A stretch of 64,000 nucleotides of DNA from Gyrodactylus bullatarudis (Eukaryota > Platyhelminthes > Monogenea > Gyrodactylidea > Gyrodactylidae), in contig SSNU01000042.1 in assembly GCA_012064415.1 (NCBI GenBank), positions 157,822-221,821 of the forward strand. Reading direction: 5' to 3'. The translations under genes and the position numbers were made by a program. Below the pieces are notes generated by a model. It was not told the DNA's origin and made no database searches. It saw only the letters and a program-made list of their open reading frames with translations. The stretch's first letter is position 1, and every line of letters starts with the position of its first letter. This document shows, piece by piece, positions 1 to 64,000 of this stretch.

Positions 1-1046
1 ACTCGTACCTTCAACATTAAATAGAAAATTATGAAAAGCTTTTCTTGTGAAGTTTACACCACCACCATAAACAATTTGTTACCAAAACTCTATATCATTC
101 TGATCAGAATTTAATTTCCTACAAAATGATATGAAAATCTAAAATTTTCGATATTTTTTGCAAAAAATAATTTCAAACTAACTAATAGACCTACAAAAAA
201 GTATGTGGAAAGAAGAAAAAAAAAATTTTTTCTTGGAAAGTTGGGGTGTGCCCTTTCCCATATGCCAAACCTGGGGGACAATTGTATTGATAAAAGTTTT
301 ATTCTAATGAAACCTAGAGTAACATCAAAAGAATTTCTTTTAAAATATGCAATTGACACTCGCCTGTCTTATTTCCAATCTTTATCAAGTTAGATATTCA
401 AAATTATTTTTATTAATGCATCCAAACAAAAGAATATTGTTTGAAGATGCCTTGTTAATTAACTAAAATGATCCAAATTTCCACTTTTTCTCATGTAGCA
501 TTCTTTTGTTCTCCATAAAGTTAATTAAAGAAATTTTACTAGAATTTTTTATATAACTACTTACAAGTAAGCCGATTACAAATAAAGGAAAATCTACTAA
601 ATCTGATGTCATAATCGAAAAATTTCATTGTTGTTAAATGCTTTTTAGAACAGAGAAAAAAGCTGGTTAAAATAAGCATTGTCGAGATTCCAGTGATAAT
701 TATTGAAATTCTTTCATCAAGTTTTTATTAGTTTTCAAAGAAATTCAATTTTTCTCAAGTGTGCAATCATTCTTTCCAACATAACCGACTAAGGGGTTCA
801 GTGTTTAAATTGATATTTTTCTCGTTCCTGTGATGTAAAAATTAATTTAACGTAACCCGTTCCCGATCATTTTCAAGCATTTCTGAGCATTTTTACTGAA
901 CATCTTACAAACTTATGACACAAAAGATCTAGCATGAACCAAAACTCGATATGATAATTAAACTACATAATAATGTTATTAACTATTAAATTTATAATTT
1001 TAATCAATTCAGTTCATTCGATAAGATTATTCTTAGTTAAAAACTA
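1..1046. other. AT-rich stretch without a recognised gene
   Basis: I see no convincing exon, RNA gene or complete element here. The short open frames on both strands have no recognisable domain and lie in AT-rich sequence. Confidence 0.4.
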
Positions 1047-1594
1047 TATATCACCCTTATAAGAAACCTAAAAATACAGATTTTCAATAAAAATATGATC
1101 TGGATTTCAAGATCCAATCACTTGTGATCTTATGAACTGATTTTCATGCCCTGACTATCTATGAAATCAGCACTTTATTACCTTTCATACTAGCCCATTC
1201 GAAGCTCGAGTGAACGCATAATTGATTCACACCCCTTTAATTTGTGATCCAAAACCCTGATTTTGATCGGTCGCTTACAAGTAGACCTACATAAAACAGG
1301 TTTTTCTAGAGTGCCTTTGAAGGGAAACTTTAATGTTCTTATGAAAAAGGACCTTCTCTTTTATATACTCAGATGCTTTTGAATTCTCTAAAAACTCTCT
1401 GAACCTCGCAATAAACCTCCAAAAACTCAATTTTTCGTACTTGTAAATTTTACCCTTAAAAACGCGAGTTAAACGGAAATCTAAATGCACCAAAGAATTC
1501 CTTGTAAAATTTTGGTATATTTGTATATATCTCGCGATATATTACGCTCTAATTTCTTCGGACTGGGGTGGCCATCGAGTTTCGGCTCCGACTT
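1047..1594 (+). repeat. Interspersed repeat A, copy 1
   Basis: About 550 bp of this interval recur, inverted, at 4755-5275 and, direct, at 23512-23943, with a partial copy at 9120-9340 and a fragment at 2030-2098. Shared landmarks are a GATCGGTCGCTTACAAGTAG block in the middle and the end block GGACTGGGGTGGCC followed by a CCGACT terminus. I find no protein, A/B box or clear terminal inverted repeat, so the class is unknown. Confidence 0.75.
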
Positions 1595-2029
1595 GAGTAT
1601 TTTACCAGAAAGACTTTAAGCCTGTGTCAGCTTTCAGGGAAACCACATTGAGTAAATTGCTTATATAGATGACAGGTAAGTATATCCTATTAATAAGAAT
1701 ACTATTAAAAGACACATGGATTTCTCATCATCCTATCTAATTTTGTGTGAAACACTGGTTTACTCTTTCCATGTATTAAATTGTAACACTTGGAGAGGAA
1801 ATTATTGATTTTTAAGTCGGAGCAAAACTCTGAAAATATATCTCTTGTAATAATCTACACTTAGTTAATGTATGAAAACGGGAATCTGTGATTTTTACAA
1901 GAAATCGAATTTGATCAATATTTTTTAGTAATCTAGGTCATGAGGTCTTCCTTCACAATTTTTAAGGAAAATACGGCAAATTTGAAGTTTTTAAAAAAAG
2001 CCAAATTCCCATATTTTTGAACTTTAATA

Positions 2030-2098
2030 GTGATCCAGATTTTGATCGGTCACTCGAAAGTAAACCTAGGTAAAACAGGATCTTTAGAGTGCCTTTTA
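2030..2098 (+). repeat. Repeat A fragment
   Basis: A short diverged match to the central block of repeat A (the GATCGGTC and AAAACAGG landmarks and the TAGAGTGCCTTT block). It is preceded at about 1965-2025 by a fragment resembling one arm of the foldback family described at 39735-40139. Confidence 0.5.
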
Positions 2099-2280
2099 TG
2101 TTCTGTATCAAAAAGGACCTTGACACTGATGAGTTTGAACTCTCTGGTTCTCACAATAAAGCTTTAAGTAATCAATTTTTCACATTTAGTTACAGTTTGT
2201 TTTTGTTCTATTCTATACTGCGTTCACTCAAATACACTTATGATTTGAATAGATTTTTGACAAAAAAGAATAGGATTTTA

Positions 2281-2529
2281 AACCTACTAGCAAAGTGGGA
2301 TCACTGGTTATTACTATATCCATGTGAATCTAACTTGAAGGAGATTGTCTTCTCACACCTAGATGTCAGATTTCGGATAAGCAAGTGTCAATTTCATAAG
2401 AGAGTCAAATAATATTCAACTCACGGTGGCAGATGTAGACGCGTTTCGTCCTTATTAAGACTTGTCAGTACACCATAGCCAGGATTCGAACGTTGTGAGG
2501 CAACGCTTCTAACCACTAGGCCAGAACCC
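2281..2529 (-). mobile_element. Hammerhead/tRNA-like element, left arm of an inverted pair
   Basis: This 249-bp segment is the reverse complement of 2609-2857, essentially without mismatch by eye, with a spacer of about 79 bp. Read on the minus strand it holds a tRNA-like A box and B box followed by a hammerhead-like core. The near identity of the arms suggests a recent inverted duplication or gene conversion. Its outer end continues no further than 2281. Confidence 0.8.
2425..2480 (-). ncRNA. Hammerhead ribozyme-like motif (probably impaired)
   Basis: Mirror copy of the motif at 2658-2713, read on the minus strand. It has the same CTGACAA core, where the hammerhead consensus is CTGANGA, so catalysis is doubtful. 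Confidence 0.55.
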
Positions 2530-2591
2530 CCGTTTTTCTCCTATTACTCGACACTCCCATAGTATTGACACCACCTGTACACTGGTTTTTT

Positions 2592-2901
2592 GTAAATAAA
2601 CACCATGTGGGTTCTGGCCTAGTGGTTAGAAGCGTTGCCTCACAACGTTCGAATCCTGGCTATGGTGTACTGACAAGTCTTAATAAGGACGAAACGCGTC
2701 TACATCTGCCACCGTGAGTTGAATATTATTTGACTCTCTTATGAAATTGACACTTGCTTATCCGAAATCTGACATCTAGGTGTGAGAAGACAATCTCCTT
2801 CAAGTTAGATTCACATGGATATAGTAATAACCAGTGATCCCACTTTGCTAGTAGGTTCAATGTCTAAAAACACTGTAATTTCCACATGGTGCTTATTTAC
2901 A
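2592..2901 (+). mobile_element. Short TIR element with tRNA-like head and hammerhead motif
   Basis: The interval is bounded by near-perfect inverted ends of about 20 bp (GTAAATAAACACCATGTGG at the left, its complement with one change at the right). Inside are a strong A box (TGGCCTAGTGG, 2615-2625) and B box (GTTCGAATCC, 2647-2656), spaced as in a tRNA-derived pol III promoter, then a hammerhead-like motif at 2658-2713. It encodes no protein. tRNA-headed SINE-like repeats with hammerheads are known from schistosome Sm-alpha satellites; that this copy also has terminal inverted repeats is an observation from this sequence. The terminal exon of the micro-exon gene A runs into it. Confidence 0.7.
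2658..2713 (+). ncRNA. Hammerhead ribozyme-like motif
   Basis: Layout is stem I 5' strand GGTGTA, core CTGACAA, stem II GTCT...GGAC, GAAA, a short self-complementary CGCG stem III, a GTC cleavage triplet, then TACATC, which pairs with GGTGTA (one wobble). An outer GGC/GCC pair extends stem I past an internal loop. The core reads CAA where GA is expected in CUGANGA, so activity is probably reduced or lost. Confidence 0.6.
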
Positions 2902-5369
2902 AGAATAGGACTTTTTGACACGAGAGCTTTATTTGAAATTTCATCTTCTCCTTCTTTTCTGTCTCCTTGATGCAACTGCCCTTCTGACTCTGAAATTGAA
3001 AGTGGAATTTAAGAATCGGCCCCTGAATCTCTATGGTATCTGTTTCTTTCTTCAAAAACATTTACTTACCGCCTTCTGATGATCTTTCTTCAGAATTGAA
3101 AAGTTTACAAAATTCTAAACAAATTCATACTTTCTTATCCTTCTTCTGCGAGCTCTAAATGAGAAAAAAGTAATTGTAATTAGCTCAAACAGTTAGCCCT
3201 GAATAATATCTAAGTAAACTGATAAGGTTTATTGACACTGCAATTATATGTTGAAGTCTTGAACTGATAATGTTTCTTTTTGGAGTAGAGAAATTCGTAA
3301 GGATTACTTACTGGTTGCGCTTGCCCATTGGTCTAATCAATGTTATAAGCTACATTCAAAGCAGATAAACTCACACATTCGAGCGCAATCTTGTTTAAAA
3401 AAGATGAAATTTTAAAGGTTGATTATCGTTTTTAGTGATACTGAATTTTAAGAACAAAAGAGTGAAGCTAAGATCAAACTTTGAAGAAGAAACCTCAAGA
3501 AACGATGAACTCACGTATTTCTAGCAGGTCTAGTTAATTAAAAACGAATTTCTGATTATAGTTCTCTGAACAAGGCATCAAAGAGTCTTTTTCTGGTACA
3601 GAATAATCATCTATGATATCCTTAAACTCACGCAGGCCTAGTTGATTAAAATTGAAATTTTATTAAATGTCTGACCAACTACTAATCGGAAATTGTTTTT
3701 GAAAGAGACTCAGAAAGGTTAAATCGAGAAAAGTTTTTTTCTGGTACATAAAATTTGTTTGAAAAAGAAAATTTTATAAATAAATAACCCAATTATAGTT
3801 TCATGAGTGAAAAGGGTTGATTCTAGTTATAAGAATATAGTGCTTTTATTTATACATGAAAGAGTGATATCCCTATCACGTTAGACTCTGTAATCTGGCT
3901 AATAGTAATAACGATAGAAATTATGTACAAGGGAGTGGGTAGTCTTACTGTAATTGAAAACACAATTATATCAACTAAAAAGAGAGATTAAAGAGTTTCT
4001 CTTTCGAAATGAACCCAATTAGTGTTAGAAAATGATTCATCAGCAGCAAAAATATATTCAAGTTAGTTGAAATGGATTTCGAATGTTGATTTTAGATTTC
4101 GTAGTGTTTCACATCATTCACAGAAGAAAACAATAAATCGGATTGATATATCTTTGGAATATTCTTCATTAACTCACGTAGTTGAAACAGTTCTGGTTAT
4201 GAGTTTCAGAAAAGATGAGTTTCATTTATATTTTTTCAACTGCAATAATATCCATTAGAAATATTTAGTTCTAGGTTCTTAGATTCGTCTTATTTGGACA
4301 AAACGCGCGTATATGTCTACCAAAGATGTATTTCTCTGATGATCTGTGAGTTTCTTTCGTACTATAGTCACGGTGGGATCCATTATAAGACAAACCTGTG
4401 AGATATATATTATCTAAGCACCTAGAAGAAAATATTTAATCTTTGTAAGTATAGATGCTACACAATTCATTAATAATATCCGTTAACTCACGTATTTGGC
4501 TCAGGTCTTGTTACAAATTAAGTTTCAAATTCTTGGTCTACTCATTGGGTTTGATAGGCTGTTTTTATTGTTGCTCGATTTATATTTTGATGTATTTAAA
4601 ATTGAAACAGGAACCTTGGTCGGAAATCATACGTCAAAAGATATATTTTTATGCCTGTTCGCAATCAGATAGCGTAAAACTATTAGCAGATTAAAAACTG
4701 ACTCTACATGTGTCATTCAAGTACACAAAATCATCTTTTAACTCATGTATAATACAGTCGGAACCAAAACTCGATGGCCACCCCAGTCCGAAGAAAAAAG
4801 AGCGTATAAAATAAACAAAAGTACCGAAATTTCACAAGGAATTCATTGGTGCATTCAGTTTTCCTTTTAATTCGCGTTTTTAAAATTTACAAGTACAAAA
4901 AATTGAGTTTTTTAAAGCTTTATTGCGAGGTTCAGAGAGTTTTTAGAGAATTCAAAAGCATCTAAGTGTATAAAAGAGAAGGCCCTTTTTCATAGGAACA
5001 TTAAAGTTTCCCTTCAAAGGCACTCTAGAAAAACCTGTTTTATGTAGGTCTACTTGTAAGCGACCGATAAAAATCAGGGTTTTTGATCACATAGTGAAGG
5101 GGCGTGAATCAATTATGCGTTCACTCGAGCTTCAAATGGGCAAGTATGAAAGATAAAAAAGTGCGGATTTCATAAATAGTCAGGGCAAGAAAATCAGTTC
5201 ATCAGATCACAAGTGATTGGATCTTGAAATCCAGATCATGTTTTTATTGAAAATCTCTATATTGTATATGGCTCAGGTTTAATTGAATAAAATTTTAATT
5301 AAAATCAAAGTAGGGAAATGAGAAAAGAAACTTTTTATCTAGAATATTACTCACGCATTTGCAGCAGGT
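2811..5369 (-). CDS. Micro-exon gene A, 3' part (5-residue repeat exons)
   Basis: I do not recognise the product. On the minus strand I read donor/acceptor pairs defining exons at 5355-5369, 4492-4506, 4178-4192, 3632-3637, 3515-3529, 3375-3389, 3312-3332, 3070-3114 and 2811-2989 (lengths 15, 15, 15, 6, 15, 15, 21, 45 and 179 nt). All begin with two bases that complete a codon and, except the last, end with one base of the next, so each can be skipped without a frame change. Joined, they read without a stop. The 15-nt exons encode related units: LLQM, LSQI, LFQL and LLEI, each closed by a split codon. The last exon is acidic (SEGQLHQGDRKEGEDE) and ends inside the inserted TIR/hammerhead element, so its present C-terminus is element-derived. 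The 5' end is not found; a Penelope-like fragment lies directly upstream. The architecture resembles flatworm micro-exon genes, most of whose products are secreted. Acceptors were chosen by eye; RNA evidence is needed. Confidence 0.5.
4257..4437 (+). mobile_element. Internally deleted hammerhead/TIR element
   Basis: The ends AGTTCTAGGTTCTTAGA and TCTAAGCACCTAGAA are inverted repeats matching the ends of the element at 17873-18173. The inner right part (CGCGTATATGTCTACC, then TGTGAGTTTCTTTCGTAC and GGTGGGATCCA) is also shared. The tRNA-like head and the 5' half of the hammerhead are missing, leaving only GGACAAAACGCGCG. It sits in an intron of micro-exon gene A. Confidence 0.7.
4755..5275 (-). 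repeat. Interspersed repeat A, copy 2 (inverted)
   Basis: Reverse-complement copy of the repeat at 1047-1594, diverged by a few percent and small indels. It lies in an intron of micro-exon gene A between the exons at 4492-4506 and 5355-5369. Confidence 0.75.
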
Positions 5370-5549
5370 CTTGTTAATTAAAATGTCTGATTAACTCTTA
5401 ATTGAGGTTTCATAAAGAAGATAGGTCACAGTCCTCATCAATCCAATTACAGATCAAAGAATCATTTTAAAACATTTAAAGGAAGCTTATATTATTCCCT
5501 GATACTTACACAATTGCCGGAGGACTATAGTTAAAATTAAATTTAAAAA

Positions 5550-6540
5550 GCCATTAGAGAAGCATTCAGAAGATTGGTATGATAGTGTTTCAAACATTTC
5601 ATTCATCTTTACCGATAAGGTTGTATATCTCCATTATGTCAGTTTTAGTCCAGCTTCACATAAAGTTGGCTTAGTAATTGGTCTAGGAAAGAGAATACGG
5701 AGGATTGCTAGTCTGGAAGAAATACCAAAAGAAATAGAGTCGGCGAAGTCTTGTTTAATGGGAAATGGTTATTCAGCCAAATTTGTGGACAAGTTCATCA
5801 ATCAACCTTTGGTTAGAGATGAGGTTGTCAATACAGAGGAAGGCAAGAAAACAAAATTTTTCATGAAACTTAACTTCAAAGGTGATGGTTTTAGTAATGA
5901 TGTTAGGAGAAGACTCAATAATCTCATCGATCAACATTATGATAATATACAATTGAAAATTGTATCTAAAACCCAAAGATTTTTCAGTTTGATTCATAAG
6001 GATTTACTAAAGCCTAAAGAAAAGACTCCTTTGATTTACAAATTCCGATGTGACTGTGGAGCTTCTTATATAGGACGTACGATTAGGAAATTTTCAACTA
6101 GGTCAAATGATCATCTAAAGAAGGATACAGCGGTGACAAGACAAATCAAACAGGAAAATCATGAGGCTTCGATTTCTAATTTCTCAATTTTGTATTAAAA
6201 TGCGGGTGATGACAGCACGGATTTGTGGGTGAAGGAGAAATTCTTCATCAATCACTTTAAACCAAACCTGTGTGTTCAGAAAAATTACTCTTATAATCTT
6301 CAATTACCCTGGCCTATGTGAGCATTTTCACCTTTCTCTTCACTGTTGCTATTAATTGAAGAGTTTTGGTGTTTTTTCAGCTCACATTATATTCTTATAT
6401 TTTTCAACTTTTACTATACTTCTTTCAAATGAATTTGTAAAATATCATTTTCAATCAAATTTTAACTTTTATCATTATTCATGTGTTACTACTGATGAAC
6501 TATAAAGAAATGTACATTTGGTGAATAAAACTTTTTCTTC
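5550..6540 (+). mobile_element. Penelope-like element, 3' fragment with GIY-YIG domain and hammerhead tail
   Basis: From about 5560 one frame reads through the C-terminal part of a Penelope-like polyprotein: a segment with SPASHK and LVIGLGKR typical of the end of the reverse transcriptase, a linker, then the GIY-YIG endonuclease (CDCGASYIGRT, then R and H at the usual spacing) and a conserved tail ending NLQLPWPM. An in-frame TAA at 6196-6198 breaks the endonuclease where the copy at 18556-19170 has a lysine codon, and the 5' two thirds of the element are absent, so this is a dead fragment. The 3' untranslated tail carries a hammerhead-like core. It inserted between micro-exon genes A and B. 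Confidence 0.85.
6486..6526 (+). ncRNA. Hammerhead ribozyme-like motif in Penelope-like tail
   Basis: The core CTGATGA (6492-6498) is followed after 8 nt by GAAA (6507-6510), the self-complementary TGTACA and an ATT cleavage triplet. TTACTA before the core pairs with TGGTGA after the triplet (six pairs, two wobbles), as expected for stem I. Stem II is very weak. Minimal hammerheads are known in the terminal repeats of Penelope-like elements. Confidence 0.65.
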
Positions 6541-6990
6541 TGTAACTACAGATAAGGTTGTACTCATTTTTTGAACTTCAAATTTAACTTTATGAGCTCA
6601 ACATTTTTGTTGATTTTGAGGTTCTGAGACGATGCAATGTACTGTTACTTGGGATCAATATTAAACGAATAATTGGAATTTGGTTCGGTAGAACTTGCCA
6701 TTACAATCTGAAGCACGGCACTACTTGATATCCTCTATTATCTAATAGTACCAAAGTGATTCTTGTGAAAATTCAAAAATTGAAGTTTCGTACAAGTAGA
6801 AATTTAAATTTCAACCTATGATTTGACAATTAAAAATATATAATGAAGTGGTGTTAAGGCTTGAGAAATCAGTATAAAATTTCCAATAGTCGAATCTGAT
6901 TGGTTGACACATGGCTCGAGGTGTTTTTTTCTCGAAATTTTGGTCGCGAGAAAAAACACCATTTTCGAGGTATAGATCTTGATAAATTTC

Positions 6991-9900
6991 TCACTCGTTG
7001 CTAGGCCCTTGATAGGCTGAGTCATCTTGGCCAGAGTAGCCGCTAACCACATTGATAGGTTGACTTGGATAACTTGAAGTAGCGTTGAGATCCAAATCTC
7101 GAGAGTAGTTTGATCTGCTTGTAGATTGATCGTCATCGCTCATACCGGAGTTCTGAGCATTGTAGTTAACGGTTCGATCGGCATACCTAAAAAGGTGTTT
7201 TATTAATAATAACACGTTTAAACTCTTTCACAAGCTAGTTTTAACAGGCAACTCACGAAGCTGATGTTCTAACATCAAATTAATTGGTTTTTATAAAAAA
7301 CACATGAAATTGAATAAAATGGAAATTTACAATTTACCATCGCTCCTAGAATACAATGAGAAAATTATTTCATTTTTCTTCATGAGACGTGATCATTTTT
7401 GAAGATAAAACTTGGGAAATCCATTAAATGGCCTAAATATTCCGGATTTTAGTGATTGCGTAGTAAAAATTCATTGTGTTTTAAAACTGAATGGTAAAGA
7501 ATTCTCCACAGAGGCTCCAATAGAAAATAATTCTTGGTAGTCATTTTCAGAGTTATTTGGTACTGTAATATGAGGTTAAAAATTTCACCCTCCCCTAGTG
7601 ATCAGTGATCATCTTGATGAGTAAGGGTCACGTTGAATTTTTATTGCTCAAAAAAAAGGAATAAGGAATTTTTTAAAACTTGCATCGAAAATAAATGTCT
7701 AGAGAGGTATAAATCAAAAACTCTTTAAATAGGGCTAAACTTGCAGTTCTTTCTTTCTTATTGGAGAAAGACATTCGTTAGAAATTCATCAATGGACAAC
7801 TTACTTATCCACCTCATAACTAGAGATTTAAATCAGCTTTTAGTCAAGACTACGAATAACGTACAACCTTAGATTTGTATCTCTGGGGAAGTTGATCAAG
7901 AATGCAATTTATCAATTTTCCTCACTTTGCTTTACATCTAAAGGTAACGATTATGAGTTTAGCCAAAATAAACTTCCAGGCATAACATATCCCTTAAAAA
8001 CTAACAAAATAGAATAATTAACTGCATAAAAAATAAACCTATTACTCAGTTAGATAATCAACTGCTATGGAAATGAATCTTTTCATCTCTGAACACTGAT
8101 AAGTTTAATAATTCAGACCTAAAAGGCCATTCTGTGAGCCTTTTCAGAAATGATTAGAATTCTTAAATTCATGGTATTAACAAAAAAATAGAATCTTTAC
8201 TAACAAGCCCTTCCTATGTTCACTGCAATTGAAAATAAAGAAAACGTTTTTAAATGAGTCCATAGAGATCGTTGAGAAGTTGATACTCACAAAGGCCTAC
8301 AATGATGTTTTAAACTAAAATAAATCTTTCTTACAATCGATATCCAGCGCGTCTATTTCCATAAGAAACGTTTTGCAGAGCGAATTTCTTACAACTCAAT
8401 TTCATTACTTTTATGAATATAAAGTTTAACCTTTCACAGATTCTCACTCGCAAAAAACAAAGCTACAATTATGTAATCATCCGTTATGAGATGAGAAATG
8501 GGAGATGGGTTACTCCTTCTTTAGGCAGATACCACTTTTGAATATTATCAAATTACAGACTTGTGAAACTTACACGAATGTTTTATTTCCATTGGGCCTA
8601 TGAAATCAGATGAGAAATTTCTACAGGGGGTTTCATCAAATGAGGCATTTGATATTTTGATATATTTCAGAATTTGTACAAATCACACAAAAACTCGAAA
8701 ATTCAAAAAAAAGATTACCCAGTTACTTATAAGTAAATACACGAGATATAAAAGTCATGACTCACTGATCTAAAATTGTTCCTTTTTCAGAGCTATGATA
8801 CTTTTGAGGTGGTCTGAACACATTAAAAATTAGAATAAACGATGGTATTTCATTTACATGATCCTGGAATAGTGGGAGAAAATTAGTTTGGACCATGAAA
8901 ACGCACAGTTCATAGAAATCCCTATTTTATGTTCGAATGAAAGAATATATTTTACTCTTCTCACAGTATCGAATAAACCCTGTTTTCAATTTTTCATCAA
9001 CCTGAATAGTTTTAGGTTCTTTATTTACATTTTATGACTATAGAAGTTGAACACATCAGAGAGTTGAAATTCAAATTCGGTTCATACACTTCATCTTCTT
9101 TGCTAGAAAGATCATGAATTTTTTATAAGGGCACCTTTGAAGGAAGAATTTTATGCTCTTTTGAAAGTGGACAGTGTTCCTTTATATACTCTGATGTTGT
9201 TAAAACCTCTCTGAACCTCGCCATGAAGCTTGAAAAACTATATTTTTCGTTCTTCTAAATTTTACCCTAGAAATATTTACTAAATATTAAGCTCTAATTT
9301 CTTCGGACTGGGGTGATTCCGACTGTATCTAGGGCCTAGATTCTAGGCTAATTCCTTCGATTGAAGAAATGGCCATACTCGATGAAAAATTTTCGTTTTG
9401 ATTTCGGAAAATGTGTTTTTCTCGGTTAAAACATAAGTTTATTTATGCATAAAATCAACTTTGAATGAATTTCTGGCTAATTCAACAATTTCTGGTTAAA
9501 CCGAATTTCGAAATTATCCAGATACCCCAAATCGCAATTGAAAATGCGGATTTTTGAAGAAGCGGAGAATAGACCATTTCAAAAATCTTAAAAAACTTTA
9601 TTAAATACAGCCTGAGGAAGACCACTTTTAAAATTTCATACTTGTCTACTGCATATTCTGGTGAAAAAAAATCCAGATATGTTGAAGATGTTTTTGGGAA
9701 AATGGGATTTTCGGGTATCAGAGTTTAAATTTCATAAATGACATTTTCTAAGTTTGATCTAACAGATTCGCATTCTAGCCGAAAAGACTATAATTAACTT
9801 AATCTACGAATTCCGTCTAGTTAGGAAATGGCTTGGAGTTTTTTTAATTTCCTACCCAAAAAGTGACTTGATCAAATTTCAACTAACTTTCCATCTTTCG

Positions 9901-12900
9901 TTTTACTATGGAGAATATACGAAATAAAATTAAATGCGGATATTAATCGTGGATTTTTGAGAATTTTCTCACATTCCGAATTTCCTATTGGCCATTACAC
10001 TGTGAAATGGATGAAACCTACTTGAAGACTTTTGAAACTCTTAATCAAGAATATATAAGAACAGAGTGAAACGTGAATTAACCTGTTCTACTCACGAGTA
10101 TCTTCTAAATTTTATAATAAAGCCTTTAAGAAAATGGGAATGCAAAAGACAATTTCAATTTTGAGTAGCTTTAGCCTCCCGTAGCCATTGAATCCTGAAT
10201 AATTTGTTTATAATTGGTCTAATAGAAAAGCTAATATTTTGAATTATGAACGTTTTTTTGAGAACCCATTAGCAGAGGTGAAGGAAATGAAAGAAAGAAA
10301 CTTACCCATTTTCATATCTGAGTCTGTCGGAATGTAGGGGTTATCAAAAGTAGATAGAACTTACAGGTAAAGAGCATTCCTATAATTTGATAATGAGATT
10401 TTCTCTCGGCTATACTTACTTGTTTGGAAGACTGCCAGCATAGCTAAAGAATACGAGATGGTTAGAATTCTCAACTCTTTTTGCTTGTTCACAACCAACT
10501 CTGTAGCAAGACCTCTAGTTGAAGATGTTGTATAAATCTGATTAGAATTGTAACAAACAGAAAAAGAAGGTCCCTTTGGAGTAAGTCGAAAGAGAAAATG
10601 TAAACTTACTCTATAATCAGGCTAAAGGATCAAGATGACACGTGACATAGATATCTGATTTTGACAAATAGAAATTCACTCTTCTGATTGGTTTATTAGA
10701 CGGATCTGATTTCAACCAATTAGAAGCCAGAATTTTTCTTCGAATCATCTGAATAAAAATTGTATTTCAAGATAATTTTTACATCTTACACATAACTCTT
10801 GATCCTGAACAGGGAAAGCTAGACCAATTCTCTCCGCTTACCTATCAATTGTTACATGGATAAGGTCTTCGGAACTAAAACTATTAGGAAAATTCAAAAT
10901 TTTTTACGGATGTTCCGTTCTTGATTAACGATTGATATAGATGGGTTTAATTCATGTTTCTTACGCCATTTTATTGCTATAAATTTTCAACTCATATCAA
11001 ATCATGAATGGAACACCCAAAAGAAACATGAAGCTATTCTGATTGCACTTTCGGCCTCAATGAACTCTGTATAAAGACAGAAATACTCACTGGTGATCTA
11101 CAAATGTTCTTTTTGAATGGAGTAACATTATGAGAACATAATGAGTTCTTACATCATGTAATCAGGACCACTAGGAAGAATACGACCTAAAACTTGGGTC
11201 AATATTAGTAGTGTTCTCTAGCCATTGGTTATCCAAACATTTCGACAGGGCCTCACAAGCCTTCTTTAGTGGTACGACAAACTCATCAAAACCAGAATAA
11301 TATTTATATATACTTTTATTATTTCATTTCTGTTAACCCTTCATGTTCCATTGTTCCACAAGTGGAACACAACTCTTTCTCGAGCAATAATTTTAACTAA
11401 AAGATAGTTAAAATAATTTTTCCACCCCTCATTAGAAAGGAAATTTATTAAGCTACAAAAATATGTATTCTGACTAATGGTCATGCTGGTAGTTAGAACG
11501 ACGAAAAAAATCCAACACTCAACTCCAATCCCAGACATGGCAACCTCGATGGCAACAGAAACTCAAACCTCAACATTAGTTGATAACCTACCCTCCACAG
11601 GCTGCCACGTCACACAAGCCCCTTCCCCAGCAACATCCAATGATCGAAAAAGATTATTTTATCAACCGGAAATGCAAGCCTCTACTCCCACTCGAAAACG
11701 AAACGCATCGACATCACTCCAACAACCCAAAGCGAGGAGAAAACGGGAGACGAAGGCAGCAACGGGTACCCAGCAAATCCACAAATTCTTCACAGCAAAC
11801 AAACAGTAAAGAAGCCGATCCCATTGGTCAACAACACGAACAGAATCCCCATTGGTCCGAAACAAATGAATAATTGCTATCAAGACAGCCCTTTCATGTT
11901 CTTGTAATATATATATATATAACTGCTCAAGTCGGTGTAAGGTCTGAAGAGAGCCGACGAAAATAAAAGCTTTTATTCACCTAACCTCTTTCGTCGTTCT
12001 AACTACCAGCATGACCATTAGTCAGCGCCCCCTGAATATTTTCGAGGAAATAAGGCAATTAATGTCTCAAAAAAATATGTATAATTCATAAAGATAGCTT
12101 TTCACTGATGCACACCATAACTTTCTATCGTAAACAATAGCTGTAGATTTCATATATACAATTGCCTGGTCGATATCTCTCTTAGTTTAGAAGATAACTG
12201 GTTTTAGAGCCAATTTTAACCTATATTTTTCTAAATTATCTCACTCTATCTCCGAGAACCTAATCATATATTTTTTGATCAATCATACGACTTGATAGAA
12301 TGAATGAAAAACAGATCTGAAATTATCTGGTCAAAAATATTCAAGTTCACACTACTATTCTAATGTCCTTTGTGAGTTGTTTATCTTTCAGGAAGACCAT
12401 TCTAAAATTTATAAAAGTACAATTAAACTCACAGTAGCCTCGTATCGTTGTACAAATCATCAGGAATTCTTAGCGATTATCAAAAATTGGCGTGTGATCA
12501 ACTTACATTGGAGTTATTACACTTTAAGTGAATAGTTATTCTCCCAGGCATGAGGTTTGGACTTACTTTGCATAGTTATTTTTCCTTTTCAAAATAAAGT
12601 TGGTTGGGAATCTGTGATTTCTTTCTACTCTTCATTTTTTCAAACTTTGAACCGAAAATTTTTATTGATTTGAAAGTTGGAGATTGATCAAAAAGGGTTT
12701 TTCAGTATCAAGATTAGAGAGGAAAATGAATTCAACTGAATCTTATCTGATGCATAATCACATTATCGTTTGGGAGCGGAATTTCGATTTTTTAATCATT
12801 TTCACAACTTGAAAATCAATGAAATTTCGATTATTCAAAATCTCTCGAAAATGGGGTAACTGTCGGTAATTTGACGGTGCTAGTCAGCTTCCTTGTCTAA

Positions 12901-15900
12901 TCTTGATCCAGAAAAACGTCTTCAGTTCAGCCTCTAATTTTCAAATCAATAAAAATTTTCAGCTCAAAGTTTTAAAAAATGGCCGGTAACTTAGAAAGAT
13001 TTTGGGGCAGGGATAATTTTCTGTCAGCTAATCTACACCATTACCAAATGGCGATATTTTTCCTAAAAATAATTTTTTTCTTCAACTGGTAAAAGTGGGC
13101 AACATGAGTAGGATTCCAGAAAATTCGAATTCTTGATGAAAATATCGAGATTTCTGTAAAAATCAGAGATCCCCAACTTCATATCAATTAGCTTTATATT
13201 GTAGAATATTTTTTAAGATGGTATGGAATGATAAAAGTTTAAATTGAAAAAAACTAAATAGAATTACTCCATAATGACAAAATCTTTCCTTGAAAATAAA
13301 GAAGGCAAATCATATAGTTAGAATAAGGCCAAGGAACATACGCCAGATGATCATAACTTGAGTTCAATAGGGAATTGTCCTTGTTTGGCATGAAAACTTA
13401 CTATCCAGTAATTCTAAAAGTTCAAAAGATAACCTTGTCAAAGAAAACAATTGAGTAAGTTTTGATAACATTCAACTGTTATTTTCTCACTTTGTTCCCA
13501 ATATTTGGCTTTAGAACGTCGATTAAGAACAGAAATACCATGCAAGAAATACGAAAAAAACTTACCCATCTCCACTTGATTCATAAAATACATTTTTCAT
13601 TAAAATTTTCCGCCTTTATTCGAAATCACAATCAGACTTTTCCGTATCTTTCTCTGTGAATGACTGACTGGGATTCAGGCTTTTGAAATAGTACAGACTG
13701 TACTATAATTTTTAATAGGAACTTAGCAATTACATCAATGTTTTGCTTACATCAATTTGTCACTATTATACAGTATTTTCAGTTATCTAAAAAGATGCTG
13801 CTTGATGGTTTCTTACGCCAAAAGCTGTGCACTTTGATCGAAATAAAGGCCCACAACATTTGCGACTTACACTGGTGCAACTCTTTAAATTAGGATATAT
13901 TCAAATTAATCAATCATTTCTTTCGGGATATGGAACCAGTTAATCTTTATCCGTTAACTCACCTATCATCATCTATTTCCCTGAGAATTTTGAATCGTGA
14001 ACAGAGATAGAATGCATCTTGATAAGGAAATTGAGGAAAATTAATTCTATGATTACTTAATTAGTGTCTCTGAGCTGAAAGTAATTTCAAAGGATTAGTT
14101 ATATCATTTTTTTGTTAAATACGAAATTGGCAGATGAACAGGATGGTCTAGAAACCTGATAACATCCCAAGTTATTGGTTCAATGTTATGAAATACATTT
14201 CCAATGATATATGTATGTATTTTTAAGCTTGAGTATTTTTATTGTAGATTTTCTTACAAGTTTAATCTTAATAAAACGAGTTGACTTGAATCATAAAATT
14301 ATTTACAAACATCTTCTCGAAGCATGTAAAAATACATATAAATTACATATTTTGTTACATTATAAACAGTTCTGGCAAACGATAATACAGTTTATCGTTG
14401 TATGATACGGTGAGTTTCATAGATAACTCTACTCAAAAATTAATTCTTTATACCCTTTATTGGCCAATAATATTCGAGTATTCTATCAACCAATGAAATT
14501 GAAGCAATGATTTTTACTTGACATTTTTTCGTTATCTTCTCTCTTCAGCCTGTATGATTGCGTTTAAGAAAATACCCAGTCAGTGTATGTATAATAGGTT
14601 AAATTAACTGTAATTTTGTTAATATGTGAAGAAGTAAGTTATATTTTACACAAAATAATTGGTTAACTTACAGACTTGGGCTTTTAAAATTTTTAAATAT
14701 TTCCTTGAATGAAACTCATTAAACGCGGGGTTTTTTTTTTTTTTTTTGGGAATTGCCCATCATCATGTAACGGATACTTTAATAATTTCTTAAACTTTTC
14801 TTCAACTAACTCGAATTTGGTCCTTTTAAATGATCAAAAAATTGTTATGACACATTGAAAGCCAAAATAAGCCGGAATGACTCACTCGAATTTTCTACAA
14901 GAAGTTTGTTTGTTAAATATTGAATACTGAATCTTGATCTCATGAGAGCGAATGAGAATTATCACTGTTCTCCATTTTTATTTACTTTGACGGATTCTTT
15001 TCCCTGAAAAATAAAAAAGCATAAATGCAAGTCTAGATTGGCGAAGAATAGGGGAGGGGGAATGAGTCATTAATAGACGTCTTTATGCAAATTTATGGCA
15101 AAATAACCTTCAAATGCAATAGATTTGTGCAGAATTTTCCACAGATTGCAAAAATCTAATTTTTGTCAAAATCTTTCGTAGAAAAAATAAAAATTTCCCA
15201 AAAAACTGAAATTTGCAAAAATCCCAAATTAGACCTTATATTTCCTCAAATTACTTGTCTTAAACGCAATTGCACAATTAAACTAATTAGCTTATTAAAA
15301 AGAACGGGATTATTTTATTTATTTTAAAAACGGGAGTTAAACTTGGAGTAGCTGTAAAATTTGTCATATATTTCTGCTTTTAGAGCTCGCTAGATCTCAT
15401 ATTTTCCATAAATCTTGGAGTGTTAAGACTCTATCTTATGCGAATTTTTGTGCTCTTTTTATGGTCTCAGTTTTATTTCGATATCTTGTAAAATTCAAAT
15501 AGATATGCACGTTTGAAGTCAATGAATTCATTCAGAAAAATTAAATCAAGCATTTCTTTCTTCACAATGATATTCAAGAAATTCATAATTTGGTCGTTTT
15601 TCATCTACTAATTAAGTAATTATGTTTCAACATGTTTAACAGTTATCTGGAAGTACATATATTTTGAAGAAAGAAATGCTTGATTCTGATTGGTTGATTT
15701 AATTTTAGAAATTAACATGGGTTCCAGTAAGATTCAAAAAAGATTATACCCACATTAGTATAGAACACTGTTTGTTTATATTTTGAAACTTGAATTATAC
15801 ATTTTCACAGAGATGATTCTAATGGTAGATTCAATTGAAGTTTAGATTGTTAACTTGATGTTTTTCAAGGTTTTCCAGATAAAATTGAAGAGAATTCAGG

Positions 15901-18900
15901 TTACAAGCTGTCTTATCTCACTAGGAAGAAGATACTTGACTACTTCAGTACCGAAGTAACGTCTGGAAGAGGCTTTGGGACTATAAGTGGGTTATATTCC
16001 AATTACAAATCTACATTTACTAATGTTTATTGCCATGAAATGTTTAGTCTCACTGATGTTCATAGTAACTGTGGAAAATGGTAAACTTTTCCTACAAAAT
16101 AAAGCTTCTCACTCTTTTCGGACATAGTCGACCCTTTGATTCGAGCCATTATCACAAATCAACCCCATTGCTTACCATCCCAATCTGATGTTTTTCTATA
16201 AGGGATCTTCCTATTGAATAAAGTCACTCACTGAAAAACATGAACTCTAATCCGATAGGGTACAATGATTAGAGAGAAACAAGATCAACGTACCGTTTAC
16301 TCATGAATGTATGCCTTTTTCAAACGGATAAATCGGTTCATTATAATGCATACGTTGGCTTAAGCTGATTACTCGGGATCCTTGATCCGATTAAAAATAC
16401 AAGCCAAATTAAAACATACATTGTTGTTAGCAGCCTTGATTGTGGGTTGTTAAATGTTAATATACCTTTTGCAGTTCGTCAAGGAAGATATGAAATTCGA
16501 TAAGGAATTCGCGAAATTCATCAAGGAATAGTATTTTAAAATGTCATCATTGAAGGAAGATATGAAATTCAATAGAGGAGTTGTGAGAAACGATATGGAA
16601 TTAAAGCAAATCATTAAGGAATATTCATCAAGTTTTATTCGTCAATCAAAGATATCAATCCTTCGCTTGCAAGGGGACAAAATTAAGATACAAATTACTT
16701 TAAATGTATTGAATAAATTCAATTATCTCAATTAGTCTTCTGATTGGTAAGCTGTATTGGATAGATGAATTTAGTCTGGTTTTGTGTGAAGATTGGTCTC
16801 AATTCATTAATCACATGGGAGTGCCATATTCAACCGCTTACAAATGAATCTGCAATCCTAGAGAGAGTTTACCTCGAAGAAGAATGGTTGTTGATATCAA
16901 TGATTAATGTCAAAAAACGCCTCAAGTTCTTCAAAGCTTAATTGATCACATCGAACGTTGAACAATGGAGAAAACATTGACTACCTAAGAGGACAAGATG
17001 GTATTCCTGTTGCTGAATATTGTATGAGGAGACTCTAGGAGATCACAGAGGAAGCCAAATAAACTCTATAGATAAAATAATACAATTCACAAACCATGTG
17101 AAATATTATTATCGTAAGTTATTGCGAAAAGAAGATAAAATTTTCCTTTTATGAATTGCACTAATTCCATATCGTTTCTCACAACTGCCCTATTGAATTT
17201 CATAATGACATTTTAAAATATTATTCCTTAATGAATTTCACGAATTCCTTATTGAATTTCATATCTCCCTTAACGAACTGAAAAAGGTATAGAACTCGTT
17301 TCAAGTGTCAACTTACAAGAAGATAAAATCCCTTGAGAGTGTAAACATTTCAATTGAATCATTGGTCATGATGGGAGACCAGAGTGTATCTTGAACACTT
17401 TCTACTCGAATGAATCATACATCAGAACCATGAAAAATTTGAGCTAGGAATCAAAAGACAAGTTGTTCTGAGTCTTTATGATGAATAACTTACTTGTCGA
17501 AATAACTGCAAGGTATTATTAAGAAAGCATTATGTTTAGGATGTTGTAAAAAGAACTTACCCTTCGAATTTAATACTGTACATAGATTCCCATTACATTT
17601 GAAATGAATGATATGACCTACTCCTTGGGTGAGAACCTATCCGAAACCCATTTAATATGATACATGAATGAATTTACACTCTTAAATCAGGCCTAAAAGC
17701 TCAGTCGGCATCCCATGGTTTCATTGACTTACACAAACTGCCTTATGCTAATGAAATCATGATATATCGAGAGATTTTAATCTGACTTACCAATCTAATC
17801 TCGGATTTTCATTCATTCTATGCATAGTAAAATTTAGATTTTCAACTAATAAGTACTTACAAAGATTAACTATAGAAATATTTTGTTCTATGTGCTTAGG
17901 TAATAAATAACACAGGAACGTCTTATTTGGGTCCGCCTTTTTTTGAGCATTGGATTACAATGCGAGAGGTCCTAGGTTCAAATCCCAGGTTGTGGCATAC
18001 TGACGAGTCCAAAAAAGAGGACGAAACACGCGTATATGTCTACCATTTATGTATACTAAGATTATTTCTAAATGCTTTGTGAGTTTCTTTCGTACCAGTC
18101 TCGGTGGGATCCACTAGTAACCAAAGACGTTCCTGTAGGATATAAGCACCTAAGCACCTAGAATGAAATATTTCTAATAAATACTTAGTTTACAAAGGAA
18201 ATCTTAGATAGCAAACTGCCCAAAAAATGATAAAAACATCAACTCAATCTATTTGAGAGTTAATTTTTATTTTGATAATTCGAATTTATATATCTCTTAC
18301 GCGATATTGAAGCACCTGAAAAAAAGTCAAACGTCCGATGAATAAATAGGCAAGATGAGCCAGTTCTCAGGTGAAGAAGAAAGTTCTCAATCAATTATCT
18401 AATTTTAACTCACTCTAGCTGATAAGTACTACGTTGATGATAATATGATTATCATCGTGACTGAAATATTCACGTTAATTTTCATATACGTCCGAAAATC
18501 TACATACATAAATCATATTTGGAAAATTAGAAAAAAGATATTATATTTGGCCCATATTATGTATCAACATTATAATAACATACAATTGAAAATTGTATTT
18601 AAAACTCAGAGAGTGTTCAATTTGATTCAGAAAGATTTACTGAAACCTGAAGAGAAAACTCTATTGATTTATAAATTCCAATGTGACTGTGGAGCCTCAT
18701 ATATAGGTCGTACAATTAGGAAATTTTCAACTAGAGGGAACGATCATCTTAAGAAAGACACAGCAGTGACTAGGCATCTAAGACAGGAAGGGCATGAAGC
18801 TTCAATCTCAAACTTTTCTATTTTATACAAAAACCCGGGTGATGACAGTACTGATGTTTGGGTGAAGGAGAAATTCTTCATAAATAGATATAAACCAAAC

Positions 18901-21591
18901 TTATGTGTTCAAAAAAACTATTCCTATAACCTTCAACTACCTTGGCCTATGTGAGCTTTTTCACTTTTCTCTCCACTGTTGCTACTTGTTGGAGAGTTTT
19001 GGTGTTTTTTTTTAACTTATATTATATTCTTATATTCTTTGACTTTTACCATTTCTTTCATGATTTGTAAAATATTATTTTGAATGAATTCTCAACTTGT
19101 ATCATTTTTAAAGTATTGCCACTGATGATGCTTTGTGAAATGTACATATGGCCTCAACATATATCTTTTTTCTAATTTTCCAAATAATTGTTATTATAAA
19201 AATCATTTATTTTTAAAATAAAATTTGGGTTAATTCTAAAATTCACCCCAAATTTTTTTTTAATAATAAGAAATAATTTTATTTAATAATTTATCTACCC
19301 TTTTTTCAGCGCTTCATATTCTACGGCTTTTGCACGGTCTTACATATAGTTAAGAACTCTTTTTATTTCACTATTTCGATCTTGAGAAATAAGAAATAAA
19401 TCTTCTTTAAGGATAGCAAGAATTTCTAAGAACCTAGATTCGCGTAAGGTTTTTTCCATCAAAGGTTCTATACAAGGAGAAAGTTCCCTTTCAATCTTTC
19501 TGAAACTTATGTAGGTTGCATGAACAATTTGAATCATTCAATAAGAGGGGAATTTGGAAATGAGAATAATTGAATCGAGGTAAAAAATTGAAATTTTCAT
19601 TGGGTTGATTTCTGAGGTGAATTTTGGAAAAAAATTTCCTTCGGGGTGATTTTTGGAATTAACCCATAAAATTTATTAAAACTTAATATTAGAATTCAGT
19701 GGAATGAAGAACGCGTGTGAAGACAAGTTTTAATAAATTTTAATGTAAAACTAATTTTAGATTATTTTTCACTGATTCAAAAAGATTATTCTTAAGAAAT
19801 GAAATGTTGGTCATACTGTCCTTACCATATCTTTCCATCTCTCATTCTGAAGAATAGAACCATGGGTTAGTACATTGTGAAACATCAAAAAGTTTTAATT
19901 GAAGCAAGTTTACATACAATTTTTGTAAAAGAATTCAATTTCGTCAAAAATAGGCTATTTTCTGAATTTCAAAAATGCTACTTCTTCAACGTTTCAACAC
20001 AAAATCTTTTATTTTTTATCGTTTCGCGAAATATTCAAATAATTCCATTCCTCGAACTCTTATACGAATTTGAAATATGGTCAATATCTTTAAATCGATA
20101 ATGCCGATAATGGCCAAAATTTTCTTAAAATTCTTTTTCATCTAACTAATTATTGATCCAAGATATTTTGTATTGAGTGTTTTGTAAATTCTCATAAATT
20201 AACTAAGAAACTTTGCTTTATGAAAATAAAACGTCTTCTATTCGATATTTTTCATTACTTTGTTTATGTTAAAAAAAAGTGAGATTTGTAATCCTTCTTG
20301 AAAATGTTCGTCCAAAAATGGCTTAAACTTACGCCTCTGCATGAAGTAGGCTAAGTAACCGATATATCTTTCCATCAACCCATATGTGAACTTACACTTT
20401 ATCCTTGATCCTTTTAGTATATAGGGATATAGATCGATAAAAACTTGCATTCCTTACTTGTATTCGCCAAAAAAGTTGCCGTTATCAAAAATTCTAAGTT
20501 TTCATTTAGATAGACAAAAAGTGCGACACAAACTTGTAAATTCTACAGTTGAGTAAAAACAACAATAGTTTAAGGTATTGAGAGGCCGACATTACGCACT
20601 CTGTGTTACTGAGAATGAAATTCATGAATAAAATAGCTTCCTTAATTAAACATACTTGTCCCCTCTGAAAGAAAATAATTTACATCGGCTAAAAGTTAAT
20701 TCTCAATCGCCTTTTACACCATCAAGAACTATAGTTCCATAAATGTCATTATATTTCAACTTATTCTTTTTCGTCGTTGGTCAAATAGTTCCCTTATTAT
20801 ACCTTGCTTTACTCTGATTAGACGAAATATTTTAGATATATAAATTGTAAGAGTTTTAAATTAACTTGCCCTGCCCCTGACGAAGATTAAGAACACCATG
20901 AATCTGCTGAGATATGTGGTTTTGACAAAAAAACCATCAGCTATTATATGAGTTAGGTGCAAAGAATTCTAGGTAATCAGTTTTATCGGGACAAATTCAG
21001 TCTGTTTGTATTATGTAAAGAACTTACTTCTTTTTTTCATGTCTAATAGATTTGTTCGAATGTTAGTGGTTATCATGATTGGCCCCTACTTCCTTCTTTA
21101 CATTGATAAACAAATGATTTTTATGTTCTCTTAACAAATAAACCAGTCATAGTCACAAATGTCCACGAATCGGATCAATTGAAAATGAATTGTTAATTAA
21201 CAAAAACTAACTTCAAGTTTTCCTTGCTTGAGTTTCTATAAGAAATTTTCATCTTTAACTCTATCTACTATTGAGTAATAAAGGGTTAACAGGCAGTATG
21301 ATTGAACTTACTTTTTCCCTCTATAAATTCATTTTAAAAAAATTGAAATCATTCAATGGAAAGGCCATTTGCTCACAGATTTTTGAAAATGTTTTTTCTT
21401 AAATACAAATCCAAGAATTAAATCATCATTTAGGAATTACATCTATGTAATACAAACAAACAGTGTATTCAAGGCAATAATAATTGTTAGTACGACATGA
21501 GGGATCCGGATGAAAGCTCGGTCAATATTTAATTAGAAAACGTCTTTTTTTGTTTAAGCATATTAGTTTGAAAGGCTTACAGTTCCACCAT
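6991..21591 (-). CDS. Micro-exon gene B: about 36 internal mini-exons plus a 65-codon terminal exon
   Basis: Product unknown. Minus-strand exons read from donor/acceptor pairs: 21581-21591 (possible start ATG GTG GAA CT), 21312-21320, 21028-21042, 20656-20664, 20396-20410, 20333-20350, 19826-19846, 18414-18428, 18301-18315, 17791-17799, 17733-17747, 17561-17575, 17494-17505, 17317-17331, 14886-14894, 14672-14680, 13963-13980, 13871-13882, 13566-13574, 13402-13413, 12567-12584 (doubtful), 12507-12521, 12433-12468, 11153-11170, 11091-11108, 10842-10874, 10790-10804, 10610-10621, 10420-10443, 10365-10379, 10306-10323, 10096-10104, 8766-8813, 8574-8597, 8291-8296, 7805-7819, 7257-7268 and 6991-7186. 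Internal exons are 6-48 nt, multiples of three, each starting with one base and ending with two bases of split codons. Joined they are open throughout unless 12567-12584 is included, which makes TAG. Representative pieces: IPDDLYNDTR, YAGSLPN, PNGNKTF. The last exon is polar and rich in Ser/Asp/Tyr (MSDDDQSTSRSNYSRD), ending QGPSNE. The start is insecure and I see no signal peptide. Introns hold at least six mobile elements. Confidence 0.55.
7269..7800. other. Intron sequence of micro-exon gene B
   Basis: AT-rich sequence between the mini-exons at 7257-7268 and 7805-7819. A possible 8-nt exon near 7340 has a weak donor and would break the frame, so it was not called. Confidence 0.3.
9120..9340 (+). 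repeat. Repeat A, partial copy
   Basis: A diverged copy of the distal half of repeat A, ending with GGACTGGGGTG and a TCCGACTGTATC terminus. It lies in an intron of micro-exon gene B. Confidence 0.6.
11471..12024 (+). mobile_element. 554-bp element with 34-bp perfect inverted termini and a small ORF
   Basis: TGACTAATGGTCATGCTGGT begins the left end and its complement closes the right end; about 34 bp match without a gap. The interior is less AT-rich than its surroundings and holds a plus-strand frame starting near 11477, probably from the ATG at 11483, and ending in TAA at 11807-11809. Its product is Thr/Pro/basic, with a C-terminal QQIHKFFTANKQ that resembles a degenerate PCNA-interacting (PIP-box-like) motif. 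A TATATATA run and an AATAAA lie near the right end. No transposase is visible. It sits in an intron of micro-exon gene B. Superfamily unknown; no clear target-site duplication was found. Confidence 0.7.
12640..12990. repeat. Foldback repeat, copy 1
   Basis: Arms containing AATTTTTATTGATTTGAAAG and its inverted counterpart flank a centre with GAATTTCGATTTTTTAATCA. The same organisation recurs at 39735-40139 and 52170-52520, so this is a foldback or MITE-like family. Non-coding; lies in an intron of micro-exon gene B. Confidence 0.65.
14728..14747 (+). repeat. Poly-T tract
   Basis: A run of about 18 T residues after CGCGGGG. It may mark the tail of an unrecognised minus-strand retroinsertion, but no element body is identified. 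Confidence 0.5.
15537..15685. repeat. Small imperfect inverted repeat
   Basis: AAATCAAGCATTTCTTTCTT on the left is matched in inverted orientation by AAGAAAGAAATGCTTGATTC about 95 bp later. Non-coding, in the large exon-free stretch of micro-exon gene B. Confidence 0.5.
16459..17292. mobile_element. Foldback/TIR element, about 830 bp
   Basis: Both ends carry inverted arms of about 140 bp: the left begins TATACCTTTTGCAGTTCGTC and the right ends with its near-complement. Within each arm, AAATTC-x-ATAAGGAATTC-like units are repeated, giving an internally periodic arm. A 64-codon frame at 16541-16735 lies partly in the arm and has no recognisable domain. No transposase seen. Confidence 0.65.
17873..18173 (+). 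mobile_element. TIR element with tRNA-like promoter and intact hammerhead ribozyme
   Basis: About 300 bp. The ends fold back on each other over about 60 bp with small gaps: AGAAATATTTTGTTCTATGT and TGCTTAGGT, then ACAGGAACGTCTTA, are matched in reverse order by AAGACGTTCCTGT, AGCACCTAAGCACCTAGAA and GAAATATTTCT on the right. The interior has a B box with perfect consensus (GGTTCAAATCC, 17975-17985), a degenerate A-box-like GAGCATTGG upstream, then a hammerhead with all conserved core bases at 17994-18040, then a tail with TGTGAGTTTCTTTCGTACC and GGTGGGATCCA shared with the deleted copy at 4257-4437. No coding capacity. It lies in an intron of micro-exon gene B. Known relatives are schistosome Sm-alpha-type SINE-like hammerhead repeats; the long inverted termini are unusual. 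Confidence 0.75.
17994..18040 (+). ncRNA. Hammerhead ribozyme (core complete)
   Basis: Stem I 5' strand GGCATA (17994-17999), core CTGACGA (18000-18006), stem II GTCC/GGAC (18007-18010 with 18019-18022) closing an A-rich loop of 8 nt, GAAA (18023-18026), a short CG-palindromic stem III, cleavage triplet GTA ending at 18034, then TATGTC (18035-18040), which pairs with GGCATA over six positions with one wobble. An outer GG/CC pairing extends stem I past an internal loop. The very short stem III suggests efficient cleavage only in a dimeric or tandem RNA, as in other animal hammerheads. Confidence 0.8.
18556..19170 (+). mobile_element. Penelope-like element, short 3' fragment (GIY-YIG domain)
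   Basis: From about 18556 the sequence matches the Penelope-like fragment at 5940-6540: linker, GIY-YIG endonuclease (CDCGASYIGRT), the GDDSTDVWVKEKFF block and the terminal NLQLPWPM before TGA at 18952-18954, then a similar 3' tail with a hammerhead core. Unlike the first copy, the endonuclease frame here is intact, but everything upstream of the linker is missing. Inserted in an intron of micro-exon gene B, antisense to it. Confidence 0.85.
19118..19152 (+). ncRNA. Hammerhead ribozyme-like motif in Penelope-like tail
   Basis: GCCA, CTGATGA (19122-19128), 8 nt, GAAA (19137-19140), TGTACA, ATA, then TGGC, which pairs with GCCA as stem I (four Watson-Crick pairs). Same layout as the motif at 6486-6526, with compensatory differences in stem I. 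Confidence 0.65.
19226..19666. mobile_element. 441-bp TIR element with 7-bp target-site duplication
   Basis: Inverted ends TGGGTTAATTCTAAAATTCA and, at the right, the complement of TGGGTTAATTCCAAAAATCA. It is flanked by a perfect TAAAATT direct repeat (19219-19225 and 19667-19673). Inside, a minus-strand frame at 19340-19537 encodes 65 charged, helix-prone residues of unknown function. No transposase motif is visible, so it is probably non-autonomous; a 7- or 8-bp duplication is compatible with several cut-and-paste superfamilies. Confidence 0.75.
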
Positions 21592-22275
21592 TATTATAAA
21601 ACGATAGAAGTGATGAGTTTGTAGGTGTTATTAATTCTCGTGAGAAGAGAAATCTAAGGCAGATAATCAATTGTGGCGCAATAAGCAAGTAAATTTCGCA
21701 GAATTTTTTCAACTTGATAAATAGGAAAGTTTGCGTTTTCCTAGACATAGATTCCTGATTGAATAGTGCAATGACATGATAGAATTTAAAGAATCTTACT
21801 GAAATACATCCGTTTGTTATCTACCTCTGAAACTATAAATAACTTTTTATCATTGGTTAGAGTGGTAGCCTTCCATTTTTATTTATAATATTATAATATC
21901 TACTTTAAAGTAGACACACATTTTGAACAAAAGTTGAAAGGAAAGTTAGCTAAACGAAAGTTTTGGTATTTTTTAATTCAGAGAAAAAAACGTTTGCTAT
22001 ACAACTCTACATGTGTAATAGGAAGAATAAAAAATGTTTTGACTTGTATTCCAAGACTAAAGATTCTATGGAAACCATCTATTTTCATTCAGAACTAAAG
22101 ATAATTTACTATTTTTAGAAAAATTTTTCTTCGTATAATTAGGAACCTAAATAGTTTTTGAATAGAAATGAACCCAAAGATTTAATTTGCATTAATAATA
22201 ACGAATTTTTCTAAACTTAACTGGCCTCATTCGAATTCTCTATCTGATCTTGACGGATATGACCCATGTAATAAA

Positions 22276-23344
22276 TACACTAAACTTCCTAGAAAATTTA
22301 TTATCCGAAAAATAATCGATCGAAATATTTCTACCTGATTACTCATGAGTACGACCATTAATTTTCAAAAATATTTTTAGAACCTCGTGTGTTCTGAAGC
22401 GCCAAATAAGGCTTGAACTTCACAATAAAATAATAAAAATTTGTATTTTGGCTAATATCGCTATGCTCTTGCCTCTAAACCTTTTTCCATTAATCTAGCT
22501 CCATTAATAAGCGAAATATATTTTTTTCGTTCTACATCAATAAAAATAACTCCATCCGATGCAGAATGAAAAGTTGTTTCACTTGCCTAAATTTTATGCA
22601 TCAATATCATAATCGGTGAAAACTAGACGAGTTCAAAGTTGATATGATCGGGATATTTGTTTTCGAATGAAAATCGATAAAATTCCATTTTTAATCTGAC
22701 TTTAGTTATGGACCCCCGTTTTTTCTTACCGATGACGTCATATCATGTAAGCTTTGCCATGTTGGGAGACCCCCGTTCTTATTCTAATAATGAAGGATGT
22801 TGAATAATTATAATGTTGGCAGATCCCTATCCTTACAATAAGAACGGGGGTCTCCCAACATGGCAAAGCTTACATGATATGACGTCATCGGTAAGAAAAA
22901 ACGGGGGTCCATAACTAAAGTCAGATTAAAAATGGAATTTTATCGATTTTCATTCGAAAACAAATATCCCGATCATATCAACTTTGAACTCGTCTAGTTT
23001 TCACCGATTATGATATTGATGCATAAAATTTAGGCAAGTGAAACAACTTTTCATTCTGCATCGGATGGAGTTATTTTTATTGATGTAGAACGAAAAAAAT
23101 ATATTTCGCTTATTAATGGAGCTAGATTAATGGAAAAAGGTTTAGAGGCAAGAGCATAGCGATATTAGCCAAAATACAAATTTTTATAATTTTATTGTGA
23201 AGTTCAAGCCTTATTTGGCGCTTCAGAACACACGAGGTTCTAAAAATATTTTTGAAAATTAATGGTCGTACTCATGAGTAATCAGGTAGAAATATTTCGA
23301 TCGATTATTTTTCGGATAATACATTTTCTAGGAAGTTTAGTGTA
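22276..23344. repeat. 1.07-kb near-perfect palindrome
   Basis: Left arm 22276-22783 and right arm 22837-23344 are 508 bp each, with a 53-bp spacer. By eye I count only a couple of mismatches. Each arm has an open frame of 41 residues preceded by a TTTAG acceptor-like site (plus strand 23034-23159, and its mirror at 22461-22586 on the minus strand) containing DGVIFIDVERKKYISLINGA, distantly like the start of class III aminotransferases. It could be paired long termini of a transposon, an inverted duplication of a gene fragment, or an assembly fold-over. Confidence 0.85.
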
Positions 23345-23511
23345 ACTGTATTTTTTGATCCTTGCAGAAGGTCATAAATTATTTTAATCTGATAAATTTT
23401 GGGTTGCAAATTTTATTCATCAGTATCCTTACGGCTGGCTTAGGATCAGAAAAAAGGTTCAAGACTATTTTTTTTTTAATAAATGTATGAATTTTTGGCA
23501 TCAATTAATTG

Positions 23512-23943
23512 TTACATATCACCCTATATAGAAACCTAAAAATAGAGATATTCAATAAATCATGATCTGGATTTCAAGATCCAATCAATTGTGATCTGAT
23601 CAACTGATTTTCTCGAATAAACGTATACTTGATTCACACCCCTTTAATTTGTGATCCAAAACCCTGATTTTGATCGGTCGCTTACAAGTAGATCTACATA
23701 AAACAGGTTTTTTAGAGTGCCTTTGAAGGGAAACTTTAATACTCCTATGAAAAAAGAACATGTCTTTTATATACTCAGATGCTTTTGAACTCTTTAAAAC
23801 CTCTCAGAACCTGGCAATAAAGCTTTGAAAACTCAATTTTTCGTACATATAACTTTTACCCTTAAAAACGATAGTAAACGGAAAACTTAATGCACCAATG
23901 AATTACGGACTGGGGTGGCCAGTTTCGGTTCCGACTGTATCTT
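23512..23943 (+). repeat. Interspersed repeat A, copy 3
   Basis: Same order of blocks as the copy at 1047-1594, with one internal deletion, ending in the shared GGACTGGGGTGGCCAG block and a CCGACTGTATC terminus. Confidence 0.75.
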
Positions 23944-26306
23944 TTAGCTTCAAATCTATGAAATCAGATTGAAATTTTTTCAACATTCTTATATTTTTCA
24001 AATCTTTTGCCGGTCGAAAAGATTTGAGGTGGAATTTCCTCAGATTGAATAAAGCTTTTTGAGATTTTTAAAGTGTAGTGTAATCTACGCTAGTTTTAAT
24101 ATCTTGTTCAGACTTTGGTCCTGAAACCAATCGCACATTATTCGCGGGCTTCCAATAATGCCTAGAATCTCTATTTTTTCATAAGAAAGAGTTGATTCGT
24201 TAAACAGATCTGTCAAAATCAGAAAAAAATACTAATGCTAAACTTTCATATAGTAAATTTTCCTAAATTTCATGATAATTTGCCCTTGAATCTTCGAGTG
24301 GATATATTTACTATCTAAAAAGAAATAAAAACAGCCTGTTTTTCGGTGAGTTATTTTGAGCCCTGACTCGACTATGAAGAGTATAGAGTTTTGTTTCTGT
24401 AAAAATAGTAAATTCTCATCTTCAAATCTCGACTCTAAAAAATTAGGAGTGTAGTGGAAAAGAGGGAGATAGACACAATGGTACTCAGATCAGTTTTTGA
24501 GAGTACATCTGTCTATTGAAGATGTATAGATTTCTAATATTATATATAAACTATGATCATTAGTTTGATGAAATTGCTATTGCTAAAGGTTTATTCTATG
24601 AATAATTCACAAGAACACGTATGATCATACGAGATGATGGTTGATAGGGAAGGGTTAAGTATTTGTGTACTTTTGGTTAGGCATCCTATTATTATTTAGA
24701 CTATTGGCTGGATCAAAAAGAAAAGAAACCCTAATTCACATCACTAGGGCATATTTCTCGTTTACTAGCAAAAGATGACAAATTTTTCTCTTGAGTATTA
24801 TCGAGTATTACAACTCAGCTAACCAAACTGAGTGAAAAACTACAACTCAAAGATATCAACGAGACGATGGCCTATGGCACTATTTTAAAACATGCTAAAA
24901 TATAGCAGCTTACAACTCTTGCATGTTTTACATAGTATTTTGTGGAGTCTCACGAAAACATGACAAGGCGTGTTTTCATAAAAGAACAAGCGATAATTCT
25001 TATGAAGCTTTCAAAAATAATGCTCTAAGCCCCAGCGGGTCATATATGGGGTCAGGTTACATTCTCCGTAATTATGTTTTAAAGAAACTAAAAATAGTTT
25101 ATTGACCAATTTTCTGAAAGCAGAACTAATATTCTTTCGAATGAACTATGACTTATAAAGCTACCATAGTTCATTGAGAAGTTATAACTATTTAAAAAGT
25201 ATAAAAATTTCCTAAAAATATGAAGAACGTTTTTTTGAAAAACCCCTTACAGAGATCAAAGAGAAAAAAGAAAGAAACTTTTATCGAGAAACCATACCCG
25301 TTGAATTCAAATATGTTATTACCTTTAAGTCATCTCTTGAAGCAAAAAAGTTGGCCATTTTCAAGGTCTAAAAATGCTCATTTTTTTAAGACTTCAAAAC
25401 TAAAGGTTGGTTTTTGAAAAAAAATTGCATCTTGGTTATCAGCATATTCTAAAACCCTACTAAATTTTCAATCTCAGCGATGTACCTCGAAAGAAATTTC
25501 TCTGGGTCTCTGGTAGGAAAAAGGGGTACGATTTGTACGCAAGTAGACAAATTAGGTCCTTTCCGTTCTGAAAATTTGATTTTTTTCACAATAAAATAGT
25601 ATTTTCCAAGAATTATTCAAAGTATGGCTTGAGAAAGTATATGGGTATAGCAAAGAGAAATGTGTCATCTCTAATGAACTACGGATATTATTGCAATTGT
25701 ATTGCAATCAGGTAATAAAAATACTGTTTTTATGAATATTTTATGAGAGTATTGACACTCCGTAATGCTCTTTACATTCCCAGGAAATCATTCACTACAC
25801 TTTTGAGAATAGATGTAGTTATCCGTACATATAAAGAGAATTGTTGGCTTAACATACTTAACAACAGATTTAACCATCAAGAATGTGTATATGAATAGAT
25901 AAGAAACGTTCTAAATTATACAAAAGAATAACGCTTTTGTTTTGATTAATGGATAAACGTTTAGTTGTATTCATCCAGATTTATGGGTGTGGTCATTCAT
26001 TCAGGATGGGCGTCTGAAGCATAGCACATCAGGTTGGTTGGAAATTTCGAAAGGTTCACAATTCTTGCTGGTTCCATTGAGATAAAACTATCGATCAGTA
26101 TCATCAAGGTTAGAGATCTGCTATTCAAAGAGGGAAAAAATTTGTTTTATTTCGGAACTTTCATCAACAAATTTGATCCAGTCAAGGTAATGATGATTGG
26201 TTCCTATTCTGACACGAAAAAATAAGCGAAATTTGCAGTCTTTTCAGTGAAATATTTGATTGACTATAATGTTGTTCGCTTACTACCTGACTATGTTGTC
26301 TTTTGG
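23944..26306. other. No gene recognised
   Basis: AT-rich DNA with several small open frames (for example 24923-25105, 25220-25417 and 26034-26225), none with a domain, signal peptide or convincing splice context. I see no RNA gene. Confidence 0.35.
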
Positions 26307-26459
26307 CTTGTATTGGTCTATCTGTAGAAAAAGAAAGGTATTTCTTAAAAAATAAGGATTGTAAAAATTATAGTAATCAGAAGAAAGTAATAATCCTTGT
26401 TTTTTAAGAAATACTACACCTTTTTCTCCTCTCCTTTTCTACAGATAGACCAATACAAG
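26307..26459. repeat. Imperfect hairpin, MITE-like
   Basis: CTTGTATTGGTCTATCTGTA at the left and its inverted partner at the right, followed inward by GGTATTTCTTAAAAAATAAGG and its partner; arms of about 55-65 bp around a short AT-rich loop. Outside the arms, GACTATGTTGTC and CAACGGTATAGTC also partly mirror each other. Confidence 0.6.
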
Positions 26460-28413
26460 TCTAGCAAACAACGGTATAGTCAATCTATGCCGAACAGCTC
26501 CCTGAAGAACTATTTGGTTCAAAATTATTACATCATGAAAAACTTGACAAAAAAACACTGAAAATGAGCCCATTGTGAAGATGAATTATCAATGATAATT
26601 TATCATTCAGCAGTGGATGATCCATTAAACTCTTGGAATTTGCAGAGAACTCAACTCTATCATTCGTTAAACATAATAACATTTTTGAGTTTTCTTTGGA
26701 CAACGGCCACTTAACGCTGACATGGATTATAATCGAAGAATGTGGAAGTGTGGTCATTCTCAAGAGAATAAATCAATTGAAATGTACGTAGGCCAAGTGA
26801 TACAAGTGGTATTATATACTCAATTTGAGATACGTCGTACAGTCAATGGACTTTAATACACTACTAGCATGAACTGAAGGATATTTGAGTGTGTGTATTT
26901 GGCTTTGATATCTTTCTGTATTTACATATAGGATACCACTTCTACTGAGTGTACACCCTCTCTCTTTCTCTCTCTCTCTGTGTACAACTGTGGAGATTGA
27001 GATTGAACTTGTAAATAAATCAGACAGAGGAAGGTAGATGGACTCTTTTTATTTAGAAGAACGATTAATAAAAAGTAAATGAAGATTAGAGATTGAATAA
27101 ACCCTTCCAGCGTCATCAATTATTCAGGGGGGATTGGTTTGTTCTGAAACCCATCTAAAATCAAAGATGGAATAATAATGTTTTGATCCTATTGTTCCAG
27201 ACGTACGAGATTCTATCCTAAATTGAAATAGGGAGTTGATTGAATTCAAGGTTTGATACAATTTGAATGGTTTTTTAGATCTGAACCAATAGAAATGTCT
27301 GAAAGAGACTTTGGATTAAATCTATACTAATATTCAATTATGATTTCAAGATCGTCTAAAGACTAATGCTAAATGTACCAAATTTAGGAAATTTACTTGG
27401 CTATCAAGTTGGTTATGGGCTTGATCTTCCTTGTGAATCTGTGCAATTAGTTTATCCAAAAAACGCCCCCCCCCCTAAAACTGAGATGAATGAAATTAAG
27501 TTTCCATCTATTTTTTAGCCATTTTTGGGCCATACACCGATGATTCATTTGTTTGTTTTGGAGGTAAAACAAGGCCTCAGTCGGTTTGGAGGTTAGGAAA
27601 AAAAGTTGTTTCGCAGGAAAACCATGATTGAGAAAATACAAAACTGATCGATTCCGCGAATGAAGCTCTTTCGTATGGTATGTTTTTGAATAAAATTTAA
27701 TTTTTAGAGCATTTCACTCTTGTAAAACTACTACACAGGTCAGCCTGTATATGTATTAACTGAGACAATTTTTTGCAATCTCTAGTATGTTTTTTATAAA
27801 CGCCACAGAACTAAACTCTTTTCTTGTACGAATTATAACGAAATGCTCCTATGAGATACACACAGTTTACTCGGGAGTAAATCCCCTTAGTTTAGAAAAA
27901 TTAGTTAGTCTTGATTAGAAACATCTTTTCTATATTTACCTATATTTATGTATGTATGTTTATTAATACATTTATTATGAATATTATGTATTATTCAAGC
28001 CGGGATTTGTAGTATGTTTTAACGTGTCCTCCTTCTTACAAGCAACATAACAATTATTGTTTTCAAATGAAGGGTGTAATATTTTTGTTTTGTTCCTGAT
28101 CAACAATCAATCATGACTACTCAGAAATGGAACAAATTAAAAAGAGTGTAGCGAGAATTGTAATAAATAAATATTTAGGCTGAGATGTTTGCTTGCTTGT
28201 CTGTTATGAGGGCAGGGAAAGGATGTTAATAGGTTTATTTATTGGTTTAGCTTATAATTATCAATTTCTGAGCATCTCGTTCGCATTCAACCAAGAGGTA
28301 GTTTTGGTTTTTCCATAAGAAATATTGATAATAATTTTATGGTTTTATATGTATAGACTTGTCAGAATTTGTGTTTAGAGAATAAAAGGATTTTATGGCC
28401 TCTATATCTGGTT
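26460..28413. other. Intergenic, downstream of the FHL gene
   Basis: No exon recognised. There is a pyrimidine-rich (CT)n/(TG)n stretch near 26950-26985 and a C12-type run near 27464-27475. The frame at 27447-27641 covers that run and is not credible as a gene. Confidence 0.35.
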
Positions 28414-29785
28414 TCATTGTTTACTACAATCTCCACAGAGGACATCTTTTTCCTTGAGAATGAAGCCTTTGCCGACGAGACTTGTCGTACACTTGGAGCA
28501 TTTAAAGCAGTCCGAGTGCCAATTTTTATTCTCAAAGGTGATGAACTTGGTACCGCCGAGGCCTGGGGGGATTAAGAAGAAACCAGTTTAATCTTTATTA
28601 TAAATTTTACTCACGTAAATTTTCAAACACCAAAAGTACATTTCTCAAAGGTTCATCACAGAAGTAGTGTCTCTTTGAGAATAGTAAAAGTTGAAGAACA
28701 AAACTCTCTAGGCCAAGGTAGTTGATGGTAGTTATCGGAATAATTGATCTTGGCCTATGTGAGCTTTTTCACCTTCCTCTCTATTGTGACTAATTCTTCA
28801 AGAGTTTCAGTGTTTAGAACCTTACATTATAATCTTTACTATTTTCAAAGAGAGACACTACTTCTGTGATGAACCTTTGAGAAATGTACATTTGATTTTA
28901 ATATATATAAATTTTATTTCTACTTGAATATTCAAGATTAGGAAATTAAAAAATAAATGGGAAATATGATTGAACTGTCACAAGACTTGTAAAGCTGCTT
29001 AAATAGCAATAACCTAGATGAACTGGGTTCTATTTTTAAATGTTCATTATTAACAATAATTATTTATTTTTAATTCGTGTAGTTGGATGCTGAAATGACT
29101 CACCTGTAATTGCCTGCTGGCATGATTCACATTTTTGGGCAAACAAAAGGGAGTAACAATCTATGCAAAAGGGTTTTTCATCCTTGGTTGTAAACTTTTG
29201 TCCGGCCAGTTCCTTGGTGCAGTTCGCGCAGGTGAAGCAGCTCTTGTGATATGATTCACCTCGATAGGTAATACCACTGTCCTTTATCGGCGATTTACAT
29301 TTGACACATTTTTTCGTATACTTTTCATCGAAGCAAACAATGCAGATGATTTTGTCGTCTTTTGGGACAAAAGATTTCGTCCCAATTGGCTCTTTACACT
29401 CGGAACAGGCGAAACATTCATTATGGAAAGTTTGCCCCTTGTATTCGTACTTCTTTTGACCACCCTTGAAAAGTTCCTTGCAGGAATCACAACGCTGGCC
29501 AAACTTGTTCTCGTGGCACTCTTGACAATAGACATTGTCGTCCTTTAGAAGGAAAGACTTTTCAACTAGAGAAGTCTTGCAATCAATGCATGTGAAGCAT
29601 TCTTCGTGCCAGTGGAACTCTTTGAAAGTTAGCTCTTTACTGTTGGCCTTAATTCGTTCATTACAGAGTTTACAGACGTTGGTAAAGTTTTCCTCATAAC
29701 AGTTTATGCAATACGAAGTGTTCTCATAATCTACGTACTTTTGGCCAGCCAACGGCTTCTCACACTTGTTACAGTTATCTGGCAT
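28414..29785 (-). CDS. FHL: Four-and-a-half LIM domains protein
   Basis: Two exons, 29785-29104 and 28562-28414, joined across a GT-AG intron in phase 1, give 276 residues, the usual FHL length (about 280). In order: an N-terminal half LIM (CNKCEKPL...CINC), then four complete LIM domains starting at VCKLC, RCDSC, KCVKC and KCESC. The zinc-binding Cys/His residues appear complete, for example WHEECFTC, FHNECFAC, YHKSCFTC and WHSDCFKC; the final finger ends LCGDCSKQ. FHL proteins are scaffolds at the actin cytoskeleton, focal adhesions, muscle Z-discs and in the nucleus, binding partners through LIM modules. The start is the first ATG of the first exon in an AAAATGCC context, and the frame has no upstream extension. 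The intron carries inverted Penelope-like tails. Identity is secure; which vertebrate paralogue it corresponds to is not meaningful here. Confidence 0.95.
28625..28915. mobile_element. Two inverted Penelope-like 3' tails in the FHL intron
   Basis: Around 28745-28915 the sequence follows the 3' tail of the Penelope-like fragments (GGCCTATGTGAGCTTTTTCA onward to GAAATGTACATTT), and 28625-28722 carries the same tail in reverse orientation. The arms with TCTCAAAGGTTCATCACAGA and its complement are nearly identical. Each has a hammerhead-like remnant, but the core reads CTGTGATGA, so the ribozyme is damaged. No coding part remains. Confidence 0.7.
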
Positions 29786-30476
29786 TTTGATGAAGAATTA
29801 CTCTTTTGTGATCTGATCTGTGATGAAAGAGGAGAAGAGAATTATTCCTTATCAATAGCTGGTAGATGATTGGACTTTCCCTCTAGAATTTCTTTTATTG
29901 GCTAATCAGGAAAATTGCAAGGGAGGAATTTAGTTTACTCTCTTTTAAGATTAGACTAGATGAATGAGATTCCAAATTAATTCCGTTTACTCTCTCAAGA
30001 GATTGAACGAAATTTGAATAATTCATCTCAATTTGTATTTAATCTATTTATTATTAGGATGCAATCTAGGAAGAACGGTGAATTTTAATTGAAAAAAATG
30101 ATGAAAAATTATAAAGGATAGAAAGCTATCAGACATAAATTTTCACTGGAATTCCAGAGGAAATTGAAGATGTTTAACAGTTAGTTTATGATAATCTGTC
30201 GAGATAAACCAGTGAACAATCAACATGGTGAAGCAAAAGGATGAAATTGCACGATAATTCAACATTTACAATAGATAACTCACAAGTTAATCCAAGTTAG
30301 TTGTGGAAAGGCATAATCAATTGGTATAAACTCCAACTTTAATCTTGAATATAAAATTTATTTGAAATAATATTATGAACATTTGATTAAAACACTCGAA
30401 TTAATTTGTTCTATCTCTAATTTTGTTTATCTTTTATATATTAAGAAATTTTGCATTTGAGGACTAATTCAAAATT
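29786..30476. other. Intergenic region between divergently oriented FHL and zinc-finger/homeobox genes
   Basis: This 691-bp AT-rich interval separates the starts of two genes transcribed away from each other and must hold both promoters. I see no unambiguous TATA box at a fixed distance from either ATG and cannot define binding sites. Confidence 0.4.
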
Positions 30477-33400
30477 ATGGAAAAAGTTAACAGTTCAGAT
30501 TCAGATTCCAAATCTAGTTCAACAGTCCAAATACTGAGATGTCCTGTTGCATCTTGTAGTTTTATCACAATGTTACTCAATAAACTCATAAACCATGCCA
30601 AAGCCACTCATGAAGATCTTAAAGGAATCAATGTTCTCACGTGTCATCTCTGTAAGACCATCTCTACAGACCAGTCCATCATGTTGGAACACTACAAAAT
30701 GTTTCATGACCTGGATGATGTAAGTATCTCTCTGTTCCTAATATTATTTCTCTATTAGGATGTAACAATATCTGAAAAGTTTTATGATTTCTCTGTCCCA
30801 TCGACATCACCGGCCCAAAGTCAAGACCACTCGGAAGAGAAACTCTCAGACACTAATTCCGGTACCAATAACAGTAACAACATTTGTGGTAGTCGTAAAC
30901 GCAAAGCTGCTCATCCAGTGAGTTATTTTCCTATGCTTTTCGCACCTTCTACTCTTAACGTTTCCCCTCATGAGGTGTCATTTTAATTTATTATTCATAA
31001 ACTCATTACAATAATTATAATATTATTATTCAAATTATCTAATCTCGGAGTATAAAGATAACCTGTCTCTCTTTATCTGTTTTCGTTCCTCCTCCTGCAA
31101 TATTTGAGCCTATCTAGACCCCCAGTTTTTCAATTTAAAAAAAACCAACTGTCAAAGATTTTTTTTCTGTGTCTCTCAACCCATCCACCCCTTTTGTTCT
31201 CTGTTGGATGTGCTCTGTGTGCAATTATGATTTACTCATTGAACAAATAGGCAAATAATAAAAAGGGCTTGACCCGTGAGAGAGAAAAGAAATAGGATGC
31301 CGGGTAAAGAAGGGCCTGATTCCTTTCACTTCCTACACCCACGCACTGAGTCCCCTCACCCCTCAAACTCGAGAAAAGTACGTAGGTGCTCTTTGTCTCT
31401 TTTTTTAGTGCAGTGCTCGGATTTCATTTGTACACTTTTTTTCTCAGCCTGGAATATCTCAAAGGTCTCAGTTATTCCATGGGGATAAATCAAGATAGGT
31501 CTCTCTTTCTCTCTGTGTTTGTGTGTATTTGTGTGCCGGTGTGTGGGGGTATATCTCTCTCTTCTCTCTTTTGGAGTGTAGCTTTTTATGGGCACACACA
31601 TATAGGGCAGATATTCCCTCTTCATTGCCCAGGTGATGAATCATTAAAATAATAATTTGAGAAATACATGTCCTCATCATCTAATCATCTCCCTTTCTTC
31701 TTCACGAGAATGATGATGATGGAATAGAGCCTGCTTTGTCTTTCTGTGTCTGTGTGTGCTAGAAGATGCATTCTCTCTCTCTTCAAATACATACCCCAAC
31801 CCCTCCTCCTCCTGCTCTTCATATCTCAATCTTGTCCATGTTTATTTCCCTGTTTTATCAATTACAATTGTGTGCGTTTCTTGGATGATGAATACGTCCT
31901 GCTTTCTACTGAGACTACCATGACTCAGTAGACTTGACGAAGGAAGCACAGAAAAAGGGGTCTCCCCAATCAACCCATTAAAGCAGTTGGTCCTTTTTCT
32001 CTTTCACTCAACTTCAGTTGGCAACTCACCTCGAGAGAAATAAACAACAGACAGATTTGTTTATTGTTATTCCTTCTCAATTGTGAGTCCATACCAAGGG
32101 ACCCCTTTTGACAAATGACACAACTCATCTGTACATACCTGAAAGAACAAAATGGAATGTTTCCCATCATAAAATCCACTACCAAAAATCTAACATTTCT
32201 GTGTGTGTTTATGACAAATGGATGGCTCTTTATTCTCTCAGAGAGAGAAAGATTACTCTTATTAACATATCTCTCATCTCATATCACAGCGAAAATGCTA
32301 ATTTGAATACATGATAATAAGCGAGCGAGACGAGATTTACATTTGAGTTGAGTTGATTGAGGACGTCTCTGGCAAGAGAACCTGTTATTCTCTCTTATTT
32401 AGCATTATCATCCTCATTCATTTTGCTATGCGGTTTTTCTACATGAAATGAAAGCGAGCTAGCGAGCGAGTGTTTGTGTGTGTATGGCTTTTTTTAGAAT
32501 TCAATCGCATTTGAGATATCTTGATAACTCGTCTCCTCTACACACAGATTGAGATAAACTGAGAGTTCAACCAATAAATGTACAATAATTTACATTTATA
32601 CTCAACTCAAAAATCATTTATGTAAATTGTAACATTTCATTCAAACTCTGATTATGAATGAATTTATTACTACTACTACTCAAAAAACCAAAATGTTAAT
32701 ATTTCAATGAATTTTACTACATTTCATTCATTTGCAGTGTAATGGTTGAAATAGAAAAAAATAGAGAAATCTGGCATGATTGAGGAGTCGCAAGTTTTTT
32801 TGTTTACGGAAATGAACTATAGCGAGTCTTTCTCAGCTGACATTTTATTATTATTAACTCACACAAAATGGTGTATATGCTTGTGTGTGTATATTAAAAT
32901 TGGCCTAGTAGTTAAAAAAAACAATACAGCAGTTTAAGTAGTTTCATATTCTTGTCATGAACTGATTGTTGCTTCTCGATAAACAAACTTTCCTTCAAGT
33001 CTCTCTCTGTGATTGAATTTTGAATGATGAGAAAATCATCATTTCACCCCCTTTTTTTCTTTCTCCAATATCTAATCATCATCTAGTCGTCTACATTGAC
33101 GCACACGAGAACAAACGAAATGGGTGCTGTTCTATGGACACTTCCTTTCTCTATCTCTTAACCAATTGATTTTCATTTTTTTCTCTTCTACATGTTGAAG
33201 GCCATGATTTGACACAAAAAGCCTACTTGTTAGTAGACCTCATTCCTACTACACCTTGAATGAAGAAAAAAAAATAATAAAAAAGACTTGAGCCTGTCCA
33301 AAATTCAGTAGGTGGATTGTTTCTCTTACAATCACAATAATTTAGTTATGAGTTAAAAAAACATTTCGAGTATTCTGAACCATTCTATGATACTTGGTGA

Positions 33401-36400
33401 TAGATTTTTTTTTAATTTGGAATTCCACATAAAGAAAACAAATCCATGGTGAGCAGTTTATTCATGTCTCTTTCCAATGAAAGAAAAACAGAATCTGAGT
33501 ATATCAACTCAATCAATACTTGAGTTCCGGTATTTATTACATATTATTACTGTACAAGAATGTATCTCTCATCTCAAAATAAATTAAAATCTCCTATTCC
33601 ATCTTTTTAATAGTCGCAAATAGTTTTGGAAGTCTTTTATTTCATTCCCACTCAAAAGAAAATCAAAAGAGTCACCATAACCAAATCTCAGGCATCATGC
33701 GGAGCTAGGTATTAACACAAGAGTAACTCATCGACAACACTAAAAATCAGGGAAATAATTCTACAAAAGATGTTTAGAACTACCAGGGCCCAATTGATTT
33801 TAAATTTTTCTTTTCCACCTGAATACTAGAAAAGTTTTTTACAATAGTCAGTCAAACAATCGTTTTTCAAAATATTCAACCAGGATTTGAGACAGTACCT
33901 ATCTCTCAGTTTTTAATTGAAATTCAGTTCTCTTGGAAAACATAATCTACAATTGACAAAGTATTTGTGCATTGGCCTTGTGTGTCTCAGAAAAATCAAA
34001 TTTTACAATCAATTTTGAAAAAACTTTATTTCTTAATGAATGAATGCAAAAAAAAACACGAGAAGACGAGTTCATTCAATCTTTCTACACTACTAATACT
34101 ACTATTACTACTGCAATGCGTGTGTATTAATTTCATAATGCTCTTGGTTTTATTTCAGAACGAGATGTTGTATGTTAGTGTGTGTGTGGTGGTGGGGGGT
34201 GGATGAATGGACTCTCTCTCTCTCTAGATGTCTCTGTATCAGCTAATTTTAGTTTTTATGATGAACTCGTTCTGATAATAAAACTCTCTATCTATCCAAT
34301 GTGTGTGTTTGTAATTTTTTAAAACTTGTTCTTGAATATTTTCAACCGTTGAGAGAGAGAGGCTGGCCACACCTCTCTTCTCTCAACATTGTCTTATTCT
34401 TCTTCTTCTTCGATTGAAAATGGTTTATTTTGCTATCATCCTTTTTATTATTTGACGCAAATTTCATCTCTAGTTGAGATGGTAATCAACATGGCTCTGT
34501 TCTTCGATTAATCTTCTTATTGATCGAGGAAAAATGCCTTGTACGCACACACACTGGTAAGAAAAGAGAGAGAGAGAGAGAGAGAGAAAGAATTCAGCCC
34601 ACGCATTTGAGAGATGGAGCGTGTACACTCCATTAGTCCAGTGAGTGCTGCTTTCCCTCACCTCCTCGTTCTGTTTCAATCCTAGGGAATTGGTTGCACA
34701 CACATACTAATAATATATCCATCTTGAATCAAAGCACACACACCATTGTAGAAGCACTGTGTGTAGGGATAATCTCTCTTGAGTGAGTGAGTGAGTGAGT
34801 GAGTTTTCATAAAATAACAAAACCCCATCTTACTGTAGTCTTGTTCGTTAGTTATGTGTTTGTATACAATACATGATTCTATGCCAAGAGAAGAGAGAAT
34901 AACTTTTTCCCATTTTGTTCTCTCTCTTGCAATGGCTGTGTATGTATGCACCCATCTATTAGTACCAACTATATGCTAGTTAATCTCATGAACAAGAGAA
35001 AGAAAATACGACTCGTATACATCTCTATATTGAGGATATGGGTCTTGTCTACTCCTTCTCGTTTCCTCTTTCGTGTGTGTTTATGTGTGTGTGTGTGGGT
35101 GTGTGCGTGTTTGTATTTGTCCCAACATTTCCCCCCTTGGGAGAGAGATAGAGAAAAATCAATGAACCAATCAGAATTTCCCTTCATCCCTATGAGTGTT
35201 GGTATGTTTGTGTGGCACACATACAAATGGCAAACATACAACACACACACAGAGAAATGAGACAGGTCGTAACTAGGGCGAGGATTAAGGGTGGATAGGA
35301 TTATCCTGATGATGGAGTGTTCCAAATGTGAGATTTAGTTTGTACTCTCGTATTGATTATTTCTGTACATTTCTCCTTCCCTAGCATAGTAGGACACAGA
35401 CAGAATAAGCTAACTGAAAATTCCCTGTTTCATTTCCAGCCTCTTACAGCCCTTACAGAATCTATGTAATTTTACCTATGTACCTCTATAGAATCCCATT
35501 CTCCCTAAAATCATCAAAATTTACCTAATTCCCTGGGACTTTCTTCCTACATGTGAAAAAAGACTCAATTTTTACTATAAGCCCTATTTTTATTCAGAAT
35601 GTTGCAAAAACTATTCAAAAATCTCAACTTTGTCCTTTCTCGTGGTGAAATTAATTGAAAAATCTTGGCGCGTGTTCAAAACTTGTCATCTTCAATCGAG
35701 ATTTTGTATATCAGAACAAACTAGAAAACGTATGGTTTTATAGGAAAAAATGCTTAGTTTTTGATAATCTTCAAAATGATATTAAGACTGGGAAAAGTTG
35801 AGAAAATTGGCCTACTCTAATCTTTATAATTATTGAAATACATATACATATATGGAAATCTTGCTGAATAATGTTGAAACATGTCTTTTTTCTTTCAAGT
35901 GTAAAATTAGTAGTGAGTTCATTGTTTCTAACCAGAAAAAAAACACCAAGTGTCCCACTACACTAGTAAATAAACTTGGTTCCTTAATTGTTGTTCCTAC
36001 ATTGTCTTAAAATCCCCATTGAACAAGAAATATAACAAGTTGATTTCATGACTAATGATTTCCTCCTCCCTTCTAGGAACGAATCAGTATCACAAGTAGT
36101 AATGAGAAACAGGATGAAGTCAAGGGGGAAAATGGAACCTTAGAGTCAGAGAGTAATTCTAGTCCAATGGCCACTGTAGCCTCGCCAAATTCCTCAACAC
36201 TGAGTACAACAACTGGTCTTGAATCGATAGAGGCAGCTACCCTGCTGGCAACTCAACTCCTCCTCAAGAATCAGCAACAGCAAATTGCAAACACACTCAT
36301 AGCCCTACAGCAGACCCAACAGACCCTGTTGTCCACAGCCAATGGTTCATCGAGGACATCTCCAACCTTGACTTCTACTAATGGCGGCCAGTTGAATTTA

Positions 36401-38300
36401 ACCAACCTGATTAATTCTCTTGTTCCACAGAGCAATAACAACAATACTGTCATTCAGACTTTGGTCACAGCCAACTTGGCTAGCAACGGTGTCGCCAAGA
36501 AGAAGCCAAGCGATGAGACAGTCCAACCCGATGAATCCAAGGTGCTCGGTAAAAACTTGCTCGACTCTGAGCAAGCCCTAGATATGAGTGTGAAAGGAAG
36601 TCTCCCCGATTCTCTGGACACGACAAACAAGTCAATTTTGATAGCCCCACCAAATCAAATGGTCGGTATACCCAGTCCACAGGTCCTGAGCATCCAACAA
36701 CTCCAACAACTAATTCAAATACACCAACAGCAGCAAAAGGCAAAGAGCCAGGACCACAGTCAGGCCTCTGCTCAGTTGGCCACATCGACGCCGCTGATTG
36801 CGACGACATCTAGTCCAGCCTTGAATTCAGCCTCTCTCATTCAGAATTACATACAGAGCCAGAATGGCATCAAGACAATCTCACCATCGGGAGAGTGTAA
36901 GTCTAAAATATAAACATGCATATGGCACATTTGAGCAGACGTTTGATTGGAAAATTTCTCTCGTTTTAGTGATTTCTCTCGGACCCATTTGGAGCCATCC
37001 GAATATTTCCTCAGTCCTGACCAATGGAGGTCTCTCAGCAAATGTGATTCCCTTCGGCCTGAATAATTCATCTGGCAACTCGACTACAGGCATTAATGTT
37101 TTGACCACACAAGACCCGACCAGACTCGGCCTTCAGGGTAAATCTCAAAACTCTACCCCTAACACAAACTTTATAAGCCTGTTGGATCCGAGATCGACCA
37201 TACAGCTACACATGAACAATAATGGAAGTATTTGTTTACAGCCAAATTCCGCTAACAACGGAGGTTCCATCCAGAAATCAACAGCCAACGGTAATAAAAC
37301 ACCTAGTGTCAGTAACATTACGAATATTATCAAGTCTATAGCGTCAAACAGTCAGAATGATACGAACCAAATCACCAGCAATGGAAAGTCCCTGAGTAAC
37401 CCGACAAATAAACCCATTAAAAAGAACAATAGTCTTTCCAAAATTTCAATGAACGATCCAAGTGGGGATCCGACAAAAAGAGACGAGGAAAACTCATCTC
37501 CTTGTCATGTTAATCATGGAGGCGGTTCAAAGCCACATCGACAGAATTTCACGCCAGCCCAGAATCGTATTCTGGCCAACTGGTATTCCCTGCATCAGAG
37601 TAAACCGTACCCCTCGACTGATGACACAAAAATGCTGGCCCAAAAGACAAACCTCAATTACTCCCAGGTTAAAAAGTGGTTCGCCAATAAACGGGCCAGA
37701 ACGACCAACCCATCACAGCTGAATAAATCACCGTCTGGAGCATCCATGATTGATGGTAGCTTGTTTGTCGGTAAAGATGACTTATTCTCGAGTAATAATT
37801 CTATCGCATTGTCAGACAAGGAAGAGAACGGTAGTACTGGTGAGAATGAAACCAAGTTCTCCCTACGCTTCGACATGACCGATGGAACACCCACAATGGT
37901 GAATTTGAAAAAATCCCTGACAGTTATTGCTCCGAAACCAACTCTCAACAACAACAGTGCCAACATTTCACCTGTTAATGGGATTAAGGCATCAGTGAAT
38001 GGTAATAGTCCTGCCAGTTCAACGCCCAACGCCAAATGGACTAAACACGAATCTCCTGCCGATAGAGCTGCTCGTATTAAGCAGGAGAACGAATGTGTCA
38101 TTGCCATAATAAACGAAGCGAAACGAGAAAGTGAAGAGAAGAAAAGATGCGAGGAAAACACAGAAGCGGCAGTCAGTCCAGTTAGTGCCAAGCTTAGGAA
38201 GCTGAATCCCAAGTCGGAAAATGAGGTTGACGATGAGGTCAACGAGTCTCCGCCAACCCTGCACGTTGAAATTGCCCCAGTTAACCCAGATGAGGAATAA
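30477..38300 (+). CDS. C2H2 zinc-finger and TALE-like homeodomain transcription factor
   Basis: Four exons: 30477-30719, 30759-30917, 36077-36896 and 36970-38300; all junctions are GT-AG and the sum encodes 850 residues. Residues about 22-79 hold two C2H2 fingers (C-x4-C-x12-H-x4-H, then C-x2-C-x12-H-x4-H). A long low-complexity region rich in Gln, Asn, Ser and Thr follows, including QALDMSVKG, which resembles a CtBP-binding PxDLS motif. Near residues 575-635 is a homeodomain: RQNFTPAQNRILANWY, SKPYPST, then VKKWFANKRART. From the first helix Phe to the Trp of helix 3 are 44 residues rather than 41, a three-residue insertion as in TALE homeodomains, and the PYP triplet agrees, but helix 3 reads WFANKRAR rather than WFINARRR. 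The C-terminal tail is acidic and charged. It should act in the nucleus as a sequence-specific regulator. I cannot assign an orthologue. Exon 3 ends with one codon base and the next exon starts with two, which fixes the junction. Confidence 0.88.
30918..36076 (+). repeat. 5.2-kb intron dense in CT/GT/GA simple repeats
   Basis: This intron of the homeobox gene differs from all others: it is full of short TCTCTC, TGTGTG and GAGAGA runs scattered over its length, with tracts at about 34566-34590 (GA), 34783-34804 (TGAG repeat) and 35080-35105 (GT). I see no element with termini and no credible exon, although small frames occur on both strands. Confidence 0.7.
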
Positions 38301-39364
38301 GCGGACACCTCAATTTTTCTAGTCGAAATTAGTTATTAGTGTTGTACATAGAACTTTCTACTTTTTCTGCATATATATCCTTTGAATCTACAGTATTCGA
38401 CAGTATTTGACACAATTTTTGTATAAAAAAGTCTGACTTTTGCAATAATGTATTATGAAAATATTTGTTTCTAATTATTATAATTTATGAATAGTTAATT
38501 TAGGATTATTCCCATGATGAATATATAAAATATTAAATTATATTACACCTGAAAGAAATGCTGTAATTATTTTTAATGAATTTTCGATATAGTTACTTTG
38601 AAGTAGATTGCAAAAAAAAATATTAGTACATTAGGTAATATACAACAGGATATTGTAGTTAAAATTCTTTCAAAGACTTGGACTGTCAAGTGAGCATTTG
38701 GACTGACTTCTGTAAAGCACTTTGCTTCCATAGGAATAAACAGATATTACTTTGCCGCAGAGGTCAGTTCTAGTACCAAGTTTAGGCACAGTGACAGTCT
38801 CTGGAAATGATAATTATCGCAAATTTGGTTGGAGCCAGGTGTTGTATGAGACACTCTTAGATTGTATGTTACAAAAGGCTGATGGGAATAGAGGCATGTG
38901 GTACAATTAGTCTTGCTGTTGAATATTGCCGATTGGCAATTCGACATTGGGATATTTAGTAAACTGGAAGCTGCAGGTTCCCACTAACACCCAGCAGATG
39001 AAGTAAACATGTCGTACAACTGAACAAACTATTCATTTTTCCCCTGGTTACCAGTCTTGGTTTGAAATTTATTAAGGATTTCTATTCATACTACATATTT
39101 ATAGTTTCCTTGGTTGTTTGTTCTTCTTTCTCATTTTGATAGATTTATATTTTATCATAGTTGATTTGGGAAATAAGAAATAAAAAAATGCATTTAAAAA
39201 ATTACAATAGCTTACTGGATTGAGTTATATATGGGTAGACTCAAAAATCATGAGAAATTTGGCCCCACATTTATTTGAATAACAAATCGACAAAGGACTG
39301 TTTAAAATAATAAAAAAAATTAGGATCATTTCATATAAATCTATATTGTATTATAATACTTTTC
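38301..39364 (+). other. 3' region of the homeobox gene and intergenic DNA
   Basis: Probable 3' untranslated region after the TAA, AT-rich, with AATAAA-type signals (for example near 38733). A small minus-strand frame at 38747-38947 has no recognisable feature. Confidence 0.35.
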
Positions 39365-39737
39365 CTATGTATTCAACTCGCAGAGACCTCTTAGACTTCT
39401 CTGGCAGTAGTCATCATTCAAGAAGTACCACTCAATTGAGATACAGGCTTCTCTTCCATCGGAATTGTTAATCGATTAAATATGAGAGAAATTTGCAGGG
39501 AATGAAGTTTGACAAATGTTGGACTTATCCATGAGTTTGCACCAGCATATGGACGACGGCCTCCTAGCCAAACTGCGTCATACCCTGTATAATAGGCTAT
39601 AGAATCCTAAAAAAAAGTGAAAACCAACGAGTCTCTTACCAATTTACATAGGGTCGGATCGGCCAAATGACCTCGACCATTCTTTACACACCATTCTTCG
39701 GCCTCTTTCCAAGGGAGGCTTGGCGTGAAAACGTATA
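39365..39737 (-). pseudogene. C-type lectin pseudogene, 5'-truncated
   Basis: Two exon-like segments, from about 39735 to 39640 and 39606-39365, match the intact lectin at 41466-41900: YVFTPSLPWKEAEEWCVKNG, RGHLADPT, then VWLGGRRPYAGANSW and, in another frame, REACISIEWY and LRGLCELNT before TAG. The signal peptide exon start is lost exactly where a foldback repeat begins (39735), and the segment that should carry the W-x-x-x-EPN region is out of frame and contains a stop. It is therefore probably dead, truncated by the repeat insertion. Confidence 0.75.
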
Positions 39738-40139
39738 CAGCAAATTTGAAATCTTGAAGTAGCGCCAAATTCCCATTTTTTGGACTTTGAGTTGAAATTT
39801 TTTTGCTGATTTCAATGTGAGAGAGAGATCAAAAGTTGATTTTTAGGATCACAATTAGTCAAAGAAATCAAATATGCTGAATCTGGTTTTGAGAATCACC
39901 CCATAAACGTGTCTAAATTAAATTTTGATTTTTAGACCATTTTTCTTACTTCAAAGTCGATGAAATTTGATATTTCAAGATCGCAGAAAAATGACGAATT
40001 TATCAATTTATCAGTCTTATTGTGATCCTAAAAATCAACTTTTGATCGCTCTCTCACATTGAAATCAGCAAAAAAATTTCAACTCAAAGTCCAAAAAATG
40101 GGAATTTGGCGCTACTTCAAGATTTCAAATTTGCTGTAT
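39735..40139. repeat. Foldback repeat, copy 2 (near-perfect arms)
   Basis: Arms of about 140 bp starting ATACAGCAAATTTGAAATCT and ending with its complement; nearly identical over GGATCACAAT and AAAATGGGAATTTGGCGCTA. The centre carries TTCTTACTTCAAAGTCGATG. Relatives at 12640-12990 and 52170-52520, and arm fragments near 1965-2025 and 56085-56200. Arm identity suggests this is the youngest copy here. Confidence 0.8.
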
Positions 40140-41465
40140 TTTCCTTAAAAGTTATTTTTTTCTAAATTCTACTTTCAGCCATCTCTCTGGCCCCAGAGCA
40201 AGAATCTACCAAGGAATTAAGGCAATTTTTTGAATTAACTGATTGGTACTATATTCTGGACTTAACCAGATTGATGATTCAATTTGAGCATAACGTATTT
40301 CTCTCAAAAATACTTTTCTAATCGCCGCGAAATCTCAAATGAACTTTTTTGAAAAAGATAATATTTCACCCTACTCAAATATATAATATATCAATTTTCT
40401 CATCAGTTTTAAGCTGATTTACCGATGCTGAATTCATTTCAAGGGAAGAGATGTCAAATTTTTCACAGATAAGGGCCTTTATTTCGGGCATACTCATTAG
40501 TGTGATATATGCCATATATATAGGGGTTTAACAAAATATTTTTTATGATACAATAATCGTTAAAATAACATCGATTAAGAAAATACAATTGAATCTAGCA
40601 AAAATTTGGCCGTTATTCAACCTCTGAGCTCATTGATTTTGAAAATTTAAAGCAATTCAATACAGAAACGTTGGATCAACATTAGTTGAAGAATTCAAAT
40701 TCAATTCCATCTGGAGGTCATTCAATTCTGGGTCATTTCTCTTCGTGATAATCAGGGCGGTCAAAAATATGCTAAAATTTTTGGAATATTTTTATTGAAA
40801 AGCTCCTTTCAACGTCGCAACTTGTGAACTGAAATTTTTTATCAGAGAGCTAATTTCATAAGATTCCTTTTCATGAAAAATAATAAATTTTCACATTGGA
40901 AACAGTGAAAAAATCGATTCAGGCTTAATTTTTCCTCAGTCTTATTAAAATGTGATCTTTTATTTTTAAAGTAACATAGTCGAAACTAATTTCGCATAAT
41001 TTCTCAAAATAGTCTTTTATAGTTGCTCCAATTCATTTTACCTATATCTTGAGAAGATATCATCGAATAGGATAAGGAGATTTTTCAACCAATAATATTA
41101 ATTTGAAACTTGAATTAAATTTCGATTTTTTAAAAATCTTAAATAAAAAAATCAATAATCCCTATGAAAATTCTCATAGTTATAGATTTATGCCAAGAAT
41201 ATTTTTCATTAAAAATCTGATAAATTTTGACTAATCTCACTACTGTGAGTTCAATAAAAAAATATGCTAAATATTCATTTCGACCACCCTGGTGATAATC
41301 AAAAAATTTAAATGGTTCAATCAAGAATTTCTGTGAAATTCTTTAGGGTAATTTGAACTCTTTCATCTAATCCTGATCTGAATTGTTTTAATTCTTCAAG
41401 ATAGATAATAAAATGAGAATCAAGACACTCTTTTCATGAAAATATTCAAAACTATTTATTCTTTT
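40140..41465. other. No gene recognised
   Basis: AT-rich spacer in the lectin cluster. The missing first exon of the damaged lectin should lie just right of 40139, but I do not find a recognisable signal-peptide-coding segment there. Confidence 0.35.
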
Positions 41466-41900
41466 TCAAGTAGTTAGTTCACAGACTCCGACAAATTCAA
41501 CTCCACAATTGTTGTCGTTGATCAGGCTAATACACGCCTCATCACCAGCATAGTTATTCGGTTCCCCTGCTAACCAGGAACTAAAGTTAATATTGAGAAT
41601 GTAAGTACTAACATTGGTCCAAGTTTAACGAATTCCGGAGTAATCCAGTCACTCGACCCAGAGAATGGACGGCGACCACCTAGCCAGACTTGCCTCCATT
41701 CACGAACGAAACCGCGAAGAGCATACTGAAATTAGATGAGAAGTCTAAAACTTTACTGTATTACAGAATGATGGATCGGCCAAATGGCCCAAATCATTCT
41801 TTACACACCATTCCTCAGCTTTTTTCCATGTCAATCTCGGCGTAAAGTAATAGGCAGCCATGGCGGCATGTATAAATAATGCAAATAAAAATATCTTCAT
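41466..41900 (-). CDS. Secreted C-type lectin-like protein (EPN type)
   Basis: Exons 41900-41757, 41725-41613 and 41580-41466, separated by introns of 31 and 32 nt (GT-AG, phases 0 and 2), give 123 residues. MKIFLFALFIHAAMA is a signal peptide. The mature part is a single compact C-type lectin domain: TWKKAEEWCVKNDLGHLAD (helix 1 with the first Cys), VWLGGRR, W-x-x-GEPNN, DEACI, then C..C at the end (VCELTT). The EPN tripeptide is the motif associated with calcium-dependent mannose-type sugar binding; the WND partner motif is not obvious. It probably acts outside the cell, binding glycans. Divergent partner of the lectin at 42244-42700 and source-like relative of the pseudogene at 39365-39737. 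Confidence 0.9.
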
Positions 41901-41930
41901 TTCTCGCAGGAGATCACCCCGAACGTTTCA

Positions 41931-41938
41931 TTTAAATA
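41931..41938 (-). promoter_or_regulatory. Possible TATA box of the minus-strand lectin
   Basis: On the minus strand TATTTAAA lies about 30-38 nt before the ATG, implying a very short 5' leader. Position is the only support. Confidence 0.35.
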
Positions 41939-42216
41939 CGTAAGGTTAATTTAATTGAAGCTCATTAATTTTTTTTCATTAAACTCTGTACTTTTATACT
42001 ACTCGTCAGGTTGAATATACCAACAGAATAGAAGACTCAAATAGTCCAGCCAATGTCACAATCCTATATCCTCTAAGAGAACTCGACTATCTGAATGAAT
42101 TGAGTGAAATGAATTTTTGTTTTAACCAACTATAATTTTTGGCGCAAATAATTTTTTTAACATAAAAGCTCTTTTTAATTATCAATGAATTTATGTCAAC
42201 ACCAATTAACCTCAAG

Positions 42217-42224
42217 TATAAATA
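42217..42224 (+). promoter_or_regulatory. TATA-like box of the plus-strand lectin
   Basis: TATAAATA lies 20-27 nt before the ATG at 42244. If used as a TATA box, transcription would start at or just past the first ATG, so either the leader is nearly absent or the start is the ATG two codons downstream. Confidence 0.4.
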
Positions 42225-42243
42225 AAATGAAATATTTCCATGA

Positions 42244-42700
42244 ATGAAAATGCTCTTGGTGATATTTTTATCCTTAGTCCTAATAGAGAGTAAAACGTTC
42301 TTCACAGTGGGCCCGAAAAAGTACCAGCTTGATGTTCAACATTGTTACGAACAAGATGGAGACGTAGCTATCCCTCTGGCTAGTGACTTGGTACTTTAAA
42401 TATCTCAACTCCTCCTCTCTCTTCCAGAATGACATATTACAAGCTTGTGGGCAAGAACCTTGTTATGTTGGCTTACATAGGGCTTTCCACGGTTCTCCTG
42501 ATTTTGTTACAGTCAAATTCGAAAAAATGACAGAGTCCATGTAAGTGGTATTCATCATCTCTAGTCCCTGGAATACAAATGAGCCTGATAATGCCGGTGG
42601 CTATGAGGATTGTGTTAAAGTAGTCAATGTCAATGGATTAGCGAAACTCGAGGATTGGCCATGTACTGGGGAATCAAAAGCTGTCTGTGTTAGGAACTGA
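42244..42700 (+). CDS. Secreted C-type lectin-like protein
   Basis: Exons 42244-42390, 42428-42540 and 42565-42700 give 131 residues; intron lengths are 37 and only 24 nt, with the same phases (0 and 2) as the neighbouring lectin, indicating common descent. The N-terminus MKMLLVIFLSLVLIES is a signal peptide. The domain carries QHCYEQDG, LASDL, W-N-T-NEPDN, EDCV, then W-x-x-C and AVCVRN. EPD replaces EPN, and the long-loop region is shorter than in classical lectins, so calcium-dependent sugar binding is uncertain. The 24-nt intron (GTAAGTGG...CTCTAG) is required: without it the frame hits TAA. Confidence 0.85.
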
Positions 42701-43351
42701 ATAAAACAAGTTGTCAGAAAGCAAAATCTTTGTTTTATTTCTTAATAATGTAATTCGTTGAAACATTGATAAGAACCAGAGAGATGAACTCAAAACTCAT
42801 TGAGATTTATGCCCAACCAAAGTCTTAACCCTATATGGGCGATAAGAAAGCCAATAGATAAACGACACAAAATTAATATAAAAGGATTCTAAATCAGATT
42901 CTCATGAGAATACTATTCAAAAAGGATTCCATTTAAGAAAGTCGATTTTTTATTGAACTTACCATCTACTAATAAGTAGATGAAAACCTATTTTTACTAA
43001 GTTTAGCTATGTCTGTGAGACTTTCTGGTACTTTGGTAAACCCTTTCGATACCATAGCTAAACGAAGAAAGTTTCAGGCTTTACTATAGGACAAAATTTT
43101 ATGAAATTATTTTTTAATTTACCTTTATTTATGAAAGATCAATCCTTCTCTGTAGTGGTTGCGTCAGAATTGAAATTCTTTGAATGCTAATCCCTCAAAG
43201 CAGGGAAAAAGACCGGGTCTATTGCTAATATGCAATGTACTTCAAATAGTAAATTGTTAATAATAAATTGTATATATGGTATAAATATTCTCGGTGTATA
43301 GATTTCAGGGAGAATTGTGTATGAAAGAGAAATTAATGATTTATCTGAATT
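42701..43351. other. No gene recognised
   Basis: 3' flank of the lectin with an AATAAA just after the stop, followed by AT-rich spacer. Confidence 0.35.
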
Positions 43352-43355
43352 TTAA

Positions 43356-43512
43356 CCCTTTCGGTGCCGAGACTATTTCACAATTTTCATAAAAACCAAA
43401 ATTTAGCTATGATGATACAAAATTATTTGGCCAAAAATATTACTAATGCAAGTTCACATTGTGGGTTTCAATTTCAACTTTAATTGATCCAGAAACCTAT
43501 CAAACTGGTAGA
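43356..43512. mobile_element. piggyBac-type MITE, decayed copy
   Basis: After TTAA (43352-43355) the sequence CCCTTTCGGTGCCGAGACTA and the next 150 bp match, in the opposite orientation, the complete element at 49055-49231. The far terminus is not recognisable, so this copy is truncated or eroded. Confidence 0.65.
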
Positions 43513-44246
43513 GTTGTGGAGGTTCAAAAAAATTGGAAAATGGACATATATATTAGACCTCGATGAAAATTTTAAAACATAGGAAATTCCGGGCGGGAAC
43601 AATATACGTTGTTTGTTATCACATTTTATTTACTTCAAGTAGAAAATATCCTCAAAGTTTCCATATTGCTAAAACTGAAAATTTACTTTCGGCATCAGGA
43701 ATAATTTTTAATTTCTTCTTATTATTAAATTTAAACATTATTATTTGTTTAAATTAACCAAATACTTGGATTATTATCTGAAGACAAGCTTCCTCTTAAC
43801 AGTGATGTTGTTAATCATTTCTTGTATCTTCGTAATCAAGGAGATAGGAAAAAGTTTAAAGAAAATCGAAAGTTTATATATGGCTATTATTTTTACCTAT
43901 AGTTAATTCCATGATTCCCTAATTCACAGTTTTAACTTCCATGGCCAATGTAAGCGTTCCTCTTTTATCCTTGTTTTATCCTTAATGATAATAAGCACAG
44001 TTTTTTTGTTACATATATTCTCTTCTGACTAAATCTACATTGTGATAATTATAACTGAGTTACGACTGCTTTTTTATGCCTATGCTCATCATCAACGATG
44101 ACGTTGTCTCGTATCCATGGTCTCCTTAAAGCATTTTTTCTTAGTTTTAATATATTTAAAAATTGACCAAGATAAAGTTATCCAACATTTATTCTCTATG
44201 GTTACCAATGAGTTATCTGAAGGATATAAATATGGGTAAAAACATC
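43513..44246. other. No gene recognised
   Basis: AT-rich spacer. A TATA-like GATATAAATA at about 44223-44232 immediately precedes the candidate starts of the next gene. Confidence 0.35.
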
Positions 44247-45033
44247 ATGGAAATTGTGATGACTTCTTGTTTTAAATTACTACTCACAACCTATCTGAAT
44301 TTGGTCATTCTTACCGCCTCAGATTCAATAATCACAATACCAGCGGCCAATGTACCCTTGGCACAATGTTCCCCAAGAAAATTCTTGTACCCAACAAATT
44401 GTTCAACCAATTTGTACGCCTTCTCATTACTTAACATTACCCTACAATATCGAGATATAATTCTAGGTACACTAACCTTGGACGAATGCAAGCGTTCTTG
44501 TGATGAGAACAGTTGTTATCGCTTCAAACTTACACAAAATCTCTGCATCCTATTGACGACTATATCGCCGATGAATCCGTCCACTTCCTCAGGTCTAGTT
44601 TATGGCTACAAATGTTGCAGTAAGAGACTTGAAAACTCCTTAATTTGAAAAAAATGTATTCAAAATCAAATAGGTCCCAGGAACATTCCAAGAGCCACAA
44701 TGCAAAGAAACCAATGCGAGCAAAGGAGTATGTTCTTGCCGACAGACTGTCTATCTGAACTTTACTTTGAAAAGGAATTTAGAAAGAATCAAGAAAGTTT
44801 TTATTTCAACCGGTTTGAGGCCAACTCAAATCTGTCCAGATGCTCAGAGCTGTGTAGACTGACAGGATGTTTCCGCTTAATTTTATCCGATCAAGTAAAA
44901 AGATTTCTTATCATTCCCCAAATTTTAGAATGTCTGCTACGTTCAGTATGATCTGGATAATTCGGTTTTCCAGATGATGACCGGAACTGGATATCAAATT
45001 GCCTGTTGCTATCCCCTAAAGAGTAAGTGGTAA
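44247..45033 (+). CDS. Secreted protein with two tandem cysteine-rich domains
   Basis: Exons 44247-44619, 44674-44894 and 44929-45033, with introns of 54 and 34 nt, give 232 residues; in-frame ATGs at 44208, 44232 and 44259 are alternatives. A hydrophobic stretch (CFKLLLTTYLNLVILTAS) is a likely signal peptide. Two repeats of about 80 residues follow, sharing C-x-(P/Q)R-x-(F/M)-(F/L)-x-PT-(N/D)-C, then LY, then C-x3-C-x4-CFR/CYR-x-x-L, an inner C and a closing CC (YKCC and IACC). The spacing C-x3-C-x4-C recalls PAN/apple domains, but I cannot assign the family. The second repeat is split by the second intron. The final AGTAAGTGG could also act as a splice donor, so the gene might continue. 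Probably an extracellular binding protein. Confidence 0.7.
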
Positions 45034-46403
45034 TTTTTCTCTTAGGTAATAATTATAATTATTCATCAATTACATACAATGAATATAGTTTCTTCTATCA
45101 CCTATTTCTTTTCTTTCCATATTAGTAGTCCAGAATGAATTCTCTGTTTGAATTAAATTTTTGGGTTCAGTAGAATATGATCTAAAATTAGTTTTATAGA
45201 AAAAAATTTATTAGACCATAGGTAAATGGACATAGAGAATTTTAATATTGAGAAGATTATGGTTTTTATTTTATGGGAGATTAGAGAGAAAGTGACATAT
45301 TCAAGTCCATCCGAGATACTGTCACCAAGGTCCAAAGTTAAGGAGACAATTTCTGGATATATTGGCAAAATCATTAGTTATTCTTAATTTTGAAGAGCAT
45401 CCGGCAGTAGTCACTCTTGTATGCTACTCAAAACACAATTCATTTCCTTCACATTCTTAATGGCCACTAGTAACAACTTGAGATATTTTCACAACATGCA
45501 TTTTTTCTCAAATGACCATAGAGATACCAAACAGATAAAAGAGTCCGAACACTTTTCTATTCCATGCTTCAAATAGATTTTCTATGTTCCGTGATTGCCG
45601 TATTCGAAAACTAAAGTAAAATATTTTTTCTAAAATCGTTAATTTTTCCCAAATTGATCGGGTTTCTTCAGGGTGTATTCAGAATATATTTAATATTAAT
45701 TTGACGTGAAAATCTGATTCAAAAAGATCATAGTGTGTCCAACAATTCAAAATTTATCATTTATCGTAGTAAAAATGGTGGCTCGAATTTGAAGAATTGA
45801 CATCTTTTACATATCTAAATAAAATTAAAAACATAAGCTTCAATAGGAATTTTTTCTTCTCTTATTTTCTATCGAACGAGCGCATAAACTCGAAAACAAA
45901 AAAAATTTCTATTACCTTATTAAAGACTCATCATTCTTGACAGATATTTGACCTGATTCACCTAGAATAAGCCCTCCAGAGGTTTCTATTAAATGTTTAC
46001 CATGATTTATTGATTTATTTAGATACAATTAAAAGGGGTTTAAATCAATGGAAATAATTCGATGTGAATACTCACAAGAGAAAAGTTTTCTAATTAGCTT
46101 TTAGTGAGAAAAAAAAATCGATGGATGGTAGAAATCTTTAACGAAAGCATCTCATGTAGAGATTAAAACAACTAGGAAACAGGCCAAGATTGGCAAACTC
46201 CCAGAGAAATAGTTGATGGCCAAGATCTTCTTTAGGTTTCTTTACCTTTAAAAATTACCTTTGGATATTATAGTCTACAAACTCAATCCTAGTGAAAAGA
46301 ATTGGCCAAAATGACGAACTGATTCATGGTGTATCCATAGATGTCTCTTTCGTTTCCAGAGAGGACAAAGCCTGTAACCTAGCAACATGAATAAATAATC
46401 ATT
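45034..46403. other. No gene recognised
   Basis: AT-rich intergenic DNA. The small frame at 45153-45374 on the minus strand has no recognisable feature. I see no repeats with clear ends. Confidence 0.35.
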
Positions 46404-46413
46404 TATATAAAAG
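46404..46413 (+). promoter_or_regulatory. TATA-like box upstream of the carboxypeptidase gene
   Basis: TATATAAAAG lies 13 nt before the first in-frame ATG at 46426. If it is a true TATA box, translation more likely begins at the ATG at 46453 (MSNDRLH). Confidence 0.4.
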
Positions 46414-46425
46414 CCTTTGATTTCC

Positions 46426-49400
46426 ATGAGAAAGAACTTTTGTCTTGTTTTTATGTCGAATGATCGTCTTCATCGATGGAGGACGACCGGCTTCAATGCT
46501 CGTCTTTACGTGCCGGATTTGAATGAGGATATTTTCGGGCCGATAGGGGCCAGACAAAACCTGGATATGACTGTGAAGGAACCGTCTCTTAAGGTGGCCT
46601 CATGTGAATTCAACGAGAGAGCACATCAGGATTATGTTGGAGATCTTCTTGGCGGCATTGAAGGCTTCAAATTTTGGCCACCCCTCGATCGTGATCATGA
46701 ATATTTCCGGGTTCAGGCAAAATTGAAATATGGAAAATTTCTTTCCTACCTTGACAAGTCCGATGAGGAATCGTTTATAGAGAGAATATATAATGAAGAA
46801 GTTAAGAAACGCTTAGATTTCTCAATTACAAGCAACGATTTGAACGCTTCTCCCAGTTACAAGCAAAAATGTGTAAGAAACATTTTTGACATTTTTATTT
46901 ATACTTTTAACTTAGTTACTCAATAGTAAGTAAGATAAATAATTACGTAATAATTATGTAAATTCTGAGCAAAATAAAAAGATGTCACAAGGTTCTACAA
47001 ATCTCTATTTCGGGTATACTCATCATCTATATATATGTTGCAATCATTTTATAGAACTCGATAGTTATATATAATCTTCGCCGATTATGTATAATAATCA
47101 AGCCTCTGATCATTATATATAGTTCTTACCTTGAATGAAGAGAAACTCTGACGATTATAACTCTCGTCTGATAAAAATCCGCGAATTTAGCGCTCTCGCA
47201 AAGCTTTTTAAAACGCGCGTCAAGTTAGAAAAAATTGAAAAATCCTTTAAAAAATACATATTTTTAGAGTGTTTTTCTTCTTTTTTTGACGTGTATATTT
47301 AATAAAATTTGAAATTTTAAAAACATTCTAATGTAAAATTTAATTTTCTTGTACAAAAATGAAAAAAACACTCCCATTAAATTTTTTACCAAGATTGTAA
47401 ACAACTTAATTATTCCACTCAGGCTTGTTCAAAAATACATATTATAATCTTATCTTTATCCAGAAATACCAAAATTTCCACAGAAATCTTCAAAAAATTC
47501 GAGCAATTTTGTTATTAAGCATCAATTTAGAAAATTCACACATGTCATATCGATTGACACAAAAAGTTTAATCCATTCGCTAAAAAGTTAAAAGGAAACA
47601 TATATATACAGGTTTGGAATTTTTATTTTTTCCAATCTCATAAGGAATTTTTCAGATCTGGAAGCTGATTCGGAATTAGCATAAAAAATCGCACCAAGAT
47701 CAATTTATCTCTCCCATTTACCTCTGTGTATGATTGGCATGTTTGCTACTACCCCTGACTTATCAAACGAGAGTTATATATAATCGTCAGAGTTTCTCTT
47801 CATTCAAGATAAGAATTATATATAATGATCAGAGGCTTGGTTATTATACATAATCGGCGAAGATTATATATAACTATCGAGTTATATAAAATGATCAGTT
47901 CAGTGCTGATTTTTGATTTGATCGAGATCTTCGTCAGGAAACCCAAAAATTTGTCATCGTCACTAGGTACCCCCTTTTTAAAAACCGAGTTTTGAAAGCT
48001 GATTGGTCGAAAAAACAAATTGTACGTAAGAGTGGAAGAGTTTCTTTCCTATATAAATACACAGAGTCAATTTCATTGGTTTATATCTCATATTATTGTG
48101 TTTGTATGTAGCTTTTACATCCCAATAGTCATTGCAATTATTATTGCTCTCCTGGACGGTCTAATTACTTCGAGGATCTCTCATACCAAGTAAATACGCT
48201 TTCTAACCTTTTTCTATTCAGGCTGATTTGAGGACTTTTTTCTCAGTTTCTTCTCAAGATTACCTCAATTTGGTTCTGTAATACAGAATCTGTATCCTCT
48301 TCTATCTATCAAGTAAAATTCCTAACAAATAATTTTTATAAAGCCTGAATGAATCTTCCCAGCTCTTTTGCTTTCAATGAAAAATCTAAATTTTCAGTGC
48401 TCAATCTCATGGTCAGTTTCATTGCTCCATCTCATCTTCCATTATAATCTTTGCTGGCACATCTGATAAATGTTGCATTTTATTGCCAGAATGCTTTATG
48501 CAACTTTCCAAAAGGTTTCTTTCTTATACTTTTTGTGTCCACTTATTTAACTCTATTTATCCTGAGCGACGGTGATGATACGAAATTCAACGGTATTTTC
48601 TTTAGAATATCTATCAAGAAAATTAAATTATATATCAATATTATTTCATTTTTTCGTAAAATTTTGCTCTAAAGTTAATTCTGGGTTATTCAATTTTTAA
48701 CACTCGATTCAATTTATTTAATTTTATATCAATTAATTGAGCTCAGCTTTCATCATTAAAATTGAAAGACCTTCTTTCCAAGCCTTTCTTTGTTTATCTG
48801 AAATCTTTGGATAAACATTGTTTATTGAACAATCCTCTCTAATCTTTACCACTAATCATGACAGAGGATTGATGGTACTAAGCCTTTTTCACACCAAACA
48901 AATTAAAATTTTTGTCTGATATAAAATACTGACAATTTTGTTGTATCAATATTGTTTGGTTTACAATTAATATTGACCGATTTTTGCTTTTTTAGGTTAT
49001 GATGTTGGCAATAAATAAATAAACATGTTTACATTATCAGCTATGAGAAGTTAACCCTTTCGATGCCGATGGACAGATATTTGATAGGTTTCTGGATCAA
49101 TTAATCAAGTTTAAATTGAAGCCCACAATGTGAACTTGCATTAGTAATAATTTTGGCCAAATAACTTGGTGTCTTCATAGCTAAATTTTGGTTTTTATAA
49201 AAATTGTGAAATAGTCTCGGCATCGAAAGGGTTAAAAAGCCCAGTAATTCCTATACTCATGTTTAATGCTTAATAAAACCCTGACATACAGGTTATGTGT
49301 GACTGATTGGCTAAACTATACTTTAGGGGCACCGGCTATATTAATTATAACATCATGTCATCTATAAACGATATTACTCCTGAAAATGTTGAAAGCCTGA

Positions 49401-52400
49401 CCATAATCACTCTTGCTAGAGCTTATGAAGATAAGAAGGGAATTGTCCAAATGTGTCAACGACTTAAACTCATTCCTCTAACTATGTCTCACGATGATTG
49501 TGATGGTGAAATGTATCTCGGAGAATACAGTTCATCTATCGATGGATATGTTTTTCGGTGCTCGACTTGCAAAAGAAGAAAATCAATCCGAGATGGTAAT
49601 CCTAATTTATTTATTTTTAAGGAACATTCTTCGCAAGATCTCATCTTCCAATATGGAAAATCTTGGTGATTATTAGAGTTGTGTGTTACAAAGCTGACAG
49701 CCTCAAGTTCATAAGGAAAAGAAGTTCAGATAGATGAATCATGTTTCTGTCAGCGAAAATATCATCGAGGACACATGCTGGCAACTTCTAATATTTGGGT
49801 CTTCGGTGGAGTTGACGAAGATGGCAAAGTCTTCATGCAGACTGTAGAAAATAGGAAGAAAGCCACTTTGATGGAGATAATAAAAAGAAGAATTGTTCCT
49901 GGCTCCATCATTATCTCGGATGAGCACAAATCTTATAAGAAACTCAGTCAAGAGGGATACGACCACAAAACAGTGTGTCATAAATATGAGTTTGTGAATA
50001 GAGAGGGATTCCATACCAACCGCATTGAGTCCATATGGGGAGCAGCCAAGAGAGACGCAGGAAATGTCCGTAATAAAAGGAAGAACTTATTAGATAGTTA
50101 TTTGATGATGTATCTATTCCGAAGGAACAGTCCTGATAATATTTTTCAGGCTACCCTCCATGCAATCTCAGAAATTTATACTTTTCAATAAAAATATTTC
50201 TCAATATTGATTTCTTTTCAAATCTTTGATTGACCTAAGGAAGTTAAGCATTTCGAAAAATTATAGAATAACTTACATTTTAGTTAATTTTGATTTAGTT
50301 TATTAATTTTCATGTTTACTAATGAGTAGTGACGGAATTTTATTATATAAAATCATGGTGCCCCTAAAGTAAAGTTTAGCCGACGGATTTAGGTTTATAT
50401 TTTTCAACAATAAAAATATTTTAAACACCAGTTTGGCTCCCACCTATAGTTCAAATCTTAGGAAAATTAATTTAAATTTCTTGATGCATGGAAGTATTGA
50501 AATTACAAACCACTAATTCAATACTTCCATGCATCAAGAAATTTTAAATAATTTTCCCAAGATTTCTGACTTAAACTTCGTAGAATTTCAAGCAACAGTT
50601 TTAGCACCAATAGAAAATTCTGGACCTGTTTGTAACTAAAATTCAAGTTTTCACTTTTTGAAAATGTTCTAATCATCATAAACCCCTGTTCGTGATATGA
50701 TTACCATTTTTGGCATTAAAAATTTTAGAAGATCTTACCGAAGAATTTGAATATTACTCAATGAGAAATGAAGTATTAGGGCTAAAATCTTTGGGTCATA
50801 TGAAGATTTCCCCCTAATCTTGAGAAATAATTTTCAAAAATTTTCCATCAAAAGATCTTTTTGAATAACTGAATGAAAAGGGTCTGAAATATTCGAAAAT
50901 AGGAAATCTATAATTAGGAAAACATGTTTGGAAGATTTAAAATTAAAATAATCAAAATTTTCAGACAACGTACGTCATGGTGAAACTCACTATCAAGATC
51001 CACTTATTGATAATATTACCATTAGAGCTCTCTCAAGGTAGAAATATAGATTTGAATAATTAACTTGGACATTATCGATAAACAGACCTCAGTATACAAA
51101 TGTATTGAAATCATTAAAGTTAGATAAAAATGTAAAAAATTAATTTGAATCGTAGGTAAATTAAAATTTTGAAATATTACACAGCGAAGCGTGTAGAAGC
51201 AAGCCTGTGCGATATAAATACAGGTTTTGAAAAAACCAATGACACAGAATACTTGTCTCAGTTAAATTTTATATAAATCATAAATAAACTACAGTCAAAT
51301 GATTACAAGTATTGAATTTTATAGCTACTCTTTTTTACGGCCACCAAGAAAGGATTCTTGAGTTGTCTCAAGGCTAAGGGAAACGCAACGCCAGATGGCA
51401 ACTTCCTTATTAACATTGGTAACGGAGATTATCAGGATCCTCTCATGTGTATACGCAGTTCCGACGGACCCTTTTGGCCAAAATCTCTCGGCCCTGTTGA
51501 ATTGGAAAGTTGCGAGCCCCAACATTTGAATGAACGAGCAATCACCAACTCTTCAGAAGGGAAAATGACCGGATATAATACTGAAATTTACGACAAGGAT
51601 TTCAGTCCAGTCTGTCAAACTAGAAGGGGTGACCATTTGATGTTCGAGTCTCGGTTTGAATGTGGCAATCTTCAATTAGTTCGTTTAATGTTGGTTGAAA
51701 TATTTTATACATTAATAACAACTATTTTAGAAAATTTTTTGTTTATTTACTATATATTATTATTGAGCTGGTTGAAATGCAGTTGGACTATTTTGGCGCC
51801 TTGAGTTTGAGCGTGATACAAAGTTGTCTATTGGGATAACTAAACCAAGTTGACATGAAGATGAGAATTTACTATTTTTACAAATAACTCAATATTTTTC
51901 TCCGGATTCACAGAAAAAATAATTTTTTGAATTCTAAAACGGAATGAGCTTATAAAATGTGGATATTCGAAAAAATAACGAAAAAAATTCAATCTGACCA
52001 ATCAATCTGAATTTTTCGATTATCACAAAGGCAAATTATCCAAAATCTGGAAGCTCAACTTTTTCTAGGAAACAGTAAGATCTTCTTGATCTCGATGGCT
52101 AAATTCGAATCCTTTGTCTAATGTTGATCCCAAATAGCATCACTCGACTGTTTCGAATCATCGAAACCGATAAAAATTTTTAATTCAAAAGTTGAAAAAG
52201 GGGAAATTTGGTACCTTTTCAAAATTCGAGCTCTGAACTGAAAATGTTTATTGATCTCTAAGTGAGAGAATGATCAAAAGTTGATTTTCACGATCACAAT
52301 AAGACAAGAAAGCTGAAAAGGCTGAATCTGTTCAAATACATAACTTCTGTATCGTTTGGGAGTCGAATTTCGATTTTTTGATGATTTTCACTACCTTAAA

Positions 52401-55400
52401 TTTGATGAAATTTCGATATTAGGCTTTCTTGTTTTATTTTGATCCTGTAAATCAACTTTTTATCACTCTCTTACTTTGAATTCAATAAAAATTTTGAGGT
52501 CAAAGTTCGAAAAAATTGAGATTATTGCGCCAAATCGAAATTCGAAAATCTTTTTGTCTCTAAATGAGAACTTTCTCAATTCGAAGTGAGAATAGTCTCA
52601 AAAAGTAAATTGAAACTATACTTAAATAAATGTATTTTTCTGCTGAATTTTCAATCAATTTCAGATCTAAAAACTCTTATGAACTGACCCTTAGTCCTGA
52701 CCTCAATACATCAGCTCATACGAATTGGTTCTACTTCAAATGTACTGGTCTGATTGAAGGCGAAACTTATCACTTTTGCATAATAAACTTTTTCAAACAA
52801 AACATTCTGTATAATCGTGGGGGAAAGATATTGGCCATGACAGATTATGACCAAGGCTGGCATAGGACCGGTCACAGTATACGGTAAGAAGTCAATTTCT
52901 CATCACCCCCTGTAGATATGCAAAGAATTTGACAAAAATTAATAGATACATGACAAAGGGTAGGACGTACTACTCACTTTATTGGAGCTATGTGAGTTCT
53001 TTCCTAAGAAACTTGACAATTTTCTAAATAAATTAATAACGCCTTGATTTCGGGCATACCTATAAGTTTGATGTCACCTAAATTTGAAAAACAAACAAAT
53101 ATTTGAATGATTCTACAAATTTTAAGAAGCATGAAGCAAACTCAAGATGGAGCTATTTCGCCCATAGCTATCCCTACACCTACTCAAGACTAAAAAGTAA
53201 AATTCAAAGTTTTCAAACAACCGAAAGAAAGCTGTTCCCAGATGAACATCTCCACTCGAAATGTGAAGCCATCACGGAGACTATGAATGGCAACAAAATT
53301 TTCATGCTAACTGTAACAAACTCAAAGATTGAGGACAAGAGCAAAATCGGTCTCTTCCTCACAAGTCGTGTGCATCCGGGGGAAACGCATTCCTCGTGGA
53401 TAATGGAGGGTTTGATGAAGTACCTCCTGACAGGTAATGGTAACGAAAAGGATCAGCAAAAGATCGCCTGGATAAGGGATCATTTCCTAGTTAAACTCGT
53501 GCCAATGCTCAATCCAGACGGTGTCATTGTTGGCAATCATAGAACTTCAATGTCAGCAGTCGACCTGAATCGTTGCTATAAGAAGCCATCGGCGAGACTT
53601 CACCCAGAAATTTATGCCGTCAAGCATGAATTAAAGAGGATGAACGAAATATGTGGAGTAATTCATACATTCTTTTATAGTTACATTTTCTCTCTGTAGG
53701 ATCACATAATCTATTGTGACATTCATGGTCATAATTGTATGCCGAATGCCTTCTTCTATGGATGCGAGGAAAATTTGCGTGAGAACAGTTTAATCCCACA
53801 AGTGGCGGATCCATTTGATTATCTCAAAGTTAGAATATGGCCGTATTTACTCAATAAAAAGGTAAAAAATACATTTGTACAATTCTTATTGGTGAATGAA
53901 AACCATCCAATTAGAAATCAAATACACTTATTCATTCATTTCACAATTTGTTACAAATTTCAATGAATCATCAATAAAACAGTTTCCCCTCTAAGTTTAA
54001 TGTACTTTGAATCGTGTTGGTCTTCTTATTATCGATGGCATGAAAACTCTTTGTTAAGTTGAGGTTTTTTGCCTCAGATAATATTGATAACTCGTACACA
54101 TTTCAAATGCATCATCCGAAATTATGATAGGATTGAATATAGTAGTTCGATTACAAGAATTCTATCAAATTACATGTTAGAAGAAATAAAGTAATTCATC
54201 GATCATCAATACTTTTATAATACACACGCAATGATTGATTTGTACCAGAGAAAACTTGTACTTGTTTTGATACTCCATTAAAACTCATAGTTTCTTGTCT
54301 ATATTTTCATTGTATTAAAATTGTCTAACGATTTTCTCTAGTTATCGAAGCAGTTTTCATTGAAAAATTCGCGTTTCACCATTAGCCTTGGTAAGGAAGG
54401 CACATCAAGAGTTGTATTTTGGCGAGAATTCAATTTGGTCCACTGTTTCACAATGGAATGTAGCATGTATGGTTATCAGTACAAGTGAGTATTTTGAAAA
54501 TAAATTTGACTCTTGAGAAGTAATTCATACGTTCCTAAAGCTACATCAATCCGTAATCTATATTCGTGTGAATGAATTGTAGTAAATTATAAAATGCGCG
54601 ATAACAACATAGCTACGATTCATTTGATAAAACAAGAAAAATTTTAACATGATTAATTAATCCTGATCTGAGCTTATTTTACTTATGTAATCTAGCAATG
54701 AAATGGTCCCTTTTAACTTGCAAGATTTTGATGAAATGGGAAGAAATCTGATTGAAAGCCTTTCGGATATTCACACCTTCATAAGGAATAGAAATTGGTA
54801 AGAATGATAAATATCTAGAACGTTAATTTTTTCCCATAGGAGAACTGATAAGGCCATGGTTCAATTCGGGGTAAATTTGATACCGATTTTAGAAAAGAAT
54901 GTTCCCATTACTGGTTAGTTTTGGTTTCTCACTCATAACATGTTATACATTGTACATATATATATAGAAAAGAACAAAATCAAGGCATCCCTATGTAATG
55001 AAGGAGACTTTGCGTATTTCTTGAAGTTATTCAAAGTCTGTCAGAGTATCGGTCGTGATCCTATTGCTGGGTTCTCCCTAGAAAATTTGGAGTAATTAAA
55101 TCTTTCTTACTTGGCCATATAGATACAATTTATTTCACACTTTTATAAGCTAACCTGTCTTTTTTACCATTATACAGGTCTGATGTTGATTCAGAATCTG
55201 AGGATGAGCTGTACTCAAATCAGAGTCGTACATCGGTAAAATCAATTTTGAAGCCACCAAAGGAATACAGTGAGACATCTGAGTATAGTACAAATCAGCT
55301 GCGGACAAAACGGATGATTCGCCATTTGAAAGGGGACCGAGTTCGGTTCAAATCGAAGCCGGAAAACTTGACTGACCCCACGCCAAAGTCTCGCAAAAGT

Positions 55401-57148
55401 GTGAAGAAGGCCTCTGTCTCAACTTCTACTGCTTCAGCTTGCGTGAAAAAGTCTGAGGTTCCCATCAAGAAAATTGTCCTCACCCTCAAAGAAGTTAAGC
55501 TAATCACTCTATCATTAATTGAGAACCTAATAAAGCTTAGAAATAAAAAGTTTTCTAGTCAGAAAAGTGATCAAGGCAACATCTCTGATACAACAGACCT
55601 GGTAAGGTCTCACTTAACTCGAAACATCTAACAGAATAATCCTCATTATATTTTTAACTTAACCACCACGTGAACATTGATTTCGACCAATCAGAAAAAA
55701 GTTGTGAAAATTTCATTGAAAATAATCTTACAACTTTTTGCTTACAGATGTCTGACCAATCAGGATCAAGGACAGATTTGGACAAGTACATTATTGAAAA
55801 GACGTGTAAAATGCTGAATATTCTCCATGATTGTTTCCAACAGGGCCAGAGAATGTTTGAATATTGGGTAAGTCTTGGAGAATTTTGTAATTTGGAGAAT
55901 AAAAATGATTTTCTAATATTTTCCTCCCCCAGGGTCTCATTAACATGATTCGTTGCAAGGTTGGTTCATGAGTTTATTCCTTAGTTTTTATTATTACCAA
56001 AGCAATAGTTATGAAGTTGAGTGTTTTTTTTTGATTTTTTCTGAAAAATATAATCTTCAGCAAGTACCACTTTTAAACAAAGATTTTGAGCCAAATCCCC
56101 TTTTTCGAAATTTGAACCCAAAATTGTCATTGCTTTAAAAATGAGAGTGTTAATGAACCCCATTGAGTAACCTCAGGATCGAGGAGTAATCGAATTTCAA
56201 TTTTTTGATCTTTTTTAAACATCTGAGCAAGTCTTGCAAAACCAGATTCCTTCAATTGTTGAAAATGTGTCACAATTTTATTTTTTTTGATGAAAAATAA
56301 AAAAAACTCAACTTCAGCTTGACTAGCTTTACTAATGGGTAGACTGCTAAAGTGTCTCATGTTTTAAAGTTGTCGAATTTCAACTGGCGACATCAGGCCA
56401 AAGAGATTATGGATGAACTTGAGCCGGAAAGTCATCTCCAGCGACCTTTACGACATCTCATCGATGAGGATTACGAAAATCTTGACACCAAGAGGAGCTC
56501 CTTTGAAAATGACGAAACCTGTTCTCTATATGTGAGGTCTATGGATAGTGAATCAGAGATTTCTGAACAGGAGATACCGGAGATGAAAAATGCTAAAGAA
56601 CTCATTCGTTTGGACCTTGACTCTTCAGATATTGATAGGGACTCAGAGGGGGAAGAAGACGATGACTTGCCAACGGACAGGCCGGTAGAATTTGATACAG
56701 TTCAAGATAAAAGTGTAAATGTTGAAGTGGTTTCAAGAGTTGACTCAAATTTTGTTGTCAGAGATTCCGTCACTCAGATATCAGAAAAAATCCCCTCATC
56801 TTCAGGTGAATAAAAAATCATGTATTTACTATTGAGTAGATTGAAATAATAAAAAAATCATTAGAGAATTTTAAATCATTTTATTTAGACGAAAGGTCGC
56901 TCAGTGAAATTTGTAGAGAATACGATCATCCAACCCATAATCCTCTCTTATTCAAGAATGTTATCAAGGACGTTTTCAGAGATGACACTAAGCAATGGTT
57001 TGACATTTCGAAGATCGATGTCAAAACGTGCGTCTCAAAGTATAAAGTTTACAATCATCCCAATGGCCAGCAATATAACTACTTTAAACCAACATCCACA
57101 AGACCCATTAAAAACTCTGAAACTTCGTCATACGCAACACTTTTCTAA
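46426..57148 (+). CDS. Cytosolic carboxypeptidase (M14 family, CCP/AGBL type)
   Basis: Sixteen exons: 46426-46870, 50965-51037, 51363-51689, 52665-52883, 52946-52991, 53127-53657, 53700-53861, 54342-54484, 54696-54797, 54840-54913, 54968-55091, 55178-55601, 55748-55867, 55933-55959, 56370-56805 and 56889-57148. They join in frame to 1170 residues. The N-domain hallmark is FESRFECGNLQ...WFYFKCTGL, then FAHSYPYTY. The catalytic domain shows HPGET (zinc His and Glu), NPDGV-x-x-GNHR-x-S, DLNR, DIHGH (third zinc ligand), FYGCEEN and, later, RVVFWR...MEC with the catalytic Glu. CCPs remove glutamates or C-terminal residues from tubulin tails and other proteins, acting in cytosol and cilia. The usual Gly before DLNR is VAL-like (SAVDLNR). 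A long Ser/Asp/Glu-rich C-terminal tail follows the enzyme. Exons 1-3 are less certain (exon 2 to 3 junction in particular). The 4.1-kb first intron holds three mobile elements. Confidence 0.87.
47043..47897. mobile_element. Element with about 130-bp TATA-rich inverted termini
   Basis: The left terminus 47043-47178 and right terminus 47757-47897 are inverted copies: TATATATAATCTTCGCCGAT, TCAAGCCTCTGATCATTATA, GAAGAGAAACTCTGACGATT and their complements in reverse order. Each terminus contains several short TTATATATAA-type units separated by 20-30 nt. The 0.6-kb interior encodes nothing recognisable. Lies in the first intron of the carboxypeptidase gene. Confidence 0.75.
49055..49231. mobile_element. 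piggyBac-type MITE, complete
   Basis: 177 bp with inverted ends CCCTTTCGATGCCGA and TCGGCATCGAAAGGG, flanked on both sides by TTAA (49051-49054 and 49232-49235). CCC-starting termini with TTAA targets are characteristic of piggyBac elements. Too short to encode a transposase. Confidence 0.8.
49309..50381 (+). mobile_element. Merlin DNA transposon (IS1016/ISXO2-like transposase), defective
   Basis: Inverted ends of 25 bp (GGCTAAACTATACTTTAGGG with one change at the other end), flanked by GACTGATT (49301-49308) and GACGGATT (50382-50389), an 8-bp duplication with one difference, as expected for Merlin. The interior codes for two parts of one transposase. The first, from ATG 49354 to TGA after 49666, has the N-terminal domain with a zinc-ribbon-like C-x-x-C (CSTCKRRKS). 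The second, to TAA at 50189-50191, carries IDES (first catalytic Asp), WVFGGVDEDG, SDEHKSY (second Asp) and TNRIESIW (catalytic Glu). Stops and a missing segment between about 49667 and 49715 separate the parts, so the copy is inactive. Inserted in the first intron of the carboxypeptidase gene, same strand. Confidence 0.9.
50461..50558. repeat. Hairpin of about 40-bp arms
   Basis: TTGATGCATGGAAGTATTGA and its complement TTCAATACTTCCATGCATCA are separated by about 20 nt, with pairing continuing outward into the GGAAAATTA/AATTTTCC flanks. Non-coding, in the first intron of the carboxypeptidase gene. Confidence 0.7.
52170..52520. repeat. Foldback repeat, copy 3
   Basis: Same plan as at 39735-40139: arms with ATCAAAAGTTGATTTTCACG and TGATCCTGTAAATCAACTTT around a centre with GAATTTCGATTTTTTGATGA, identical to the centre of the copy at 12640-12990 over most of that block. 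Arms are more diverged than in copy 2. Lies in the intron between carboxypeptidase exons 3 and 4. Confidence 0.7.
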
Positions 57149-57436
57149 AATAAAAGACCAACAATGTAAATTTTATATTATCGATTGTATTATTTTCTTT
57201 TTATAATAAATACTTGATTAGAACTTTCATTTCGTAATATTTGCTGAATAAATCGTATGATACGATTGTTATATTTTGACTCCAAGCTTTAGAGTCAAAA
57301 GTATCGTAGTACAAAATTTGTACTGCGTACATGAAGTAATTTAAACAAACATTTCAAATAGATATAGTTTTAATGGTTTCTCCCTAGCGTTATTTTAACT
57401 TTGATTGATTAGATTTTAAGTCGTTTTCTGATATAA
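57149..57436. other. Short intergenic region
   Basis: 288 bp between the end of the carboxypeptidase gene and the start of the transporter gene on the same strand. AATAAA signals occur just after the TAA (57207-57252). An imperfect TACAAAATTTGTA palindrome lies near 57311. Confidence 0.45.
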
Positions 57437-59095
57437 ATGATCAAGATCCATGAGTCTGAAAAAGATTCTTTGAAATCCTGGTTGATTTTCTTCCAGGTTT
57501 GCCTGAATGGAAGTCTGCTTGTCACTCAGCTGAATGCATACTCTCTCATTTACATTGAACTTATGGATTATTTCGGATTTAATTCAGCTCAAGCCCAATT
57601 CCTGCCGAGTGTCTATATGGGAATGAGGCTGGTTATAAGTAAATTTTAATTCTAGGTCATTCAAGGTCCTCTAATTATTCAGTTCATCCAGAGATTAGGT
57701 TATCGATGGTCATGTGTCATAGGGACTTTATTCGTGGCAATCTCCAACTTTTTAAACTTTTTCAGTTTTAGCTATTTTGCATTTCTCATCACAATAGGGA
57801 TAATACCGAGTAAGAAAGAATTTATTCTATCATATTTCCTACAAGTGCTTAGTATCTCCTTAATTATGATACCAAATCTGTTTATTATCAAGGATATTTT
57901 GAAAAGACACCTGAGGAAGGGCTTTGCCCTCTACTTTACAGCCTTTTCCCTCTCCAATATGATGACACAATACTTGTTCAGTTATTTCATCGAAAAGTAT
58001 ACCATCAGGGGTGCATTTTTGATGCTGTCCGCTTTCCAGTTGAACGGAATCCTCCCAACTTTTTTCTTCCCAGACAGTAAAGAAGTAAAACAAAGTGAAC
58101 ACTCCACCAGTCTCAAGAGTAAACTGATTAATACATTTCAAGAGTTTTGGAGGGCTTCAAGAAACCTTGAGACTATCCTCTTTTACTTGGCCTTTTTCTT
58201 TGCTTCGATATCAGCTAATACTGGGTATATTCTAATTATGGATAATGCCCATTTGTATCATTACGATAAAAACTTGATCTTGTTCCTACCTGTCCTCGAG
58301 GACATTATCAGTATTCCGATTCGTCTCTTTGCAGGGGCCCTATTCGACTGGAAGCCAATTAAGCCTTTTAGTTACATAATTTATTCCGGTTTCATTTTGA
58401 TTTTTTCCACAAGTCATTTGGTAAACTCTTTTGCCCGGTATGGCTATGGATTTCTTGTCGTTACAATGGCCCTCAGAGCTATTGGCAAAGGTGTCTTTAT
58501 ATCTCAATTGGTCCTACCTTGTTCCTTCCTGGCTGAAACTGACAGTGATGTCCCTTTAATATTGTCAATGGGCCAGTCATTTCGTGGAGCCGGTGTTTTC
58601 ATTGGAAACATCATTTCTGGTGAGTATTTGTTTTGGCTTATGCAGATAATTTATTCAAAATAACCTTTCAAAATTGACTGACACATGGCTCTTACAAATG
58701 TACGCAATTGAAAATTATTCTTTGAATAATTATGTAATTACCACTACAAAATGGCTCATTTATTAAATTCATAATACGTGATCTATGTCTCATAAAATTT
58801 AAAATAATTTCGACATGTATACTTTCAAGTAACAATCAGATAATAAAATTATTTATGATGAATATTGTTTCATGAATTGAATCCGTGTTCTTTTGAAGGT
58901 CATCTGAAGGATCATTATGGTGACTACCAGCCATCTCTCTACTTCCTATGGACGACACATTTCTTTGGTGGACTATTGTACATTATCAGCTCCTGCAGTC
59001 ATTACCACAGGACCAATAGGGAAAAGGTGAAGGAAGTTTGTCTCCTGGGCATACAAAAAGCCATAGAAATTGAGGAGAGACCTATGAAAGATTAG
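57437..59095 (+). CDS. MFS transporter, monocarboxylate-transporter (SLC16)-like
   Basis: Three exons, 57437-57631, 57656-58619 and 58899-59095, give 451 residues. The first intron is just 24 nt (GTTATAAG...TTCTAG) and is needed, since the unspliced frame ends at TAA. The protein is highly hydrophobic with about 12 predicted membrane segments in two halves separated by a short charged loop (DSKEVKQSEHSTSLKSK). Features that fit the MFS/SLC16 group are the LNAYSLIYIELMDYFG first loop, FLPSVYMGMRLVIQGP, RLGYRW between helices, RHLRKGFALYF, and GHLKDHYGDYQPSLYF near the last helices. It would move a small organic acid or related solute across the plasma membrane; substrate unknown. The cytosolic tail is short and charged. 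Splice phases are consistent (0, then 1). Confidence 0.82.
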
Positions 59096-59599
59096 ACGTT
59101 TTTACTTTCTTAATCTCAAACATATTCAACCCAGAGTAAGACTAATATTATTTTTATTCTTTCCTGTCGCTCAAAAATAAAATTACAATTTCATAACTGG
59201 CCTTCTCTCTCTTAGCCATTTACACGTTTTACGATTGTAATTGAGATCTCACTTGAACTCTATGTTGTTGTGTTCGAATATACCCCAAGTAGATCCTGTG
59301 TAAAAGAACACTATGATTTGTATTATTTATTTGTTGTATCCAATGGAGCTAGGTACAGCCCAAAACGTCTACTCTTCCTACTTGCCCGATACCCATATCG
59401 TAGTCCATAACACTAAAAATTTTGACAGTATGTTCAATGAAAATAAAATATACGAGAGGACGTTTCTGATTAAAGATTCATGTCAATATAAGGAAAAGGC
59501 TTCACCAGAATTTTAAAATTTGGCCAAAAAATAATGGAATTTGGGGGTAGCTCAAAAGTTTGTGAGGATGTAAGAGAATTCTTTGCGGATTATATCCAT
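59096..59599. other. 3' flank of the transporter gene
   Basis: Probable 3' untranslated region with AATAAA near 59176, then spacer. The 67-codon frame at 59313-59516 (hydrophobic start, later polar) has no recognised family and is not called. Confidence 0.4.
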
Positions 59600-59624
59600 C
59601 ATATTTTATATATATATAAGATTT

Positions 59625-61200
59625 TTATTTAAAAAAGTTAGTAAAATAGTTATGATTATCTGGTACATAAATTGAAATAATAGGAATTATCTGGGAGATC
59701 TTTAGGTTTTTAAAAACATCAAAATTAAGTTGAAATCTGTGTCTTAAGGGATGAAGCGTTGTAAGAAGGATCGTGAAACCTCTAGATGAGCGAAGGTGGT
59801 AATTTCGATTGACAGTATGTGGGATCTTGTGATAGAGTACAGCAGAAAATGCGATTCTTCTCAGCCAGATGGGGTAAAGATCAGCCTTGTCTAAAAGTTG
59901 TTTATATGAGTAAGGGCCAAAGCATGAACGGAGGAATTGAAATTGGAGGTTCTCAGTTTTCTTAATTGTTCCGGCAGGGAGGTTGGAGAGGAGGGAGGCT
60001 CCATAGTCCAGATGGGGTAATATGCACTGCTTAAAAAGGAGTAACCGCAGACTGGGGGAGTGCACAAATTTTCTAAGAAAATAGGATTTGATTCTTAGCG
60101 TTTTGAGAATAGAAGTGGCATGAATCGAGGTGTCAAGTTTATTGGAGTAGTTTAGTCCCAAGTTCTGAATTTGAGATACAATCAAGGGAATGAGGTCCGG
60201 CGTTAATGTAATAGTGGATGATAGGCAGAGAAATTTCGTTTTAATACGATTCAATGATAAGCCGATTTTAGTCAGGGATGCGTCTAAATGTCTAAGTTCA
60301 TCATGAATAATATCTGTGCCGTGTTTGCATGAACATTAGATTTTTATATCATCGGCATACTTGAAGTAAGTTATGTCAGTGGTAGACGGTGTTATCTGGG
60401 AGAAAACAAGATTGAAGAGAGTTGGGCCAATGGTCGATCCTTGTGGAACTCCTGAGCTGATACTGGTATGGGCTGAGCATAAGTTATTGAAAGACACGTA
60501 TCGGGTTCTGTTTTCAAGAAATCCGAGAATAAGGTTGATTATGTAAGGATTGACATGATGGTTGGTCAAGCTATCTTTTATGACGCTGAACGGAAGACGA
60601 TCAAATGCTTTAGAGATGTCTACATAAATAACTACAGCAGGGATACGTTTGTATTTAAGTTTATTGGCCGTGTCTATGAAAGAAACAATGTTTGTTGCAG
60701 TGCTGCGACCTGGAACAAATCCATGTTGTTGCGGATCAATGCTGGTAAGATTGATAGACTTTAAATGTAAGTTGATGAAATTATCAATAATTGAAAGGAA
60801 TATGAGAAAACTAGTGATTGGTCTGAAATCAGAGGGATTTATAGGCTTGGTACATTTAGGGATTGGAATAATTTTGATATTTAGCCAATCCGAAGGGATC
60901 GAGCTCGAGTAAATGATATTCTTGAGGTAATTTGAAAAATGAGAGAAAAAAATATAGGAGAGCGGAATAAGTAAGATATTAGAGATCAGTTTATCATCAC
61001 GACGTTTTATGCTATTTAACAAAACGTCTATAATAATTTCAGGGGAGATAGCAGGAAAGGAGGAAGCTGCGACATCGACTTTCTCAACAGAGGAGGATTG
61101 AGCATAGACTGATGTGAAATGTGTGTTAAGGTCATCCGGTGAGAGGTGTAGTGTGTCAAGATCAAAGTCTTGAGAATAAAAGTAGACACACTCAAAAATA
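59625..61200 (-). pseudogene. Retrotransposon ORF2, RT and C-terminal part
   Basis: Motifs in order: IPIPK, DFRPI, GFVPGRST, VYVDISKAFDRL (RT motif with catalytic Asp), SSGVPQGSTIGP, YFKYADDIK (catalytic YADD), then after a TAA at about 60339-60341 the frame continues with LRHLDASLTK, SLNRIKTKF, PHLDYGASLL and LYPIWLRRIAF. The RT fingers/palm order is standard. The stop after YADD separates the thumb and C-terminal region, so no full RT can be made from this copy. Confidence 0.85.
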
Positions 61201-61615
61201 CATATATCAAATATACATTTAGTATAAAGAACCTCATATTGAATAATAATAATAATAGATTATGAACATATCACATGTGTATACTATGAATATACGAAAT
61301 ACTACACCAAATATCTTATCCTAGGATAGTGTGATGTGTCCCATGAATTAACCAATCAGAAGAGAGTGAATGTCCAGGCTCAAGGTCTATATGAAGATGA
61401 TGCATTCCAGAGGTGAGGTTGAATTCCTTACTGATAGTGACGATGACTAGTTACAATGACCACCACTAAGTCCCAAAAGAAGTCCAATATGAAGATAATG
61501 TTGAAGTTGATGAAGAATATGTCAAATGAACATACAACGTTAAAGAAGAAGATCAATAATATTGAAATGAATAATAATATATCCTATTCTAATGGTAACC
61601 CTCCTTTTAACTATG
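61200..61615. mobile_element. Insertion interrupting retrotransposon ORF2
   Basis: The coding sequence of ORF2 is interrupted between the segment ending NLFRNQS and the segment beginning ECVYFYSQDFD. The intervening 0.4 kb is unrelated in codon pattern, has a (AAT)n run near 61242-61256 and a plus-strand frame from 61456 with a Lys/Asn-rich start (MTTTKSQKKS). It could be a fragment of another retroelement. Exact borders and target duplication not determined. Confidence 0.5.
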
Positions 61616-62400
61616 AGACTGATTACGAAAGAGGTTAGATATGGAGTTTGTGGTCGTGGAAAGATGAGCAAGGTATTTTAGCTTACTCCATGCTCTCTTT
61701 GGGTTAGATTTTAATTCTTCAACGATGGACCTTTCAAATAGGACTTGCGAGGATAGAGATGATGCAACGGAACTATTTTTCGACAATTTAGCAGATTTGT
61801 TTATTAAGGAACAAAATAGAGGGAAATTAAAGTTAGGAAAAAATAGATTGTTCATATGAGAAATACATAGAGAAATAAAGCGGGTAATGTCTGTGACATA
61901 ATGGTCAGTAATAGGGGAGGAGAAATCGAGAGCATCCGGGGAATAATTTGGTAAATTAAAATCGCCGTAAATGATATGCTCGTCTACTGAGGTAGAAATA
62001 TTAGTTTTAATGTTATCAATAATAACTTTTTGTGGATCTGGGGAAGCAGGAGGAGGATTATAGATTAGAAAAATTTGAATCTTTAAACTTGCTGTTGAGA
62101 GAACCATGGAAAGAGTCTCCGAGCTTGATTGAGAAATGAAAACATTCGAGACATCTAATGAATTGTGTACGAAAGCAATAAAACCAGCTCCTTTATGAGA
62201 GATTCTGTCACATCTAAAGCATGAGTAATTAGTAATGGCAAATTCTTGTGATGGATGAGCAGGTTTCAGCCAGGATTCTGTAATAAGGACAAGTGATGGA
62301 GAGTAACGATTGATCATCTGATTTACATAGAAAATTGAATTTAGCAAAGATCTGGCATTCCAAAGGACCATATTATTCCAAGCGAAAAAGTTTATCATCT
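61607..62400 (-). pseudogene. Retrotransposon ORF2, endonuclease part
   Basis: WNARSLLN, ITESWL, GAGFIAFVH and YGDFNLP mark an apurinic/apyrimidinic-type endonuclease as in LINEs. The usual downstream SDH motif is absent and the sequence jumps from TDITRFISLC into a linker region, which indicates an internal deletion. ORF2 probably starts at an ATG close to 62396 overlapping the end of ORF1 in another frame. Confidence 0.8.
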
Positions 62401-63119
62401 TGGTCAGGATCAAGTGGCAACACACGTTTATAGATTGGATTTGGAATAAGAGAAGAGTTATTGGAACTTGATGTTGAAGGACCAAGGTTAGTATGAGATG
62501 ATGAAGGGCCTGATGGAGCGAGATTATTATTAGTTGAGACAGATTGAACAGTTTGATTCTTTTTAGCAGCGATCCAGGCAAGTCTGAAACGATGCTCTGG
62601 GGATCTGAGACGACAAACCACAACATTATCATTTGATAGTTCTTTGTGAATGTTTTGAATAATTTGGCCAGGAAGGTAGTTATTCCCTTTAATAGTTATT
62701 GTAAAACATCCTTTTTTATTTGGTGTGGGGTTGTTGAATGAAGACAAATGATTAGGTGCGTGTTTTTGAACATTGGAGAGTATCTTTATAGAGAGTTGGT
62801 TTGAGTCTGAGTTAGAGTGTGCTAGAATGGTGGAGGAAGGAGTTCTAGCAGGAGGGCGTTGACTAGTAGGAGTCTGTTTTTTTGGAGCCTTGGTGGTACT
62901 AGTATGGTTGTTTGAGCCTGACCGAGAGATATTGTTTTTGAAAGGTTGGGAGTTATGAGCCACAGCGTCCCGGTAGGTGGTTTTAGGAGGGTTTGAAGGC
63001 GAAATAGACAAAGCAGAAAGCTTGTTGGACACAATTGACAGCTGACTTTGTAGCGAAAGAATAATATCAATTAAATCCGAATGAGATAACTTAGAGAGCG
63101 CGGGTACATCAAGCATCAT
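62373..63119 (-). CDS. Retrotransposon ORF1 protein
   Basis: 248 residues from ATG to TAA. The N-terminal 40 residues look helical (SDLIDIILSLQSQLSIVSNKL), followed by a Ser/Thr/Pro/Asn-rich basic region and a folded-looking C-terminal half (GCFTITIKGNNYLPGQIIQN, VVVCRLRSPEHRFRLAWIAAKK) that may bind nucleic acid. There is no CCHC knuckle. Frame intact although the rest of the element is broken. Confidence 0.75.
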   Translation of the reverse strand: MMLDVPALSKLSHSDLIDIILSLQSQLSIVSNKLSALSISPSNPPKTTYRDAVAHNSQPFKNNISRSGSNNHTSTTKAPKKQTPTSQRPPARTPSSTILAHSNSDSNQLSIKILSNVQKHAPNHLSSFNNPTPNKKGCFTITIKGNNYLPGQIIQNIHKELSNDNVVVCRLRSPEHRFRLAWIAAKKNQTVQSVSTNNNLAPSGPSSSHTNLGPSTSSSNNSSLIPNPIYKRVLPLDPDQDDKLFRLE

Positions 63120-63130
63120 TCAAAAAAATT

Positions 63131-64000
63131 ATGCAAGCTATAAAATAAACCTTTTCGAGCGAAAATAAGACTCAGTAGTAAGCAATGAGTACGCAGTGTG
63201 ATCTTTTCTGAGGTCTTGATATAATTTCCATGTAACTGGAACTGGAACTTAAGCATTGCTTCCTCAGATTGAATTTTAAAGAAAAAAGAAGAGGCTTTAA
63301 ATAAAAAAATTCACTACATTTTGCTATAGTTTCTTCATAAATTAAGGTTATTTCGAATTGAGTTTGAAAACTATTCAAAGAGTCAATTTAGAGTATAGAC
63401 ATAAAATATTGATGGCATCACCGAGAGGGTTTCGTTTTCATGTCAACGATGTTGAAAATCCCTGTTCGAATTATATCGAAAAATTACTTTTTTCTATTTT
63501 TAGTTAGCAAATCATACAGTCATCCGATGATATTTCAATAAATGAAAAAAAGTATTCCTCTAAATTCGATTAGTCTCTTTACTAATATTAAAAAAGTCTC
63601 CTGAAATAACGAAAAACAATCGCCTAAAAATGTAAAAACGCTGACTTTCCAAATTCCTAGAATTGTCGATATTTTTTGTCTTCTTCCCTTTTTTTAATTA
63701 CGATCAGCTCTACATATGGTTACTAATTTTGTATAGCTCTCCACTAAATTCGATCATTTGTCCTCTAATTTCGTCAGAGAATATTTTTAACGATGGGAAA
63801 AATTCCTCAGATAAATTGCTGAGAAATTAATTTAATACATAATTCAAGTATTTTCCTCTGTCTGTAAGAGCTCATGATTGATTCATGTGTCATGGCAACC
63901 ATTTAACTGATTAAATTGAGCCACTTAATAAGTGGCACTTATGCCTCAACTTAAAACTTGTGAATGGCCGAAATAGGCCAATTAAATTTGTTAATAACAA
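63131..64000. other. No gene recognised
   Basis: Flank and possible 5' untranslated part of the retrotransposon (to about 63380), then AT-rich DNA. A short perfect hairpin GCCACTTAATAAGTGGC lies near 63931-63947. Confidence 0.35.

Follow-up and report, generated by a model that had tools for sequence, protein, structure and literature searches.

The window, a stretch of 64,000 nucleotides from a contig of the monogenean Gyrodactylus bullatarudis, carries a short element at 17860–18173 that combines a B box, a type I hammerhead motif and inverted ends (Table 1). The inverted termini noted in a preliminary description of this DNA are real: 17873–17901 pairs with 18148–18176 over 29 nt at 90%, and a second pair, 17912–17924/18124–18136, matches over 13 nt at 100%. 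That description also saw a tRNA-like promoter together with a hammerhead in one unit; our analysis supports a repeated mobile unit that holds a tRNA-like B box and a hammerhead. It placed the unit at 17873–18173; the element is wider and is enclosed by flanking repeats at 17846–17859 and 18174–18187. The right arm of the window copy is about 35 bp shorter than that of other copies, as judged by a comparison of spacings, and the score of its partial tail (10) falls below the threshold for calling a tail (>12). An open reading frame of the kind found in autonomous Penelope-like elements (PLEs), with reverse transcriptase (RT) and GIY-YIG domains, is absent from the element, whose longest stop-to-stop frame is 60 aa (17900–18082). 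A transcript of the whole element is predicted to fold end to end (−96.5 kcal/mol, z −5.5), as had been suggested, but any inverted repeat yields such a fold.

Table 1. Coordinates of the hammerhead SINEs of the window, of their parts and of the nearest Penelope-like element.
Feature	Position	Strand	Basis and remarks
Hammerhead SINE, window copy	17860–18173		B box, type I hammerhead and inverted ends
Left target-site duplication, CTAATAAGTACTTA	17846–17859	+	14-bp direct repeat relative to 18174–18187, 1 mismatch
Right target-site duplication, CTAATAAATACTTA	18174–18187	+	first 3 bases common to the element end
Partial tail, window copy	17860–17872	−	some 11 nt from the 34-bp extension, and 2 nt more; compared with the tails of other copies
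Left arm, last 58 bp of the unit, inverted	17873–17930	−	BLAST to the L007 unit, 323–380, 86%
Right arm, sense copy of unit 112–380 (promoter region onward to the 3' end)	17943–18176	+	80% to the L007 unit
B box, GGTTCAAATCC	17975–17985	+	sequence; agreement with the box consensus
Type I hammerhead	17994–18040	+	Rfam RF00163 (Hammerhead_1), 30 bits; sequence and pairing
Hammerhead stem I	17994–17999/18035–18040		
Hammerhead core, CTGACGA	18000–18006		
Hammerhead stem II	18007–18010/18019–18022		
Hammerhead core, GAAA	18023–18026		
Hammerhead stem III	18026–18033		predicted cut after 18034
Second hammerhead SINE, subfamily 2	2280–2900		arms 2287–2606 (−) and 2609–2851 (+); tail from 2852
Target duplication of the second SINE	2266–2279/2901–2914		1 mismatch
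Third hammerhead SINE, subfamily 1, decayed	4258–4471	+	left end inverted and short; tail on the right
Target duplication of the third SINE	4244–4257/4472–4485		1 mismatch
Neighbouring PLE, 5'-truncated, outside the SINE	18442–19186	+	inverted end and extension about 18442–18557; body about 18563–19186
Endonuclease-type ORF of the neighbouring PLE	18445–18954		40% identical to L056 in the EN region

A tRNA-like pol III promoter is suggested by the B box, but the A box of the window copy (17944–17954) is weak and ARAGORN found no tRNA gene within the window. A B box is present in both subfamilies of the element described below, and a clear A box, TGGCCTAGTGG, only in subfamily 2. By comparison with the box consensus, we tentatively read both as those of a type 2 pol III promoter.

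The hammerhead of the window copy has a complete core, all six pairs of stem I and all four of stem II. Because stem III contains an A–C mismatch (3 of 4 pairs), the word "intact", used for it in the preliminary description, is too strong. The Rfam model Hammerhead_1 scores 30 bits at 17994–18040 (E 2.6e-5 in a search of 701 bases) and does not reach its gathering score of 34; a scan of the window with Rfam gave no match above gathering. Matches to snR75 also stayed below gathering. The same model exceeds gathering in another locus, L060. Folded in isolation, the hammerheads have ordinary energies (z −0.8 for the window copy, 0.0 for L007 and −1.8 for L085); in L007 and L085 stem III is fully paired. 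The window copy is old, its tail is partial and its stem III weakened, which counts against the PLE-mediated insertion favoured below.

Two further hammerhead SINEs lie in the window, at 2280–2900 and 4258–4471, neither with an Rfam match, and each of the three is flanked by a 14-bp repeat with one mismatch. The two arms of the 2280–2900 element match at 243 of 243 aligned positions, and both carry a deletion and an altered hammerhead core. The deletion occurs at six places genome-wide (at most one mismatch), two of which are these arms, and the exact altered core is absent from every other locus fetched. Since the arms agree throughout and have so rare a deletion in common, we conclude that they derive from one template, if gene conversion between the arms is set aside. 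The presence of the altered core in both arms suggests, as far as sequence can tell, that ribozyme activity may be dispensable for the insertion step.

The window also holds repeats of other kinds. An inverted repeat at 22620–22787/22833–23000 (99% complementary over 168 nt or more, with a 45-nt spacer; scan ending at 23000) has no match to SINE or PLE queries. To the left of the window SINE, a second one (16461–16550/17202–17291; 90 nt, 91%) has short direct repeats inside it. Remains of a LINE-like element occupy 59625–63119 on the minus strand, with an RVT_1 match (1e-21) and weak endonuclease matches.

Unit, subfamilies and hammerheads across the genome

Candidates for the family were found at 643 places genome-wide, the best 40 of which were scored. 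Our subfamily-1 set comprises 42 loci (the window copy, L002–L040, L079 and L080), 39 of them from the best 40 of the 643, so the sample is biased towards the window copy. For subfamily 2 we studied 25 loci. Loci L075–L078, L079 and L080 had been selected as inverted pairs, whereas L083–L102 form a list-order sample among the places with the subfamily-2 loop type. The two subfamilies have only a block of about 55 bp in common, from the B box to the hammerhead.

Comparison of the copies yields a unit of about 380 bp (range about 370–380 nt) that reads, in the sense direction, leader (the "tail" region), B-box promoter, hammerhead and a 3' part that closes with TTTCTA. The apparent terminal inverted repeat (TIR) is the unit's own 3' end, seen inverted at the opposite side. 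Recognised inverted ends occur at both sides in 18 of the 42 subfamily-1 loci, the window copy included; no second end was recognised in the other 24, which were excluded from the tests of tails and duplications. Copies lacking the termini, which the preliminary description held would show that the termini belong to unrelated flanks, do exist in part, as solo copies, but the termini are part of the unit.

In 7 of the 42 loci (L005, L007, L011, L013, L016, L020 and L021) an arm crosses the unit boundary and is longer than one unit (412–436 nt); long tandem arrays were absent from the stretches read. Because some arms run across the boundary, the template was presumably longer than a monomer, or circular. 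One insertion, L013, contains three unit ends (at 834, 1206 and 1443) with a common variant that is absent from the other ends listed, as expected from more than one pass over one template.

Hammerheads of this type are numerous. An exact pattern of core plus stem II occurs at 290 places (142 forward, 148 reverse) in 77.3 Mb on 471 contigs, and the reversed control pattern at none on either strand in 77 Mb. A genome search with the Rfam hammerhead model, in which 73 of 11,180 candidates were scored, gave 57 matches, 29 over the cut-off. Among 45 distinct hammerheads selected by pattern (core and at least three stem II pairs), stem I is fully paired in 19 of 29 from subfamily 1 and 7 of 16 from subfamily 2. 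Compensatory change in stem I between the subfamilies was considered and rejected: the commonest sequences differ on both sides in two of six pairs, and the evidence is weak because, when subfamily-2 5' strands are matched to subfamily-1 3' strands, G–U pairs let 221 of 464 combinations still form all six pairs.

Tails, duplications and inner junctions

Some ends extend 34 bp past the unit boundary, into the leader of the next unit, before unique DNA begins. Among the 18 two-ended elements of subfamily 1, this tail stands at exactly one end in 15, at neither in 3 and at both in none (the second end of L080 scores 12, right at the threshold of >12). The three elements with no adjacent tail are the window copy (partial tail), L015 and L033 (tail match displaced), and they count against insertion by PLE machinery, the explanation that we favour below. 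In subfamily 2, where tail classes were judged by eye from BLAST extents, 8 of the 12 elements with two ends have a single tail of 45–54 bp, and none of the 12 is tailed at both; 3 have a partial tail of 31 nt at one end and 1 has none. Both subfamilies together have one full tail in 23 of 30 elements and two tails never, whereas independent ends would predict 14.2. The excess of one-tailed elements has P = 0.003 in subfamily 1, 0.10 in subfamily 2 and 0.001 combined.

These counts bear on self-primed (snap-back) synthesis, in which a cDNA would fold back and copy its own strand into the inverted second arm. Such a process would account for the rare changes common to both arms of the 2280–2900 element (243/243), and self-priming, with an antisense template, has been proposed for rotifer PLEs in a passage of PMC3846280. 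It should leave a tail at both ends, however, which is seen in 0 of 30 elements, and the tail-less end begins near the unit boundary. We consider snap-back synthesis improbable, if the best of the alternatives to PLE-mediated insertion.

The flanks of the elements carry direct repeats. Repeats scoring at least 10 flank 9 of 18 subfamily-1 elements, compared with 1 of 306 mismatched pairings, and 6 of 20 subfamily-2 elements, compared with 0 of 380; L083, L090, L092, L093 and L099, whose ends are unclear, were omitted from the latter test. The nine subfamily-1 repeats measure 11–14 bp and lie just outside the tail on one side and the unit boundary on the other. No repeat reaching this score flanks the remaining 9 of 18 and 14 of 20 elements, which speaks against PLE-mediated insertion. 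The solo copy L084 is 5'-truncated and tailed and has no recognised inverted end, yet it shows an exact 13-bp target duplication, so the inverted arm is not obligatory. In the list-order sample of subfamily 2 (L083–L102), an inverted second arm is present in 6 of 20 loci, a frequency that also weighs against the explanation we prefer.

The inner junction, or inversion breakpoint, differs in 20 of 20 tabulated elements (entered by hand from part of the 42 loci, a few with partial coordinates). Pairs of hammerhead cores less than 500 bp apart point outward in 6 of 6 cases among the matches listed (100 of the 290 places). For the older copies of subfamily 1 the case for one template behind both arms is weaker: over the last 45 nt, median identity is 0.956 within and 0.891 between elements. 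An end's own partner is its best match over these 45 nt for only 13 of 36 subfamily-1 ends, with 8 tied, a further observation unfavourable to PLE-mediated insertion.

Penelope-like elements and the route of insertion

The PLE nearest to the window SINE is about 270 bp away. It has inverted arms of 26 nt (18516–18541/19161–19186) and no clear target duplication, and its ORF gave no Pfam hit above cut-off. With its endonuclease fragment as query, 3773 candidate places were found genome-wide, of which 150 were scored. The frames of L049 contain RT and GIY-YIG domains, both over their cut-offs; in L056 and L057 the RT is over the cut-off and GIY-YIG just below (21.7 vs 22.6 bits). The PLE at L061 has inverted ends of 97.6% identity, several PLE copies show an extension at one end (not a systematic count), and exact flanking repeats of 11–12 bp occur in 3 of 5 PLEs (L061, L064 and L074, and not the PLE of the window or L072), a proportion given without a null. 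The 3' motif of the PLEs is found at 40 places, all listed, and its pairs less than 3 kb apart point outward in 6 of 6 cases. Other PLE remnants in the window lie at 5625–6521, 28700–28908, 40401–40518 and 53035–53072, the last two as short matches.

The PLE 3' ends (window 19112–19166; L056 1048–1122; L060 2667–2746) contain a strongly conserved hammerhead-like block, consisting of CTGATGA, 8 nt (a spacing set by the pattern), GAAA, a palindrome at the place of stem III and a paired stem I, with no evident stem II. Rfam found no such hammerhead in the 18 loci searched, except the SINE hammerhead of L060.

The SINE units were compared with 28 endonuclease-hit sequences, a set that omitted L041, L044, L046, L054, L060 and L061, and had no sequence in common with them beyond the SINE copy of L045 and short or weak matches. 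Among these 28 PLE sequences, therefore, no partner of the SINE could be recognised by common sequence or by a common tail, which counts against PLE-mediated insertion. Two candidates for an autonomous partner were rejected: L060 is read as a PLE inserted within a hammerhead element, and L061 as a PLE lying beside part of one.

Very probably the window element is a non-autonomous SINE of the metazoan non-LTR retrozyme type, equipped with a hammerhead and a tRNA-like promoter, that a PLE inserted with its reverse transcriptase and endonuclease. The observations behind this conclusion are the architecture of the copies, their target duplications, the tail on one side, the differing junctions and the presence in the genome of PLEs built alike. 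As described in passages on Anolis PAc (PMC11167929) and Adineta Pen2a (PMC3846280), PLEs have head-to-head inverted copies, an optional tail of about 31–40 bp at one end, duplications of about 8–12 bp, 5' truncation, partial tandems and a type I hammerhead, all of which the SINE resembles; unlike them, it has no ORF, carries a tRNA-like B box and measures about 380 bp per unit. Against the tails of 30–40 bp given in that material, the 34 bp of subfamily 1 is similar and the 45–54 bp of subfamily 2 longer. With the metazoan non-LTR retrozymes, in the part of PMC7229834 drawn on here, it shares a type I hammerhead, an ORF-less unit of a few hundred bp, partial tandem units and the presence of PLEs in the same genome, but the SINE copies examined are dispersed, often inverted and have PLE-type ends. 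By description, it can also be likened to the schistosome SMalpha and Sjalpha SINEs (Ferbeyre 1998, Laha 2000, via a section of PMC8490949), which have a type I hammerhead and a flatworm host; the SMalpha-like unit W36.2, of a W-element family, is given there as 335 bp. A flatworm host is likely here too, since a LIM protein encoded in the window had a single hit, from Echinostoma caproni (57%).

Mobilisation by a LINE instead of a PLE seems distinctly unlikely. The window does contain a LINE-like RT (60336–61022, RVT_1 E 1e-21), and one review counts both LINEs and PLEs among the possible helpers (excerpt of PMC11722881). It is the PLEs of this genome, however, that the SINE matches in its one-sided tail, head-to-head arms and duplications of about 12 bp. 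Twin priming by a LINE would not place the same 3' end at both sides.

We give still less credence to a DNA transposon resembling a miniature inverted-repeat transposable element (MITE) that captured a hammerhead SINE and was moved by a transposase. The inverted ends at both sides of 18 of 42 subfamily-1 loci and the fairly constant length of the flanking repeats, about 12 bp, would suit it. The movement by a transposase acting on TIRs that the preliminary description offered is nevertheless contradicted by the asymmetry of the ends (the 34-bp tail at one end only in 15 of 18), by the duplicated target of solo L084 with no recognised inverted end, by the differing junctions (20/20) and by arms that exceed one unit, which is what copying from a concatemer or circle would give. 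With asymmetric ends, differing junctions and solo copies, the elements lack the equivalent ends and the inheritance as one unit by which a TIR transposon or MITE would be recognised. Inverted repeats are a recognised assembly hazard, but it is extremely improbable that the elements are inverted chimeras of assembly: the close pairs diverge in 12 of 12 cases, the tail is one-sided, and the pairs are flanked by matching duplications.

PLE-mediated insertion draws on biochemical precedent. In the portions of PMC11167929 used here, a purified PLE protein is reported to cut both strands and extend them, reverse transcription starts at two adjacent internal sites, the genomic tail of 30–40 bp is the stretch between them, and hammerhead mutants still insert in vitro. 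Inverted pLTRs, one of them with a 31-bp tail, and duplications of 8–10 bp are reported in an excerpt of PMC3846280.

The putative order of steps begins with pol III transcripts that would span one or more units of about 370–380 nt, and the hammerhead could cut multi-unit transcripts into monomers. A PLE protein acting in trans would then bind the SINE RNA, make cuts about 12 bp apart in the two target strands and prime from both free ends. Copying at one end would start near the unit boundary, and at the other end at a second site, 34 nt (subfamily 1) or 45–54 nt (subfamily 2) further on. Both copies would run inward and meet in a head-to-head join of variable position; the product would have inverted ends, a one-sided tail and a duplication of about 12 bp. 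One start site for each target end fits the data, because a tail is found at one end and never at both. We give even chances to the specific proposal that a single SINE RNA, concatemeric or circular, is held by the PLE machinery at two start sites, each of which is primed from one of the two cut target ends.

The preliminary description supposed that the combination of features may be undescribed. This is partly wrong, since PLEs with hammerheads and inverted pLTRs are described in passages of PMC11167929 and PMC3846280. Among the papers listed in our literature search, none reports PLE-type ends on hammerhead SINEs in its title or the opening of its abstract. PLEs are called "likely candidates" as helpers of animal retrozymes in part of PMC7761336 and are listed among the possible helpers in PMC11722881, likewise from an excerpt.

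If the reading with two start sites is true, full insertions take the form of head-to-head inverted copies with a single tail, one process accounts for both the inverted pLTR and the optional tail of PLEs, and PLEs mobilise retrozymes. The rule of one tail per insertion (23 of 30, never two) may connect the RT start sites seen in vitro with the inverted copies found in genomes. The helper question becomes testable in this genome, which contains 290 exact hammerhead cores as well as 3773 candidate places for a PLE endonuclease. PLE-type ends on a hammerhead SINE are structural evidence for a partnership that, in the parts of the reviews considered here, has so far only been proposed.
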